DNA of 64,000 nt from an uncultured Dehalococcoidia bacterium (GTDB lineage: Bacteria > Chloroflexota > Dehalococcoidia > Lucifugimonadales > UBA3495): the NCBI GenBank assembly GCA_958296385.1, contig OY282494.1, positions 1,595,416-1,659,415 of the forward strand, in the 5' to 3' direction. Shown piece by piece: positions 1 through 64,000 of this stretch (the first letter of the stretch is position 1; every line of letters starts with the position of its first letter). The notes beneath the pieces were generated by a model. The model saw only the letters and a program-made list of their open reading frames with translations. It was not told where the DNA came from and searched no databases. The translations under genes and the position numbers were made by a program.

Positions 1-193
1 CGGCAATGCCAATCTGAAAGCTGACGCGGGTTCGCAGCGACGGCTTCTCAAACAGCAGCGCAACCCGCTTGCCGGCCAACGGCTGCACGGCGCCGGCGGG
101 GGCCGCTTTCAGCGCAGCGGCCCGCTCGGTCAGCCGGCGCGTTTCGTCCGGGGTCAGGTCGGTGATGGACAGGAAATCACGCTTGGAGGGCAT
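1..193 (-). CDS. argF: Ornithine carbamoyltransferase, N-terminal fragment (cut by window edge)
   Basis: The start codon is at 193 and the gene runs off the left edge, so only about 64 residues are visible. They begin MPSKRDFLSITDLTPDE and contain LLFEKPSLRTRVSFQIG, the carbamoyl-phosphate-binding S-x-R-T-R motif of transcarbamoylases. The KRDFLSITDL opening fits ornithine rather than aspartate carbamoyltransferase. By family it makes citrulline from ornithine and carbamoyl phosphate in cytoplasmic arginine synthesis. It diverges from the thioesterase gene, about 140 bp away. The rest of the enzyme cannot be checked here. Confidence 0.85.
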   Translation of the reverse strand, partial: MPSKRDFLSITDLTPDETRRLTERAAALKAAPAGAVQPLAGKRVALLFEKPSLRTRVSFQIGIA

Positions 194-331
194 AAGTTGG
201 CGTCCCATGTCGTTGGCGTTATTCGGATGCGGTTTCGGAGTTGCGAAAACGCTGCCCCGCATACATCTGCTATGATAGCACGACTATTTTTACCCGGCGG
301 CAGCGCTGCCGCTACCGGAGACAATCCTCAA

Positions 332-733
332 ATGTCCGAAACACCTCTCACCCCCGGCCTGGTGGGCCGCCGCGACTTGCTGGTTTGCGAGCACAACGTG
401 GCGCCGCACGTGGCCAAGCTGAGCACGCCGTCGATGATTCGCGCTATGGAGCAAGCCTCGCAACGGGCGATTCTGGACTACCTGCCGGCGGAACAATCTA
501 CCGTTGGCTTTGAGGTCAACATTCGCCACGTGGCCGGCGCTGACATCGGCGCTACGGTTACCGCCGTTGCGGAGCTGGAGCGCGTTGACGGGCGCTGGCT
601 TTATTTCAAGGTGGAGGCGCTAGACGGCGAGCGCACTATCGGGGTGGGCACGCACCGGCGGGCGATAATTACGCTGCCGCCGGAATCAACTAACCGGGGC
701 GGCGGCAACGACAGTCACACTCACGAGTTGTAG
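332..733 (+). CDS. FlK-like hotdog-fold thioesterase
   Basis: A 133-residue protein of the fluoroacetyl-CoA thioesterase (FlK)-like hotdog family. The FlK catalytic triad Thr-Glu-His is matched in identity and spacing by T32 (STPSM), E40 (AMEQAS) and H66 (IRHVAG), which are 8 and 26 residues apart. It probably hydrolyses a small acyl-CoA; the substrate cannot be told, and most FlK relatives do not act on fluoroacetate. The ATG at 332 is preferred over an in-frame ATG at 197 because GGAG lies about 11 bp upstream and the extra 45 residues look non-homologous. It converges on the esterase gene that follows. Confidence 0.75.
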   Translation: MSETPLTPGLVGRRDLLVCEHNVAPHVAKLSTPSMIRAMEQASQRAILDYLPAEQSTVGFEVNIRHVAGADIGATVTAVAELERVDGRWLYFKVEALDGERTIGVGTHRRAIITLPPESTNRGGGNDSHTHEL

Positions 734-756
734 CCGGCCAGTCCGGGAAAATCCGG

Positions 757-1464
757 CTAAAAAATGCGGTCGGTTTCGGCTACCAGTGGCGGGAGGATGG
801 CCTCAATCCAGGGCACCATATCCCGCAGCACCTCGACGGGTATTTCGTGCCCCATGCTGTACTCGTTATAGGAAAGGGTGTAGCCTTCGGCGTCGAGAAA
901 CTCCCGCGTCCGGCGGGCGCTGTCCATTGACACCATCTGGTCGTGGAGGCCGTGGGCGACGAATACCGGCTGGCTGCGGTGGCTGGGCAGCCGGGGGCGC
1001 AGCACTTCCGGGTCGGGCAGCGATGCGCTGAGGGCGACCAGGGCGGCGAACTTGTCGGGTCGTTGCAGCCCCATCCGGTAGGTCATACCGCCGCCCTGGG
1101 AGAACCCCAGCAGCAGCGCGCGGCCATCCTCGGCGCCAAACTCGGCCAGCGTTTCGGCAAAGAACGCGTCCAGAAACGCCTCGGCCTGCGCGTAGTGTTC
1201 CTCGGTGGCCTGGCCGCGCGGGGGGTGCCAGCCGTAGCCGGTCATCCCCGGCGCCAGCTCAAAAGGCACGGGGGCGTTGGGGCAGACGTACACGTAGCCC
1301 TTGCGGTTGATGGACGGGGCAAGGCCGGCCAAATCCTGCATATTGGCGCCGAAACCGTGGAGCATAACCACCAGCGGGTAGCGGGCGTCGGCATCGTAAT
1401 CGTCTGGAAAGATGACCAGGTAGTGCAACCCCTCGCCGGCCACCTGGCGCTGTTCTGCGTGCAT
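757..1464 (-). CDS. Alpha/beta-hydrolase, phospholipase/carboxylesterase family
   Basis: A 235-residue serine hydrolase. It has an oxyanion-hole segment LHGFGANMQDL, the nucleophile elbow GFSQGG (Ser about 122), a late Asp in HGLHDQMVS and the His in SMGHEIP, in the order expected for the dienelactone hydrolase/carboxylesterase superfamily. It is likely a cytoplasmic esterase of unknown substrate. The start at 1464 is chosen because GGAGGG sits 6 bp upstream; a start at 1509 would add 15 unrelated residues. No operon partner: it faces the thioesterase gene tail to tail. Confidence 0.8.
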   Translation of the reverse strand: MHAEQRQVAGEGLHYLVIFPDDYDADARYPLVVMLHGFGANMQDLAGLAPSINRKGYVYVCPNAPVPFELAPGMTGYGWHPPRGQATEEHYAQAEAFLDAFFAETLAEFGAEDGRALLLGFSQGGGMTYRMGLQRPDKFAALVALSASLPDPEVLRPRLPSHRSQPVFVAHGLHDQMVSMDSARRTREFLDAEGYTLSYNEYSMGHEIPVEVLRDMVPWIEAILPPLVAETDRIF

Positions 1465-1773
1465 CAAATACCCTCCGGCAGCAACGTAAGCGGATTGGAA
1501 AACCGCCAACGCATCCTAACACATGGTGGGCCGGCAACGCCGGCCCGGCGTTAGCGCCGTCAACAGCCGGGCTGGGACAAGTTGCCGCAGCAGCGGCGGC
1601 GCGTGCGCAGCTTGCGCCAGTTGTTGGCCAGCACCGCTGCCGCCCACTGGTGGGGTGGCAAGCCGCTGGCCCGCAAGTTGCCTAGTGGGGCGAATTCTTT
1701 GCCGGATCTGCCATCGCCCGGCGGCTTGGCGGTGTCCTCTCTATCACACAATTGCAGGCACCGTGCGGCGCGG
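1465..1773. other. Intergenic region with GC-rich hairpin
   Basis: About 309 bp between the esterase start and the end of yhhQ. A perfect 8-bp inverted repeat, GGGCCGGC-AAC-GCCGGCCC, lies at 1528-1546. It has no T-tract, so it is not a convincing terminator. Short open frames here have no RBS or recognisable motifs. Otherwise I see nothing in it. Confidence 0.5.
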
Positions 1774-2529
1774 CTAGGCGGCGGATGTTGTGGCGGCGTT
1801 GGCGTCGGCGCTGCCGAATATGCCGAAGGGGTTCATTGACCGGGGGGCGTCGTAGGCGTCGCTGTTCTCGGTGCGCTTTAGCCAGCCCACCGCCAGGTAG
1901 GTTAGCGGCGTGGCGATTATTTCGTACAGCGACTTGGCAATCCAGGCGCAAATCATTGCGTTGAATACCGGCGCCCACGAGCCGTTGTCAACCCACAGCC
2001 CGGAGAATCCGAAGGCGATGGTAAAGAACAGGACGGAGTCGATGCCCTGGCCGACGACGGTGGAGGAGATGGTGCGCAGCCACAGCATCCGGCCCCGGGT
2101 GCGGTTTTTGAGGATGACCATGACGGCGGCGTTGGCGAACTCGCCGATGACGTAGGCTACAAATGAGCCGAGGAGTATCCAGCCGGTGGCGCCCAGGATG
2201 CTTTCGTAACTTGCCTCGTCCTCCCAGAACACCGCGCCGGGGATGATGTTGCCCAGCCAGAACAGGAATACCATCAGCAGATTGCACACGAAACCCAGCC
2301 AGATGACGCCCCGGGCCACCCGGAAACCGTACACTTCGGTGAGGATGTCGCTGATGATGTAGCCGACGGGGAAGCAGACGATGGCCGCCGACACGATGAA
2401 CAGGTCGCTGCCGAGGAAGGTGAACGGCAGCTGAAACAGGGCGACCGGCTTGATGGCGATGATGTTGCTGACCAACAGCACCGTAACCGACAGCGCGGCG
2501 ATAATCACCAGCTTTCCGGAGAATTGCAT
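1774..2529 (-). CDS. yhhQ: Queuosine precursor transporter, YhhQ/VUT family
   Basis: A 251-residue integral membrane protein with about six hydrophobic segments. The family hallmark ISDILTEVYGFRVAR lies near residues 58-72, followed by GEFANA in the central membrane region. YhhQ proteins import queuine/preQ1-type bases for tRNA queuosine modification, or serve as general vitamin-uptake-like permeases. The tail from about residue 225 is polar and probably cytoplasmic. The gene begins 12 bp after the Uma2 gene on the same strand, so the two are likely cotranscribed. That leaves no room for a preQ1 riboswitch directly upstream. Confidence 0.85.
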   Translation of the reverse strand: MQFSGKLVIIAALSVTVLLVSNIIAIKPVALFQLPFTFLGSDLFIVSAAIVCFPVGYIISDILTEVYGFRVARGVIWLGFVCNLLMVFLFWLGNIIPGAVFWEDEASYESILGATGWILLGSFVAYVIGEFANAAVMVILKNRTRGRMLWLRTISSTVVGQGIDSVLFFTIAFGFSGLWVDNGSWAPVFNAMICAWIAKSLYEIIATPLTYLAVGWLKRTENSDAYDAPRSMNPFGIFGSADANAATTSAA

Positions 2530-2541
2530 GAGTAGCCTGCC

Positions 2542-3396
2542 CTATCCCTGATGGTCCCGTTCGGCCTGCAAACGCTGCAACTGCGCCTGGAGCTCGAGAA
2601 CTTGCGCCTCAGCGGCCTCCCGCATTGTACGCTCGTCCGACAGGGCGGCCTCCGATTGCGACATGGCGGTCTCTAATTCCGCTAAGGCAGCCTCTGATTC
2701 CGCTAAGGCAGCTTCCGATTCGGCGTGGGTGCGTAGGTATTGGCCGGTGGATGGGTCGTGGAAGCGGAGGCGGTCGCCGTCGGCGGCGATGCTCAAGCCT
2801 AATGCGGGGCTGTACGCCCAGAGTATGCCGTCGGCGTCCTGCTCCAACGGCATCTGCCGGTACTCTCCGTCAATCCGCTGCTCCCACGCCAGCGGCTGGC
2901 CGTAGAGTTCGCCGCCGTCGGGGTCAAACAGCCAGTATTCGCCAACGCCGATCCAGTGGTAGGCGTCGCGCTTGTAGCCCAGGTCGGCGCGGCTGGTGCT
3001 GGGGGAGGCGATTTCCATTATGAAGTTGGGCGGCTGCCCGATTTCGGCCAGCGACAGGCCGTAGCGGTCGCGGTACTGCGCCATGTCCGGGCCGAATAGC
3101 GCCAGGACATCCGGGGCCAGGGACCGGCGGGTATCGCTCTCATCCCGGTAGTAGATGAAAACGTCGCCGCTAACCAGGACGTCGGAACGGTGGTCAAAGT
3201 GAGTGTGGAGGGTGGTCAGCGTGATGCTGACCAGCGACTCGCGTCGCGCGGCGTCGGGCATGGGTTCGTCCTTGTAGGGGTAGCCGTATGGGGGGCCGCC
3301 GCCCGGTTCCTGCAAATCGCGTCGGACAGAGAGGTCTAATCCCCCTACCTTGACCGGGGGCAGCGCGATGCGGCTGGTGACTGTTCGGCTGGTCAT
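2542..3396 (-). CDS. Uma2-family (DUF820) putative endonuclease with C-terminal coiled coil
   Basis: A 284-residue protein. The Uma2 core is seen in APDVLALFGPD, PNFIMEIASPST and GYKRDAYHWIGVGEYWLFDPDG; these carry the D...E-x-A-type acidic residues of the PD-(D/E)XK-like fold. After about residue 225 it turns into a heptad-like coiled coil (ESEAALAESEAALAELE and onward). At DNA level that part contains an imperfect 21-bp tandem repeat near 2680-2720. Uma2 proteins are abundant in Cyanobacteria and Chloroflexota and their biological role is unclear. It is first in a two-gene unit with yhhQ. Confidence 0.8.
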   Translation of the reverse strand: MTSRTVTSRIALPPVKVGGLDLSVRRDLQEPGGGPPYGYPYKDEPMPDAARRESLVSITLTTLHTHFDHRSDVLVSGDVFIYYRDESDTRRSLAPDVLALFGPDMAQYRDRYGLSLAEIGQPPNFIMEIASPSTSRADLGYKRDAYHWIGVGEYWLFDPDGGELYGQPLAWEQRIDGEYRQMPLEQDADGILWAYSPALGLSIAADGDRLRFHDPSTGQYLRTHAESEAALAESEAALAELETAMSQSEAALSDERTMREAAEAQVLELQAQLQRLQAERDHQG

Positions 3397-3458
3397 TGCT
3401 AACCTCCGGGGTGAATCTCAGGGGCGAATTTTAGCGAACCTTGCGGACGCGGGGCTGC

Positions 3459-4799
3459 TTACAAGAGGGGCAGGTAGCGGGTGATTTCGTAGTCGGTGAC
3501 GGTGGAGCGGTACTGGCCCCATTCGCGCTTTTTGTTGCGGAGCAGGGTGGTGAACACGAAATCGCCCAGGGTTTCCCGCAGCAGGTCGCTGTGCTCGGCC
3601 AGGGTGATGGCCTCGCCCAGGCTGGCCGGCAGCGCCGTGATGCCGCGGGCGGTGCGCTCGTCCAGCGACATGGACGTTACGTCGGCGGCGTTGGGCGTGG
3701 GCAGGGGGTAGTCCTCCGCGATGCCTTTTAGGCCGGCGGCCAGCATTACGCTGAACGCCAGGTAGGGGTTGCAGGCCGGGTCGGGCGCGCGGTATTCAAT
3801 GCGCAGCGACGTGTCGTAGCCCGACTTGTAGGATGGCACGCGCACCAAATCGGAGCGGCTGGCTACCGTCCAGGATACGTGCACCGGGGCCTCGTAGCCG
3901 GGCACCAGGCGTTTGTACGAGTTGACCCACTGGTTGGTGACCAGGGTAATCTCCGGGGCGTGGCGCAGCAGGCCGGCGATGAATCGCTTGCCGGTGACGG
4001 ACAGGCGCAGTTCGTCGTCGTCGTCGTAAAAGGCGTTGGAGTTGCCCCGGAACAGGGATTGATGGGTGTGCATACCGCTGCCGTTGCTGCCGGTAAAGGG
4101 CTTGGGCATAAAGGACGCGTACACGCCCTGCTGCTGCGCCAGTTCCTTGATGACCATGCGGGCCGTCATCACGTTGTCGGCCATGGTCAGGGCGTCGGTG
4201 TACTGGAGGTCGATTTCGTGCTGGCTGTGGGCGCCCTCGTGGTGGGAGTATTTGACGGGGATGCCCATGTCGGCCAAGTTCAGCACGGTATCGCGGCGCA
4301 GGTCGGACGACGGGTTGCTGGACAGCTGGTCGTAGTAGCCGTAGGTGTCCAGGGGGGCGGGATTATCGGCGTCTTTGAGGTAAAAGAACTCCAGCTCCGG
4401 GCCGACGTAGTAGATGTAGCCCATGGCGGCCAGCCGCTCCAGGTTGCGCTTGAGCACTTGCCGGGGGTCGCCGTGAAAGGGATCGTTGCGGGGGGTGCGG
4501 ATGTCGCAGAACATACGGGCCACGGCGTTTTGGCGGGGGCGCCAGGGCAGCAGGGAGAAAGTAGTCGGGTCGGGGAAAGCGCGCATATCGCTTTCCTCGT
4601 CGCTGCTGTAACCCTCAATGGCCGCGCCGTCAAAGCCAACGCCCATCTCCAGCGCATCCTCCAGGTCGTCCACGGTGATGGCGAAACCCTTGAGGTGGCC
4701 CAGGATGTCGGTGAACCAGAGGCGGATGAATTTGACGTCAAAGTCGCGGGCGCTGCGCAGCACGTATTCCCGTTCGGCAGCGTGACTGTCACTCACCAT
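3459..4799 (-). CDS. glnA: Glutamine synthetase, type I (first paralogue)
   Basis: A 446-residue glutamine synthetase, which makes glutamine from glutamate, ammonia and ATP in the cytoplasm. Visible motifs in order: GFDGAAIEGYSSDEESDM, GPELEFFYL, the metal-binding HHEGAHSQHEIDLQY, NGSGMHTHQSL, NSYKRLVPGYEAP and EYRAPDPACNPYLAF. It lacks the NLY adenylylation segment found in the neighbouring paralogue, so it resembles the shorter GSI-alpha type. GGGAG sits 9 bp before the ATG. It lies downstream of a second glnA and two amt genes on the same strand, a nitrogen-assimilation block. An inverted repeat at 4869-4894 separates the two glnA genes. Confidence 0.95.
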   Translation of the reverse strand: MVSDSHAAEREYVLRSARDFDVKFIRLWFTDILGHLKGFAITVDDLEDALEMGVGFDGAAIEGYSSDEESDMRAFPDPTTFSLLPWRPRQNAVARMFCDIRTPRNDPFHGDPRQVLKRNLERLAAMGYIYYVGPELEFFYLKDADNPAPLDTYGYYDQLSSNPSSDLRRDTVLNLADMGIPVKYSHHEGAHSQHEIDLQYTDALTMADNVMTARMVIKELAQQQGVYASFMPKPFTGSNGSGMHTHQSLFRGNSNAFYDDDDELRLSVTGKRFIAGLLRHAPEITLVTNQWVNSYKRLVPGYEAPVHVSWTVASRSDLVRVPSYKSGYDTSLRIEYRAPDPACNPYLAFSVMLAAGLKGIAEDYPLPTPNAADVTSMSLDERTARGITALPASLGEAITLAEHSDLLRETLGDFVFTTLLRNKKREWGQYRSTVTDYEITRYLPLL

Positions 4800-4868
4800 A
4801 GTTAGTCTCCCGTTTTATATGACAGTAGGGGCGCTTGCGGCGGCCCGCTGCTTGCTAGATAGATAGTA

Positions 4869-4894
4869 CAGGGGCGAATAGCCATCCGCCCCTG
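4869..4894. terminator. Inverted repeat between the two glnA genes
   Basis: An 8-bp perfect stem, CAGGGGCG / CGCCCCTG, around a 10-nt loop lies just after the second glnA on the minus strand. It has no clear T-run, so it could be an attenuating or processing hairpin rather than a full terminator. Confidence 0.4.
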
Positions 4895-4934
4895 CATTGT
4901 GTGTTTTGGTGTTTGGTAATTGTACCACCCGGCG

Positions 4935-6359
4935 CTAGGCGTCGAAGTACTTGAAGAACTCGAACGGGTGGGGGCGCAGGCGCAGGTCGTCCACGTCGTT
5001 CTTTTTGTATTCCAGCCAGGTTTCGATGAGGTCGTCGGTGAACACGCCGCCGCGCATGAGGAACTCGTTGTCCCTTTCCAGCGCGCCCAGGGCCTCCTCC
5101 AGCGACGACGGCACCTGTCGGATGGCGGCCAGGTCAAGGGAGGACATCTCGTAGAGGTTCTGGTCCACCGGGTCGGGGGGTTCAATTTCGTTGATGATGC
5201 CGTCGATGCCGGCCATCAGCATGGAGGCGAAGGCCAGGTAGGGGTTGCAGGACGGGTCGGGGGCGCGGAACTCGAGGCGTCGGGCGGCCGGGGAGGCGGA
5301 GTAGGTGGGGATGCGGATGCAGGCGGAGCGGTTGCGGACGGAATAGACCAGGTTGACCGGGGCCTCGTAGCCCGGCACCAGCCGCTTGTAGCTGTTGGTG
5401 GTGGGGGCGGCAAAGGCAAGCAGCGCCGGCGCGTGCTGGAGCAGGCCGCCGATGTAATGCCGGCAAGTGGCCGACAGCATGGAGTAGCCGTTGGCGTCGT
5501 AAAACAGGTTGGTTCCGTCTTTCCACAGGCTCTGGTGGGTGTGCATCCCGGTGCCGTTGTCGCCAAAGAGGGGCTTGGGCATAAAGGTTGCCACCTTGCC
5601 GTGGGACTTGGCCACGTTCTTGACCACGTACTTGAGCAGCGCAATGGTGTCGCCCATGGTGGTCAGGGAGTCGTAGCGCACGTCAATCTCGGCCTGGCCG
5701 GCGGTGGCTACTTCGTGGTGGTGCTTCTCGACGATGATGCCGAAGTGCTCAATCTTTTGCACCATCTCGGAGCGGATGTCCTGGAAGGTGTCAAAGGGGG
5801 GCGTGGGGAAGTAGCCTTCCTTGAAACGGGGGCGGTAGGCCAGGTTGTTGCCGCCGTCAATGGTGGTGGCGGCGCCGGTGTTCCACACGCCCTCATCGGA
5901 GTCGATGAAGTGGTAGGCGGAGTTGGCGTTCTGGTCAAAGCGGGCCGACTCGAATATGAAAAACTCGGGCTCCGGGCCCCAGTAGCTCACGTCGGCGATG
6001 CCGCTGTCTTTGAGGTAGGATTCGGCTTTCTGCGCCACGTAGCGGGGGTCGCGGCTGTAGGATTCCCGGGTAACGGGGTCCATGATGTCGCAGATGATGC
6101 TCAGGGTGGGAATGGCAAAGAAGGGGTCAACTTTGGCGGTGCTGGCGTCGGGGACGAGGAGCATATCGCTTTCGTCAATGGTCTTGAAACCGCGGATGCT
6201 GGAGCCGTCAAAGCCGTAGCCCTCGGCCATGTTGCCCTCGGTCAGCTCGCTGAGCGGTATGGAGAGATGCTGGAAAGTGCCCGGCAAGTCGGTGAACCGC
6301 AGGTCGATGATGCCGATGCCGTTGGATTTGCAAAAATCGATGACTTCGGTCGGGGTCAT
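4935..6359 (-). CDS. glnA: Glutamine synthetase, type I (second paralogue)
   Basis: A 474-residue glutamine synthetase. Motifs: GYGFDGSSIRGFKTIDESDM, GPEPEFFIFE, HHEVATAGQAEID, NGTGMHTHQSL, NSYKRLVPGYEAPVNLVYS and EFRAPDPSCNPYLAF. Near residue 395 it keeps NLYEM at the place of the adenylylation tyrosine segment (NLYDLP in GSI-beta enzymes), though the following residues differ, so covalent control is possible but not shown. AAGGAGG precedes the ATG. It differs clearly from the neighbouring glnA and is not a recent duplication of it. Confidence 0.95.
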   Translation of the reverse strand: MTPTEVIDFCKSNGIGIIDLRFTDLPGTFQHLSIPLSELTEGNMAEGYGFDGSSIRGFKTIDESDMLLVPDASTAKVDPFFAIPTLSIICDIMDPVTRESYSRDPRYVAQKAESYLKDSGIADVSYWGPEPEFFIFESARFDQNANSAYHFIDSDEGVWNTGAATTIDGGNNLAYRPRFKEGYFPTPPFDTFQDIRSEMVQKIEHFGIIVEKHHHEVATAGQAEIDVRYDSLTTMGDTIALLKYVVKNVAKSHGKVATFMPKPLFGDNGTGMHTHQSLWKDGTNLFYDANGYSMLSATCRHYIGGLLQHAPALLAFAAPTTNSYKRLVPGYEAPVNLVYSVRNRSACIRIPTYSASPAARRLEFRAPDPSCNPYLAFASMLMAGIDGIINEIEPPDPVDQNLYEMSSLDLAAIRQVPSSLEEALGALERDNEFLMRGGVFTDDLIETWLEYKKNDVDDLRLRPHPFEFFKYFDA

Positions 6360-6435
6360 TTTAGTTTCCTCCTTGGTCTTGGGGTCGCTTGGTCTTGGGA
6401 GTTTTTAGCGGATACGGTTGCAAAAGTTCGTTTTG

Positions 6436-7656
6436 CTACTGGTTCATTCCTTCGCCGTGCTGGGTCAAGTCGATGCCAACTTCCTCCTCCATTTCGGTGA
6501 TGCGCAGGCCGATGGTGTAGTTGAGGGCCAGCAGGATGATGCTGGACACGATGAATGACCAGGCAAAGGCCGCCAGTATGCCGATGATTTGATATAGAAC
6601 CTGCTCGATGCGGGATACGTCGGCGTCCAGCGCGCCGAAGCCGATGCCGACGAAAAGGCCGGTGGCCAGCGCGCCCCACATTCCGCCGATGCCGTGCAGT
6701 CCGAACACGTCCAGCGAGTCGTCAACGCGCAGCCGGTGCGCCAGCTGGACGGCGAGGAAACAGACGGCTCCGGACACGGCGCCGATGACGATGGCCGGCA
6801 TCACGCCGACGAACCCGGCGGCCGGGGTTATGGCCACCAGGCCGGCGACGGCGCCGGCCGCCGCGCCGCTGGCCGAGGGGCGCTTGGTAACCAGCCAGGA
6901 CACCACCAGCCACGAGGACATGGCGGTGGCAGCGGCGACGTTGGTAACGACAAAGGCGTTGATGGCGTCGTCGGAGGCCAGGTTGAAACTGCTGCCGGCG
7001 TTGAAACCGAACCAGCCGAACCACAGCAGGCCGGCGCCCAGCAGCACCAGCGGCACGTTGTGGGGCGTAACGGTCACCGAGCCGAACCCAACCCGCCGTC
7101 CGATGATGAACGCGGCGGCCAGGGCAGCGGCGCCGGACGCGATGTGCACCACCGTGCCGCCGGCAAAGTCCAGGGAGAATCCGTGCTCACTCATCCCCAG
7201 CACGCTGCCCAGATTGCCCAGCCAGCCGCCGCCCCAAACCCAATGGCACAGCGGGGCGTACACGATGGTGACCCACAGGGCGCAAAAGAGTACGTAGGCG
7301 GAGAACTTGATGCGTTCGGCAAAGCCGCCGGCAATCAGGGCAACGGCGATGACGGCGAACATACCCTGGAAAATCATGAAAGCCTGTTCTTGCAGGCCAA
7401 CGCCAATCATGCCGAACTTGGAAAGGTCGCCGACAAAGCCCCAATTGCCGACGCTGTTGCCGAAGACGAGGGTGTAACCCCACAGCACCCACAGCACGCT
7501 CACCACGCCAATGGCGGTGATGGAGTGCATCATGGTGCCGATGACGTTTTTATGGCGCACCAGGCCGCCGTAGAAAAGGGCCAGTCCCGGCACCATTATG
7601 AACACCTGCGCCGACGATATGAGGAAGGACAATACTTCAAGTTCAGTGAACTCCAT
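6436..7656 (-). CDS. amt: Ammonium transporter, Amt family (first)
   Basis: A 406-residue channel with about 11 membrane segments. The two pore histidines of Amt proteins are seen in DFAGGTVVHIASG and DVFGLHGIGGMWG, and GLALFYGGLVRHKN marks the first transmembrane region. It moves NH4+/NH3 into the cell to feed the glutamine synthetases encoded just downstream. No GlnB/GlnK gene adjoins it, unlike many amt loci. GGAG precedes the ATG. A long upstream region (7657-7911) separates it from the second amt, so it may have its own promoter. Confidence 0.93.
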   Translation of the reverse strand: MEFTELEVLSFLISSAQVFIMVPGLALFYGGLVRHKNVIGTMMHSITAIGVVSVLWVLWGYTLVFGNSVGNWGFVGDLSKFGMIGVGLQEQAFMIFQGMFAVIAVALIAGGFAERIKFSAYVLFCALWVTIVYAPLCHWVWGGGWLGNLGSVLGMSEHGFSLDFAGGTVVHIASGAAALAAAFIIGRRVGFGSVTVTPHNVPLVLLGAGLLWFGWFGFNAGSSFNLASDDAINAFVVTNVAAATAMSSWLVVSWLVTKRPSASGAAAGAVAGLVAITPAAGFVGVMPAIVIGAVSGAVCFLAVQLAHRLRVDDSLDVFGLHGIGGMWGALATGLFVGIGFGALDADVSRIEQVLYQIIGILAAFAWSFIVSSIILLALNYTIGLRITEMEEEVGIDLTQHGEGMNQ

Positions 7657-7911
7657 TGTGCAGTCTCTCCACTACCGGCGTTCGCAGCGGCGCTCAAAAT
7701 GCCAAGTTTCCAGGCGGCAACGTGGCTGCGCCGCCGGCGAAACAAACCCGTGCGGATTCCGGCGTTGCAAGCAATGTTCAGTGTAGATTTGCGGTGTTAC
7801 ATATCAATGTCCGAATTGTTACAACCCTGTTACGCCCCGTTGCCGCCGGATATTGCGGGGGAGGGACGCCGGGCGCTGGCATCAATAACGAACTGGCCCT
7901 AATAACGAAAC
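7657..7911. other. Upstream region of first amt gene
   Basis: Non-coding stretch between the amt start and the terminator of the second amt. On the minus strand it has two copies of TGTAACA about 18 bp apart (around 7796-7825), which could be a regulator site. I could not assign a clear -35/-10 pair. Confidence 0.3.
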
Positions 7912-7942
7912 GGGGGCCGGAGGTTGTGCGCCTCCGGCCCCC
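7912..7942 (-). terminator. Strong terminator after second amt gene
   Basis: A perfect 12-bp stem, GGGGGCCGGAGG / CCTCCGGCCCCC, with a 7-nt loop. On the minus strand it is followed by GTTTCGTT. It lies about 35 bp past the stop of the second amt and should end that transcript before the first amt. Confidence 0.8.
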
Positions 7943-7977
7943 GCAGTGGGGCGAGGGGTATTTTGCCGGTTTGCCGG

Positions 7978-9327
7978 CTAGCTGCTCGCGGTGGCTTCGG
8001 GGTAGGTCTGGATGCCGTGTTCGGAGATGTCCAGTCCTTCCAGTTCCTCGGCCTCGCTGACGCGGACGCCCATGCTGAACTTCAGCATATAGAACAGGGC
8101 CAGGCCGGTAACCAGCGACCAGACGACTACGGCCACGATGCTGACAATCTGCGGCACGAGGAGGCCGGTGGCGCCGGTGACCAGGCCGCCGTCGGTGGCA
8201 AAGATGGCAACGGCCAGCAGTCCCCACAGGCCGGTGAAACCGTGTACGCTGATGGCGCCTACGGGGTCGTCGATTTTCAGGACGCGCTCGACGAACATCA
8301 GGGCGAAGTACATCACGGGGGCGGCGATGGCGCCGATGACGACGGCGGCCCACGGGTCAACGAAGTTGACCGGGGCGGTGATGCCGACCAGGCCGGCCAG
8401 CGCGCCGTTGCAGGCCATCAGGATGTCGGCCTTGCCGTTGGCAACCAGGGTGATGTAGAGGGCAACCACCGCGCCGGTAGCGCCGGCCAGCAGGGTGTTG
8501 ACGGCGTTGAGGCCGATGTCATCGCCGGTGCCGACGTTGAAGCCGAACCAGCCAAAGAACAGGATGAAGGTTCCGGTAACCACAAAGGGGGTGCTGTGGG
8601 CCGGCATTTCCTGCGGGCGTCCGTTGATGAACTTGCCGATGCGGGGGCCGACGACGAAAGCGCCGGCCAGGGCGATGAAGCCGCCCACGGCGTGCACCAC
8701 GCCGGAACCGGCGTAGTCCAGCGCGCCCATTGCGCCCAGCCAGCCGTCGCCCCAGACCCAGTGGCCGTAGATGGGGTAAATCAGGGACGATACGATAAAG
8801 CTGTAGGCCAGGTAGGTTTGCAGCTTGGTGCGCTCCGCCATGGCGCCGGCGACGATAGTTGCGGCGGTGGCGGCAAATACCATCTGGAAAATCCAGCCCA
8901 CGTAATCGCCGCTGGTGAGGAACCATCCGGTGACGCCGATAAAGCCGCTGGCGGTGTCGCCGAGCATGAAGGCGAAGCCGAAGGCCCAAAAGCCCAGGGA
9001 GGCGATGGCGAAGTCCATAAAGGACTTGGTGAGGTAGTTGGTGGTATTCTTGGAACGGATGAGGCCAGCGCCGAGCAGGGCGAAACCGGCCTGCATAAAG
9101 AAGACCAGCGCGGCCGCGACCATGGTAACGATGTTGTCGGCGTAGCCGCCGAGCCATTCGTTAGTGGGCCCGGGGTCGTCCTGGGCGAAGGCGATGTTGA
9201 AGGACGCCAGCAGGCCGACGGCGAGCAGGCCGACGGCGAGCAGGATTAGAGTGCGCCGCAGCGACACCGGGTACTCTTTCGCCGCGGCGATGCCGTGGCT
9301 GATGACGTTTGACGTGGCCGAAAGCAT
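7978..9327 (-). CDS. amt: Ammonium transporter, Amt family (second), with N-terminal signal segment
   Basis: A 449-residue Amt channel. The start at 9327 is chosen because GAGGAGG lies directly upstream; an ORF start at 9402 would add 25 residues. An N-terminal hydrophobic stretch ending ASFNIAFAQDD looks like a cleavable signal peptide, as in many Amt proteins. Pore histidines lie in DYAGSGVVHAVGG and AISVHGFTGLWG. A C-terminal cytoplasmic tail (VSEAEELEGLDISEHG) matches the conserved Amt tail that contacts PII proteins, although no PII gene is nearby. Confidence 0.93.
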   Translation of the reverse strand: MLSATSNVISHGIAAAKEYPVSLRRTLILLAVGLLAVGLLASFNIAFAQDDPGPTNEWLGGYADNIVTMVAAALVFFMQAGFALLGAGLIRSKNTTNYLTKSFMDFAIASLGFWAFGFAFMLGDTASGFIGVTGWFLTSGDYVGWIFQMVFAATAATIVAGAMAERTKLQTYLAYSFIVSSLIYPIYGHWVWGDGWLGAMGALDYAGSGVVHAVGGFIALAGAFVVGPRIGKFINGRPQEMPAHSTPFVVTGTFILFFGWFGFNVGTGDDIGLNAVNTLLAGATGAVVALYITLVANGKADILMACNGALAGLVGITAPVNFVDPWAAVVIGAIAAPVMYFALMFVERVLKIDDPVGAISVHGFTGLWGLLAVAIFATDGGLVTGATGLLVPQIVSIVAVVVWSLVTGLALFYMLKFSMGVRVSEAEELEGLDISEHGIQTYPEATASS

Positions 9328-9646
9328 TTTTTCCTCCTCTGCTTTGTGAGGCGTCGTCGCGCAGCGCTGCGCTGTGGGCGGCGTCCCGTCTGATATGACC
9401 ACCGCAATTGTATTTGCCGAGTATTAATGGCTTATTGCGTAATCGTGAACTTTCTGTTGCCGGAAAGTAACGACGCTGTTTCGTACCCGCCCGGAACGGC
9501 GCCATCCCAACGGTTATGTCAGCATCGGGGATGGCCGCAAAGCCGGCGCGGCCGCCGCATAACGGGTAATCCCGGAAACGGCGCGTCAGTCCTGTATCAA
9601 TCCCGCCGCTACCGTGTACAATTGCAAAAAATAGTGAGGTGCAGCT
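9328..9646. promoter_or_regulatory. Divergent intergenic region amt / rhodanese
   Basis: About 319 bp between two divergent genes. A TACAAT box at 9617-9622, upstream of the rhodanese ATG, and a TACAAT read on the minus strand near 9406-9411 could be -10 elements. Neither has a good -35. No gene is seen here. Confidence 0.35.
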
Positions 9647-10495
9647 ATGGCTGATTACGCGCATCCCGAAGCATTGGTATCTACGGAATGGGTGGCCGCG
9701 CACGGCGACGATGCCGGCGTGCGGCTGGTGGAGGTTGACGTTGACACGTCGGCCTACGAGCAGGGGCACATCGCCGGGGCCGTTACCTGGAACTGGCAGT
9801 CGCAATTGCAGCAGAACGTGGTGCGGGACATTGTGGCCCGCGACGAGATGGAGGCGCTGCTGGGCGCGGTGGGCATTGCGCCGGACACCACCATCATCCT
9901 GTACGGCGACAACAACAACTGGTTTGCGGCGTGGGCGCTCTGGCAGCTGAAGTACTACGGCCACGCCGACGTGCGGCTGATGAACGGCGGGCGGGCGCTG
10001 TGGCTGGCCGAGAACCGCCCGGTTACCACCGACGTGCCGGCGTACCCGGCCACGCAGTACGGCATTACCGTCGAGAATACCGACCTGCGGGCGATGCGGG
10101 ATTACGTGTTGCAGGCCGTCAACAGCGGTTCCCACGCGCTGGTGGACGTGCGCTCGCCGGATGAGTTCTCCGGGGCGCTGAACGCGCCGCCCAACCTGCC
10201 GCAGGAGGGTTCGCAGCGCAACGGGCACATCCCCGGCGCGGCCAACATCCCCTGGGGACAGGCGGTTAACGAGGACGGCACGTTCAAGTCGGCGGACGAA
10301 CTCAGCGCGCTGTACGGCGGCCGGGGCGTGGACGGGTCGCGGGAAACCATCGCCTACTGCCGCATCGGAGAGCGTTCGTCGCACACCTGGTTTGTGCTGA
10401 GCCAGCTGCTGGGCTACCAGAACGTCCGCAACTACGACGGCTCCTGGACGGAGTGGGGCAGCATCGTCGGCGCCCCCATCCAGCGGGACGCCTAG
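9647..10495 (+). CDS. Sulfurtransferase (tandem rhodanese, thiosulfate sulfurtransferase type)
   Basis: A 282-residue protein with two rhodanese domains. The N-terminal one (about 10-125) is inactive-like. The C-terminal one (about 150-280) carries the active-site loop CRIGERSS with Cys238. The CRIGERSS loop is typical of actinobacterial-type thiosulfate:cyanide sulfurtransferases. It moves sulfane sulfur to thiophilic acceptors in the cytoplasm. GAGGTG precedes the ATG. The dehydrogenase gene starts 40 bp downstream, so cotranscription is likely. Confidence 0.88.
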   Translation: MADYAHPEALVSTEWVAAHGDDAGVRLVEVDVDTSAYEQGHIAGAVTWNWQSQLQQNVVRDIVARDEMEALLGAVGIAPDTTIILYGDNNNWFAAWALWQLKYYGHADVRLMNGGRALWLAENRPVTTDVPAYPATQYGITVENTDLRAMRDYVLQAVNSGSHALVDVRSPDEFSGALNAPPNLPQEGSQRNGHIPGAANIPWGQAVNEDGTFKSADELSALYGGRGVDGSRETIAYCRIGERSSHTWFVLSQLLGYQNVRNYDGSWTEWGSIVGAPIQRDA

Positions 10496-10535
10496 CGAAT
10501 CGGACGGGTATTCACGATAGAGAGAGGGTGTTGCG

Positions 10536-11603
10536 ATGGCAGAGTACAACTTGGCGGTAATCGCCGGCGACGGCATTGGGCCGGAGGTGATAGCGGAGGG
10601 GCGCAAGGCGCTGGAGGCGGTGGCATCGGATACGCCGGGGCTGTCGTTCCGGCTGACCGACTTTCCGTGGGGCAGCGATTACTACCGGGAAACGGGGCGG
10701 ATGATGCCGGAGGACGGGCTGGCCCGGCTGGCCGGGTTTGACGCCGTGCTTTTCGGCGCGGTGGGCGACCCCAACATCCCGGACCACGTTACCCTGCAAG
10801 GGCTGCTGCTGCCCATGCGCCGGGCCTTTGACCAGGCCATCTGCGTCCGCCCGGCGGTACTCTATCCCGGCGTCGTTTCGCCCATCGCCGGCAAGGCGGC
10901 GGGCGACATCGACATGGTCATCTTTCGGGAGAACACCGAGGGCGAGTACGCGCCGGTGGGCGGGCGGCTGTACCCCGGCAGTCCGCACGAAACGGTAATC
11001 CAAACCGGCGTGTTCACCCGGCGAGGCACCGAGCGGATTATCCGGGCCGCCTTTGAGCACAGCGTGCGACGGGGCGGCAAGGGCAAGGTGACCTCGGTTA
11101 CCAAGTCCAACGCGCAGGCTTTCAGCATGGTGTTCTGGGACGAGGTTTTTGAGGGGGTTGCCGCCGAGTTTCCGCAGATTGAGACGGAATCGCTGCTGGT
11201 GGACCGGGCGGCGATGGACTTGGTGCGCTGGCCCGAGGAGTTTGACGTCATCGTAGCGTCCAACCTTTTTGCCGACATCCTGTCGGACATCGCCGCCGTG
11301 GTAACCGGCAGCATGGGGCTGGCCCCCAGCGCCAACGTCAACCCGGAGCGGCGGTTCCCCTCAATGTTTGAGCCGGTGCACGGCGCCGCCTTTGACATCG
11401 TGGGCCGGGGACTGGCCAACCCGCTGGCGACGATATTCGCGGTGGCGATGCTGCTGGACCACCTGGGCGAACACACCGCCGCCAACCGGGTCAACGCCGC
11501 CGTACTGCAAACCCTGAACGAGCGCACCACCCTGACGGGCGACCTGGGCGGCGGCGCATCTACGCAGCAGGTGGGGGACGAAATAGTGCGGCTGCTGGGG
11601 TAG
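10536..11603 (+). CDS. Isopropylmalate/tartrate/D-malate dehydrogenase family protein
   Basis: A 355-residue beta-decarboxylating NAD-dependent dehydrogenase. The N-terminal IAGDGIGPEV, FPWGSDYYRETGRMMPEDGL, the ENTEGEY loop and FEPVHGAAFDI are all seen. The WGSDYY-x-x-TGRMMP segment favours tartrate dehydrogenase/D-malate dehydrogenase over leucine-pathway LeuB, and no other leu gene is nearby. It is likely to oxidise and decarboxylate a 2-hydroxyacid such as D-malate or tartrate. It is second in a unit with the rhodanese. Confidence 0.85.
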   Translation: MAEYNLAVIAGDGIGPEVIAEGRKALEAVASDTPGLSFRLTDFPWGSDYYRETGRMMPEDGLARLAGFDAVLFGAVGDPNIPDHVTLQGLLLPMRRAFDQAICVRPAVLYPGVVSPIAGKAAGDIDMVIFRENTEGEYAPVGGRLYPGSPHETVIQTGVFTRRGTERIIRAAFEHSVRRGGKGKVTSVTKSNAQAFSMVFWDEVFEGVAAEFPQIETESLLVDRAAMDLVRWPEEFDVIVASNLFADILSDIAAVVTGSMGLAPSANVNPERRFPSMFEPVHGAAFDIVGRGLANPLATIFAVAMLLDHLGEHTAANRVNAAVLQTLNERTTLTGDLGGGASTQQVGDEIVRLLG

Positions 11604-11656
11604 GGCGGCCATCGGGCAGCGCCGGAATTTGGAACGGGGCAGCGAGGATGACGGTC

Positions 11657-12808
11657 ATGGACGACAACCGGCACAGCGCAGCGGCGTCAGCAAACGCCAG
11701 CTTTGTAAGAGAAGTCATCGTCAGGGCCGCGGAAATCATAGCCGAGGATGGCCGGGCAGGGCCGGACGAATACTGCGACGCCCTCTTGGCCCTGCAACAA
11801 GCCAGGGACGAATTCCGGGCCAGTAAAGGGGATGAAAGGGGCTATACCTTTCCCCTGCTGGTGCAAGACCTGGGGCGTTACATCAGAGGCAGATACCCGG
11901 AGTATGCGGAACACGCGAGCCCCGTCACGGAATGGAGCATGGCGAACGGCCGGCGGCACGTTGCCAACGCGCTGCTGGACGCCGCGAACGACATCGCCGA
12001 ATCTGCCGAACGATTCGCTATTGAAGCAGAGGCGTTCGAGTCGATGGACGACAAAGAGCGTGGGGAATATCTCCTGATGCAGAAGGCGGCCGCGTTCCTC
12101 CAGCAGAACGGGGTGGCGATCCAGGTGGATTGGGAAAGGGGCGATGCCGACGCGCCCGTTGACTACTGGTGCACCATCAACGGAACACGCTGGGCTTTCG
12201 AATTGAAAAGGCTCAGTAAAAGCGTGGCCGGGTCTCATCGCAAGGGCGGCGACACTGGAGAACGGAAGGCGATCAGCGAACGAGTAGAAAGGTCGGCCTT
12301 GCCACTTCCGCAGGAGCCGGAGATCCCGTCGGAGTTGCAGAAATCTATCAACAAGGCAATCGCGGACGCCGGCAGAACCGGCAAACCGGATGTGCTGAAC
12401 GGGGCGAACTACTGCCTGGTGCTACATATCGAACAGTTCATGCACGCGCCAAACTGGGAGCGCGTCACGTACCCGGACCTGTCCGCATTCGACGCAGTGC
12501 TGATACTGCACCAAGACTATCTCACATCCGCCAAAGCATGGGAAGTGCCCAAGCAAGCCGGCCTCCACACTGTCCTGCCCAGCCAGAACGTTGCTGACCT
12601 GGCAGGCATAAGTAAATCCAGGATGTCCGCCAGGCCCAAGATTGACGTAGAGGCAATCCGGGCGGCGTGGGCACACATCGAATCGCTCAACCTCACCGAC
12701 GAGGACTACGCGCAAGCAATCGCACAGGCCAGAGGACTAACGGATGCCGCCAACGCCAGTGGTGCTGGACACCAGCACGGTGCTGATGCCAATCACCAGA
12801 CCGGGTAG
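11657..12808 (+). CDS. Unknown protein with possible PD-(D/E)XK-like nuclease motif, partner of PIN gene
   Basis: About 383 residues with no family I can name. The N-terminal half is helical and acidic. Around residues 150-175 the segment DYWCTINGTRWAFELKRL has the D...E-x-K spacing of a PD-(D/E)XK core; this is only a motif-level suggestion. The start at 11657 is preferred because GAGG lies 9 bp upstream; an ATG at 11648 abuts that GAGG. Its last 65 bp overlap the PIN gene in another frame, so the two are translationally linked. The C-terminus is rich in Ala, Gly and His. It may be a toxin partner or an effector. Confidence 0.5.
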   Translation: MDDNRHSAAASANASFVREVIVRAAEIIAEDGRAGPDEYCDALLALQQARDEFRASKGDERGYTFPLLVQDLGRYIRGRYPEYAEHASPVTEWSMANGRRHVANALLDAANDIAESAERFAIEAEAFESMDDKERGEYLLMQKAAAFLQQNGVAIQVDWERGDADAPVDYWCTINGTRWAFELKRLSKSVAGSHRKGGDTGERKAISERVERSALPLPQEPEIPSELQKSINKAIADAGRTGKPDVLNGANYCLVLHIEQFMHAPNWERVTYPDLSAFDAVLILHQDYLTSAKAWEVPKQAGLHTVLPSQNVADLAGISKSRMSARPKIDVEAIRAAWAHIESLNLTDEDYAQAIAQARGLTDAANASGAGHQHGADANHQTG

Positions 12809-13178
12809 CGGCGAATCGTGGCTACGGGAATTATGGCAAGACGGAACAATTGAACCCCTCATCAGCAAGGACACCAGAGCCGAACTCATCCGCGCGCTGC
12901 AATACCCGAGGTTCGGCCTGACGAATGAGCAAATAGCCTCCACCGCTGAAATCTATCTCGCCTACTGTACGGAAGTCGTAATCCCGGAACCGCCACCGAC
13001 TGTACCATCTTGCCGTGACCGGACGGACGAGCCGTTTCTGACGTTAGCGTATCAAGCGAAAGCCGCCGGCGTATTCCCGCTCTGTATCGTTAGCAAAGAC
13101 CGGGACTTGTTGAGTGTGGCCGGCCAATCGGAAATCCCGATTATCAAGCCGGCGGAATTGAGAAACTGGTTGCCGTAG
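12744..13178 (+). CDS. PIN-domain ribonuclease-like toxin (COG1569 type)
   Basis: A 144-residue PIN domain. VVLDTSTVL supplies the first acidic residue, followed by Glu in DTRAELIRAL, DRTDEPFLTLA and SKDRDLLSV. That is the four-acidic-residue pattern of metal-dependent PIN nucleases of the putative toxin PIN_3 group. Such proteins usually cleave RNA and are held in check by a neighbour. Here the neighbour would be the overlapping upstream gene, which does not look like a usual VapB antitoxin. Confidence 0.75.
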   Translation: MPPTPVVLDTSTVLMPITRPGSGESWLRELWQDGTIEPLISKDTRAELIRALQYPRFGLTNEQIASTAEIYLAYCTEVVIPEPPPTVPSCRDRTDEPFLTLAYQAKAAGVFPLCIVSKDRDLLSVAGQSEIPIIKPAELRNWLP

Positions 13179-13229
13179 GTTTGTCGCAGCAATCGTCTTG
13201 ATAATCGTTTTGATAGCCGGGGGCCGGTA

Positions 13230-13256
13230 TTGCCCGCTCGCCGGTTGGGGTATAAT
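13230..13256 (+). promoter_or_regulatory. Possible promoter of HNH gene
   Basis: A perfect TATAAT at 13251-13256 with TTGCCC 15 bp upstream. The spacing is short, so only the -10 is convincing. It lies about 80 bp before the HNH start. Confidence 0.4.
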
Positions 13257-13335
13257 AGGCCCGGTTAGCTGAATACTGCGGCGATGTTCGGCACGACACG
13301 GCAGCGAATGCGCTACCTGCATTGAGGATGGGCAG

Positions 13336-14061
13336 ATGGCAAGCCGGGGGCGATCGAGTCGGAGAAAGGGTGTGGCACGGACGGCGGGCCGCCAGTCCAG
13401 GGCGGCGCGTGGCAAGGCGGCGGCGGCCGTCGCTGACGGGGCAGCGGCGTCGGACGGGCCGCATACTAACGGGCTGCATCGCAAGGGCGCTTCTATTCCC
13501 GGACGGCTTACGGCGCCGGTGCTGGTGCTTAATCTTAATTACGTGCCGGTCAACGTTTGTACCGTGCGGCGGGCTATCGTGCTGGTGGCCAAGGGCAAGG
13601 CGGAGCTGCTGGAACAGCGCAACGATGCTTTGCACGTCCGGACTTTTAGCGCCGCGCATACTGCGCCGTCCATCATCCGGCTGGTGTATCTGGTGAAACG
13701 GCCTTTTGCGCCGCGCCGGCTGTCTAAAAAGGAAGTGTTTCTGCGCGACCACTACACCTGCCAGTACTGCGGGCAGCGTTCGCAGCACTTGACGCTTGAC
13801 CACGTGGTGCCGCGCCGCCAGCACGGGCCGCACACCTGGGACAACGTGGTTGCGGCCTGCGGGCGGTGCAACCTGCACAAGGCGGGCCGCACGCCGGAGG
13901 AGGCCAATATGAAGCTGAACCGGCCGCCCACTGCGCCGCAGCCGAACCCCTACCGCATCCTGGAAAACCGCACCATCCTGAAAGAATGGCAGCAGTACAT
14001 CCCCTGGCAGTCGCCCGCGCGCAGCAGCGGCGAACCGGCGGCGCTGGCGCTGGCAGACTGA
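13336..14061 (+). CDS. HNH endonuclease family protein
   Basis: A 241-residue protein. The first 50 residues are basic and low complexity. Then LNLNYVPVNVCTVRRAIVL introduces the HNH_5 type common in free-living bacteria. The nuclease core at about 140-185 has CQYCG, LDHVVPR, WDNVV and CGRCNLHK: a zinc-binding pair of CxxC motifs around the catalytic His. This family acts on DNA, but the housekeeping role of these stand-alone HNH proteins is unclear. The downstream Smr gene starts 17 bp later, so they are probably cotranscribed. Confidence 0.83.
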   Translation: MASRGRSSRRKGVARTAGRQSRAARGKAAAAVADGAAASDGPHTNGLHRKGASIPGRLTAPVLVLNLNYVPVNVCTVRRAIVLVAKGKAELLEQRNDALHVRTFSAAHTAPSIIRLVYLVKRPFAPRRLSKKEVFLRDHYTCQYCGQRSQHLTLDHVVPRRQHGPHTWDNVVAACGRCNLHKAGRTPEEANMKLNRPPTAPQPNPYRILENRTILKEWQQYIPWQSPARSSGEPAALALAD

Positions 14062-14078
14062 ACCGGGTCTGGCCCCTT

Positions 14079-14534
14079 ATGTCCAGCATTGACTTGCACG
14101 GCAAAACCTGGGCGGATGCGCTGCCGGAGTTTATCGAGCTGTACAACTACACGCTGCGGGCTCATAGCGGCGGGGTGGAGCTGGACGTTATTCACGGCTA
14201 CGGCTCTACCGGGCAGGGGGGCGTGCTGCGCAAGCGCATCCGGGGCTACCTGCAACGGCAGGGGGAGCGGCTGCAATTCAAGCCGGGGGAGGAGGTTGAC
14301 GGCAATCAGGGGCATACTGTGGTGATGCCGGTTCAGCCTTTGCCGGAAACCGCCGACTTGCTGGCGGAGCAGATTTTGGAGTATTGCGAAAGTGCGCGCA
14401 CGGCGAGCAAGATAACCGGGCGGTTTCGTCGCTACGGCGATCCGCTAGTGCTGCCGGCCATCCGCGCGCTGGAAAGGCAGGGGCGGCTGCGGGCGGATAA
14501 TCGGGGGAAGGTCAAGGTGTATCAGGCCGTCTGA
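14079..14534 (+). CDS. Smr-domain protein
   Basis: A 151-residue protein that opens with IDLHGKTWADALPEFIELY and then has LDVIHGYGSTGQGGVLRKRIRGYL, the DLH and HGxG signatures of small MutS-related (Smr) domains, which nick DNA or cleave RNA. The C-terminal 60 residues (ILEYCESARTASKITGRFRR onward) look like a small winged-helix-type module. The ATG at 14079 is chosen because the domain starts right there. It ends 4 bp from the convergent holB stop. Confidence 0.75.
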   Translation: MSSIDLHGKTWADALPEFIELYNYTLRAHSGGVELDVIHGYGSTGQGGVLRKRIRGYLQRQGERLQFKPGEEVDGNQGHTVVMPVQPLPETADLLAEQILEYCESARTASKITGRFRRYGDPLVLPAIRALERQGRLRADNRGKVKVYQAV

Positions 14535-14538
14535 ACGG

Positions 14539-15564
14539 CTATCGAACCGGGGCGGCCAGCATCAGACATTCCAGGGCCAGGCGGGGGTTGGCGTTGGCGT
14601 CCAGGGCGGTTAGCGTGTCCTGGATGTGGCGGAGGAACGATGCGATTTCGGCGCCGGTTAAGGCGCTGGCCTGCGCTGCCAGTTCGTCGCGGCGGTGGGT
14701 GTTGTGAGCGTACTGCGGCACGCCCTCCTTGATTAGCAGCAGGTCGCGCCACCAGCGCTGCCACAGGTACAGGCGCTGGCGCACCAGCTCCCGGTCGCCG
14801 GAGAATTGGGAGGCCAGACTGCCGGCGTACTGGAACCGTTCGTCCAGGGGGGCGGCGCCGGCGTCGGCGATGCGGTTCAGTTCGTCATCCCGGTCGGCCA
14901 GCAAGTCCGGGTCTTGCAGCGTGCTGCGGGCCCAGCCGGGGCAGCCCCGGGCCAGGCGGGCCAGCCATTGGGCCCGTTCGGGTTCGACGTCCCATTCGCT
15001 GATGAGATGCTCGGCCAGCACGGCGCCGGGCAGGGGGCGCAAGTCCAGCGTGCGGCAGCGGGAGCGTATCGTGGGCAGGATGGCGTCCGGGTTGGTGGTG
15101 AGCAGCAGGATTAGCACGTTGGCCGGCGGTTCCTCCAGCGTTTTGAGCAAAGCGTTGGCCGACTCGCTCTGCCCCGCCGACAGGGTTTCCGCTCCGTCAA
15201 TGATGACGACTTTCCAGGCGCCCTCGACCGGCGTTAGCGAGAGAAAGTTCTCGGTTTCACGCACCTGGGCGATGCTGATGCGCGTCGGCACGCGGGAATC
15301 GCCGCCGACGGCCACCGTGTGCAAGTCGGCGTACACGCCCCGCCGGATGCGTTCGCAGGCCGGGCACCGATTGCAGGGGCCGGCGGTTGCGTCAGCAGCG
15401 GCATCCCGTCCGGAGCAGTTGACGGCGGCCGCCAAGTCCAGGGCCAGGGTCATCTTGCCGACTTGGGGCGGGCCGCTGAGCAGGTAGGCGTGGGCCACCC
15501 GGCCGGCGCGCAGGCTGGCCTCCAGCGGTCGCAGCAGATGGTCTTGCCCGATGGTTGACCACAT
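14539..15564 (-). CDS. holB: DNA polymerase III delta-prime subunit
   Basis: A 341-residue clamp-loader AAA+ protein. Walker A is GPPQVGKMT. A zinc module has CNRCPAC with an upstream Cys, and TLEEPPAN plus the SRC motif (IRSRCRT) are typical of delta-prime subunits. It helps load the sliding clamp at the replication fork. It starts 13 bp after the lysA stop on the same strand, an operon-like pairing of unrelated functions. Confidence 0.9.
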   Translation of the reverse strand: MWSTIGQDHLLRPLEASLRAGRVAHAYLLSGPPQVGKMTLALDLAAAVNCSGRDAAADATAGPCNRCPACERIRRGVYADLHTVAVGGDSRVPTRISIAQVRETENFLSLTPVEGAWKVVIIDGAETLSAGQSESANALLKTLEEPPANVLILLLTTNPDAILPTIRSRCRTLDLRPLPGAVLAEHLISEWDVEPERAQWLARLARGCPGWARSTLQDPDLLADRDDELNRIADAGAAPLDERFQYAGSLASQFSGDRELVRQRLYLWQRWWRDLLLIKEGVPQYAHNTHRRDELAAQASALTGAEIASFLRHIQDTLTALDANANPRLALECLMLAAPVR

Positions 15565-15577
15565 GGCCCGGCGGCGG

Positions 15578-16891
15578 TTAGAGGTCGCAGAGCATCAGGT
15601 CGGCGTAGGATTCGCGGCGGCGGATGAGGCGGCTTTGTCCGTCCTGCACCAGCACGATGGGCGGGCGGGGATTGAGGTTGTAGTTGCTGGCCATTGAGGG
15701 GCAGTAGGCGCCGGCGGCGGGGATGGCGATGACGTCGCCGGCGGCCGGCGCGGGCAGCAGGATGTCGGAGGCCAGCACGTCGCCCGACTCGCAGTATTTG
15801 CCGGCGATGGTAACCGTAGCATCGGGCGCGGCGGCGGGCCGGTTGGCGGACAGCACTTCGTAAGTGGCCTGGTAAAGCGCCGGGCGGATGTTATCGCCCA
15901 TGCCGCCGTCCACGCTGACGTAAGTGCGGACGCCGGGGATTTCCTTGATGGCGCCGATGCGGTACAGGGCGACGCCGGCGGGGCCGATGATGGAACGGCC
16001 CGGCTCGATGACCAGGCTGGGCTGCTCCATGCCAAGTTCGGCGCAAGTGGCGGTTAGAGTGCTTACGATAGCGGCCGCGTAGTCGTCGGGCGCCGGCGGG
16101 CGGTCGTCCCGGGTGTAGGCGATGGCGAACCCACCGCCGGGGCTGAATTCCTGCAAGCGCAGTCCCTGCTCACGCAGGCCGGCGGCAAAGCGCAGCACCA
16201 AATCGGTAGCCGCCTGGTACGGTTCCAGCTCAAAAATGGGCGACCCCAGATGGAAATGCAGCCCCAGCAGGTTCAGATGCGGCGCGGCGATGGCCTGCAA
16301 AATGGCGCGTTCCGCATCGCCGGTCTGGATGGAAAAGCCGAACTTGGAGTCGATGATGCCGGTGGTGGTGTAGGCGTGGGTGTGGGGGTCGATGCCGGGG
16401 GAAACGCGCACCAGAATGTCCTGCATCCGGCCGGCGGCGGCGCAGATGCTTTCCAGCAAATCCAGCTCGTGAAAGCTGTCCACCACGACGCGGCCGATGC
16501 CGGCGGCTACGGCCTCCTCCAGCTCGGCGGGGGTCTTGTTGTTGCCGTGGAAATAAACCTGCGCCAGCGGCGCATCCCCGGCCAGCGCAACGGCCAACTC
16601 GCCGCCGGACACCACGTCCAGCCCCAACCCCTCCTCGGCAAAGATGCGGGCCAGCGCCGGGTTGATGTACGCTTTGGAGGCATAAACGGCCTGCGAGTTG
16701 GGATAACGAGCGGCAAAAGCGCCGGCAAACTGCCGGCACCGCCCCCGCAGCGTAGCCTCATCCAGCACGTAAAGCGGAGTGCCGTACTGCTCCGCCAAAT
16801 CCAGCGCATCGCAACCGCCGAGGGTGAGATGGCCGGCCGCATTGGTGGCGGCAGTATCAGGGAAAACATGGGCAAGATGCGGGGGCAGCAT
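15578..16891 (-). CDS. lysA: Diaminopimelate decarboxylase
   Basis: A 437-residue PLP enzyme, the last step of lysine synthesis (meso-diaminopimelate to lysine). The PLP-binding lysine is in AVYASKAYINPA; GLDVVSGGEL, the HFHLGSP-type segment LGLHFHLGSP, EPGRSIIGPAG and CESGDVLASD follow. The start at 16891 has GGAG about 9 bp upstream and matches the normal family N-terminus; an ORF start at 17044 would add 51 unrelated residues. It diverges from the fic gene. Confidence 0.93.
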   Translation of the reverse strand: MLPPHLAHVFPDTAATNAAGHLTLGGCDALDLAEQYGTPLYVLDEATLRGRCRQFAGAFAARYPNSQAVYASKAYINPALARIFAEEGLGLDVVSGGELAVALAGDAPLAQVYFHGNNKTPAELEEAVAAGIGRVVVDSFHELDLLESICAAAGRMQDILVRVSPGIDPHTHAYTTTGIIDSKFGFSIQTGDAERAILQAIAAPHLNLLGLHFHLGSPIFELEPYQAATDLVLRFAAGLREQGLRLQEFSPGGGFAIAYTRDDRPPAPDDYAAAIVSTLTATCAELGMEQPSLVIEPGRSIIGPAGVALYRIGAIKEIPGVRTYVSVDGGMGDNIRPALYQATYEVLSANRPAAAPDATVTIAGKYCESGDVLASDILLPAPAAGDVIAIPAAGAYCPSMASNYNLNPRPPIVLVQDGQSRLIRRRESYADLMLCDL

Positions 16892-17090
16892 GGGCAAACG
16901 CTCCGGGGGGGTGAGATTGTGACGGGGATAATTTAGCACAACGATGCCGGCGATACACGCTGGCAGCAGAGCGGTTTGGCCTGATATATGCGGGCTGGCA
17001 TAATCCGGCCATCTGCTAACGCAGCCGAAATGAACTTCTGCCAAATGGTATCATTTGAGTATAAAAATGCGTGAATGAACGTGAAGTGAG

Positions 17091-18329
17091 ATGGAAACGA
17101 CTACTGCAAACATCATCCGCTATCACCGCCCACAGCGGCGGATACGCTACGATATGGCGGCCATTGTGGAACCGCTGATTGACGCCCGAACCGCCGCCGG
17201 CGTGTTGCGGAAACTCCCTTATTCGCTACATTGGATTGAGGAGATACAGGAGGAGCAGCTGCGGCTGGAGGCGGCCGGCACGTCGCGCATCGAAGGCGCT
17301 GAATTCACGCAGCGCGAACAGGATGAGGCCCTGGCCCCGGACGCCGCCGCACGCACCGATTTAACCCATTCGCAGCGGCAACTCCGCGCGGCCAATGCTG
17401 CCTATCGCTGGCTGCGCGCACAGCCGGCCAGCCGTCCGGTTACCGCTGAGTTCATCCTTGACATCCACCGTCGCATCGTAGCCGGCTGTGATGACGACCA
17501 CTGCGAACCGGGAGCGCTGCGGCCCGATGGCTGGAACGTTACTTTTGGGACGCCACGGTGCCGGGGCACGGCGGGCGGCGTTGAATGTCAGGATGCTTTT
17601 GCCGCTCTCCGTGACGCTATCGCCGGGGAGTTCCGGCAGCATGACGGTATTATCGGGGCAATTGCCGCTCACTATCACATTGGGGCGATGCACCCCTTTG
17701 GCGACGGCAACGGACGTACTGCCCGCGCTCTGGAAGCCTTTATGCTGAGGCGGGCGGGCGTCAGCGACCTTGTCATGGTCAGCCTGTCCAACTACTACTA
17801 CGAGCATAAAAACGAGTACTTGGCGGCATTATCCGAATCACGGCAGCGCGGCCACGACCTTACCCCGCTACTCCGGTTCGCACTGCCGGCGGTGACGGCA
17901 AGCTGCAATGCAGTCATAGACACCATCGTTGTCAACAATAAGCGGATACTGTTTCGAGAATTCGCCCGGTCGCTTTTCGGGCAACTGCGCAGCCCCCGCC
18001 GCCGCGTTCTGCCCGAACGCCAACTGCAAATCCTCGAAGTGCTGCTGCGCGACGGCCCAACAGATCCGCTGAGATTGTTAGAGCTAGTCGGACGGCACTA
18101 CGCAAACCTCAAGTTCCCCGCGCGGGCGCAAGTGAGGGACATCACTAAGTTGCTTGATCTGGGGGCCATCGTACCTGGCGGTGAGCAGTGGAGCATCAAT
18201 CTGGACTGGCCGCAGCAGTTTTCCCAATCGGAATTGCTGGAAAGATACGAACGCCTGCCCTCGGCGGCATCATCAAGCCACCCCGCAATGGCAGAACTAA
18301 CCCAACTGCTGAACCGGCGGCGCAGTTGA
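17091..18329 (+). CDS. fic: Fic-family protein (AMPylase-like) with inhibitory motif
   Basis: A 412-residue Fic protein. The catalytic loop HPFGDGNGRTAR is complete (about 201-212). An N-terminal TSRIEG (about 64-69) matches the (S/T)xxxE(G/N) inhibitory helix of class II Fic enzymes, so it is probably self-inhibited. A C-terminal winged-helix-like region (about 300-370) follows. By family it transfers AMP or a related group to a protein hydroxyl. A TATAAA lies at 17060-17065, and the ATG follows GAAGTGAG. It converges with the DUF1828-like gene. Confidence 0.88.
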   Translation: METTTANIIRYHRPQRRIRYDMAAIVEPLIDARTAAGVLRKLPYSLHWIEEIQEEQLRLEAAGTSRIEGAEFTQREQDEALAPDAAARTDLTHSQRQLRAANAAYRWLRAQPASRPVTAEFILDIHRRIVAGCDDDHCEPGALRPDGWNVTFGTPRCRGTAGGVECQDAFAALRDAIAGEFRQHDGIIGAIAAHYHIGAMHPFGDGNGRTARALEAFMLRRAGVSDLVMVSLSNYYYEHKNEYLAALSESRQRGHDLTPLLRFALPAVTASCNAVIDTIVVNNKRILFREFARSLFGQLRSPRRRVLPERQLQILEVLLRDGPTDPLRLLELVGRHYANLKFPARAQVRDITKLLDLGAIVPGGEQWSINLDWPQQFSQSELLERYERLPSAASSSHPAMAELTQLLNRRRS

Positions 18330-18338
18330 TTGCCGCCG

Positions 18339-19157
18339 CTAACCGGCGATGGCGGCGGCCAGGCTATCCGGGTTGGACAGGCGGATTACTTCTGATACGT
18401 CGCTGAGCAGTTCAATCGGTTCGTCGTTCCAGCTTGCGTCGTTATCGTCGATGACGGAGATGGCTTTAATTGGGGTGGGATGGTTCGCTAAGGTGGGGGC
18501 CAAATCTGAAAACAGGGTGAAAGCGTGCTCGATGGCGCGCCTTTGCCGTCGGCGCTGCTGGTGTCCGGATAGGGCCAGCAATGCGACTGCTCGCTGGGGG
18601 GGTTGTACTACAAAATCCAGCTGCCATTTGAGATTCCGCCGGCCCGGCAAGGTGGCTTTGCGTTTGTAGGGCCAGCCGTGTTTTTTGATGACGGCGGTAA
18701 TCCGGTCGGCAGTGTTTGGGTTCGGAGAACTTTCGGCGGGGGCCGGCGCCGGTTGCTGGCCGACGTCAAGGGTGTGGCTTACCGTCGTAATCGCCTGGGC
18801 CAGCCGTATTACGGCGTCGGCCAAACCGCCATCGGTAACGCGGGCCAGTATTGCTACGTCAAGACGCTCAACGCCGTAGGCGGCGCAGGCCGCATCGTAG
18901 GCTGCGTTTTGTTTGGCGGTCAGGCGGTCATACGCGCCGTTGACGAAAAGCCAGCCGTAGGTATCGCCCAAGTCCGATACTACCTGACCCCAGGGCGTGT
19001 CGCGCCAGTACACGTCAATCTGATGGCCGTCCGGCATGAGGAAGGGCGTCTGAATTTGCACCCGCTCACCTGCGGCTACGCATTCAAACAGTGCGCCAAG
19101 CTGCGAATGCAGGGATTGACAGATTTCGGTGGTCAGATCTGCTGCGATGGTGGCCAT
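18339..19157 (-). CDS. DUF1828/DUF1829-like protein
   Basis: A 272-residue protein. TPFLMPDGHQIDVYWRDTPWGQVVSDLGDTYGWLF is the conserved DUF1828-type opening (about 38-70), here cited by its key positions PDG, IDVY and SDLG. The C-terminal half resembles DUF1829 (KWQLDFVV, then a hydrophobic LLALSG strand). Function is unknown; such genes often sit in defence or toxin-antitoxin-like islands. The ATG at 19157 overlaps the end of the upstream partner by 25 bp, indicating translational coupling. Confidence 0.6.
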   Translation of the reverse strand: MATIAADLTTEICQSLHSQLGALFECVAAGERVQIQTPFLMPDGHQIDVYWRDTPWGQVVSDLGDTYGWLFVNGAYDRLTAKQNAAYDAACAAYGVERLDVAILARVTDGGLADAVIRLAQAITTVSHTLDVGQQPAPAPAESSPNPNTADRITAVIKKHGWPYKRKATLPGRRNLKWQLDFVVQPPQRAVALLALSGHQQRRRQRRAIEHAFTLFSDLAPTLANHPTPIKAISVIDDNDASWNDEPIELLSDVSEVIRLSNPDSLAAAIAG

Positions 19158-19576
19158 GGCTGCCTCGCCGGATTGCGGAAATTTCCAGTGTGCGTTAGCC
19201 TCGTCCGGGAACAAAATTCCATCCATACTGTTGCCGGGTCGCCAACCAAATGTGCGATGCTATCCGGCAACGGCGTGACTTGTTCGTCTCCCTTTATCCC
19301 AATATGCTGGTGAAAACGCATCCTATTATGCGACACGCCGAGGCAAAATCCGTATATTCTATCGATACCTGGAACGAAATACGCTATAGTGATCTTAGGC
19401 CTCCGCGCATTGAACCAAATCTTTAGCCCTATTTCCAGGTTATCACTGCGGCTATGGCGGATGGTCTGACGAAATCCGAACGACCCTGCTCGTCCTCCCA
19501 TCGGCTCCAATTCGATGTTGCCAATTATAGACTTGCCAGAGTCGGCAAGAAACGCGTTGATTTCATCCGTTGTCAT
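19133..19576 (-). CDS. Hypothetical protein, upstream partner of DUF1828-like gene
   Basis: A 147-residue protein starting MTTDEINAFLADSGK. I do not recognise the family with confidence. The middle has alternating beta-like stretches (ITIAYFVPGIDRIYGFCLGVSHN) and a short C-terminal basic tail. It overlaps the DUF1828-like gene by 25 bp on the same strand, so the pair is likely one functional unit, perhaps toxin-antitoxin-like. The start is chosen from where sense-like sequence begins; no strong RBS is visible. Confidence 0.5.
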   Translation of the reverse strand: MTTDEINAFLADSGKSIIGNIELEPMGGRAGSFGFRQTIRHSRSDNLEIGLKIWFNARRPKITIAYFVPGIDRIYGFCLGVSHNRMRFHQHIGIKGDEQVTPLPDSIAHLVGDPATVWMEFCSRTRLTHTGNFRNPARQPWPPSQQI

Positions 19577-19665
19577 GATAAGCGGGGACAGCAAGGCCGC
19601 TATTTGCGTGCAGGTACTGGCACCTTGCTTGCCATAATAGCATATCCGGTCAATCGCAGCCCGCC

Positions 19666-19716
19666 CAATTTGACCGCCTCCCGGCTGCCGTCTATAATGC
19701 CGGCTTGAATTGGCCG
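19666..19716 (+). promoter_or_regulatory. Promoter of PLD nuclease gene (left copy of 51-bp repeat)
   Basis: TTGACC at 19670-19675 and a perfect TATAAT at 19693-19698 are 17 bp apart. The whole 51-bp block recurs, with 5 mismatches, at 20979-21029 in front of the dehydrogenase genes. Confidence 0.7.
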
Positions 19717-19771
19717 CCCTGCTGGATGACCTGTGCATCCGCTGCAAGAGGCTGAATCGGAGGGTGATGGT

Positions 19772-20938
19772 ATGAGTATACGGCTGGTTGACGTGGGGTG
19801 GGGGCGGGAGTTTGCTGATGCTGTTGGGGCTGGTTCGGGGGAGCTTTGCATTATTTGTCCGTTTATTAAGGCGGGCGCTGTTGAGTCGTTGTTAGCTGGG
19901 CGCAGTGGCGGTGTTCGGGTTATTACCCGGTTTAGCCTTGCCGATTTTGCGGCTTGCGTTAGTGATGTTGCGGCTTTGCGTCGGCTGCTTGACGCCGGGG
20001 CTGCGGTGCGGGGCGTTAGGAATTTGCACGCCAAGCTTTATATTTTTGGGGAACGCCGGGCGATTATCACTTCGGCAAATCTTACTCAGGCAGGCCTGCG
20101 CTCTAACCATGAGTTTGGCGTGGTTGCGGATGGCGTGGAGGCTGTAGCTGAGTGCCGGCAGTATTTTGACAGTCTGTGGGAACGCGCCGGTGCAGACCTT
20201 TCGCTGGAACAGGTTGCTGAGTGGGACGGTATCGTTGCCGGTTATCAGTTAGCGGGCGGGCGGGCCAGTCAGGCATCGCAGCTGAAAGATTTTGGGGCGG
20301 ATGTTGGCATTGACTACGCGACGCCTGCTCTGCCGGCAATGGCGGTATCCGAGGCATCTCAGGCTTTCGTAAAGCTTATGGGCACGGGCAATAATCGCAT
20401 CGCGCTGTGCGTCCCCACCATTGCGGAGGTCGGAGGCGGCGGTGTACATTGGGCCGTCACCTACTCCAGTTCCAGGCGGCCTAGACGCGTAGAAAACGGC
20501 GACGTCATTTTCATAAGTCGCTTTACCAGCAACCCCAACGACATCCGCATTTTTGGACGTGCCATCGGTATGAAGTATGATCCGAAAAGGGACTATGCCA
20601 CGCCCGCGGATATTGAGAAGCGGGATTGGAAAGAGCACTGGCCGTACTATATCAGGCTGCATAATGCCGAGTTTGTAGCCGGTACGATGCAGAACGGCAT
20701 ATCTCTGAACGAATTGATGGTCGAGCTCAAGGCGAATGCTTTTGCGTCAACGCAACGTAACGCGGAACGGGGCAACGGCAATATCGATCCGAAACGTTCT
20801 TATAATCAACAGGCTGATATTAAGCTTTCCGCTGACGGCTTTCGATGGCTTAACGAGCGGCTGCAAGCGGCGTTTGCGATGCACGGCATGGTGCCGCAGC
20901 GCGAGCTTGACCGGCTGGACTGGCCGGATTCTCCGTAA
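19772..20938 (+). CDS. PLD-superfamily nuclease, possible C-terminal EVE-like domain
   Basis: A 388-residue protein. The N-terminal domain has one phospholipase D motif: NLHAKLYIFG with HxK, then ITSANLTQAGLRSNHEFGV, which is typical of dimeric PLD-type nucleases such as BfiI-like restriction enzymes. The C-terminal region (about 230-330; GDVIFISRFTSNPNDIRIFGRAIG, then W..YYIRLHNAEFV) looks like a beta-rich PUA/EVE-type reader, which would suggest modification-dependent DNA cleavage. That part is inference. GGAGG precedes the ATG at 19772. The wobble bases are T-rich, unlike the neighbours, which suggests transfer. It is flanked by near-identical 51-bp promoter repeats. Confidence 0.7.
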   Translation: MSIRLVDVGWGREFADAVGAGSGELCIICPFIKAGAVESLLAGRSGGVRVITRFSLADFAACVSDVAALRRLLDAGAAVRGVRNLHAKLYIFGERRAIITSANLTQAGLRSNHEFGVVADGVEAVAECRQYFDSLWERAGADLSLEQVAEWDGIVAGYQLAGGRASQASQLKDFGADVGIDYATPALPAMAVSEASQAFVKLMGTGNNRIALCVPTIAEVGGGGVHWAVTYSSSRRPRRVENGDVIFISRFTSNPNDIRIFGRAIGMKYDPKRDYATPADIEKRDWKEHWPYYIRLHNAEFVAGTMQNGISLNELMVELKANAFASTQRNAERGNGNIDPKRSYNQQADIKLSADGFRWLNERLQAAFAMHGMVPQRELDRLDWPDSP

Positions 20939-20978
20939 TCCTTGCGCCGGGCAGCAGCACGGGTTGGGGGCGCAGCCC

Positions 20979-21029
20979 CAATTTGACCGGCCCCCGGCTG
21001 CCGTCTATACTGCCGGCCTAAATTGGCCG
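20979..21029 (+). promoter_or_regulatory. Promoter of molybdenum hydroxylase operon (right copy of 51-bp repeat)
   Basis: TTGACC at 20983-20988 and TATACT at 21006-21011 are spaced 17 bp. The block matches 46 of 51 positions of the promoter before the PLD gene. An AATTGGCC element follows the -10 in both copies. Confidence 0.7.
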
Positions 21030-21143
21030 GCTGTTGAACGGCCGGTTCTACTGCGTTGACTTACCATTGCCGCTGCCGGCTTTGGGCCGGCGCTCCGGCT
21101 ACCGGCGTTCCCGATTCCGTTTCCGATTTGAGGAGGTGCTGTT

Positions 21144-21623
21144 TTGCCCAATAAAGTTCCGATTACGATTACCGTGAATGGGCGGGCTCGTTCCGCTGAG
21201 GTGGAGCCGCGCACTTTGCTGGTGCATTTTTTGCGGGAATCGCTCAACCTTACCGGCACCAAGATTGGCTGCGATACCAGCCAGTGCGGGGCCTGCGTGG
21301 TCAAGATGGACGGCGTTACGGTGAAGTCGTGCACGGCTTTTGCGGTGCAGGCGGACGGGGCCGACGTTACTACTATTGAGGGGCTGGCCCAGGATGGGAA
21401 CCTTACTGCGGTGCAGGAGGCTTTCTGGAACAATCACGGCTTGCAGTGCGGTTACTGCACGGCCGGCATGATTATGACGGTTACCGAGATTCTGGAGCGC
21501 AACGCCAATCCGTCGGCGGAGGAGGTGCGGGCCGGTTTGGAGGGCAATATGTGCCGCTGCACCGGCTACGCCAACATCGTCAAGGCCGCTCTGGCCGCCG
21601 CTGCCGTCCAGCAAGGAGGCTGA
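21144..21623 (+). CDS. coxS: Molybdenum hydroxylase small subunit, 2x[2Fe-2S]
   Basis: A 159-residue iron-sulfur subunit. The plant-type ferredoxin cluster ligands are in [15 protein letters not shown] with a later Cys, and the second cluster ligands in [10 protein letters not shown] and CRCTGYANI. It passes electrons from the molybdopterin subunit to the FAD subunit. The start is TTG at 21144 with AGGAGG 7 bp before it. It is first of three genes; the large subunit begins 4 bp downstream. Confidence 0.93.
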
Positions 21624-21627
21624 CACT

Positions 21628-24048
21628 ATGACTACCCGCATTTTTGGCTCCGGTATTCGCCGGCGGGAAGACCCGCGCCTGATTACCGGGCAGGCCGCCT
21701 ATACCGACGACATCAAGCTGACCGGGATGGTGCACGCGGCCATCCTGCGCAGCCCGCACGCGCACGCGCGCATCACCGGCATTGACACGGCGGCGGCGCA
21801 AAGCGCGCCCGGCGTGCTGGCCGTGTACACCGGCGCCGACACCGCCGCCGTCCTCAATCCCATCCCCTGCGCCTGGGCGATTCCCGACTCCGACCTGAAG
21901 GCCGTTGCCTATCCCGCCATCGCCCTTGACGTGGTTCGCTACGTGGGGGACGCGGTGGCGGTGGTGGTTGCGGAGAACCGCTACCAGGCGGAGGACGCGC
22001 TGGAGCTGATTGAGGTTGGCTACCAGCCGCTGCCGGCCATCATCAATCCGGAGGATGCGCTGGGGGACGGCGCGCCGCAGCTGCACGAGGACGCGCCGGG
22101 CAACCAGGCGTTCCACTGGGTGGCGGCCGGCGGCGATACCGACGCCGCTTTTGCCGAGGCTGCGGTTACCGTCTCCGAGACTATCCGACAGCAAAAGCTC
22201 ATCCCGACGCCGATGGAAACCCGTTCGGCGATTGCGTCTTACTCGTCGGCGATGGGCGAGCTGACAATCTGGAATACTACGCAAAATCCGCACATCGCCC
22301 GGTTTGTGACCTGCCTGGTTACGGGGATTGGCGAGCATAAAATTCGCGTCATCGCGCCCGAAGTGGGCGGCGGGTTTGGCGCCAAGATTGCCGTCTATCC
22401 CTGGGAGATGATTGCGGCGTTCTGCTCGATGCAGCTGGGCGTGCCGGTGAAGTGGACGGAAACGCGCACCGAGAATTACATCGCCACTACGCACGGGCGC
22501 GACCACGTGGAGTACGTGGAGATGGCGGCCAACGCCGACGGCAAGGTTACCGCCGTGCGCAGCGTGGTTTATGCGGGGATGGGCGCCTATCTGTCCACCG
22601 CAGCGCCGGGGATACCGACGATTTTGCACGGGCTGATGTACTCCGGGCCCTACGACATCGCGCACATCAAGGCCGACGTGTACGGCGTCTTTACCAACTC
22701 CACGCCAGTTGAGGCGTATCGCGGCGCCGGGCGTCCGGAGGCGACGTTCCTGCTGGAGCGGCTGATGGACAAGGTGGCCGACGCGGTGGGCATTGACACG
22801 GTGGAGGTGCGGCGGCGCAATCTGATTGAACCCTTTGACAACAACCGGGACGTTGCCATCGGTATTACCTACGACAGCGGCAATTACTCCGCTGCGCTGG
22901 ACCAGCTGCTGGGCCACATCGGGTACGACGGGTTCCGTCACGACCAGGGCCACGAGCGGGAGCATGGCACTTTCCGGGGCATTGGCGTGGCGTGCTACTG
23001 CGAGATTTGCGGGCTGGGGCCGTCGCAGGTGGCTGGCGCCGTCGGCTTTGGCGGCGGGCTGTGGGAATCGGCAACCGTCCGCATCTACGCCACCGGCAAG
23101 GTCAACGTGTTCATCGGCACGTCGCCGCACGGACAGGGCGAGGAAACTACTTTTGCCCAGATTGTCGCCGACGAAATCGGGGTGGACGTTGACGACGTGG
23201 AGGTTATTCACGGCGACACCGACATCACGCCGATGGGGTGGGGGACTTACGGCAGCCGGACTACGGTAGTTGGCGGCGCGGCGGTGGCGCTGACGATGCG
23301 CAAGCTGCGGGACAAGGCCAAGGTCATCGCCGCGCATCTGCTGGAGGCGGACGAGGCGGACATTGAGTACGCCGACGGGCAGTTCTTTGTGCGGGGCGCG
23401 CCGGACCGGGCGCAGTCCATCCAGGACGTGGCGTTGCAGGCCAACGTCGCCTGGAACCTGCCGGCCGGCATTGAGCCGGGGATGGAGGCCAGCACTTACT
23501 ACGACCCGCCCAACTTCAGCTATCCGTTTGGCGCCCACGCCGCCATCGTGAGCGTGGACCCGGACAACGGGCATATCACGCTGGACCGCTACGTTGCGGT
23601 TGACGACTGCGGGCCGCAAATCAACCCGATGATAGTTGAGGGGCAGGTGCACGGCGGCGTGGTGCAGGGCGCCGGGCAGGCGCTCTGGGAGGGCGCCGTG
23701 TATGACGACAACGGGCAGCTGCTCACCGGCTCGATGATGGACTACGCCATTCCCCGGGCTAACCTGGTGCCGGACATTGAAGTCCATTCCACCGTAACGC
23801 CGTCGCCGCACAACCCGCTGGGGGTGAAAGGCATTGGCGAAACCGGCACCATCGCATCTACCGCCGCCATCTACAGCGCGGTGATGGACGCGCTCAAGCC
23901 GCTGGGCGTTACGCAGCTGGATATGCCGCTGACTCCGGAGCGGGTCTGGCGGGCGATTCAGGAAAGCGGCCACGGCAACGGGCACCGGCACGGACATGGC
24001 CATGGCCACGGGAATGGACACGACCACGGACACGGGCATAACCACTAG
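21628..24048 (+). CDS. coxL: Molybdenum hydroxylase large subunit (form II CO dehydrogenase-like) with His-rich tail
   Basis: An 806-residue molybdopterin-cytosine-dinucleotide subunit of the xanthine oxidase family. EVGGGFGAKI, TSPHGQGEETTF and the catalytic Glu in GIGETG are present. The active-site loop reads AYRGAGR, the form II signature, not the AYxCSFR loop of true CO dehydrogenases, so CO oxidation is not assured; a purine, aldehyde or heterocycle substrate is as likely. Residues about 782-806 form a tail almost entirely of His and Gly with a few Asn, Asp and Arg, which is unusual for this family and could bind metal. AGGAGG precedes the ATG. Confidence 0.93.
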   Translation: MTTRIFGSGIRRREDPRLITGQAAYTDDIKLTGMVHAAILRSPHAHARITGIDTAAAQSAPGVLAVYTGADTAAVLNPIPCAWAIPDSDLKAVAYPAIALDVVRYVGDAVAVVVAENRYQAEDALELIEVGYQPLPAIINPEDALGDGAPQLHEDAPGNQAFHWVAAGGDTDAAFAEAAVTVSETIRQQKLIPTPMETRSAIASYSSAMGELTIWNTTQNPHIARFVTCLVTGIGEHKIRVIAPEVGGGFGAKIAVYPWEMIAAFCSMQLGVPVKWTETRTENYIATTHGRDHVEYVEMAANADGKVTAVRSVVYAGMGAYLSTAAPGIPTILHGLMYSGPYDIAHIKADVYGVFTNSTPVEAYRGAGRPEATFLLERLMDKVADAVGIDTVEVRRRNLIEPFDNNRDVAIGITYDSGNYSAALDQLLGHIGYDGFRHDQGHEREHGTFRGIGVACYCEICGLGPSQVAGAVGFGGGLWESATVRIYATGKVNVFIGTSPHGQGEETTFAQIVADEIGVDVDDVEVIHGDTDITPMGWGTYGSRTTVVGGAAVALTMRKLRDKAKVIAAHLLEADEADIEYADGQFFVRGAPDRAQSIQDVALQANVAWNLPAGIEPGMEASTYYDPPNFSYPFGAHAAIVSVDPDNGHITLDRYVAVDDCGPQINPMIVEGQVHGGVVQGAGQALWEGAVYDDNGQLLTGSMMDYAIPRANLVPDIEVHSTVTPSPHNPLGVKGIGETGTIASTAAIYSAVMDALKPLGVTQLDMPLTPERVWRAIQESGHGNGHRHGHGHGHGNGHDHGHGHNH

Positions 24049-24077
24049 GCGAAGCCGGACAAGGAGGACTGATTGCA

Positions 24078-24956
24078 ATGTTTGCAGCAGAGTTTGAATA
24101 CCGCAAGGCCGGCTCGATAGCGGAGGCCGTGCAGCTGCTGACCGATAACCCGGAGGCCCGGCTGCTGGCCGGGGGGCACAGCCTGATACCGCTGATGCGG
24201 TTCCGGCTGGCCCGGCCCGAACTGGTCATTGACATCGGCGGCATCGCCGGGATGCGGGGCATCAGCGTTAGCGGCGATACCATCAACATCGGCGCGCTGA
24301 CGACGCACGCCGAGATTGCCGGCTCCGCCGAGGTGCAGCAAGCCAACGGCCTGCTGGCGGAGGCGGCCAGCGGCATCGGCGATCCGGCGGTGCGGAATCG
24401 GGGCACCATCGGCGGCAACCTGGCCCACGCCGACCCGTCGTCGGACTGGGGCACGGTGCTGACGGCCCTGGGCGCTACGGTGTCGGTGCAGGGGCCAACG
24501 GGCAGCCGCACCATCGACGTGGGCAGCCTGATTGAGGACGCGTTCGTAACCGCCCTGGCCGAGAACGAGCTGATTACGACGGTGAGCGTGCCAACGCTGG
24601 CCGCCAATCAGCGGGCGGAGTACGCCAAGATGGCCCACCCGGCCAGCTTTTACTCGGTGGTCGGCGGCGCGGTGGTGGTGACGATGGACGGCAATCGCTG
24701 CACCGCCGCCTCGGTAGCGGTGGGCGGACTGACGCCGCGCCCGGTGAAAGCGTCGCTGGTAGAGGCGGCACTGTCCGGCACCACGCTAACGCAGGACAGC
24801 ATCGCCGACGCCACGGCGCGCCTCAGCGAGGATTTGGCCGCCGCCGGCGTGGACATCATCGGCGACTTGTACGCCTCAGCCAACTACCGGGCCGGCGTAG
24901 CGCCGATTGAGGTAAAACACGCCCTAATGCACGCCATCGGGCTGGCCCACCACTGA
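24078..24956 (+). CDS. coxM: Molybdenum hydroxylase FAD-binding subunit
   Basis: A 292-residue flavin subunit. The FAD-binding motifs LAGGHSLIPLMRFRLARP (about 34-51) and TIGGNLAHADPSSDW (about 110-124) are intact, followed by the CO dehydrogenase flavoprotein C-terminal domain. It accepts electrons from the [2Fe-2S] subunit and passes them on to a quinone or other acceptor. AAGGAGG lies just before the ATG. It is third of the operon, 29 bp after the large subunit. No coxD/E/F/G-type maturation genes follow. Confidence 0.92.
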   Translation: MFAAEFEYRKAGSIAEAVQLLTDNPEARLLAGGHSLIPLMRFRLARPELVIDIGGIAGMRGISVSGDTINIGALTTHAEIAGSAEVQQANGLLAEAASGIGDPAVRNRGTIGGNLAHADPSSDWGTVLTALGATVSVQGPTGSRTIDVGSLIEDAFVTALAENELITTVSVPTLAANQRAEYAKMAHPASFYSVVGGAVVVTMDGNRCTAASVAVGGLTPRPVKASLVEAALSGTTLTQDSIADATARLSEDLAAAGVDIIGDLYASANYRAGVAPIEVKHALMHAIGLAHH

Positions 24957-25636
24957 GACAGGGGCGGGCCGCCGAAGCGCTGAATCAAGAGGCCGTTGGC
25001 TGTTGCTGACGGCCTTTTGCTACTTTCGGAACGCGGCCAGCATCCGGCGGCGGCGTCTCGTTTTGGGTGGTTGGGTTATTTCATCATCCGTCCTCCTGAG
25101 CGGTTGGCTGGTATCGGGCGGGTTCGTATCGGGCGGTGGGTTCGGTTGGTTTGGTGTTGGTGTCGGAGATTCAAGTCGTTGTCAGCCCTACGGCCGGAGG
25201 TGGGTACGCAACTATTTTGGACCTTCATTTTACGTGGCCTATCCTTAATGAGAGGACAGCACGCGGGCTGAAGCTCGATACCCTGCGGAGGCAGCCCACG
25301 CCGTGTAAGCGGGGATGGGACTACCCTTGCCGATTGCGATTTTTGCTGACTGGCCGTTTTTGACTTGAATCTCCGGCGATTGTGCTAGCGGTGTGGTGTG
25401 ATGGCCCCGGTTTCCAGTGGTCGCTCTCCGGAGAGCGGGCTGAATTGGGGGTTGCTTGATTTGCCCGATGGATGTATCTTACACGAACGGGTGTACCGTT
25501 TGGCAATAGGGGGATGTCATTGATTTTTTGGATTTGGCGGGGGATTTTGACGGGGCGACGGGTGCTATGGGGGCAAGGGCGCCAAGTGTTACAATTGGCT
25601 ATCGTCAGTTTTAGCTAGATTGAGGATTTTCCCGCC
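24957..25636. other. Long gene-free region
   Basis: About 680 bp with no convincing gene. It contains a terminator (24991-25018), a G/T-rich low-complexity stretch (25070-25170) with a short direct repeat of GTATCGGGCGG, and a 16-bp perfect palindrome at 25422-25437 (CGCTCTCC / GGAGAGCG) that could be an operator. Open frames here lack RBS and domain signs. Confidence 0.5.
24991..25018 (+). terminator. Terminator after the molybdenum hydroxylase operon
   Basis: GGCCGT / ACGGCC stem with a 12-nt loop followed by TTTT, 35 bp past the FAD subunit stop. Confidence 0.6.
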
Positions 25637-26488
25637 ATGACCGACCGCACCGTTACCATCGCTTTCTCCGGCCCGCTTGCTGATGCGGGGCCGCTGGATG
25701 TTGCTGTCGTTTTTGCGGCGGTTTCGGCTTTTGGGGATGCTTTTCGGTTGATGGTGCGGCATCAGCACGCTTTGGTTACGGGGAACCGGCCGCCGTATCC
25801 GGGGCTGCTTTCGGCTAGTGTTTTGCGGTTGGCGGCGGTTGATGTTGGTTCCGGGTCGGTGGCGCTGGAAACTGCGGGGCCGATGGGTTTGGGCAAGTTG
25901 GCCGATGCGCCTTTGGAGGGGCTGGCGGCGCTGTTGTCGGGTGGGGCTGCTGACGTGCACGCTTTGCCGCCGGAGGTTGCTTTTCCTTTGCGGCAGATTG
26001 TGGAGGGGATGCCGGACGGTATTGACGCGGTGGCAATCGTTGGGCCGAACGGCTTGCCGGCGCTCAAGCTGACCCGCGAATTGTTTGCCGACAGCCTCCC
26101 GCAGCGGGAAACTTTTTACCGTCACGGGCGGCTGGAGGAAGTCAACTGGGCGCGATGCACCGCCGTGCTGGGCACCTGGTATGGCCCCTGTCTGCTAGTG
26201 TTTCCGCCGGACATGGCAGGCACTATGCGCCAGGCATCCGGCCGGCTAGTCGGCATCACCGGCGCCGGAGAGCGCACCCCGGACGGCGTAACTATCATCC
26301 GGGAAATCGAGTCCATTAACATTGGCGCTGACGATGACCACCGGCCAAGGCAGTTTGTCCCGTGCGATGACGACGTGCGGGAGGCTTTGGCGATTATCCG
26401 CTGGGAGGAGAAACAGGGCGAATGGTTTTACGATGACCAGCTGGACGCCTGGGCTGATGCGCTGCTAAAGGACGCTCTGAAAGAGTGA
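25637..26488 (+). CDS. Unknown protein coupled to PIN gene
   Basis: A 283-residue protein that I cannot assign. It has alternating helix and strand stretches; near residues 165-215 a compact beta-rich part (TAVLGTWYGPCLLVFPPD, then GRLVGITGAGERTPDGV) could be an OB- or SH3-like fold. The acidic C-terminus ends in a helical segment. Its stop overlaps the GTG start of the PIN gene by 4 bp, so the two are translationally coupled. A role as antitoxin or regulator of the PIN protein is inferred from position only. Codon use is T-rich in the first 350 bp. Confidence 0.5.
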   Translation: MTDRTVTIAFSGPLADAGPLDVAVVFAAVSAFGDAFRLMVRHQHALVTGNRPPYPGLLSASVLRLAAVDVGSGSVALETAGPMGLGKLADAPLEGLAALLSGGAADVHALPPEVAFPLRQIVEGMPDGIDAVAIVGPNGLPALKLTRELFADSLPQRETFYRHGRLEEVNWARCTAVLGTWYGPCLLVFPPDMAGTMRQASGRLVGITGAGERTPDGVTIIREIESINIGADDDHRPRQFVPCDDDVREALAIIRWEEKQGEWFYDDQLDAWADALLKDALKE

Positions 26489-26931
26489 CCGCGCCGGATG
26501 CACAAAGCGAGTTGCTGGTATTGGATACCTCCGTAGCCTCAGAGAAATTCCGGGGTACGTTTGACGAGGCCCGCTACGGCTACATTCTCCAAGACCGGGA
26601 CGTTGCCTTGCCCTTAGCGGCAGTGGCCGAGCTATTGCAGCTGCCCTTTCGTCAGAACTGGGGCCCCAGCCGCATTGCGGATTTGCGTACTTTCATTGGC
26701 GGCTTTACGGTTCTGATACCGTCCGCAACGACGGCGGAGCTTTGGGCCGTAATCCGCGCCGAGTGTTTCCAGCATGGTATCGCTGCCGCCGAGAATGATA
26801 CGTGGATTGCCGCATCTGCGCTGGAAAACGGCTGTGAACTGGTTTCCTATGACCGGGATCATCAGCGGATGAGCAACGTCGTAGCATCATTGCGCGTGGT
26901 ATGGCTTGAACATACCGCCGCCAACTTGTAA
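26485..26931 (+). CDS. PIN-domain protein (VapC-like)
   Basis: A 148-residue PIN domain with a GTG start overlapping the previous stop. LLVLDTSVASEKF gives the first Asp, VAELLQLPFR a Glu, AAENDTWIAASAL the third acidic site and LVSYDRDHQRM the last. It is likely a metal-dependent RNase. The upstream gene is much larger than a usual VapB, so this is an atypical pair. Confidence 0.7.
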   Translation: MTAPDAQSELLVLDTSVASEKFRGTFDEARYGYILQDRDVALPLAAVAELLQLPFRQNWGPSRIADLRTFIGGFTVLIPSATTAELWAVIRAECFQHGIAAAENDTWIAASALENGCELVSYDRDHQRMSNVVASLRVVWLEHTAANL

Positions 26932-26954
26932 TCGCCCTGGATACGGAGTTTCAC

Positions 26955-27845
26955 TTGAAAATCCTGCTTACTAACGATGATGGTATTCACGCTCCGGGTT
27001 TGTGGGCGGCGGCGCGGGCTTTGGGCGCGGTGGGGGAGGTGGCGGTGGTGGCGCCGGACCGGGAGCAGTCGGGCGTGGGCGCTTCGATGACGCTGCACGC
27101 GCCGCTGTTTGTGCATCAGGTGCCGGCGGAGCAGTATCTGGCGCAGTTTGCGCCGGGCGAGGCGATGCCGCCGCCGGTTGCGGACGCGGTGCCGGAGCCG
27201 CCGCCGGCCGACGTCGCCGCCGACTTGCCTAATGCCATCACCGCCTGGGCGGTGCAGGGGACGCCGGCCGACTCGTGCATCCTGGCGCTGGAGAATCTGG
27301 TTACGCCCAAGCCCGACCTGGTGGTCAGCGGCATCAATCGGGGTTCCAACCTGGGCTGGGACGTCATCGTGTCCGGCACGGTGGGCGCGGCGGTGCAGGG
27401 GTTCGTGCGGGGGTATCCTACCATCGCCATCTCGGTGGGTTCGGTTACGTCGCCGCGCTTTGACGTGGCAGCGGAGATTGTGGCCAGCCTGGCCCGCGGT
27501 CTGGCCGCCGCTCCGGAGGTGATGCCGCCCTACTTTCTTAACGTGAACGTGCCCAGTGAGCCGGCCGACAAGATTGCCGGGGTGCGGGTTACGCGGCTGG
27601 GCGGGCGGGCCTACGGCGAATCGGTGCGGACTGAGGATTCTTTCGGGCATAAGCGCTACTGGATTGCCCGCAACCGCCCCGTGCTGGCTGGCGGCGCGGG
27701 CAGCGACATTGACGCCCACAAGGGCAATCACGTCACGGTTACGCCGATGGGGATGGCGTTCTCCACCACCGACGAGCGCATTGCGATGGTGGAGGGGCTG
27801 CTGGATGGGGCGCTGGGCGGCTTTGCAGCAGCAGCAGCATCTTGA
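26955..27845 (+). CDS. surE: 5'/3'-nucleotidase SurE
   Basis: A 296-residue SurE. ILLTNDDGIHAPGL carries the metal-binding Asp pair, SGVGASMT the phosphate-site Ser, and VSGINRGSNLGWDVIVSGTVGAA the conserved Asn and loop. It removes phosphate from nucleoside monophosphates. Between about residues 55 and 85 it has an extra Pro/Ala-rich insertion (MPPPVADAVPEPPPADVAA) not seen in most SurE proteins. The start is TTG with GGAG about 6 bp upstream. It ends 16 bp from a convergent gene. Confidence 0.9.
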   Translation: MKILLTNDDGIHAPGLWAAARALGAVGEVAVVAPDREQSGVGASMTLHAPLFVHQVPAEQYLAQFAPGEAMPPPVADAVPEPPPADVAADLPNAITAWAVQGTPADSCILALENLVTPKPDLVVSGINRGSNLGWDVIVSGTVGAAVQGFVRGYPTIAISVGSVTSPRFDVAAEIVASLARGLAAAPEVMPPYFLNVNVPSEPADKIAGVRVTRLGGRAYGESVRTEDSFGHKRYWIARNRPVLAGGAGSDIDAHKGNHVTVTPMGMAFSTTDERIAMVEGLLDGALGGFAAAAAS

Positions 27846-27861
27846 CGGGACTGGGCCGTGT

Positions 27862-28398
27862 TCAGCGGCGACGGCGGCGGCTGCGGGAACTGCCCCGGTT
27901 GCGGCGGCGGCGCGGCGCGGACTGCTCCGGGCCCGGTGCCGGCCGGCTGTCATCGGATGCGTCGGCGTAATCGGCAAAACCGCCGGCGGCCCGGATGCGC
28001 CGGATGCGCGGGCGATGTCGTCCCAGCCATAGCGTCTGCGTCAGGATGGTGAGCAGGATGCCCGGCGCGGCCAGGGCCAGCAGCGTGGGGTCGATGGGAG
28101 ATTGGCCGCTTTGCAGGCGGATTTGGACGCGCAGGAATATCCAGCCGCCGCCGATGATTAGCCACGCCCACGACAGCGCGCCGACGACTACGCCGTTGTG
28201 CCAGGGGGAGCGGATGAACAGGATGGCGCTGCACGGCCACCAGACGAATGTGGGCACGAGGAACCACTCGCGAAAGTACCAGGGGCGCAGCGCGTTGGGC
28301 GGCACCGGCGGCGGCGGGGGCAGCGGCTCGTATTGCGGGCCGGACAGCGGGGTGCCGGTGTCGGCGGGCTGGTCGTGGGGAGGCGAGGGTTGGGTCAA
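27862..28398 (-). CDS. Small membrane protein with Pro-rich N-terminus and Arg-rich tail
   Basis: 178 residues; family unknown. A Pro-rich N-terminus (LPPPPPVPP) precedes three hydrophobic segments at about 48-65, 72-90 and 105-125. The C-terminus is very basic (RRRRNRG..SRSRRRRR) and is likely cytoplasmic, perhaps binding nucleic acid or acidic lipid. The start is TTG at 28398 and is uncertain. It follows the 28423-28692 gene by 24 bp on the same strand. Confidence 0.5.
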   Translation of the reverse strand: MTQPSPPHDQPADTGTPLSGPQYEPLPPPPPVPPNALRPWYFREWFLVPTFVWWPCSAILFIRSPWHNGVVVGALSWAWLIIGGGWIFLRVQIRLQSGQSPIDPTLLALAAPGILLTILTQTLWLGRHRPRIRRIRAAGGFADYADASDDSRPAPGPEQSAPRRRRNRGSSRSRRRRR

Positions 28399-28422
28399 GG
28401 GTCAACCGTTCCGGCGGTGGCG

Positions 28423-28692
28423 TCAGTTGCGGGCCAGCAGCAGGTGAAACTCCAACTCCCCCAGGTGGCGCCCCTCGTTGATGGAGGCGGCCGCGTACTC
28501 CAGGCACATACGGGCAAAACCGGGGTAGTCGTAGATATTCCGGCCAAATACCAGCCGGGGCACCGGGCCATCCAGGTCAACCTCCAGAAAGTTGGGGTCG
28601 TCATCGTTCACCCGTAACTCTACGCTGCGGTCAGTGATGCGCTCCAGCTTTTCGCGCAAGCGATTTACAAATTGGCCATCATCCATAGTCAT
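28423..28692 (-). CDS. Hypothetical small protein
   Basis: 89 residues (start ATG at 28692; another in-frame ATG at 28686). A compact alpha/beta sequence: FVNRLREKLERITDRSVELRV, then FLEVDLDGPVPRLVFG and a helical end GELEFHLLLARN. It resembles small acidic hypothetical proteins seen in Chloroflexota-like genomes, but I cannot name a family. Probably cotranscribed with the membrane protein gene downstream. Confidence 0.5.
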   Translation of the reverse strand: MTMDDGQFVNRLREKLERITDRSVELRVNDDDPNFLEVDLDGPVPRLVFGRNIYDYPGFARMCLEYAAASINEGRHLGELEFHLLLARN

Positions 28693-28883
28693 AGTGCAAT
28701 CAATCCCCCCTCGCAACCCCGGCGGCGGGGGCTAATTGTACCACCAAGACGGGGGGATGGGGATACCGGGGGCGGGGTGACGTTTCGCTCTTGTCCTGGC
28801 CGGGCGGAATCTGGTACGATGGTTGGGCTTACAAACGAAATGCTGTTCTTAACGAAATGCTACGTTTGTGGAATGGAGGAGCT

Positions 28884-29303
28884 ATGACTACCCAGAGGAA
28901 GGTGGCGGTCAACGTCAAGTGCGCCATATTTAAACACCCCCAGGATGGGGTGTTCGCGGCCAGACTGCCCGAGCTTGGCTTGACCGGATACGGCGCCACC
29001 AATGAGGAAGCGATAATCAGCTGCAAACGGTTGTTCAACCGCTTCATCCACGCCTACCGCGATGTGGGGAAACTGGAGGACGTGTTGAACCGGGCCGGTG
29101 TTCGCTGGTCTTGGGCCGACGAAAGCCCGGCCAAGTCAGAGTACGAGGACACGAACCGCCTATCCTCTGAGAGGGACAGTGCGGTGTCACCTGCGCCAAG
29201 TAGAGAATCGGCTATCTCCCTGGTAATGAAATCCCGCAACCTTCAAGTATGGGATAGCGCATCGGGGATCGCGCGAGATTCAGATCTGTTGGTAGCGGCG
29301 TAA
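28884..29303 (+). CDS. HicB-like protein
   Basis: A 139-residue protein. The first 70 residues (VAVNVKCAIFKHPQDGVFAARLPELGLTGYGATNEEAI) fit the HicB-type partly degenerate RNase H fold: a beta-hairpin start, then GxG/A-T-xEEA helix. The C-terminal part is Ser-rich and unrelated to the usual HicB DNA-binding end. GGAGGAG precedes the ATG at 28884. Its stop overlaps the next start (TAATG), so the two are coupled. Confidence 0.5.
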   Translation: MTTQRKVAVNVKCAIFKHPQDGVFAARLPELGLTGYGATNEEAIISCKRLFNRFIHAYRDVGKLEDVLNRAGVRWSWADESPAKSEYEDTNRLSSERDSAVSPAPSRESAISLVMKSRNLQVWDSASGIARDSDLLVAA

Positions 29304-29566
29304 TGAGTACCCGCGAGCGTATAACGGCCGCTGAGCTTACCCAAGCTTACCGACAACTCGGTTTCTTTCCTGATGAAAGGGACCCGTTCACATTCCGCAG
29401 GGCCAGCGACGACGCCATGTTTTTCCACGAACCAAGCAATGGCGAATTTTATTGGGCAGTGGTGGTTGAGGACATTGAAAGGTCCGAAATGCTGAATGCA
29501 ATTGACGAGGGCCTTGCGGAGCGGTTCATGGCGGCTCTCGCGGCAATCCTGACGGACGAATCATAA
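29303..29566 (+). CDS. Hypothetical small protein paired with HicB-like gene
   Basis: 87 residues, acidic, starting in a TAATG overlap with the upstream stop. It does not look like the usual HicA double-stranded-RNA-binding fold (no G-S-H motif). The central FTFRRASDDAMFFHEPSNGEFYWAV is beta-rich. It may be the functional partner of the HicB-like protein. A strong terminator follows. Confidence 0.5.
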   Translation: MSTRERITAAELTQAYRQLGFFPDERDPFTFRRASDDAMFFHEPSNGEFYWAVVVEDIERSEMLNAIDEGLAERFMAALAAILTDES

Positions 29567-29597
29567 TCTCAATAGCGGTTGAGATATTAGGGTCAGC

Positions 29598-29633
29598 AAA
29601 GCCGTTCCGGGGCTAGGTTCCTGGAACGGCTTT
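29598..29633 (+). terminator. Terminator after the HicB-like pair
   Basis: Perfect 11-bp stem, AAAGCCGTTCC / GGAACGGCTTT, with a 14-nt loop, followed by CTGTTGTC. Confidence 0.75.
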
Positions 29634-29749
29634 CTGTTGTCAATTTCGCGCGGAGTCCGGTTCCCAAAGTAGCGGGGGGCGATGTGTTATGATGTTTGCC
29701 GTTGTTGCTCGCCCCCCGGTTTGCCCCTCTCTGAAAGATTTAGCCGGCT

Positions 29750-31045
29750 ATGGCCGCTTTTGCTGCTGCGTTTATTCCCCATTGGCTGCGTACTTATGCG
29801 GCCGTTATTCTGGCCGTGTCGCTGGCCGTTAACCTGATTACCAGCTTTTCGCTGTACGTTCAGGCTTTGACCATACCGGGGATGAAGTCGTCTTTTGACC
29901 TGTCTTACACGACGGTGTTTGTGCTGGTGGTTGCGCTGTCGTTGTCGCGGGTGGTTTCCGGGCTGGTGGCGGGGGCGGCGGCGGCGCGGTATAGCGGGCG
30001 GTGGATGATTATTGCCAGCATCTTTGCGCAGGCCGTTGCGATGGCGCTGCTGGGCTGGTCGCCGGGCTATTGGGTGGCGCTGCTGGCGATGATAATAGTC
30101 GGCGTGGCGTCGGGCGCGGCGCTGACGCCGATGATGGGGATGCTGGCGCACTGGTTCCGGGTCAATGACCGGGGCGTAGCCGCTGGGGTGGCGGCGTCCG
30201 GCGGCAGTCTGTCAATCATCTTTACCGGGCTGATTGTGCCGCTGCTGACCGATTTGTTTGGCGCGGAAGCCTGGCGTTACACCTGGCACGTGCTGGCCGC
30301 CGCCAGCCTGCTGCTGGGCGTGCTGTGCGTCAGTTTCATCCGGGAGGCGCCGGCCGGTCTGGCCGCCGGCGGAACCCGGCCGGCGCCGGCGCGTTCGGCG
30401 AATCCGGCGCCGGCTCAGCGGCGGCGGCCGGGCAGCTGGCCGATGCAGGTGTACACCAACCCCTACGTGTGGCTGATAACGGGGATGGCCTTTTGCTCCG
30501 GCTTCGTGCAGGGCATCTTTACGTCTGCCTTTGGCTCCTATCTGGGCGTTGAGCACGGCGTCAGCGTCAACACAGTGGGCGTGCTTTTTATGGTCATTGG
30601 CGCGCTGAGCATCGCCAGCGGCATCGTGCCGGGCGCGCTGTCGGACCACATGGGACGCGGCGCGGCGTTTGGCGGCACTTTTGTCATCCAGGCCGCCAGT
30701 CACGCGCTGTTCTGGCTGATGCCGGAGCCGGCGTTTTTCGTCATCGCATCGGTGCTGACCGGACTGGTGCTGCGGGCGACTTACACGCTTTGCGCGGCGG
30801 CGGCCGGGGATTATGTTCCGGTGTATATGGCGCCGGCGTCTTTCGGGCTGATGGGGATGGGCGCCGGCATCGGCAGCACGATTTCGCCGGCCATCTCCGG
30901 CCCCATCGCCGACGCCGCCGGAACGCTGCAATGGTCTTTTGCGCTATCATGCGGAATGGCGCTGGTGGGCGCAACGCTGGGGTTTGTGCTGCATTTCAAG
31001 ACGCGGGGGCCGCAGGTCGCCGCCGGCGTTCCGGAGGCAACATGA
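29750..31045 (+). CDS. MFS transporter (oxalate/formate-antiporter-like)
   Basis: A 431-residue permease with 12 predicted membrane segments in two halves, split by a Pro/Arg-rich loop at about 205-235. Helix-4/5 features such as GVASGAALTPMMGMLAHWF, with the short charged loop NDRGVAAGVAASGGS, resemble monocarboxylate or OFA-type MFS carriers. Substrate unknown; likely a small organic acid. No clear RBS. The LmbE gene follows 37 bp after its stop. Confidence 0.8.
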   Translation: MAAFAAAFIPHWLRTYAAVILAVSLAVNLITSFSLYVQALTIPGMKSSFDLSYTTVFVLVVALSLSRVVSGLVAGAAAARYSGRWMIIASIFAQAVAMALLGWSPGYWVALLAMIIVGVASGAALTPMMGMLAHWFRVNDRGVAAGVAASGGSLSIIFTGLIVPLLTDLFGAEAWRYTWHVLAAASLLLGVLCVSFIREAPAGLAAGGTRPAPARSANPAPAQRRRPGSWPMQVYTNPYVWLITGMAFCSGFVQGIFTSAFGSYLGVEHGVSVNTVGVLFMVIGALSIASGIVPGALSDHMGRGAAFGGTFVIQAASHALFWLMPEPAFFVIASVLTGLVLRATYTLCAAAAGDYVPVYMAPASFGLMGMGAGIGSTISPAISGPIADAAGTLQWSFALSCGMALVGATLGFVLHFKTRGPQVAAGVPEAT

Positions 31046-31082
31046 TACGGGACAAGGCGATACGGGGCAGCGGGGCAGCGGG

Positions 31083-31799
31083 ATGGTAGGGCAGTTGAAC
31101 GAGGGGTTTGCGCGGGGGATGGTGGTTACCGCTCACGCTGACGACGCCGAGTGGGGGTGCTCCGGCACGGTGGCGCGGTGGTGCGCCGAGGGGTGGGACG
31201 TGGTGTACGTGCTGTGCACCGACGGCAGCAAGGGCAGCGACAACCCGGAGATTACCAGCGACGAACTTATCAAGATACGGCGGCGCGAACAGGAGAACGC
31301 CGGGCGCATTCTGGGGTTGTCCGACGTGATTTTTCTGGGCTACCCGGACGCTTATCTGGAGCCGACCCTGGCCGTGCGCAAGGATATTACCCGTCAAATC
31401 CGGCGTCACCGGCCAGACGTCCTCATCTGTATGAACCCCGTCCGGCGGCTGATGGGGGACGGTTACATCGGGCATCCGGACCACTTTGCGTCGGGCGAGG
31501 CGGCGATGTCGGCGGTGTTTCCGTCGGCCCGCGACCGGCTGACTTTTCCCGATTTGCTGTCCGCTGAGGGGCTGGAACCGCACAAGGTGCGGGAGCTGTG
31601 GGTGATGGGCCACGAGGAACCCGACCGCTTTGTGGACGTTACCGGCCACGTTGACACGGCGGTGGCGGCGCTGCAAGCGCACCGCAGCCAGGTTGCGCCC
31701 GACGACGCCGACCGCTACCTGCGCGAGGGGCGCCGCCGGACGGGGCAGCACATCGGCGTGCAGTACGCCGAGTCGTTCAAGCGTTTCCGGCTGGCCTGA
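31083..31799 (+). CDS. PIG-L/LmbE-family N-acetylglucosamine deacetylase-like protein
   Basis: A 238-residue zinc hydrolase. The zinc motif is TAHADDAEWGCSGT (AHADDAE in place of the more common HPDDE), with the third ligand in GHPDHFASGEA. The family removes acetyl groups from GlcNAc-containing compounds such as mycothiol/bacillithiol precursors. The start at 31083 is chosen because the domain begins within 15 residues; an ORF start at 30939 would overlap the MFS gene. It is convergent with arsM. Confidence 0.83.
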   Translation: MVGQLNEGFARGMVVTAHADDAEWGCSGTVARWCAEGWDVVYVLCTDGSKGSDNPEITSDELIKIRRREQENAGRILGLSDVIFLGYPDAYLEPTLAVRKDITRQIRRHRPDVLICMNPVRRLMGDGYIGHPDHFASGEAAMSAVFPSARDRLTFPDLLSAEGLEPHKVRELWVMGHEEPDRFVDVTGHVDTAVAALQAHRSQVAPDDADRYLREGRRRTGQHIGVQYAESFKRFRLA

Positions 31800-31817
31800 C
31801 GGATTTGGCCTGACGAA

Positions 31818-32672
31818 TTAGCGCGGCTTGTAGGCGGCAATCTTGACGCTGGCGACGTTCAGCGAAACCTCGCCCTCGTCGTATTGCAGGGCTTCCTCTC
31901 CGGTGGCGATGTCGGTGAAACCGGCGGCGGCCATCCGGGCCAGATAGGTCTCGCGATACTCGGCGCCGCCTACGCAGCTGGCCCACGATGCGGCGTCCAC
32001 GATGGCCGGGCCGTCGTCGGTGAGCGCCAGCATATCGGAAACGTGGAGGCGTCCGCCAGGGGTCAGCACCCGGTAAGCCTCGCGGAACACGGCGTCCTTA
32101 TCGGGCGACAGGCAGATGACGCAGTTGCTGATGACCACGTTCACGCTGGCGTCGGGCAGCGGGATGTCCTCCAGATGTCCCGCGATGAACTCCACGTTGG
32201 TGACGCCCATGCTCTCCCGGTTGGAGTTGGCCAGGGCCAGCATCTCCGGGGTCATGTCCAGGCCGAACACCCGGCCCGACTCGCCCACCTGCTCGGCGGC
32301 GATAAAGCAGTCGATGCCGCCGCCGGAGCCCAGGTCGAGCACCGTTTCGCCGGGGCTGAGGCCGGCCAGGGCGGTGGGATTGCCGCAGCCCGCCGAGGCC
32401 GCCATCGCCTCCACCGGCAGACCTTGCAGTTGGGCGTCGTTGTACAGCGCCATGGCCCGCTCGGTGTCGGCGGGGCCGCAGCAAACGGCGTCGGCGGCCG
32501 CCGGCGCGCAGCCCTCAGCGCCGCACATCCCGTGCTGGCAATCGTCGGCGCCGCAACCGGAATCGGCGTGGGGCGTAACGTCGGTCAGCTCAATCACCCG
32601 CTGGGCGCGCTGCCCATACTGCTGCTGCACAATGCGGCGAATCTCCCCGGTATCAGCCTGGTTAATAGTCAT
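31818..32672 (-). CDS. arsM: Arsenite S-adenosylmethionine methyltransferase
   Basis: A 284-residue ArsM. The SAM motif is VLDLGSGGGID. The arsenic-binding cysteines conserved in ArsM are in SAGCGNP, ISNCVICLSPDK and SWASCVGGAEY. A Cys-rich N-terminal insert (about 38-66, with CGADDC, MCGAEGC and VCCG) adds further thiols. It methylates As(III) for detoxification. No arsR or arsenite pump adjoins it. Confidence 0.92.
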   Translation of the reverse strand: MTINQADTGEIRRIVQQQYGQRAQRVIELTDVTPHADSGCGADDCQHGMCGAEGCAPAAADAVCCGPADTERAMALYNDAQLQGLPVEAMAASAGCGNPTALAGLSPGETVLDLGSGGGIDCFIAAEQVGESGRVFGLDMTPEMLALANSNRESMGVTNVEFIAGHLEDIPLPDASVNVVISNCVICLSPDKDAVFREAYRVLTPGGRLHVSDMLALTDDGPAIVDAASWASCVGGAEYRETYLARMAAAGFTDIATGEEALQYDEGEVSLNVASVKIAAYKPR

Positions 32673-32828
32673 AACGTCTGCACCTCCGGCCGGCGATGGA
32701 TGGATAGATCACATCCTATGCTAACGTTGGCCGAGGGCTGCCGTCAAACTGCCACCGCCGCCATCAATAATCCGCTATAATGAACTACCCTGCGGCAACA
32801 GCAGATACAGACGCACGACGCCCAATCA

Positions 32829-33581
32829 ATGACAACCATCAACGACATCAGCGACCTGGTTCGCATCCTGCAAGAGCGCCCCGACTGGCTGGACGCAGTG
32901 CGGCGGATGATACTAACCGATGAGCTGCTGCGGCTGCCCGAAACCGTAGCCAAAATCGCCGCAGACCTGCAAGAATACAGCCGGCAAACCAACGAACGCT
33001 TGGCCCGGCTGGAAGAGCGGATGGATGGTTTGGAAGAGGGGCAAGTCCGACTGGAAGGCCGGATAGGCGCTTTGGAAGAGGGGCAAACCGGCCTGTTGCG
33101 CCGCATGGGGCGGGTTGAAAGCCAAATCAGCGATATACGCGGGGATATGTTTGAGATTACCGCCGCCCGGCGAATTGGCCCTATCGTCATCCAGCAAATG
33201 GGACTCCGCCGTTGTCGCGCCATTGTCGGCCCGGCAACTCCATTGCCTGAAGAGCGCCTTGACGATATACGGCAGGCTGAGATTGACGGTATTGTGGGCG
33301 ATAATGCGGATTATGAAGTTTCGCTAGCCGACTTGGTTCTGTATGGGGTGAAGCGCGCTGACGACCAGTCCGTCTGGGTGGTTGTTGAGGCGTCGGTGAG
33401 GATTGATGAGCATGACGTTAGCCGCGCCCGCCAGCGCGCCGACATTCTGTCTGCCGTCTATAAGGAAAATGCCCTAGCCGTGGTTGTTGGTGAAAGCATA
33501 GCCGACTACGACCGCGCCCGGGCCGAGGATGCAGACGTAGAGGTAATCATTATGCGGCCCCATTACCGCCCGGAGGAGTGA
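32829..33581 (+). CDS. Coiled-coil protein with PD-(D/E)XK-like C-terminus
   Basis: A 250-residue protein. Residues about 45-110 are a coiled coil of near-repeats (LARLEERMDGLEEGQ and relatives). The C-terminal half has AEIDGIVGD, then VWVVVEASVRIDEHDVSRARQRAD, a pattern like the D...E-x-(K/S) core of the DUF3782-type nuclease-like family. In EAS the usual Lys is replaced, so activity is uncertain. Function unknown; such proteins are common in Cyanobacteria and Chloroflexota. It is the last gene before the CRISPR trailer end. Confidence 0.6.
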   Translation: MTTINDISDLVRILQERPDWLDAVRRMILTDELLRLPETVAKIAADLQEYSRQTNERLARLEERMDGLEEGQVRLEGRIGALEEGQTGLLRRMGRVESQISDIRGDMFEITAARRIGPIVIQQMGLRRCRAIVGPATPLPEERLDDIRQAEIDGIVGDNADYEVSLADLVLYGVKRADDQSVWVVVEASVRIDEHDVSRARQRADILSAVYKENALAVVVGESIADYDRARAEDADVEVIIMRPHYRPEE

Positions 33582-33591
33582 GGCTGCGGCG

Positions 33592-33735
33592 ATGGCGCAG
33601 TTGCCGTTGCCAGTATTTCACATCCCGGTTGCCTTTGATGACGTTGCGGGTATCGCACATCGGCTGCGGTTACCGACGAAATCCAATCCGCGCCGGAAGC
33701 GGATGGTTGAGGGCAGGCATACCCGCGTCGGATAG
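33592..33735 (+). CDS. Possible very small ORF before the CRISPR array
   Basis: 47 codons starting MAQLPLPVFHIPVAFDDV, 10 bp after the previous stop. No close RBS apart from GGAGG 14-18 bp upstream, and no known family. It may be chance or a fragment of a larger gene truncated by the array. Confidence 0.25.
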   Translation: MAQLPLPVFHIPVAFDDVAGIAHRLRLPTKSNPRRKRMVEGRHTRVG

Positions 33736-33744
33736 GCTAGTGAG

Positions 33745-36700
33745 GGTCTATCCTCGCGTGTGCGGGGGAATCATGGCCTCCACATAGTAATCGGCGGTCG
33801 TGCCAAGTCTATCCCCGCGTATGCGAGGGAATCGCACTGCGCGCACACCGACGGACGGGTGCGGGAGGTCTATCCCCGCGTGTACGGGGGCATCGGACAA
33901 GTACGTCTTGGAGTGCATCCCCAGCGCGGTCTATCCCCGCGTGTGCGGGGGAATCAGGAGTTTGCGCCCGTTGTCCACGCTAGCCTGGGGTCTATCCCCA
34001 CGTGTGCGGGGGAATCGTGGGCCCCGCCGTCTCCGGCGTAGGACATAAGGGTCTATCCCCGCGTGTGCGGGGGAATCGTGGTCTGCGCGGCGTCAGCGTT
34101 GGGGGCCTGGGGTCTATCCCCGCGTGTGCGGGGGAATCGAACCCGCAGGTGGCCAGCGACTGGACGTCCCCGGTCTATCCCCGCGTGTGCGGGGGAATCA
34201 ATGCGGCCCGGAACCAGTCCTGCCGGCGCAGGGGTCTATCCCCGCGTGTGCGGGGGAATCAGTTTAGCGGCTTGCCCAGGCCGTCGGTGTCGGGGTCTAT
34301 CCCCGCGTGTGCGGGGGAATCTGGTGGGATATGGCGTTGACCCCGCACAGGCGCGGTCTATCCCCGCGTGTGCGGGGGAATCAATCTCGGCGTTGAGATA
34401 GACGCTGACGGCGTGGGTCTATCCCCGCGTGTGCGGGGGAATCCCCCAGGACCCGCAGGACGTCCAGCCGGCGCAGGGTCTATCCCCGCGTGTGCGGGGG
34501 AATCCCGGACACGAGTACACCCCGGCCAACACGTACAGGTCTATCCCCGCGTGTGCGGGGGAATCTACCAGCCGGGCTACTGGTGGCCAAGAGATGACGG
34601 TCTATCCCCGCGTGTGCGGGGGAATCAAAAAGCTTAACCGGCATAGGCGCCAACCTCCGGGTCTATCCCCGCGTGTGCGGGAGAATCGCGAGGACGGGGA
34701 TAAGACCGACGCCGCTGCGCCATCTATCCCCGCGTGTGCGGGGGAATCCAATACCGATGGCCGTTGGGGTAGCGGTAGGTGGGTCTATCCCCGCGTGTGC
34801 GGGGGAATCCACGGACACCAGGGCGGCGGCGGCTCCCTCGCCGGTCTATCCCCGCGTGTGCGGGGGAATCGAACAGTGCGGCGGCACGGCAGAAAGCCTT
34901 GCGGGTCTATCCCCGCGTGTGCGGGGGAATCTCATCCCTGAGCAGGTCAGCCATACGATTCCAAGGTCTATCCCCGCGTGTGCGGGGGAATCCGGCCCAG
35001 GTCAACTGCGTTTTGACAATGGTCAGGTCTATCCCCGCGTGTGCGGGGGAATCACCGTCACCAGCAAGGCGGCAGTCAAAACCCTAGGTCTATCCCCGCG
35101 TGTGCGGGGGAATCACGGCGAACAGCACCAAGCGGAACTGGAAGGACGGTCTATCCCCGCGTGTGCGGGGGAATCGGGGCAAGGACGCAGATTAAGAGAG
35201 CCGGGGTAGGTCTATCCCCGCGTGTGCGGGGGAATCACGACGATTACGCTGGGCGGCACGCCGCATAAGGGTCTATCCCCGCGTGTGCGGGGGAATCCCC
35301 TGTTGCCCGGAGTAGGCTGGCCCTGGCTGAGGTCTATCCCCGCGTGTGCGGGGGAATCCCGGCGGCCTATGCGATGGCGATGCCTACGATGGCTCTATCC
35401 CCGCGTGTGCGGGGGAATCCTACCGCCGGACTTACCCCCGGCCAGATTATCGGCTCTATCCCCGCGTGTGCGGGGGAATCCCCTGTTGCCCGGAGTAGGC
35501 TGGCCCTGGCTGAGGTCTATCCCCGCGTGTGCGGGGGAATCGCGGCAACGACGCAGCCCTGGCCCGGAATGAGGGGTCTATCCCCGCGTGTGCGGGGGAA
35601 TCCCGGCCTGCGCCAATCGCCCCCGTCCGATTTAGGGTCTATCCCCGCGTGTGCGGGGGAATCCATAGGAAAACCCACTGCGTGAACGGCCACGAAGGTC
35701 TATCCCCGCGTGTGCGGGGGAATCGACGCCCTGAACCCGCCGGTTGACCTGACCGCCGGTCTATCCCCGCGTGTGCGGGGGAATCTCCCAGCATCCGGTT
35801 TCGGGGTTGATGGTGTACGGTCTATCCCCGCGTGTGCGGGGGAATCCAGTCGTCGGTGGTGCTGGGGTAGATGAGCATGGGTCTATCCCCGCGTGTGCGG
35901 GGGAATCAGCGACGGAAAGCCATCAAGGACAGGACAACGCGGTCTATCCCCGCGTGTGCGGGGGAATCGGGATACCCGCATCCCGTATCATCTGCTCCGT
36001 GGGTCTATCCCCGCGTGTGCGGGGGAATCAACCCGGTTGCGATGTACCTGGCGCCCTTCCGGGGTCTATCCCCGCGTGTGCGGGGGAATCATGCTGACGA
36101 ACGAAACGCCTTACCGGGCATGGGGTCTATCCCCGCGTGTGCGGGGGAATCCAAATGCTTCCGGCGTTCGCTCCGGGTCATCGGGGTCTATCCCCGCGTG
36201 TGCGGGGGAATCTTCGTCCACCAAGTACTGATGCTGAGCAAAAGAGGTCTATCCCCGCGTGTGCGGGGGAATCGCTAACCGTTACGAAATCCGTAATAAC
36301 GGCTCAGGTCTATCCCCGCGTGTGCGGGGGAATCGGTGCCGGCGTTGGCGATGCTCATTCCGGCGACGGTCTATCCCCGCGTGTGCGGGGGAATCCTTAC
36401 CACATAGGCATGGTCAAGCTTGCCGTCGGGTCTATCCCCGCGTGTGCGGGGGAATCCACGCGTCCATCCGGTTCGCCAATGCCTGTCGGGGTCTATCCCC
36501 GCGTGTGCGGGGGAATCGCCCGCGATATTTCGAAGACATCATACCGGAAAGGTCTATCCCCGCGTGTGCGGGGGAATCACGGACAAGCACGCCGGCTGGA
36601 TACGACGCGGGGGTCTATCCCCGCGTGTGCGGGGGAATCGGCTTGCCTTTCATTACCATGGTCAACTGCCAGGGTCTATCCCCGCGTGTGCGGGGGAATC

Positions 36701-39700
36701 TGGCCGCAATCCAAAGCTACCTGCTATGGCTAAGGTCTATCCCCGCGTGTGCGGGGGAATCCCGCGAGTGCGAAGCCAGTCTTGACGTCATCCGGGTCTA
36801 TCCCCGCGTGTGCGGGGGAATCCCGTCACAGCGGGCGCCGGATGCGGGATTAGGAGGTCTATCCCCGCGTGTGCGGGGGAATCTTACGGCGGTCGGATTT
36901 TGCCTGTTTCTGCTGAGGTCTATCCCCGCGTGTGCGGGGGAATCCCGGCCCGGAGTAGCGCATCGCGTTGCCCAGCGGGTCTATCCCCGCGTGTGCGGGG
37001 GAATCTGCCGTGGGCGTTGTCGGCGTCGTCCAGGTCAAGGTCTATCCCCGCGTGTGCGGGGGAATCAAGCGTATGCTGGTATCGCGGCGAGCTACGACGG
37101 GTCTATCCCCGCGTGTGCGGGGGAATCCACGATGTACGGCCGGAAGTAGCCGAGCAGGTAGGTCTATCCCCGCGTGTGCGGGGGAATCGGCCTTTCGGGA
37201 TGCTGCCAGACGACTTGCGGGGGTCTATCCCCGCGTGTGCGGGGGAATCTCCGGGTCAATCTGCGGCTTTGCCTGCAAGCAGGGTCTATCCCCGCGTGTG
37301 CGGGGGAATCCCATGCAGTGGCGCCGCGACCCCGTGCGCCGGTGGTCTATCCCCGCGTGTGCGGGGGAATCAGCGGCGGGATGTTTCCCTTTCAACCAGA
37401 AACAGGTCTATCCCCGCGTGTGCGGGGGAATCAGCTCCGCCGTGGACTCGCTTATCAGCACCGGAGGTCTATCCCCGCGTGTGCGGGGGAATCATGATCC
37501 ATGGGCGGCGGTTTTTATAGATTAGGGGTCTATCCCCGCGTGTGCGGGGGAATCCTGGTCGTGTGCGTCTAGGGGCGTTTGGCGTGCGGTCTATCCCCGC
37601 GTGTGCGGGGGAATCCGGGGCTTGCCAGCCCTTGTTTGACTATCCTAAGGTCTATCCCCGCGTGTGCGGGGGAATCTCAGAACCTGATGTCAGGCTCCGG
37701 CGAAGTGCAGGTCTATCCCCGCGTGTGCGGGGGAATCCTTGGCCCCCGACGTGGACGAGATGACCGGGGCGGTCTATCCCCGCGTGTGCGGGGGAATCAA
37801 TCCGCCCCGGAATCGTGACTTGTCCTTTCCCGGTCTATCCCCGCGTGTGCGGGGGAATCTCCGCCGGCTGCCAGCAGTAGGCGTACAAATTGGGTCTATC
37901 CCCGCGTGTGCGGGGGAATCACGGCGTGGTCCTTGTCCCGGTCGTTGGCGACGGGTCTATCCCCGCGTGTGCGGGGGAATCGCGTCCGGCGCATCCCGCT
38001 GGATACCCGGTATGGGTCTATCCCCGCGTGTGCGGGGGAATCCTGCCGAATCACGGTGCGGGCCACTTCGTATGCGGTCTATCCCCGCGTGTGCGGGGGA
38101 ATCTCATCATCAGCAACTACGCCACTTTGGATAGCAGGTCTATCCCCGCGTGTGCGGGGGAATCGTTCACCAGTGATGCAGCTCCCACCTGGGTTCCGGT
38201 CTATCCCCGCGTGTGCGGGGGAATCTTCGTCGGAGGCTTGGGATTTGTAGTAATCCCGGGTCTATCCCCGCGTGTGCGGGGGAATCCCGACAACCGGCAG
38301 GTTGGTAACTGGGGCGAGAGGTCTATCCCCGCGTGTGCGGGGGAATCGGCGCTGGCCGACGACTTGCCTTGGCCACCCAAGGTCTATCCCCGCGTGTGCG
38401 GGGGAATCAAGCGCCGTCCGGCGACGTGATAATGCTCGAACGGTCTATCCCCGCGTGTGCGGGGGAATCCGGCAGAACCGGAACCGGACGAAACCAACAA
38501 CGGGTCTATCCCCGCGTGTGCGGGGGAATCTAGCGTCCCGTTCGTCTATCAGCAAATCCAAAAGGTCTATCCCCGCGTGTGCGGGGGAATCTAACCGGCC
38601 TGGAGGCAACACTGCCCAACTGGAGGTCTATCCCCGCGTGTGCGGGGGAATCTGCAGTCGCACATCCAAAACGAGCTGGACGACCGGTCTATCCCCGCGT
38701 GTGCGGGGGAATCGCCGCCCGTTGCAACAGGCTTTTGACACGAACAGGTCTATCCCCGCGTGTGCGGGGGAATCGCATGATTTGCGCGTGGCATAAGATA
38801 GAACAAAGGTCTATCCCCGCGTGTGCGGGGGAATCTCGCCCAAGGCCCAGGTGGCCAGGCCATTCATCGGTCTATCCCCGCGTGTGCGGGGGAATCAACA
38901 ACAACCTGTCGGAACGGCTGCAAGGCACAGGTCTATCCCCGCGTGTGCGGGGGAATCGGCGCATTGTGCGGCGGTGCCTTCGGTTCGCAGGGTCTATCCC
39001 CGCGTGTGCGGGGGAATCATCCGCACATTGTCCGGGTTGAACGTCCACTTCGGTCTATCCCCGCGTGTGCGGGGGAATCCCCGGAAGTCGGCGGCGCCGT
39101 GCTCAGCGATAGGGTCTATCCCCGCGTGTGCGGGGGAATCGGTGTCGGCGGCATCGGCGGCGTCAATGTTGGCGGTCTATCCCCGCGTGTGCGGGGGAAT
39201 CGGCCGGTGTGAGGACTGCCGCAAGCGGCGGCGGGGTCTATCCCCGCGTGTGCGGGGGAATCCGCCGCGCCTCCGGGTCCGAGTCATAGACCACGGGTCT
39301 ATCCCCGCGTGTGCGGGGGAATCGCAAGGATAATAGCCACCGTATCAGCGGCACACGGTCTATCCCCGCGTGTGCGGGGGAATCGCTGATACTGCGTGAT
39401 AGGTGGCAGGCTGGGTGGGTCTATCCCCGCGTGTGCGGGGGAATCCTCTCCTTGTCCGGCAGCCCAACATCCCCGTAGGGTCTATCCCCGCGTGTGCGGG
39501 GGAATCCACCGGAACCATCGCCCCGCTGCAAGCGGCGGCGGTCTATCCCCGCGTGTGCGGGGGAATCCGGCGGCTGATACTGCGTCCACCATCGCCTGCG
39601 GGTCTATCCCCGCGTGTGCGGGGGAATCCGGTTCCTCAATGGGCTGTTCAATGTGATGCAAGGTCTATCCCCGCGTGTGCGGGGGAATCGATTGTAGAAT

Positions 39701-42700
39701 GGCGGCGTACTCCAGGCGAAACGGTCTATCCCCGCGTGTGCGGGGGAATCCAGGCGGTCTAGGCGTTGTCGTTGTACCGCCGGGGTCTATCCCCGCGTGT
39801 GCGGGGGAATCGTGGCCGGATTGATGTACTCAACGGTGCGGTAGGGTCTATCCCCGCGTGTGCGGGGGAATCGGGGCTGACTTGCGTCTGCATCGTATAG
39901 ACGGCGGTCTATCCCCGCGTGTGCGGGGGAATCGTAATCCGTACCCTCTATCAGGGGTTCCCACGAGGTCTATCCCCGCGTGTGCGGGGGAATCGGCAGC
40001 AGGGCGCCCCTTGCGGAACGCCCCAACGGTCTATCCCCGCGTGTGCGGGGGAATCGTCAACACATTCCCGGCGCCAATTTTGGGGCAAGGTCTATCCCCG
40101 CGTGTGCGGGGGAATCCTCCGCCCATAGCAATCGTGCCAATAATGCCGCGGTCTATCCCCGCGTGTGCGGGGGAATCTCCCGCCAAGATACCATCTTGGG
40201 GGCAATCGCCGGTCTATCCCCGCGTGTGCGGGGGAATCTCCCGCCAAGATACCATCTTGGGGGCAATCGCCGGTCTATCCCCGCGTGTGCGGGGGAATCT
40301 CGTTGCGGCCATCCCAGAACCGCCCATAGCCCGGTCTATCCCCGCGTGTGCGGGGGAATCGGAAACCTAACGTGATACCCCGGCCCGAAAGCGGGTCTAT
40401 CCCCGCGTGTGCGGGGGAATCCCGGAGTACCCGCCTACTGGCGTTCAGCAACCGGGTCTATCCCCGCGTGTGCGGGGGAATCCCGGCATAACAATGGCCG
40501 GGCGGAACTCACGCAGGTCTATCCCCGCGTGTGCGGGGGAATCCCGGCATAACAATGGCCGGGCGGAACTCACGCAGGTCTATCCCCGCGTGTGCGGGGG
40601 AATCCAACACCCGCCGGACGCCCGACGGACGCCGGAAGGTCTATCCCCGCGTGTGCGGGGGAATCCCAGCAGTATTTTGACCTGAACGGCTACCAGTAGG
40701 TCTATCCTCGCGTGTGCGGGGGAATCTAGGCGGTCAGTATCGCCGTTTTATGGGCATCGGGTCTATCCCCGCGTGTGCGGGGGAATCCTAGGGCCTGCTC
40801 CGGGGTAATGCCGTAGCGCAGGTCTATCCCCGCGTGTGCGGGGGAATCCTCAACGGCGCAGGTACGGCAAGCCCGGTATCCGGTCTATCCCCGCGTGTGC
40901 GGGGGAATCCACTGCCGGCGGCCATCCGGTTTGCGGTAAGTGGGTCTATCCCCGCGTGTGCGGGGGAATCCAACCGCAAGGAGTATCTACGATGACCGAA
41001 CACGGTCTATCCCCGCGTGTGCGGGGGAATCCAACCCCGGCCAGACGGTTTGCGCCGGATGGTGGGTCTATCCCCGCGTGTGCGGGGGAATCCGGGCCAG
41101 CACAACGGCAACCGGACGCACTGCGGGTCTATCCCCGCGTGTGCGGGGGAATCCACGATGGGGTAGCCCAACGGGGCAAAGGCGGCGGTCTATCCCCGCG
41201 TGTGCGGGGGAATCCGGCGGCGGCAGTTCGCCGCGCTCCTGCATAAGGGTCTATCCCCGCGTGTGCGGGGGAATCACTCCGGCGTGCCGGTAAGGAACTG
41301 GCACCGCAGGTCTATCCCCGCGTGTGCGGGGGAATCCGTTATCAGGCGGTGCTTGGCCTGTACATCTCAGGTCTATCCCCGCGTGTGCGGGGGAATCGCC
41401 CCGATAGCGGTCATACGAATAGCGATGGGCGGTCTATCCCCGCGTGTGCGGGGGAATCCATTCCCAGCATCCGGTCGGTGCGATGATGTACGGTCTATCC
41501 CCGCGTGTGCGGGGGAATCCGATCCTGGCACTGTTCGGCGCGGCATCGTACAGGTCTATCCCCGCGTGTGCGGGGGAATCCGGCGTGTGGCTGATCAATC
41601 GCTGCCCCATCAGGGTCTATCCCCGCGTGTGCGGGGGAATCAACGTAATGCAAGTCGTACTTGTCCCCATCGTGGGTCTATCCCCGCGTGTGCGGGGGAA
41701 TCAGCATCGGCTCCTCCTGCGTCAGGCCGGCGTCGGGTCTATCCCCGCGTGTGCGGGGGAATCAATCATCGGCTATCCGGGCCGTGCTCCAACCGAGGTC
41801 TATCCCCGCGTGTGCGGGGGAATCGTTTCGCCATTTCGGCCCAGCTGCGGCGCGGGCGGTCTATCCCCGCGTGTGCGGGGGAATCCGCCGGGCTGCGGTT
41901 AATCCCAAAACCGCCCCCGGTCTATCCCCGCGTGTGCGGGGGAATCCGGCCGGGGGCGTCGGGGGGCGTAGGCATAGCGGGTCTATCCCCGCGTGTGCGG
42001 GGGAATCTGGGCCGGGCCGGCGCCCCCGGTTGCGGCATCGGGTCTATCCCCGCGTGTGCGGGGGAATCGCCCCCCGGCCGGACGCGTTGGCGCTGGTAGC
42101 CGGTCTATCCCCGCGTGTGCGGGGGAATCACTGCGATAAAGTGGCGTCCCAGGTGGGGAAAGGGTCTATCCCCGCGTGTGCGGGGGAATCAGAGTATGGG
42201 AAACGGCGGCCAGCACACCATCAGGTCTATCCCCGCGTGTGCGGGGGAATCCCGGATCATCGCGTAGCACGGCAGCAACGCAAAGGTCTATCCCCGCGTG
42301 TGCGGGGGAATCCCCGCAACCTGCGGCGCCGGGCGTTTGCTATAAGGTCTATCCCCGCGTGTGCGGGGGAATCCGCCGACTTGCTGGCCGCAATGCGTGA
42401 AAAGGCGGTCTATCCCCGCGTGTGCGGGGGAATCCTGCTAACCGCAACCGAGGGACATTCGGTTGATGGTCTATCCCCGCGTGTGCGGGGGAATCCCTCT
42501 TGGTGTTCACAAACGGATGGCTGAGCCAGGTCTATCCCCGCGTGTGCGGGGGAATCTTGGACAGCATCAACGAAATCATCTACGATGACGGTCTATCCCC
42601 GCGTGTGCGGGGGAATCGGGGGGTTGGGGCGTGGGCTGACCGGCGGGGGGGGTCTATCCCCGCGTGTGCGGGGGAATCGTGATACAATGGCCCGAAACCG

Positions 42701-44571
42701 GGCAATGGAGAGGTCTATCCCCGCGTGTGCGGGGGAATCATGGGCCGGGTTGCGGTGGTATCGCCCGACATAGGTCTATCCCCGCGTGTGCGGGGGAATC
42801 TTTATCGTTGCCACCATCCTACACCCGCTTTGAGGTCTATCCCCGCGTGTGCGGGGGAATCTGGCAACGGTAACGGGCAGCCTTACCCTGGTGCGGTCTA
42901 TCCCCGCGTGTGCGGGGGAATCGGCGGGGGTGCGGCCCGGTTCGGGCTGGGCGGCGGTCTATCCCCGCGTGTGCGGGGGAATCAGCCCAAGAAAATCCGA
43001 CTCATCAAAACGGTGAGGTCTATCCCCGCGTGTGCGGGGGAATCGCCGGCGTATCTCCGTAACGGTGCCCCCCGATAGGTCTATCCCCGCGTGTGCGGGG
43101 GAATCCAATCTGCGTGTAGGCTGCTGGCATTATCGTAGGGTCTATCCCCGCGTGTGCGGGGGAATCACAGCCGTTGCGTCGCGGCGTTCACCGGCGGCGG
43201 GTCTATCCCCGCGTGTGCGGGGGAATCTCGGCAAGGATAGCGACTACCCAAGCCGTCCACGGTCTATCCCCGCGTGTGCGGGGGAATCCTTGTCCGGCTT
43301 GGCGGGCGGTTTGGCGCTCCAGGTCTATCCCCGCGTGTGCGGGGGAATCGTCGGCACAGCCGCCGTCCCCGGTGCCAGTAGATGGGTCTATCCCCGCGTG
43401 TGCGGGGGAATCCTACACGCTGACCTTGTGGGGTTCCGGCGACGGGGTCTATCCCCGCGTGTGCGGGGGAATCGGTGGGGGGTAATGATTTCGCGGATTT
43501 TGCCGGGGTCTATCCCCGCGTGTGCGGGGGAATCGCTGGCGTCTGATTTCGTAGCCTCGGTATCGCAGGTCTATCCCCGCGTGTGCGGGGGAATCGGTTT
43601 CGGTCTTCTCGTGGGCGGGTGGGTGGGCGGTCTATCCCCGCGTGTGCGGGGGAATCCGAAAGACCCGGCAAGCCTGGTAGTGAACATCAGGTCTATCCCC
43701 GCGTGTGCGGGGGAATCCGGGGGCAGGCCGCCGGTGAAAGCACCGTTGGCGGTCTATCCCCGCGTGTGCGGGGGAATCGGCCAGCACGCACCCCGACGAG
43801 ATAGCGAATGCGGTCTATCCCCGCGTGTGCGGGGGAATCGACAAGGACGTGTCGCCGCCATTCGTTGCCGTAGGTCTATCCCCGCGTGTGCGGGGGAATC
43901 GCCGCCGCTTGGCACGGTGGGCGTCGGCACCAGGGTCTATCCCCGCGTGTGCGGGGGAATCCCCCAGCAAGGATGATGCGATGCGCCCCTCATAGGTCTA
44001 TCCCCGCGTGTGCGGGGGAATCGCAGACATCACGTGGAGCCAAGGGCGGGGGTGAGGTCTATCCCCGCGTGTGCGGGGGAATCCTGCCCCTGGTGGGGGC
44101 GCTGTGGCTGGCCGGAGGTCTATCCCCGCGTGTGCGGGGGAATCCATCCACGAGTACGCCAACGCCGGCGCCGGCCGGGTCTATCCCCGCGTGTGCGGGG
44201 GAATCGTGCCTTGCCCAACTACGAATGGGGTAGCTTGCGGTCTATCCCCGCGTGTGCGGGGGAATCGCCGATAGGGATGGGCTGCTATCATCGGGGGGGG
44301 GTCTATCCCCGCGTGTGCGGGGGAATCCTAGGATACACCGCTTTTACCGGCGGCAATCCCGGTCTATCCCCGCGTGTGCGGGGGAATCCTGTGGGAACCG
44401 GACAAGCCGCCCCCGCCCGACGGTCTATCCCCGCGTGTGCGGGGGAATCTCTGGCAACTTCACGCTGGCAACCCGCCGACGGGGTCTATCCCCGCGTGTG
44501 CGGGGGAATCTTATGGACTAACTACACGCCGCCGCAGGACAGGGGTCTATCCCCGCGTGTGCGGGGGAATC
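33745..44571 (-). CRISPR. Type I-E CRISPR array, leader-distal segment, 178 repeats
   Basis: 178 repeats of 28 bp in a 61-bp period, counted from the regular spacing of repeat starts (33745 to 44544), with 33-bp spacers except one of 35 bp at 43350-43384. On the plus strand the repeat starts GGTCTATCCCCGCG and ends TGTGCGGGGGAATC. Its complement matches the canonical I-E repeat, so crRNA is made from the minus strand. The Cas6e stem is CCCCGC / GCGGGG with loop ACAC, giving a 5' handle AUAGACC plus one variable base; with that base counted in the repeat, the structure is the usual 29 + 32. Repeats at the left end are decayed (33745, 33806, 33867, 33989), as expected for the trailer. Confidence 0.97.
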
Positions 44572-44597
44572 CTCCGCTTGGTGTTTAGTTGCCGGGG

Positions 44598-45269
44598 GGT
44601 TCTGTTGCAAAATGCAGGGTAGTAATCATCTGGGCAACGTTTCCATCAGCCGCCGCAGCTGGCCTTGCGGGATGTCCGCTGCCGTGCCGCCGGTTTCCAG
44701 CATCAAAGCTTGCTGTACTTTGCTGGGGGCGATTACATACACGCGGGCGGCTTCCACGCCGGCGGCTATCAGCCTGCGCTTGCCGGTGAGTACGTCTTGC
44801 CGGCCGACGTCGGTATCAGGCCAAAGCCAGATGTTCCGGTCGTTGTTGCTAAACTCCTCCGCGATGTCGCTGTAATCGACGGCGCCAAAATCACGGCTGC
44901 CGCCGATGCGAGGCTCTGCCAGCTGGGCGTCGTCGTCGTGGAGGATGATGCAAACGCCATTGATGTAATGGTGAAGGGCGTCGGGCAAGTTGCTGGCGCA
45001 TTCCCCGTCAGGGGTGGCAATCAGCAAGCCAGGGGGATATTTGCGCCGGCGCTCCTGCTCCCGCTCCCAAGCCTCTTGCTGGTGCTTGCGCTTGCGGTTG
45101 CGACGGGCGCGGGCGTTGGGGTGGTTATCGGGCATTAGGTAACCTCCTTGGTTCGGAGTTCGTTCGTGTGCCAGGTGTGGGGGAGGGGCGTGCGGGTGAG
45201 AGTGAACGCAGAGCGTTATGGGGGAAGTTCCAAACGATGATTAACTACCCTGCATTTTGCAACAGAACC
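44598..45269 (-). mobile_element. 672-bp non-autonomous IS6-like element, copy 1
   Basis: Bounded by inverted repeats starting GGTTCTGTTGCAAAATGCAG at the left and its complement at the right; at least 26 bp are perfect, then an indel before a shared ATCATC. IS6-family insertion sequences (for example IS257 and IS26 relatives) have ends of the GGTTCTGTTGCAAA type and make 8-bp target duplications, as found here for the pair. There is no transposase: the only gene is the 169-residue cargo ORF. It would need a transposase in trans. Confidence 0.8.
44626..45135 (-). CDS. Element cargo protein with Toprim-like segment (copy 1)
   Basis: 169 residues, with AAGGAGGT just before the ATG, so it is a real gene. 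The N-terminus is very basic (RARRNRKRKHQQEAWERE). The middle has GVCIILHDDDAQLAEP. The C-terminal half has IWLWPDTDVGRQD followed by a helix and ARVYVIAPS, resembling the DxD and strand of a Toprim domain in phage or plasmid primases (WPDND-x-x-G). The usual catalytic Glu region is not obvious. It is not a transposase. The gene fills most of the element and reads in the same direction as the CRISPR array. Confidence 0.7.
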   Translation of the reverse strand: MPDNHPNARARRNRKRKHQQEAWEREQERRRKYPPGLLIATPDGECASNLPDALHHYINGVCIILHDDDAQLAEPRIGGSRDFGAVDYSDIAEEFSNNDRNIWLWPDTDVGRQDVLTGKRRLIAAGVEAARVYVIAPSKVQQALMLETGGTAADIPQGQLRRLMETLPR

Positions 45270-45283
45270 CGGCCCCCCTATGA

Positions 45284-45955
45284 GGTTCTGTTGCAAAATG
45301 CAGGGTAGTAATCATCTGGGCAACGTTTCCATCAGCCGCCGCAGCTGGCCTTGCGGGATGTCCGCTGCCGTGCCGCCGGTTTCCAGCATCAAAGCTTGCT
45401 GTACTTTGCTGGGGGCGATTACATACACGCGGGCGGCTTCCACGCCGGCGGCTATCAGCCTGCGCTTGCCGGTGAGTACGTCTTGCCGGCCGACGTCGGT
45501 ATCAGGCCAAAGCCAGATGTTCCGGTCGTTGTTGCTAAACTCCTCCGCGATGTCGCTGTAATCGACGGCGCCAAAATCACGGCTGCCGCCGATGCGAGGC
45601 TCTGCCAGCTGGGCGTCGTCGTCGTGGAGGATGATGCAAACGCCATTGATGTAATGGTGAAGGGCGTCGGGCAAGTTGCTGGCGCATTCCCCGTCAGGGG
45701 TGGCAATCAGCAAGCCAGGGGGATATTTGCGCCGGCGCTCCTGCTCCCGCTCCCAAGCCTCTTGCTGGTGCTTGCGCTTGCGGTTGCGACGGGCGCGGGC
45801 GTTGGGGTGGTTATCGGGCATTAGGTAACCTCCTTGGTTCGGAGTTCGTTCGTGTGCCAGGTGTGGGGGAGGGGCGTGCGGGTGAGAGTGAACGCAGAGC
45901 GTTATGGGGGAAGTTCCAAACGATGATTAACTACCCTGCATTTTGCAACAGAACC
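45284..45955 (-). mobile_element. 672-bp non-autonomous IS6-like element, copy 2
   Basis: A second copy, apparently identical, in direct orientation, separated from the first by 14 bp (CGGCCCCCCTATGA, 45270-45283). The pair is flanked by one 8-bp duplication (TGCCGGGG), so the whole 1358-bp unit behaves as a single insertion, like the pseudo-composite units made by IS6-family elements. Confidence 0.8.
45312..45821 (-). CDS. Element cargo protein with Toprim-like segment (copy 2)
   Basis: Same 169-residue protein as in copy 1, residue for residue, with the same RBS. The perfect identity of both copies argues for a recent duplication. Confidence 0.7.
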   Translation of the reverse strand: MPDNHPNARARRNRKRKHQQEAWEREQERRRKYPPGLLIATPDGECASNLPDALHHYINGVCIILHDDDAQLAEPRIGGSRDFGAVDYSDIAEEFSNNDRNIWLWPDTDVGRQDVLTGKRRLIAAGVEAARVYVIAPSKVQQALMLETGGTAADIPQGQLRRLMETLPR

Positions 45956-45970
45956 TGCCGGGGTGATTGG

Positions 45971-48011
45971 GGTCTATCCCCGCGTGTGCGGGGGAATCCG
46001 GCACGGGCGGCGGCGGCCTGGGCGCAGCCGGGGTCTATCCCCGCGTGTGCGGGGGAATCTCACGCTGCCCACCGCACCGGCTGGCACCCTACGGTCTATC
46101 CCCGCGTGTGCGGGGGAATCGATAAACGGCGCCTGGGAAACCTGCTACCCGTGGGTCTATCCCCGCGTGTGCGGGGGAATCTGTGAATATCGCCGTGATA
46201 GGCGATGGTGCCAGGGTCTATCCCCGCGTGTGCGGGGGAATCCCCTGGAAACTTGCATCCCGCTTTGCCATACCGGGTCTATCCCCGCGTGTGCGGGGGA
46301 ATCCATCGTTGATACTCCGGTTCGGTTGGCGTGCGGGGTCTATCCCCGCGTGTGCGGGGGAATCGTCGCAGGCGGCGGCCATTGCGTCAAGCAGGGGGGT
46401 CTATCCCCGCGTGTGCGGGGGAATCCGCCGGTGTCATTTGTTGCGGTGGTCATAATCGGGTCTATCCCCGCGTGTGCGGGGGAATCTGCCGTCGCGGAGG
46501 TGGAGCAGTCGCTCAGCCCGGTCTATCCCCGCGTGTGCGGGGGAATCGGTATCTGCAATCATTCGCAGTAGCACTGTACCGGTCTATCCCCGCGTGTGCG
46601 GGGGAATCCTCTCCGGTGGAGCATCGGATATAGCCCAGGGCGGTCTATCCCCGCGTGTGCGGGGGAATCGCAAAAAGCCTTGTCCAATCGAATAGCGCGT
46701 CGGGTCTATCCCCGCGTGTGCGGGGGAATCCGGGCCTCGCGCACCCGAACGTTGCGCAGCCGCGGTCTATCCCCGCGTGTGCGGGGGAATCGGTGCAGCA
46801 TGGTTGCAATGATTACGATCCACGGGTCTATCCCCGCGTGTGCGGGGGAATCACCAATGCCACCGCCCAGGTGGTGCTGGACCCCGGTCTATCCCCGCGT
46901 GTGCGGGGGAATCCACCACCGGGTCGGAGACCTGGGTGCTGGATGCGGTCTATCCCCGCGTGTGCGGGGGAATCCCCAGCGGGGACAGACATTAAGGACA
47001 TAGTACAGGTCTATCCCCGCGTGTGCGGGGGAATCTGCGCCGATAGGGCCGGCTCTTTCTCGTTCTCGGGTCTATCCCCGCGTGTGCGGGGGAATCCGCC
47101 AATAGCACCGGCGATTTGCTGTTAGACGGGGTCTATCCCCGCGTGTGCGGGGGAATCTGGACGGCGCCTTTGTGCCGGCGATGGGGCGGGGGTCTATCCC
47201 CGCGTGTGCGGGGGAATCCTACGGTTATCTGTACGGCGGTGGCAATCAGCGGGTCTATCCCCGCGTGTGCGGGGGAATCCGCTACGTGAGCGAGTATTAC
47301 GATTGTGATGACGGTCTATCCCCGCGTGTGCGGGGGAATCCGAAGCAAGGCAGATTTTATACGATTGGCAATCGGTCTATCCCCGCGTGTGCGGGGGAAT
47401 CGTAGTGCACGGGCGGATTGAGTTCTCCATTGAGGGTCTATCCCCGCGTGTGCGGGGGAATCCTGTCCCCGGCGAAGTCGCTGGGGCTGCCGGACGGTCT
47501 ATCCCCGCGTGTGCGGGGGAATCGCCAGCGCGGATACCGCTTTTATGGGCGGGCGGGGTCTATCCCCGCGTGTGCGGGGGAATCCCGGTCCAGCCGGGCG
47601 ATGACTACGGCATCGGCGGTCTATCCCCGCGTGTGCGGGGGAATCGTAGGCGTGCCAGCGCCTGCCTGCCTAAATAAGGGTCTATCCCCGCGTGTGCGGG
47701 GGAATCGACGGCCCGGCCTGGGGATGCGCCGTCGGGCGGGGTCTATCCCCGCGTGTGCGGGGGAATCCCTCGGAAGTAATCCATACGCCTACCCCAACGC
47801 GGTCTATCCCCGCGTGTGCGGGGGAATCATCCGCCAGTTCCGTATCGTGCTGTTGGCGGTGGGTCTATCCCCGCGTGTGCGGGGGAATCGTTCAGCCCGG
47901 CGTTCCTGACCTGTTCCTCTACGGTCTATCCCCGCGTGTGCGGGGGAATCGGGTTCAGCGGGCGCGGGCGCAGGCCGGGCAACGGTCTATCCCCGCGTGT
48001 GCGGGGGAATC
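45971..48011 (-). CRISPR. Type I-E CRISPR array, leader-proximal segment, 34 repeats
   Basis: 34 intact repeats in a strict 61-bp period (45971 to 47984), sequence as in the distal segment. It lies directly downstream of cas2 and its leader, so these hold the most recently acquired spacers. Together with the distal segment the array has 212 repeats and 211 spacers, one of them interrupted. Confidence 0.97.
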
Positions 48012-48074
48012 CCTTGGTGTTTTGATAGTTTTTATTGCGTATCATCATCTGTCAAGGGGGGTGGGAACGGGGGG
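48012..48074 (-). promoter_or_regulatory. CRISPR leader
   Basis: The 63 bp between the first repeat (minus-strand sense) and the cas2 stop. The part next to the repeat is A/T-rich, unlike its surroundings. A TTGACA (minus strand, 48050-48055) lies 38 bp before the first repeat and may be the -35 of the array promoter; the -10 is unclear. The leader probably extends into the 3' end of cas2. Confidence 0.7.
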
Positions 48075-48362
48075 TTAGGCGTATTTTACCAGGTGTATGC
48101 CGTCGGCATCTACTATTTCTTTGGGGGGTTCGCCCAGCGTTCGTATCCGCTGCTGGCCGGGGGCGGCGGGGTCGCGCCACGTCATCACTATCGCGCCGCT
48201 GCCCAGCGCGTCGTGCCAGCGGGTTAGTACGTCCCAGATCCGGTCGCGGATGCCGGCGGTCATTTGCGGCGACGTATAGACTCCGGGGGCTATCTCCAGC
48301 ATCACCGAGGCCAGGAATCCCCGATAGCGGCCGGCCACGTTGACCGTCACTACTACTGTCAT
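48075..48362 (-). CDS. cas2: CRISPR-associated Cas2e
   Basis: 95 residues. MTVVVTVNVAGRYRGFLASVMLEIAPGVYTSP is the type I-E Cas2 opening (key residues RGFL, LEI.PGV), and the C-terminus IVDADGIHLVKY matches Cas2e. With Cas1 it forms the spacer-integration complex. Its start overlaps the cas1 stop by one base (ATGA). Confidence 0.95.
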   Translation of the reverse strand: MTVVVTVNVAGRYRGFLASVMLEIAPGVYTSPQMTAGIRDRIWDVLTRWHDALGSGAIVMTWRDPAAPGQQRIRTLGEPPKEIVDADGIHLVKYA

Positions 48363-49258
48363 CAGAGCGACTCTCCTGGCGGCACGTCCTGAAACAGGGT
48401 CTTGATGCGGTCGATCATCTTGGGGATGACCCGTTCCGTGCGCAGCATTTCTCCGGTGGTGCGTCTGGTGTGTCGTTCTATGTCCAGAGTTGGATTTCTG
48501 GCGATGTCGCCGGCCGACTGAAACGCCGCCGGCAGCAGCACCGTATCGCGGAACAGGTCGGCGATGTCCAGGGCGAAGGCTTCGCCGCTGTGCTCGTGGA
48601 TGAAGCCCAGCTGGGGGATGGCGCCCAGCGCGGTTACGGCGATGACCGCCGCCGTGGTTACCGCCACCGATGCGTGGTTGATGGCCTGGTTGGGGATGTC
48701 CGCCGCCAGCGGGTTGGCCCGGTCGTAGCGCCGCCCCCGCCAGTTGATGCCGTAGCGCTGCGCCAGGTTCTGATAAGTGCGCTTCATCCGCGCGCCCTCA
48801 ATGCCCCGCAGCGTGTTCAGGTCGGTATGCGGCAGCACCTCGCCCAGCCGCAGCGCGTACATCTTGCGGGCAATGGTAATGCGGCTGCCCGTCGGGTCGC
48901 CCCAGGCCCGCATCTGGCGGCGGGCCACGTCGGACGTGTCCGGCGGCAGGGGCGGCCCGGTGTAGCAACGCACGCCGTCCTCGCCCACTGCCACCAGCGT
49001 CGTGTTGTGCCGCGCCATCAGACGTAGCGCATCGTGACTGACCGTTGAACCCGGCCCCAGCAGAATCATCGACAAACTCTGAAAGGGAATGCCGTACTCG
49101 CCGGCGTCCAGCGCGCTGTCGGCGTCCGGGCCGGACTGCCGCTCAAAGCGCAGCGTGCCGTCCCGCACCGTCAGCGCCCCGCGTGACAGCCACAGCAGGC
49201 CGTGCCGGTCGGCGTGGGGTATGCGGGCGGTTTCCAGTCCCAACCGGCCTCTCAACAT
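48362..49258 (-). CDS. cas1: CRISPR-associated Cas1e integrase
   Basis: 298 residues, the usual Cas1e length. The metal site is visible: Glu in RGIEGARMKRTYQNLA, His in GFIHEHSGEAFALDIADLFRD, and the Asp pair of that same segment. It integrates new spacers at the leader end together with Cas2. GGAG lies 8 bp before the ATG. A 104-bp AT-rich gap separates it from cas6e, the only sizeable break within cse1-cas2. Confidence 0.96.
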   Translation of the reverse strand: MLRGRLGLETARIPHADRHGLLWLSRGALTVRDGTLRFERQSGPDADSALDAGEYGIPFQSLSMILLGPGSTVSHDALRLMARHNTTLVAVGEDGVRCYTGPPLPPDTSDVARRQMRAWGDPTGSRITIARKMYALRLGEVLPHTDLNTLRGIEGARMKRTYQNLAQRYGINWRGRRYDRANPLAADIPNQAINHASVAVTTAAVIAVTALGAIPQLGFIHEHSGEAFALDIADLFRDTVLLPAAFQSAGDIARNPTLDIERHTRRTTGEMLRTERVIPKMIDRIKTLFQDVPPGESL

Positions 49259-49362
49259 AGTTTATACTCCGGCAGTAATATGCAGTAATATAGTGATGGT
49301 TGATGATGAGATTATTCATTTGTTAAGTTGCAGATGACTCAATGCTGACGCGCGCCAGCCGC
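49259..49362 (-). promoter_or_regulatory. AT-rich gap between cas6e and cas1
   Basis: 104 bp, much more A/T-rich than the flanking genes, with a direct repeat of AGTAATAT (49275-49292). It might hold a separate promoter for cas1-cas2, but no clear -35/-10 pair is seen. Confidence 0.35.
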
Positions 49363-50100
49363 TTACCCCCGGAGGGCGTGCCCCGCCGGACGTAGCAGCA
49401 GCATCCCGTACCCGTAAGCGCGATGCCGCCCCACGCCGCCGGCCAGCAGAGCGGCAAAAGCGCTGCCGTCGGTGATGACCAGTTCGCCCCGCATCAGCGC
49501 GTCCGGCCCCTCGCTGTATATGGTGTTCCGCTTGCGATAGGCGCGGGTGCGCTGGAACGATTGCAAGGTAGCCGATTCCAGCCGGGCCCCGCTTCTGCCT
49601 TCCAGCTGACGTGATAACCAGTCGGTATAGACTGCCTCGCGACTGCGGGGCGTTTCGCCTTTGGGCTGCTGCTCGGCTTCGTACTGAAATGCGTCAAACT
49701 CGCGACCGGGATGGCTGTACGCCCGTCGGGAACGGCGTATTACCGGGCGGATGCGCACCTCAAATCCCAGCCGCTGGCCGGCTTGCCATTCCGACGGCAT
49801 CGGTTTGCTGTCCAGGCTGCCGGCCGGGATGATTTTGGACTGCAACGGGCAGGCGAAAAGGCCGGCCGCGTCTTGCAGCGCAACGGCGCCGGCCGGCCCG
49901 TAGCCGTACAGGGTGCCGGTAGTGCCGCCGCGCGGGAATAGCGCCCGGAAGGGACGGGGCGCCAACTCTCCGAAAGATTCGGTCAGCAGACAGTGCAGCG
50001 CGTGGTCGGCGTCGGCCAGCCCCCGGGATCCCATCCAGCGGTCGAACTCCGACACGGCGATGTCGGCGCGTATCATTTGCAGCGGCGCGCTCTGGCTCAT
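49363..50100 (-). CDS. cas6e: Cas6e crRNA endoribonuclease
   Basis: 245 residues. The N-terminal catalytic His region is DADHALHCLLTESFG, and the C-terminal Gly-rich RNA-binding loop is GGVGRHRAYGYGMLLLRP, both typical of Cas6e (CasE/Cse3). It cuts each repeat 3' of the hairpin and stays bound to the crRNA in Cascade. Its start overlaps the cas5e stop by 4 bp. Confidence 0.95.
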   Translation of the reverse strand: MSQSAPLQMIRADIAVSEFDRWMGSRGLADADHALHCLLTESFGELAPRPFRALFPRGGTTGTLYGYGPAGAVALQDAAGLFACPLQSKIIPAGSLDSKPMPSEWQAGQRLGFEVRIRPVIRRSRRAYSHPGREFDAFQYEAEQQPKGETPRSREAVYTDWLSRQLEGRSGARLESATLQSFQRTRAYRKRNTIYSEGPDALMRGELVITDGSAFAALLAGGVGRHRAYGYGMLLLRPAGHALRG

Positions 50101-50888
50101 TGCGATTCATCCTTTGCCGGGCTGACGGCTTCAGAATTGACGGCATCCGGTCTGATGGCAAACTGGTCTCTCGGTATGCGGCGTTCGCAAACCCAGCGTC
50201 CGCCGCCGTGCAACCCCGAAATCCAGTTGCGCTCGTCGGTGAGCATATACTCCCGGTTGGCGGCGATGCCGTCCGTGCCCTCGCCGTCGGGCCAGAGCGT
50301 CCGTATCGGCTCCGCTGCGGCATCATCCGACTCGTACAGGCTGCGGTTGAGCAGGGCGGCCAGGGCGGTATCCCCGTCGGCAAATCCGGCCGCCAGCGGC
50401 GTTGACGGCAGGCAGGGTTTGCGTCCGATGAACAGCGGCCGCATCGGTTCGTCCAGCGCAGAGGCCAGCTCGTCCAGCGTCGGCGATTCATCATCCGGCA
50501 GCAGCCGCAGGGCAACGGTGACGCGCATATCGGCGTAGTAATCGCGGTAGCGCAGGTGCGGCGCGTGGTAGGTATTCGCCCCGCCGTGCCGTCCTTCGGG
50601 CGCGCCGCGCGTCGTCCAGCCCCGGTCGTTGGCCGCCAGTTGAGCCGTCTGAAAGTCGGTCATCCGCACGTCGCCGGCCGGTTCCCGGTCGATGCGGGCG
50701 GCGAACACCAGCCGGTCTTGCAGCTGCTGGTGTCGTTGCCGCTCGATGCGCCGCCAGCCCAGGGCGTTGGCGAACAGGCCGGTGAGCATTGACGCCGCCG
50801 GAAAGGGGCGGATGACGCCCAGGTTGTCGATGGTTTCGCCGCCGAAAGCCAGCAGCGGCGCCTCCAAATTGAGGATGAGATGGCGCAT
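50097..50888 (-). CDS. cas5: Cascade subunit Cas5e
   Basis: 263 residues. MRHLILNLEAPLLAFGG is the Cas5 N-terminal strand with Gly-rich turn, and RPFPAASMLTGLFANALGW fits the Cas5e group. It caps the crRNA 5' handle. It starts 2 bp after the cas7e stop. Confidence 0.95.
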   Translation of the reverse strand: MRHLILNLEAPLLAFGGETIDNLGVIRPFPAASMLTGLFANALGWRRIERQRHQQLQDRLVFAARIDREPAGDVRMTDFQTAQLAANDRGWTTRGAPEGRHGGANTYHAPHLRYRDYYADMRVTVALRLLPDDESPTLDELASALDEPMRPLFIGRKPCLPSTPLAAGFADGDTALAALLNRSLYESDDAAAEPIRTLWPDGEGTDGIAANREYMLTDERNWISGLHGGGRWVCERRIPRDQFAIRPDAVNSEAVSPAKDESQ

Positions 50889-50890
50889 GG

Positions 50891-52072
50891 CTACACCGCC
50901 TGGCCGCCGCCAACCACGCCGGCCGCCCAGGACGCCAAATCGTCCAGGCAGACGCGTTCCGATTGGGGAATGTCGCAGTCCTCAATCGCCGCAAACCGGC
51001 GGACGCCGTGCGCGCCGTAGCACGCATCCAGCTTGGCCAGATGGCCGGACAGCGCATCGGTAGCAGCGTCAACCTGCGGCGCAATCCGGGGACGAAAAGC
51101 GTTGGCCAGACTGCGCGGCTGCCGAGAACCGGCCTCCACCAGCATCAGGTCGGCGCAAGCGTAAGGCGCAGTAGAACCCAGCTTGGCCCCCGGCGACACG
51201 GTAGCAATCAGATGCAGCAAATTGTGAATAACCTGCCCCGCCAACCCCCGGTCAGCAGTTTCCCAATCAACAGCCGCACAACCCTCCAGGTTAGAAACCA
51301 GCCCCGGCACGTCCACCACCACATAGCCGTAAAACAGGCCGGCCGTCAGCTCCATATCGCCGATGTGAGCGGCGCCGGCGTCCTCATCGGCGCCTTGCAA
51401 GTCGTCCACCACGGAGAAATAATCGCTTTCGCTTTCCTCCCGATGCACCGTAAAAGCGTGGGCCACGTGGATGGCGGCGTCAATGTTGGCGCCAGGGTCG
51501 GAAGTAACCATCCGCCCGAACAGCGCACCCTCGAGGCCGCCGGGGAGGGCCGCCTGTGTCCGAAAGGCGCTGAAATTACTGCCCTCGCCGCGCCGGGCGT
51601 TGAACAACTCCATAGCGGCGGCACCGGCGGCGTCCGCATCGTCATCGCCGGGGTGCTCATCGCAGATGGCTTGGGCTTTCGCTTGCAGGTACTCCACTTC
51701 GGGCAAGCCAAGCAGCAAAGGCTGCCGCCCCCTTTCGCTCTCCCCGCTGCCGCCGTACACGCCGATATTGAACGACTTGGTGACTGCATCGATTACCTTT
51801 TCCGATATGACGCCGGCTTCCCGCAGCGGGGCCATTACCCGACGCTCCACCACGTTGCGCGAACGGATTGCCCCCTCCGCGCGCGCGATGTTATGCAGCG
51901 CGAATTCGTCCTGGGCAACGCGCCAGTGCCGCTTGAGGCACTGCGACGAGATACGGGTACGCACCGCACCACCAAACTGCATCCGCTTGGCAAGGCCGGA
52001 ATCATCCCGGTTCAGCAGCGCCGCCGGGTAGGAATGCAAAGTGTGAACTTGCAAAAATCGTGGGGTTGTCAT
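50891..52072 (-). CDS. cas7: Cascade backbone subunit Cas7e
   Basis: 393 residues. FLQVHTLHSYPAALLNRDDSGLAKR and RTRISSQCLKRHWR are the Cas7e (CasC/Cse4) N-terminal motifs (key residues LNRDD and SSQ.LKR). Several copies bind along the crRNA spacer. The ATG at 52072 is preferred to an upstream start at 52108 because GGGAG lies 9 bp before it and the family begins at MTTPRFLQVH. Confidence 0.95.
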   Translation of the reverse strand: MTTPRFLQVHTLHSYPAALLNRDDSGLAKRMQFGGAVRTRISSQCLKRHWRVAQDEFALHNIARAEGAIRSRNVVERRVMAPLREAGVISEKVIDAVTKSFNIGVYGGSGESERGRQPLLLGLPEVEYLQAKAQAICDEHPGDDDADAAGAAAMELFNARRGEGSNFSAFRTQAALPGGLEGALFGRMVTSDPGANIDAAIHVAHAFTVHREESESDYFSVVDDLQGADEDAGAAHIGDMELTAGLFYGYVVVDVPGLVSNLEGCAAVDWETADRGLAGQVIHNLLHLIATVSPGAKLGSTAPYACADLMLVEAGSRQPRSLANAFRPRIAPQVDAATDALSGHLAKLDACYGAHGVRRFAAIEDCDIPQSERVCLDDLASWAAGVVGGGQAV

Positions 52073-52094
52073 AGCGGTATCTCCCTGAACCTGA

Positions 52095-52718
52095 TTAGCT
52101 GTTTGCATTGTCGGATTGCACGGTCGCCCGCCGTTTGGCCTGGTAGTAATCGCGGGCCAGGCGGCGGCGGGATGCTTCGGCGGCGTCTTCGTTGTAGTCG
52201 GCGTTGCGGATAAAGTTCGCCATTTCCCACCAGTTGAAAGTAACGCCGGCGGAGGCCGCCATCCGAAACATCCGCGCCAGCAGGACGCGCAGCATATCCT
52301 CCCGCGCGTTGAGCAGGCGGTTGAACCGCATTTCGCTGTAAAACCCCGTTTGACTGGCGCTTTCGCCGCCCAGATACAGCGCGCGTCCTACGGGCGTCCC
52401 CTGGCTATGCGCCGACCGGCTGGACAAGTCGCCGCCGCCGGTGCGGGTCATCAGGGCGATGCCGTGCAGAATCAGCGCCCACTTTCGTTCTACGGCGCGG
52501 TTGGAATTGTCCAGCAAATCCCGGCTGGCCAGCAGACGCCAGAGGACGGCCGGGGCGTCGGTGTCCGGGTCGATACGGCGCAACTCGGCCAAATCGCCGC
52601 GCTGGAAATGTTCCTGTGCCATCTCCCATGCGAAGTAGCCGGCGTGGTCGCCCCAGGTCAGGGGGCGGTCTGGCGCCGTTGCCGTTTCCGGGGCAGCAGT
52701 GGTGGGCGCGCTAGTCAT
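52095..52718 (-). CDS. cse2: Cascade small subunit Cse2 (CasB)
   Basis: 207 residues of mainly helical sequence; the core TWGDHAGYFAWEMAQEHF, then LRRIDPDTDAPAVLWRLLA and the end of the domain (NWWEMANFIRNADYNED) fit Cse2. Two copies stabilise the bound target strand. The longer reading frame to 52976 is an overlap artefact of cse1. Two ATGs are adjacent (52721 and 52718); AAGGAG sits 6 bp before the second. It overlaps the cse1 end by 8 bp. Confidence 0.93.
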   Translation of the reverse strand: MTSAPTTAAPETATAPDRPLTWGDHAGYFAWEMAQEHFQRGDLAELRRIDPDTDAPAVLWRLLASRDLLDNSNRAVERKWALILHGIALMTRTGGGDLSSRSAHSQGTPVGRALYLGGESASQTGFYSEMRFNRLLNAREDMLRVLLARMFRMAASAGVTFNWWEMANFIRNADYNEDAAEASRRRLARDYYQAKRRATVQSDNANS

Positions 52719-54258
52719 CATCAGCTCCTTGCGGCGCGAACACGTCCGCCAGCCGGCCGTCATTCCGGATGCGTCCCTCAAACAGCCCCCGGGCATTGGC
52801 GCGGGCCTCGTAACGCAACATCGCCGGGCAGGGCAGCGAGTCGGTAGCATCGTCGAGGATGCGGCGCGCTTTAGGCAGCAGGAAATCCCGCCGCCAGTCG
52901 TTGCGGATACTGTCCTGCATTGCCCGGTCATCTTGCCCCAATTCGAATTGCAGGTCGTCGAAAAAGTGCGTGTCAACGATTTCGTTCAGCTGGTTCACCC
53001 AAGGACTAGCAGTCTGCAAACAGTCAGGGCTGATGTTGCCGGAATCGCCCCGTGCTGCAAACGTAGCGATGGAACGGCGAAGGATGTTCTGGACGGCATT
53101 AACATCATAGACACGCTCTTTGGCTATAAAACCCAGTTCTTGAATCCGGATTGCACCAGCCCTCAGCGGAATGACGCGCTCGTGGTAACCTTCGGTTTTC
53201 CCTTGCCCTCTCACCATAGCACGGGCCACCAGTTGCATTGGCTTTGATAGCCGCCTTTCGTCCGGGGTAAGTTCCATTAAAGGCGGCCACCTGAATTCGC
53301 TCGTGTCCAAATAGGTCGTAATTCGCCGGTAGGTAAAACCGCCGCGAGACAAGCTAAGCGCCTTGTCACCTTTTTTCTTGTCCCGCAGGTCGATAGGCGT
53401 CCAGGGATCATCAGTGATGCCGTTGCTGGTTTTGGCGTTGACGCGGGCCGCTTTGGAGCTGGTTCGGATTGCGTACAGTCGCCCGTCCTGGGCGGAGCGC
53501 ATACGGACGCGCCGGCACACTTCAATATACAGCGGCGCCAGACGGTTCAGCGTCAGCGCTTCGGCGCCCGTACCGTCCCAGGGCAGCGTCCAAAGCAGGG
53601 TATGTCCGCTGTTGGACAGCAGCGATGAATGATGCTCCAGCAGGGCGACAATATCGCGGCGCACGTGCGCGCCGGGGCGCGTGGAGGGCGTCAACGAGAA
53701 CGCCGGCCGGCTGCCCAACCCGCCGTTCATGCGGGATATGCCGTAATTGCCGGCGCCGCCGAAACCCTCCATAGTCTGCAAACTGACCAGCGCAAAAAGC
53801 CAGTCGTCTGCGCTGGCATCCGCAATCACCGCCGATTTGAGGTCGTGATTCTTGGAAGTGACCAGCATATCCAAGTCATCCGGCGTAGCGACCGTATTCT
53901 TATACTCGGGCAACTTGCCGGCAGATTGGGCCGGCGGCTGCATAAAGGCCGGCTTGGTGATGTCGTCAACCACCAGCTGCCAGGGTTCGTCATCGGCCCA
54001 ATCCGGCGTCAACCCCCGTATCAGATTGGCCCAAGCGCCGGCATCGTCGGGAGGAGCGCTCGCGCCGTCCCGGTGCATCGCCATCGCCCCCAACTGCACC
54101 AGAAAAGCGTGCCAGGAATGACGCGGGTAAGGGCGCAACCCCGGAAAAGCGGTCACGTCATCCGCCATCAGCGCAGCGTACACCTCCGGCAGCGACGCCA
54201 TGATGACGCCTTTCCCGGTGTGTACTCGGATGACGGGTTCGGTTAGGATATTGAGCAT
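52711..54258 (-). CDS. cse1: Cascade large subunit Cse1 (Cas8e)
   Basis: 515 residues. LNILTEPVIRVHTGKGVIMASLPEVYAAL is the N-terminal Cse1 opening, and QTMEGFGGAGNYGISRMNGGLGSRP is the conserved central loop (key residues GFGG.GNYG..RMNGG) close to the PAM-recognition region. It recognises the PAM and recruits Cas3. The start at 54258 has AAAGGAG 10 bp upstream. It is first of the cas operon cse1-cse2-cas7-cas5-cas6e-cas1-cas2. Confidence 0.95.
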   Translation of the reverse strand: MLNILTEPVIRVHTGKGVIMASLPEVYAALMADDVTAFPGLRPYPRHSWHAFLVQLGAMAMHRDGASAPPDDAGAWANLIRGLTPDWADDEPWQLVVDDITKPAFMQPPAQSAGKLPEYKNTVATPDDLDMLVTSKNHDLKSAVIADASADDWLFALVSLQTMEGFGGAGNYGISRMNGGLGSRPAFSLTPSTRPGAHVRRDIVALLEHHSSLLSNSGHTLLWTLPWDGTGAEALTLNRLAPLYIEVCRRVRMRSAQDGRLYAIRTSSKAARVNAKTSNGITDDPWTPIDLRDKKKGDKALSLSRGGFTYRRITTYLDTSEFRWPPLMELTPDERRLSKPMQLVARAMVRGQGKTEGYHERVIPLRAGAIRIQELGFIAKERVYDVNAVQNILRRSIATFAARGDSGNISPDCLQTASPWVNQLNEIVDTHFFDDLQFELGQDDRAMQDSIRNDWRRDFLLPKARRILDDATDSLPCPAMLRYEARANARGLFEGRIRNDGRLADVFAPQGADDD

Positions 54259-54268
54259 GGATCGAGCG

Positions 54269-54328
54269 CTCCTTTCTAGTAAATTTGAGCGGCACATACT
54301 TTCTACACTACGCGCTACCCGCTGTCAA
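54269..54328 (-). promoter_or_regulatory. Promoter and leader of the cse1-cas2 operon
   Basis: On the minus strand, TTGACA (54323-54328) and TAGAAA (54300-54305) are exactly 17 bp apart, giving a transcription start near 54293. The short 5' leader carries the RBS AAAGGAG (54269-54275). Directly beside the RBS is ATTTACTAG (54276-54284), the complement of the first nine bases of the spacer in the nearby crRNA-like gene. Confidence 0.75.
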
Positions 54329-54345
54329 CCCCCGATCCGTCCTAA

Positions 54346-54516
54346 CTATAGGCAGTATGGATCGCAGACCCAGCCGCTCGGCGTTCCAGGATGGCTATGC
54401 ACACCGCATAGATGGTATCGGCAGACAGCACAAAAATATCTCCAGGGCCGCGAGCAGTACTCGCAAGACGACGATGACGATTGGGCGGGGTTGGTAGGAA
54501 ATGATATAATGGCCAT
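54346..54516 (-). CDS. Putative 56-residue zinc-finger protein upstream of cse1
   Basis: A short reading frame missed by its size: 56 residues, ATG at 54516, with GGGAG 7 bp upstream. After a Ser-rich stretch it has CEYC (18-21), CAVC (29-32), C37 and H40/H42, and C51 with C55. This CxxC-x7-CxxC-x4-C-xx-H...CxxxC pattern is like a cross-brace HIT- or B-box-type zinc finger. It reads in the same direction as the cas operon, 87 bp before cse1. A possible promoter (TTGACT 54630-54635, TAGGCT 54607-54612) overlaps that of the divergent crRNA-like gene. Function unknown; a cas-linked regulator is only a guess. Confidence 0.5.
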   Translation of the reverse strand: MAIISFPTNPAQSSSSSCEYCSRPWRYFCAVCRYHLCGVHSHPGTPSGWVCDPYCL

Positions 54517-54565
54517 TGAAATCTCCCGATAGTGCGGTGTCCAGCCGACTTGTAGGTGGTTTCGC

Positions 54566-54596
54566 GCCCTCGCCGGGGAATCAGCCTGGCGGGGGC
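54566..54596. other. GC-rich hairpin between promoters
   Basis: A 12-bp stem with two G-T pairs, GCCCTCGCCGGG / CCTGGCGGGGGC, and a 7-nt loop. On the minus strand it would form the very start of the zinc-finger gene's leader; on the plus strand it could end a short transcript from a TATAAT at 54505-54510. Confidence 0.45.
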
Positions 54597-54598
54597 TA

Positions 54599-54627
54599 TT
54601 GTCGGTAGCCTATCAAAGCGGTATAAT
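54599..54627 (+). promoter_or_regulatory. Promoter of the crRNA-like gene
   Basis: TTGTCG (54599-54604), 17 bp, then a perfect TATAAT (54622-54627). The predicted start is near 54634, 24 bp before the first degenerate repeat. Confidence 0.75.
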
Positions 54628-54633
54628 AAAGTC

Positions 54634-54763
54634 AAGCGATTGGGATATACTAATTATCGTTGCCCCGGCTTATCGGGGATAGACCCTAGTAAATCCCCAT
54701 CGCTGGCGATTCCCCCGCAAACGCGGGGACAGTGACCCGGATGCCGGCCAATCGGCATCCGGG
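54634..54763 (+). ncRNA. crRNA-like cas-regulating RNA candidate (CreR/CreA type)
   Basis: A stand-alone mini-CRISPR unit transcribed opposite to the cas operon. Degenerate repeat 1 (54658-54685) keeps a CCCCG/CGGGG stem and the exact 5' handle ATAGACC of the main array. A spacer of only 21-22 nt follows (54686-54707), beginning CTAGTAAAT. Repeat 2 (54708-54737) keeps the first 22 bases with one mismatch, hairpin CCCCGC-AAAC-GCGGGG, and has a decayed 3' end. A terminator follows. Cas6e cleavage would give a roughly 50-nt guide able to load into Cascade. The known CreR and CreA RNAs guide Cascade to repress cas genes or a toxin gene through short seed pairing. Here the seed matches the cse1 leader. 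The alternative is a decayed leftover array. Confidence 0.72.
54736..54763 (+). terminator. Terminator of the crRNA-like gene
   Basis: Perfect 11-bp stem, CCCGGATGCCG / CGGCATCCGGG, with a 6-nt loop, followed by CAATTATT. It begins at the last bases of repeat 2. Confidence 0.7.
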
Positions 54764-54846
54764 CAATTATTAGCCCGGCTACATCCGTCGGTAGGCGTTG
54801 CCTGACCTGTTGGGGAGTGCGCTCCGGCTCTCTGACCGCGCTGCCT

Positions 54847-55068
54847 TTAATCCGAACCGAGTAGCTCATTCCGAACCGCGTTCCAGTCCAGAACCGGATC
54901 AGAGGGGTCTTGCAGACGCTCCACCGCTACCGTGTGGTCGTCGTATTCCTCTAGATATTGCTCCAACGCCTGGCGAATCAAGTCGGTGCGATGGCGATGC
55001 TCAGAAGCCGCCGCCGCGTCCAAAGACGCCGCCAGTTCGTCCGGCACCAGTACGGTGATTTGGGCCAT
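54847..55068 (-). CDS. Ribbon-helix-helix (CopG/RelB-like) protein
   Basis: 73 residues. ITVLVPDELAASLDAAAASEHRHRTDLIRQALEQYLEEY is an RHH DNA-binding domain (strand, then two helices; here residues about 3-41), and the C-terminus VLDWNAVRNELLGSD is like antitoxins of RelB type. No toxin gene adjoins it: cas3 is upstream and the crRNA-like gene downstream. GGGAG precedes the ATG at 55068. It may be an orphan antitoxin or a regulator of the cas genes. Confidence 0.75.
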   Translation of the reverse strand: MAQITVLVPDELAASLDAAAASEHRHRTDLIRQALEQYLEEYDDHTVAVERLQDPSDPVLDWNAVRNELLGSD

Positions 55069-55173
55069 TTGACATCTCCCTAACGGCATTTGCATACCGG
55101 CGGTTGCATCCGCTAACTGCAATTACTGTAAGCCTGACGACATCGCCAGTCAACCGTTCCAACCTGCTCTTGC

Positions 55174-57852
55174 CTACGCCTGTTGCAAGCCCAGGCAATC
55201 ATACCGGAACCGTCGGTTGCAGATGGCGAACTCAAAGCCGCCGTCGCACTCCTCCGGCGTTACCGGCGCCTCGGGTGCAGTCGCGCCTCTCAACCAGCGC
55301 AGGGGCATTGCGATACCGGCAATCGGCGCGCCGTCAAACGGGCTGGCCGGCGGCGGTTTAAAGGCGATTTCAACGCGCTCGTCGCCCAGGCGGGTGCGGA
55401 TGTTTTCGTCGTTACCGGCGAAAATTATCAACCTGTTTTCATGGTCGGGATAGAACCTCTTGCCGAACTGGATAACGACACCCTCGGCGTGCTGCGCGTC
55501 GGAATAATTGATGCCTTGAGAGCTGTTCGCGTGTTCTATCCAAGCATCGCCGTATTCCGGGTCACCGCCTACGGACTCCGCAATCATGTCCAATGCCTCA
55601 AGATGCGTAGCCCCCTCCACCAGCTGCCGGTTCATCGCCGGTATGCTCCATTGCGGGTGTTCGTCAATCAGCCGCCGCGTGGCCTCCAGGATGTGCAGGC
55701 TGGGGTACACGTGGCCATGAGGGCCCAGCCCGTTGGCGGGCCGGCCGCCGGTTTTCAGCAGCGGCGCCAGGTTGCCGTCCGGCGGCGTTAGCACGATGCA
55801 GGTTGGCTGGCGGTAGCCCGGCGGACGGCTGGCATCGTGCTGGCGGTGGCGGTGCAGGCGGCCGATGCGTTGCAGCAGCACGTCGGCCGGGCAGAGGTCG
55901 GTAATCAGCAAGTCGGCGTCGATGTCCAGCGACTGCTCCAATGTTTGCGTGCCTACCACGATGACGCCGCCGTCCGGACGCTTGCCATCCTTGCCCAGCA
56001 GCGTCTCAACCTTATTATCCAGCCGGCGGCGGTCGCCGGGCGCAAACCGCCCGTGATGCAGCGTCGGCATATTCTTGACGGCGAACAGCAGCCCGGCATC
56101 CGCATCGCCGGCCAGCTCCGCCACTTCCTGCTGCGTGTTGACGGCGTGGCCGACGGTGTTGCGGACTACCAGCACTTTGGCCCCGGCGCGGGCGGCGTCC
56201 AGGGCGCGGCGGGCCACTCCGGGAAAGTCGCGCATCTGCGGCGTTGCGCTGATTTGCACCGTCTTGTCCTGCCCGTTCTCGCCGGCGCCGGCCACTCCCG
56301 AGGCCGTGCTGACGGCAGGGTAAGCGGTGAGGATGGCGTCGTCCAGCGTTGCGGGGTTGTCGCGGTCCGGCCCCAGCCACCGCTCCCGCGCCGCCGCGCC
56401 CAGCGTGGCCGACATCAGCAGCGCGTGGCCGCCGGCGCCGGTGTGCGCCGCCAGCAGCCGCTGCAAAACCACGCCCATGTACACGTCCGAGGCGTGCACC
56501 TCGTCCACCACCAGCAGGTTGCGCGCCAGGCTGGACGTGCGCAGGTGCGCGTTTTTGACCTGCAACGCCCCCAGCAGCGCCTGGTCAACGGTGCCGACGG
56601 CGATTTGCGCCGCCAGAAAACGCTTGGGACTTTCCGACGCCCAGGGCTTATCGCCGACGTCGTGATAGTCGGGGCCGGGCGGGTATTCGGGAATGGCCAC
56701 GGCAGCGGACGCCGGGTTGTCGTCCTGATAGCCGGGGACGGCCAGCACTACGGGCGGGCGGCATCCGTCGGGAAACAGCCGGCGGATGAACTGCGCAACC
56801 CGCCCGTGAATCTGCACGGCGGCGGCGCGGGTGGGCAGGGCAAAGTACATCCCGTCCACCAGCCCGGCGGCGTACATCCGGGCAAACCGCCACAGCGCCG
56901 CCTCCGTTTTGCCGGAGCCGGTTTCCGACTCGATGATGACCACCGGCGCCGCCAGCGGCGTATCCTGCGCCGCCTGCTGGATGGCGTTGGGACTGGCAAA
57001 GTCAAACAGATTGCCCACGTCGGGAACGCCAGCGCCGGCGAAAGCCGCCCGCTGCGCCGCCAGATTCAGGCCAACTGCGTTGACGGCAGCTTGCGCTGAT
57101 TCCCGCGCCCGGACGATATAGCCCTCATCCGGCGTGTCATCATAGCCGAACCACCTTTCGTTAGACCCAATCCAGTCGGCCAAGTTGCACAGCCCCAGAA
57201 AATGATGCTGGAACTCCGGCGCCGACGGCAGCGGCAACCCGCCCGCTGCAAAAGCCGCCGGAAACCACTCCCGTAGCCGCCGCCCCATACCGGCCACAAA
57301 CTCCTGCGGATTCAGCTCGCCGTAAGGACGCCAGATTGCGGTATGCTTGCCAACCCTGGAATTATCCAACTGCAACGGCCGCCCGTGATGGGAAAGCGTG
57401 GCCAGCAGCAGCCCGCACACCGTCTCCCCGTCGCGGTCGTCCCACGCCAGAAAATCATCATCCCACCCCAAAGCGTCAAAGAACCAGCCGGCCGTTTCGT
57501 AATCAGCATCGGTAAGCACCGGCATCAGATGGTCGGTATGGCCGGCGCGCATCCGCCGCTGGCCGGGTGGCAGGTCGTCAGCCGTCCAGATAATGGTCTG
57601 AAATCCGACGTTCACCTTGCCGATGTCGTGCAGGGCGGCGAACACGCACAGGCGGGCCGCCGTGGCGTCATCCAGCGCATCCCGCCCGCCGGAACGGGCC
57701 AGCCGCTGACGGATGGTGGGCTGGCCCAGCAGCGCCTCAAAGCAGGCGCCCACGTCGGCTAGATGGTGATCGAGGAGATGGATGCGCGCCGGTTCAGTAC
57801 GGTCGGATTTCGCCCAGAACCGGCGGGTGTAGGTGTTAGCGTTGTTCCGCAT
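55174..57852 (-). CDS. cas3: CRISPR-associated helicase/nuclease Cas3
   Basis: 892 residues. N-terminal HD nuclease: HLLDHHLADVG and ALHDIGK. The SF2 helicase follows with Walker A SETGSGKTEAAL, DEVH in VVDEVHASD, SAT in LLMSATLG and the C-terminal motif QRIGRLHRH. It is recruited by target-bound Cascade to unwind and degrade DNA. The start is ATG at 57852 with GGAG 6 bp upstream; a TTG at 57864 is less likely. It is separated from cse1 by more than 900 bp and has its own transcription unit, as in many I-E loci. Confidence 0.95.
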   Translation of the reverse strand: MRNNANTYTRRFWAKSDRTEPARIHLLDHHLADVGACFEALLGQPTIRQRLARSGGRDALDDATAARLCVFAALHDIGKVNVGFQTIIWTADDLPPGQRRMRAGHTDHLMPVLTDADYETAGWFFDALGWDDDFLAWDDRDGETVCGLLLATLSHHGRPLQLDNSRVGKHTAIWRPYGELNPQEFVAGMGRRLREWFPAAFAAGGLPLPSAPEFQHHFLGLCNLADWIGSNERWFGYDDTPDEGYIVRARESAQAAVNAVGLNLAAQRAAFAGAGVPDVGNLFDFASPNAIQQAAQDTPLAAPVVIIESETGSGKTEAALWRFARMYAAGLVDGMYFALPTRAAAVQIHGRVAQFIRRLFPDGCRPPVVLAVPGYQDDNPASAAVAIPEYPPGPDYHDVGDKPWASESPKRFLAAQIAVGTVDQALLGALQVKNAHLRTSSLARNLLVVDEVHASDVYMGVVLQRLLAAHTGAGGHALLMSATLGAAARERWLGPDRDNPATLDDAILTAYPAVSTASGVAGAGENGQDKTVQISATPQMRDFPGVARRALDAARAGAKVLVVRNTVGHAVNTQQEVAELAGDADAGLLFAVKNMPTLHHGRFAPGDRRRLDNKVETLLGKDGKRPDGGVIVVGTQTLEQSLDIDADLLITDLCPADVLLQRIGRLHRHRQHDASRPPGYRQPTCIVLTPPDGNLAPLLKTGGRPANGLGPHGHVYPSLHILEATRRLIDEHPQWSIPAMNRQLVEGATHLEALDMIAESVGGDPEYGDAWIEHANSSQGINYSDAQHAEGVVIQFGKRFYPDHENRLIIFAGNDENIRTRLGDERVEIAFKPPPASPFDGAPIAGIAMPLRWLRGATAPEAPVTPEECDGGFEFAICNRRFRYDCLGLQQA

Positions 57853-57933
57853 CTGACGCTCCAAAATCGGTACGAGGCCGGGAGTTTGCCCCTATGCGGA
57901 TTATGCGCCAAATTGACGCGGTTGGCCGCAGAT

Positions 57934-60900
57934 TTACGCCCCGGCCGGCGTGGAATCGCTTTCCGGGATGATGCCCCCCGCCGGCCGGCCAATCCCCAGC
58001 CGCCGGCGGTTCCTGACGGCCAGGGCAGCCACCACGACGACGAGCAGCAGCGCCAGCAGCATCCACCAGAGCGGGCTAACGCCGGCGTCCGGCGCGGACG
58101 GCGGCGCCTTTGACGGCACGGCGGCCGGCGAGGGAGTAGGCTCCGGCGTTGGGGCGAGCGCGGCGGCGGCCGGCATCGGAGTAGGCGTCGCCGGTGCCAG
58201 TGCGAGCGGCGGTTCCGGCGTGGCAGCCGGTGCCGGAGTTGCGGCCGGCGTCGGCGGCGTCGCGGTCGGCGTTGGTGTCGGCAGTGCCGGAGTCGGCGCA
58301 GGAGTCGGCGCTGGCGCAGCGGCGGGCGCGGATGCGACAGCGGACGACGACGGTATGGTTGGCTCCGGCGTAGTCGGCTCCGGCGCCGGCGTCAGCAGCA
58401 GCGGCGGCTTAGTCGGCTCATCGGGTTCCATAATAGTTATGTAGAAACTGATTGACGCCGTTGCGCCCATCTCGTCGGTGACGCTGTACGTGAATTGGGT
58501 TGTGGGCAGGGCTATTTGCGGACTGCCGGTAATGATGGCCCCGGGCACTGCGTCTTCGGCCACCCCGGGGGCCAGCGCGGGGCTAAGGGCGTAGGTAGGC
58601 GTGCCAACGGCCACCCCGGGGGGCAGCGCGGGGCTAAGGGCGTAGGTAAGCGTGCCAACGCCGCCGGTAGCCGGTGGCAGCGTGAACGGGTCAATCGCCC
58701 GGTGCTGCATCCAGAACTTGTCCCCCACCGTACCGGAGAACGCCAGCGGCAAAACCTTTTGCCCATCATCCTCGTCATCGTCCTTCGGAGGAACCAGCGT
58801 TGACGGCGGAGCCGCCACTGCGCCCACCTTTATCGTAAAAGTGAGCTGCGCCGCATCGCCATCGCCATCGGTGACTTTCCAAGTGTAAGTAGTAGCCGAC
58901 TGCTGGCCCGACGGCGTGCCGCTGATGCGATGGCTGGCATCCTTGCTCACGCCCGACGGCAGCGACGGACTAAGCGCGTAAGTCAACAAACCATCGCCGC
59001 CGGTAGCAGTCGGCAAGGTGAACGCCGTTATCGCCTGACGCTGCGTCCAAGTCTGATCGCCGATGGTTGCCGAGAACGACGGCGCAAGGTCTTGCGCGAT
59101 GGTAATGGTAAAGGTTAGTTGGGCAGTATCACCATCGGCATCGGTAGCCGTCCAAGTGTAGGTGGCAGCCGACTGATGTCCCGACGGCGTGCCACTGATG
59201 CGGTGGCCGGCGTCCTTGCTCACGCCGGCGGGTAGCGATGGGCTAAGCGTGTAAGTCAACGAACCATCGCCGCCGGTAGCAGTAGGCAGAGTGAACGCCG
59301 TCATCGCCTGCCGCTGCGTCCATGCGCGGTTGGCGATGGTCGTCGAGAACGACGGGGATAGGTCTTGGGCAATGGTTATGGTGAATGTCAACTCCACCGC
59401 GTCGCCGTCGGCATCGGTGGCTTTCCAGGTGTAGGTGGTAGCCGACTGGTAACCCGACGGCGTGCCGCTGATGCGGTGGCTGGCGTTCTTACTTACACCC
59501 GATGGCAGCGACGGGCTAAGCGTGTAAGTCAACAAACCATCGCCGCCCGTTGCCGTCGGCAGGGTGAACGCCGTTATCGCCCGCCGCTGCGTCCAAGTCT
59601 TATCGGCAATAGTCGCTGCACCGAACGATGGGGACAAATCCTCTGCTATGGTGATGGTGAAAGTTAGCTGCGCCGTATCGCCATCGCCATCGGTAGCCTT
59701 CCAAGTGTAAGTGGTGGCAGTCTGGTGGTCCGACGGCGTACCGCTGATGCGGTGACTGGCGCTCTTGCTTACGCCGGCCGGCAGCGACGGGCTGAGCGTG
59801 TAGGTCAACAAACCATCGCCGCCGGTTGCCGTCGGCAAGGTGAACGCCGTTATCGCCTGGCGCTGCGTCCATGTCTTATCAGCGATGGTTGCCGAGAACG
59901 ACGGCGCAAGGTCTTGGGCGATGGTTATGGTGAATGTCAACTCCACCGCATCGCCATCGGCATCGGTGGCTTTCCAGGTGTAGGTGGTAGCCCCCTGGTA
60001 ACCCGTCGGCGTGCCGCTGACGCTGAACGTGGTGGTGGCTACGCCGTCGGGCAGCGCCGGGCTTAGCGCGTAAGTCAACGAACCATCGCCGCCAGTAGCA
60101 GTCGGCAAGGTGAAGGCCGTTATCGCCTGCCGCTGCGTCCACGTCTTATCGGCGATAGTCGTCGAGAACGTCGGGGATAGGTCTTGGGCGATGGTTATGG
60201 TAAAGGTCAACTCCGCCGCATCGCCATCGCCATCGGTAGCCGTCCAAGTGTAGGTGGTTGCGGACTGGTGGCCCGTCGGCGTACCGCTGATGCGGTGATT
60301 GTCATCCTTGCTAACCCCGGCGGGCAGAGCCGGGCTAAGCGCGTAAGTCAGGTCACCATCGCCGCCCGTCGCCGTCGGCAAGGTGAACGCCGTTACCGCC
60401 TGCCGCTGCGTCCACGTCTTATCGGCGATGGTTGCCGAGAACGACGGCGCAAGGTCTTGGGCGATGGTTATGGTGAAGGTCAACTCCACCGCATCGCCAT
60501 CGGCATCGGTAGCTTTCCAGGTGTAGGTGGTAGCAGTTTGGTGCCCCGTCGGCGTGCCACTCACCCGATGGCTGGCGTTCTTGCTTACGCCCGCAGGCAG
60601 CGATGGGCTGAGGCTGTAAGTCAACGAACCATCACCGCCGGTTGCCGTGGGCAGGGTGAACGCCGTTATCGCCTGCCGCTGCGTCCACGTCTTATCGGCT
60701 ATGGTCGCTGCGCCGAAGGATGGGGACATATCCTCGGCTATGGTGATGGTGAAAGTTAGCTGCGCCGCATCCCCATCAGCATCGGTGGCTTTCCAGGTGT
60801 AGGTGGTAGCCCCCTGGTAACCCGTCGGCGTGCCGCTGACGCTGAACGTGGTGGTGGCTACGCCGTCGGGCAGCGCCGGGCTTAGCGTGTAAGTCAGCGT

Positions 60901-63900
60901 GCCGTCGCCGCCGGTTGCCGTTGGCAGGGTGAACGCCGTTATCGCCTGCCGCTGCGTCCACGTCTTATCGCCGATGGTCGTTGAGAACGACGGCACCAAG
61001 TCCTCAGCAATGGTTATGGTAAAGGTCAACTCCACCGCATCGCCATCGGCATCGGTTGCCGTCCAAGTGTAAGTGGCAGCCGACTGATGGCCCGTCGGTG
61101 TGCCGCTGATGCGGTGGCTGGCGCTCTTGCTTACGCCGGCCGGCAGCGATGGGCTAAGCGTGTAAGTCAACGAACCATCGCCGCCGGTTGCCGTTGGCAG
61201 GGTGAACGCGGTTATCGCTTGGCGCTGTGTCCACGTCTTATCGGCGATGGTCGTCGCGAACGTCGGGGACAGGTCGGCGGCGATCGTGACGTGGAAGGTC
61301 AACGAATTCTCGCTGCCGTGTGCGTCGGTCACCGTCCACGTGTATTCCGTCCGGGACAGCGCCGCGCTTGGAGTGCCGCTAATCACGCCGGTGGATGCGT
61401 CGCGGGTTACGCCGGCGGGCAGCGCCGGGCTGAGGGTGTAGGTCAACAAACCGTTGCCGCCGTTTGCGATGGGCAGGTAGAACGCGGTTATCGCCTGGCG
61501 CTGCGTCCAGGATTTATCCTCTACCGTATGGGACCAGAGCAGAGGCGTGTTCTCCACGTCCGAAGGGGGATCCGCTGGCGGCTGGATCACCAATGCGACC
61601 ACCTGCAGCCGGAAGGTCAGGCTTGCCGTGTCGCCGTCGGCGTCCGTTGCCGTCCAGGTGTACTCCGTCCGCGCCTGGTACGCAATCGGAGTACCGCTCA
61701 CGCTAAACGGGGTCGTCGTTGCCACGGTTACGCCAGCGGGCAGCGCCGGGGCGAGCGCGTAAGTCAGACTGCCATCGCCGCCGGTAGCCAGCGGCAGGTC
61801 GAAGCTATCGATTGCAAAGTCCTTCGTATAGTACTGGTTGGGTATAGACTGCGCGCCAAAAGACGGCACGCCATCCACGCTGATATTGAACGTCAGACTA
61901 GCCGTATCGCCGTCCGCGTCCGTAACCGTCCAAGTGTACAGCGTCCGCGCCAGCTGCACGCCAGGCGCCCCACTAACCACGCGGGTAGCAGAATCCCGAC
62001 TAACACCGGCCGGCAGCGCCGGACTGAGCGTGTAAGCCAGCGAACCATCGCCGCCGGTAGCAGCCGGCAAAGTAACAGCGGTTATCCGGTCATACTGCGT
62101 CCAGGACTGATTGCCGATAGACAGCGCGCCAAAGGACGGCGCCAGGTCTGCCGCAATGGCGATGGTAAAAGTAAGCTCCGCCGCATCACCATCAGCATCG
62201 GTAGCCTTCCAAGTATAAGTAGCAGCCGACTGGTAACCCGTAGGCGTGCCGCTAATACGATGGCTGCCATCCTTGCTCACGCCCGATGGCAGTGCCGGGC
62301 TGAGGGCATAGGTGAGACTGCCATCGCCGCCGGTTGCAGTCGGCAAGGTGAACGCCGTTACCGCCTGCCGCTGCGTCCAAGTTTGGTTGGCGATGCTTGT
62401 TGAGAACGACGGAGACAAATCCTCAGCGATGGTTATGGTAAAAGTGAGCTCGGCGGCATCGCCATCAGCGTCAGTAGCCTTCCAAGTGTAAGTGGTAGCC
62501 GACTGGTAACCCGTCGGCGTGCCGCTGACTTCGTGGCTGGCGTTCTTAGTTACGCCGGCGGGCAGCGTTGGGCTGATGGTGTAAGTCAGGCTGCCATCGC
62601 CGCCGGTAGCAGTGGGCAACGTGAAAGCCGTTATCGCCTGCCGCTGCGTCCAAGTCTTATCGGCAATAGTCGCTGCGCCGAACGATGGGGACAAATCCTC
62701 GGCTATGGTGATGGTGAAGGTTAGTTGGGACGCATCCCCATCAGCATCGGTAGCCTTCCACGTGTAGGTGGTAGCCGTCTGGTGGCCCGTCGGCGTACCG
62801 CTGATGCGGCGGCTGGCGTTTTTCGTTACGCCGGCGGGCAGTGCCGGGCTGAGCGTGTAGGTCAACGAACCATCGCCGCCGGTTGCGGTGGGCAAGGTGA
62901 ACGCCGTTACCGCCTGCCGCTGCGTCCAAGTTTGGTTGGCGATGGTCGTTGAGAACGACGGAGACAAGTCCTCGGCGATGGTTATCGAGAAAGTGAGCTC
63001 GGCGGCGTCGCCATCGGCATCGGTAGCCTTCCAAGTGTAGGTGGTAGCCGACTGGTAACCCGTCGGCGTGCCGCTTACCTCGTGGCTGCCATCCTTGCTC
63101 ACGCCGGCGGGCAGCGCCGGACTAAGCGCGTAAGTCAACGAACCATCGCCGCCGGTTGCCGTTGGCAAGGTGAACGCGGGTATCTGCTGGTTCTGCGTCC
63201 ACGTTTGGTTGGCGATGGTTGTTGAGAACGACGGGGACAAGTCCTCGGCGATAGTTATGGTGAATGTCAACTCCACCGCATCCCCATCAGCATCGGTAGC
63301 CTTCCAAGTGTAGGTGGCAGCCGACTGGTAACCCGTCGGCGTACCACTGACCCGGTGGCTGGCATCCTTGCTAACGCCGGCGGGCAGCGACGGGCTAAGC
63401 GCGTAAGTCAACGAACCATCGCCGCCAGTTGCCGTCGGCAGCGTGAACGCAGTTATCGCCTGCCGCTGTGTCCACGTCTGGTTGGCGATGGATTCTGAGC
63501 CGAACGACGGCGCAAGGTCTTGGGCTATGGTGATGGTGAAGGTTAATTGGGCGGTATCGCCATCAGCGTCGGTGGCCTTCCAGATGTAGGTGTTAGCGGA
63601 TTGGTAACCTGTCGGCGTGCCGCTCACACGATGGCTAGCATCCTTACTCACCCCGCTGGGCAACGCCGGGCTGAGGCTGTAAGTCAGGCTGCCATCCCCG
63701 CCGGTTGCCGTTGGCAGTGTGAAAGCCGTTATCGCCTGCCGCTGCGTCCACGTCTTATCAGCAAGGGTTGTTGAGAACGTTGGCGCGCGGTCTTGGGCGA
63801 TGGTTATGGTGAAGGTTAGTTGGGCGGTATCGCCATCAGCGTCGGTAGCTTTCCAGGTGTAGGTGTTAGCGGATTGGTAGCCCGTCGGTGTGCCGCTCAC

Positions 63901-64000
63901 ACGGTGGCTAGCATCCTTGCTCACCCCGCTGGGCAACGCCGGGCTGAGGCTGTAAGTCAGGCTGCCATCCCCGCCGGTAGCCGTCGGCAGCGTGAACGCG
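57934..64000 (-). CDS. Giant He_PIG-repeat surface protein, C-terminal part (cut by window edge)
   Basis: More than 2000 residues, open at the right edge, so the N-terminus and any signal peptide are not seen. It is built of about 19 Ig-like He_PIG domains of about 91-92 residues; a typical one reads WTQRQAITAFTLPTATGG, then SLTYALSPALPAGVSK, then ISGTPTGYQSATTYTWKATD. Three central units (about 61.2-62.1 kb) are divergent. After the last, degenerate domain comes a Pro/Ala/Thr-rich stalk of about 130 residues, a transmembrane helix (LWWMLLALLLVVVVAALAV) and a short basic cytoplasmic tail. It is likely an adhesin or stalk-like cell-surface protein. No LPXTG motif is seen. Confidence 0.85.
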   Translation of the reverse strand, partial: AFTLPTATGGDGSLTYSLSPALPSGVSKDASHRVSGTPTGYQSANTYTWKATDADGDTAQLTFTITIAQDRAPTFSTTLADKTWTQRQAITAFTLPTATGGDGSLTYSLSPALPSGVSKDASHRVSGTPTGYQSANTYIWKATDADGDTAQLTFTITIAQDLAPSFGSESIANQTWTQRQAITAFTLPTATGGDGSLTYALSPSLPAGVSKDASHRVSGTPTGYQSAATYTWKATDADGDAVELTFTITIAEDLSPSFSTTIANQTWTQNQQIPAFTLPTATGGDGSLTYALSPALPAGVSKDGSHEVSGTPTGYQSATTYTWKATDADGDAAELTFSITIAEDLSPSFSTTIANQTWTQRQAVTAFTLPTATGGDGSLTYTLSPALPAGVTKNASRRISGTPTGHQTATTYTWKATDADGDASQLTFTITIAEDLSPSFGAATIADKTWTQRQAITAFTLPTATGGDGSLTYTISPTLPAGVTKNASHEVSGTPTGYQSATTYTWKATDADGDAAELTFTITIAEDLSPSFSTSIANQTWTQRQAVTAFTLPTATGGDGSLTYALSPALPSGVSKDGSHRISGTPTGYQSAATYTWKATDADGDAAELTFTIAIAADLAPSFGALSIGNQSWTQYDRITAVTLPAATGGDGSLAYTLSPALPAGVSRDSATRVVSGAPGVQLARTLYTWTVTDADGDTASLTFNISVDGVPSFGAQSIPNQYYTKDFAIDSFDLPLATGGDGSLTYALAPALPAGVTVATTTPFSVSGTPIAYQARTEYTWTATDADGDTASLTFRLQVVALVIQPPADPPSDVENTPLLWSHTVEDKSWTQRQAITAFYLPIANGGNGLLTYTLSPALPAGVTRDASTGVISGTPSAALSRTEYTWTVTDAHGSENSLTFHVTIAADLSPTFATTIADKTWTQRQAITAFTLPTATGGDGSLTYTLSPSLPAGVSKSASHRISGTPTGHQSAATYTWTATDADGDAVELTFTITIAEDLVPSFSTTIGDKTWTQRQAITAFTLPTATGGDGTLTYTLSPALPDGVATTTFSVSGTPTGYQGATTYTWKATDADGDAAQLTFTITIAEDMSPSFGAATIADKTWTQRQAITAFTLPTATGGDGSLTYSLSPSLPAGVSKNASHRVSGTPTGHQTATTYTWKATDADGDAVELTFTITIAQDLAPSFSATIADKTWTQRQAVTAFTLPTATGGDGDLTYALSPALPAGVSKDDNHRISGTPTGHQSATTYTWTATDGDGDAAELTFTITIAQDLSPTFSTTIADKTWTQRQAITAFTLPTATGGDGSLTYALSPALPDGVATTTFSVSGTPTGYQGATTYTWKATDADGDAVELTFTITIAQDLAPSFSATIADKTWTQRQAITAFTLPTATGGDGLLTYTLSPSLPAGVSKSASHRISGTPSDHQTATTYTWKATDGDGDTAQLTFTITIAEDLSPSFGAATIADKTWTQRRAITAFTLPTATGGDGLLTYTLSPSLPSGVSKNASHRISGTPSGYQSATTYTWKATDADGDAVELTFTITIAQDLSPSFSTTIANRAWTQRQAMTAFTLPTATGGDGSLTYTLSPSLPAGVSKDAGHRISGTPSGHQSAATYTWTATDADGDTAQLTFTITIAQDLAPSFSATIGDQTWTQRQAITAFTLPTATGGDGLLTYALSPSLPSGVSKDASHRISGTPSGQQSATTYTWKVTDGDGDAAQLTFTIKVGAVAAPPSTLVPPKDDDEDDGQKVLPLAFSGTVGDKFWMQHRAIDPFTLPPATGGVGTLTYALSPALPPGVAVGTPTYALSPALAPGVAEDAVPGAIITGSPQIALPTTQFTYSVTDEMGATASISFYITIMEPDEPTKPPLLLTPAPEPTTPEPTIPSSSAVASAPAAAPAPTPAPTPALPTPTPTATPPTPAATPAPAATPEPPLALAPATPTPMPAAAALAPTPEPTPSPAAVPSKAPPSAPDAGVSPLWWMLLALLLVVVVAALAVRNRRRLGIGRPAGGIIPESDSTPAGA
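58820..64000 (-). repeat. Tandem 273-276-bp coding repeats
   Basis: Successive CTGCGTCC boxes at 59041, 59314, 59587 and 59863 show unit lengths of 273-276 bp, in frame within the He_PIG protein. Units are highly similar except for those near 61.2-62.1 kb. Such arrays can change in copy number by recombination and may be collapsed in assemblies. Confidence 0.85.

Follow-up and report, generated by a model that had tools for sequence, protein, structure and literature searches.

What is the function of a short crRNA-like unit in the gap between cas3 and cse1 of a type I-E locus whose main array carries 210 spacers? The window analyzed here, a stretch of 64,000 nucleotides (G000:C1:1595416-1659415) that forms part of a 3.30-Mb single-contig genome whose relatives are labeled as Dehalococcoidia/Chloroflexota MAGs, holds this locus on its minus strand in the order cas3, an RHH protein, the gap with the crRNA-like unit, cse1, an ORF in the position of cse2, cas7, cas5, cas6, cas1, cas2, and then the array (Table 1). 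A PADLOC scan of cas3, cse1, cas7, cas5, cas6, cas1, and cas2 gave a match for each of the seven. In the explanation that we consider likely, the unit at 54658-54735(+) is a mini-CRISPR of the CreR/CreA type, whose guide would lead Cascade to bind 54652-54621(-) without cleavage and thereby repress a promoter that reads through a small gene into cse1. The original study of the CreR, or cas-regulating RNA, is reportedly that of Liu et al. 2023 (doi 10.1016/j.chom.2023.08.005).

Table 1. Features of the cas locus and its mini-CRISPR (positions within the window).
Feature	Position	Strand	Details
Main CRISPR array	33772..48011	minus	212 repeats; 210 spacers, 33 nt each (one 35 nt)
cse1/cas8e, first effector gene	52711..54258	minus	PADLOC Cas8e, E 1.9e-151
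Second, cse1-proximal promoter (predicted)	54300..54328	minus	TTGACA (54328-54323)-N17-TAGAAA (54305-54300); G018 counterpart TTGACA-N18-TAGAAA
Unannotated 56-aa ORF, seven invariant cysteines, between target and cse1	54346..54516	minus	
crRNA-like RNA promoter (predicted)	54599..54627	plus	TTGTCG-N17-TATAAT; 10/12 consensus bases; weaker in G018
Promoter towards small gene and cse1 (predicted)	54607..54635	minus	TTGACT-N17-TAGGCT; -35 inside protospacer
Cascade target, protospacer (predicted)	54621..54652	minus	positions 1-21 = 54652-54632
PAM AAT of predicted target	54653..54655	minus	TAAT with preceding base
PsiR1, degenerate repeat	54658..54685	plus	stem CCCCG/CGGGG; handle ATAGACC; 8th handle base = C54686
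Guide (spacer), 21 nt	54687..54707	plus	TAGTAAATCCCCATCGCTGGC; 20/21 bases same in G018
PsiR2, intact hairpin, degenerate handle	54708..54735	plus	handle ACAGTGACC
cas3	57864-55174	minus	PADLOC

Anatomy of the mini-CRISPR and its surroundings

The crRNA-like unit lies outside the main array, is linked to the cas operon, and has degenerate repeats, all of which are features of CreRs. The handle of its first repeat, PsiR1, is identical to the end of the array repeat, GGGGATAGACC, and the 5' part of PsiR1 is degenerate, which is also seen in CreA genes (PMC9458426). An Rfam search of the mini-CRISPR region gave no match. The guide is 21 nt long in the window and in its closest relative, G018, and 22 nt in locus L020, compared with 32-33 nt in most relatives; a guide of 21 nt possibly leads to a shorter Cascade. 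The mini-CRISPR of G018 (L010) has two more 61-nt repeat units, 465-610 bases upstream of cse1, with the handle TTAAT rather than ATAGA.

The surroundings have several features of their own. The main array is broken at 44598-45960 by a tandem duplication with a spacing of 686 bp, in which a 300-nt stretch is 100% identical, and this duplication holds two identical copies of a 169-aa ORF that we could assign to no family. The interval between cas3 and the mini-CRISPR encodes an RHH (CopG/RelB-like) protein of the antitoxin type at 54847-55069(-), without an obvious partner toxin; the counterpart of this slot in G018 (L053:2813-3387) holds a HicB-family protein (Pfam HicB) and an ORF that looks HicA-like by eye and has no Pfam match. 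Beside cas3, at 57934-63936(-), stands an ORF of at least 2000 aa with many Ig/cadherin-like repeats (a 273-bp tandem unit) and, judged by eye, a C-terminal membrane anchor.

Register, PAM, and the self-target

The sequence-only reading had noticed that a 9-mer, CTAGTAAAT, is shared by the spacer start and the cse1 leader, which is correct: it has exactly two copies in the 64 kb, at 54276-54284(+) and 54686-54694(+). As a seed, however, the 9-mer is off by one. Among the 210 array spacers, the base that directly follows ...GGGGATAGACC is A in only 2 and C, G, or T in the remaining 208, a bias by which it can be recognized as the PAM-derived base that ends an 8-nt handle (ATAGACCN). The first base of CTAGTAAAT is this eighth handle base. 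The guide proper therefore begins at 54687, one base further on, and C, G, or T is expected at the last position of the PAM. In the self-targets of relatives, AA precedes the last PAM base, and the combined PAM, AAB, thus draws on two independent sources, the first-base bias of the array for its last base and the self-targets for its AA. AAN, AAC, and AAT have been documented as PAMs of type I-E systems (PMC8482600).

Read in this register, the spacer is partly complementary to the putative promoter of its own cas operon, as CreR spacers are, at a site that the earlier reading had missed, about 370 bp from the leader match. This predicted target, with the PAM AAT, matches the guide at 10/10 seed positions and at 5/5 of positions 13-17, with mismatches at 6, 12, and 18, and within the 64-kb window it is the only site that combines these matches with an AAN PAM. 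When other genomic targets were sought in G000 and G018, the spacer had no second match that was exact or convincing. The guide follows the seed rule of positions 1-5 and 7-11 known from CreTA and CrePA (compared with PMC8501985). Between the window and G018 the spacer and its target co-vary, position 7 having changed from A to G in both, and the unpaired position 6 drifts. The elements of the promoter whose -35 lies in the protospacer are kept in place in G018 (TTGACC-N17-TAGGCT), and L016 has TTGACA-N17-TAGGCT. The footprint of Cascade would extend over the -10 of the promoter predicted for the guide as well, which may make the guide self-limiting.

We scanned the spacer of each locus against its own cse1-to-PsiR1 region, using seed positions 1-5 plus 7-11 and an AA PAM. 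A self-target with an AAN PAM and 9-10 of the 10 seed positions is present in 15 of the 16 loci with a crRNA-like unit in the cas3-cse1 gap, the window's included, and the single failure, L022, is a full-length array. When spacers were swapped among loci, the mean was 6.0/10 seed matches, and only 1.7% reached 9 or more. Further self-target sites were found in loci from Chloroflexota, Caldilineaceae, Binatia, and a Burkholderiales. Over a set of 20 loci, the spacers of which are mostly unrelated (a few loci are related, namely L009/L010 and L025/L026), spacer and target are identical at 98/100 bases of positions 1-5, 91/100 of positions 7-11, and 83/100 of positions 13-17, the last figure being independent of selection since the sites were picked without positions 12 to 32. 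The flipped-out positions agree at the level of chance (2/20 at 6, 5/20 at 12, and 8/20 at 18; 15/60 together), as do positions 22-32 (54/220), so that pairing stops near position 21. L109, with its handle on the opposite strand, is for that reason the least certain of the 20 loci. Within the 5-nt segments, the middle positions 9 and 15 match less often over the 20 pairs (14/20 and 12/20).

This periodicity is that of Cascade, in whose heteroduplex every sixth base is flipped out (PMC5904413). More than 5 PAM-distal mismatches block locking and cleavage (PMC10281945), and the two properties together point to a design for binding without destruction. With positions 22-32 at chance, the complementarity is too short for cleavage, as in CreRs.

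If the guide RNA is folded as transcribed, it can pair back on its complement upstream of PsiR1, which counts against auto-repression and raises another use for the same complementarity, namely that base-pairing within the transcript, between the spacer and the sequence upstream of it, controls processing. The predicted fold of 54634-54745 is indeed strong (z -4.0). Against a hairpin of this kind, the mismatches fall exactly at positions 6, 12, and 18, pairing ends near position 21, an AAN PAM flanks the targets, and no hairpin can form in L015, whose targets have the direct orientation. We therefore regard control by a hairpin as extremely unlikely.

The match in the cse1 leader

The sequence-only reading had placed Cascade and its guide on 54276-54308(+), where they would repress the cse1-proximal promoter; in the present context this could perhaps be a second site. 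Several of its observations are sound. The leader match does lie beside the cse1 RBS (AAAGGAG, which it adjoins; cse1 begins with the ATG at 54258), the -10 at 54300-54305 belongs to a good promoter (TTGACA-17 nt-TAGAAA), and the 9-mer is contiguous and at the right end of the spacer. The chance of such a match is small, as had been argued, and amounts to a nominal 0.27% in the 382-bp intergenic region on both strands by dinucleotide shuffles, which makes the coincidence noticeable, not decisive.

As a Cascade target, the leader site fares poorly: its flank is TTC and not AAB, and it matches 7/10 seed positions (1-5 plus 7-11) against a null mean of 6.65. Co-variation of spacer start and cse1 leader had been proposed as a check, and in G018, whose cse1 is 83% identical to that of the window, the two have changed independently: the spacer, CTAGTAAGTCCCCATCGCTGGC, is kept (21/22 identical), and the 9-mer in the leader is lost (TCCTGTTTGCGAAAATTTGAG, compared with TCCTTTCTAGTAAATTTGAG in the window), with its flanks otherwise conserved. 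In a test for second sites at the cse1 promoters of 13 loci, the background was exceeded in L015 (G006) only, which has a second site with 10/10 seed positions and the PAM ATG on the cse1 -10, and the other 12 of the 13 showed no enrichment. The match of CTAGTAAAT at 54276..54284(+) is thus probably a coincidence, and binding there is in our judgment very unlikely. What stands of the earlier proposal is its mechanism, a crRNA-like RNA that leads Cascade to its own cas promoter without cleavage, for which the comparative sequence support is strong; the site that it named lacks such support.

L015 is of interest in its own right. One guide has two self-targets there, 41 and 161 bases upstream of cse1, one of them on the cse1 -10 and the other at a 66-aa ORF on the opposite strand, and this locus is possibly a two-promoter CreR.

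What the target promoter controls

Between the target and cse1 lies the small seven-cysteine gene, and the question is which of the two genes the promoter serves. The window, G018, and eight other loci encode the seven-cysteine protein, and a search of 250 genomes of the order with its profile gave 10 strong matches, each of them immediately upstream of cse1. In one alignment of the protein (A1), N-termini were trimmed and a Met added by hand; another (A3) holds the unaltered translations. None of the families in Pfam, NCBIfam, or PADLOC matched the 56-aa protein above cut-off, no homology to toxins was seen, and its AlphaFold model is of low confidence (pLDDT 70, pTM 0.44).

Other loci suggest what the target promoter does. 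In L027, L028, and L084, a promoter lies on one side of the target and the start of cse1 on the other, without an intervening gene, and L068 and L077 have a small ORF under the target that either adjoins cse1 or overlaps it. From these 5 loci we infer that the promoter at 54607..54635(-) drives cse1 in the window as well. Here the small gene and cse1 are 87 nt apart, with the conserved second promoter candidate between them, so that repression might stop at the small gene.

This last point bears on an addiction module like CrePA or CreTA, in which the guide would mainly repress a toxin, the seven-cysteine protein, and the cas operon would be a mere neighbor. A separate cse1 promoter candidate, kept in both the window and G018, agrees with such a module, as does the variety of unrelated small genes that relatives carry between target and cse1, which would be expected of exchangeable cargo: apart from the Cys-rich genes and others, they include a gene for an HNH-type protein in L013 (Pfam HNH_3, E 4e-8) and, in L023, a short fragment with a sub-threshold likeness to DnaQ. 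On the other hand, the 56-aa protein has no toxin homology that we found, L027, L028, and L084 have their target at cse1 itself and no cargo, and the cargo of L068 and L077 is coupled to cse1. Since the shared feature is a promoter reading into cse1, auto-repression of the cas genes by a CreR is favored over a pure toxin guard, which we consider unlikely, although the cargo leaves room for CrePA.

In the favored CreR model, Cas6e of the type I-E system would process the mini-CRISPR transcript and release a guide that has the handle ATAGACCC and the 21-nt spacer. Cascade loaded with this guide would bind its target next to the PAM AAT, pairing at positions 1-5, 7-11, and 13-17 only, and would be unable to lock or to recruit Cas3 productively. 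It would occupy the region of divergent promoters that separates the mini-CRISPR from the cas operon and there repress the promoter that reads through the seven-cysteine gene into cse1 as well as, probably, that of the guide itself. If array crRNAs or anti-CRISPRs then took Cascade off the guide, the operon would be de-repressed. The anatomy, PAM, periodic self-target, conservation, and co-variation are read directly from the sequences, and it is from them that we infer processing, binding, repression, de-repression, and a repressed promoter common to the small gene and cse1 in G000. A seed of positions 1-5 and 7-11 is enough for repression by CreA (PMC8501985). Against auto-repression, short seed-only binding of Cascade in E. 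coli has been described as transcriptionally inert (PMC5904413).

Relation to known systems and significance

CreRs act in types I-B, I-E, and V-A through partial promoter complementarity (PMC13131331; PMC12737573), and the element described here resembles them in its type I-E setting, in being an ectopic mini-CRISPR that has degenerate repeats and lies next to the cas operon, in its partial complementarity to a promoter, and in the predicted auto-repression by Cascade. It differs from CreRs, as the reviews describe them, in the short spacer of the window, only 21 nt, and in the non-homologous small gene, mostly of the seven-cysteine kind, that in many cases separates the target promoter from cse1. 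With CreTA/CreA it has in common the seed of positions 1-5 and 7-11 with position 6 unpaired (PMC8501985) and a PsiR1 more degenerate than PsiR2 (PMC9458426), whereas no RNA toxin was found here and the PAM is AAB (I-E) rather than TTC (I-B). The small protein gene under a targeted promoter recalls CrePA (PMC12737573), but the protein has no KilA-N domain or known toxin, and several relatives lack the cargo. The CreR mechanism, the seed rule, and PsiR degeneracy are already published, and the element belongs to a known kind; for a conserved Cys-rich gene in the regulated slot, we found no precedent within the literature searched.

A more tentative possibility is that the CreR slot in this type I-E clade of sponge- and ocean-associated Dehalococcoidia and their neighbors controls an exchangeable small gene, mostly of the new seven-cysteine family, that is co-regulated with Cascade. 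Such a gene could encode a CRISPR-guarded effector or regulator that is freed when Cascade is sequestered, combining CreR and CrePA in one promoter.

The correction of the site matters for experiments, since a reporter fusion would otherwise be built on the wrong promoter. The fifteen-plus guide-target pairs form a natural data set of Cascade target rules, with their 6-nt periodicity and a pairing length below the locking threshold, and the comparative evidence is unusually clean. If the predicted repression holds, RNA-guided auto-regulation of cas genes would extend to an uncultured lineage of Chloroflexota whose array holds 210 spacers, and the analysis brings to light an unannotated family of small proteins, always in the regulated slot before cse1, that is worth an experiment.
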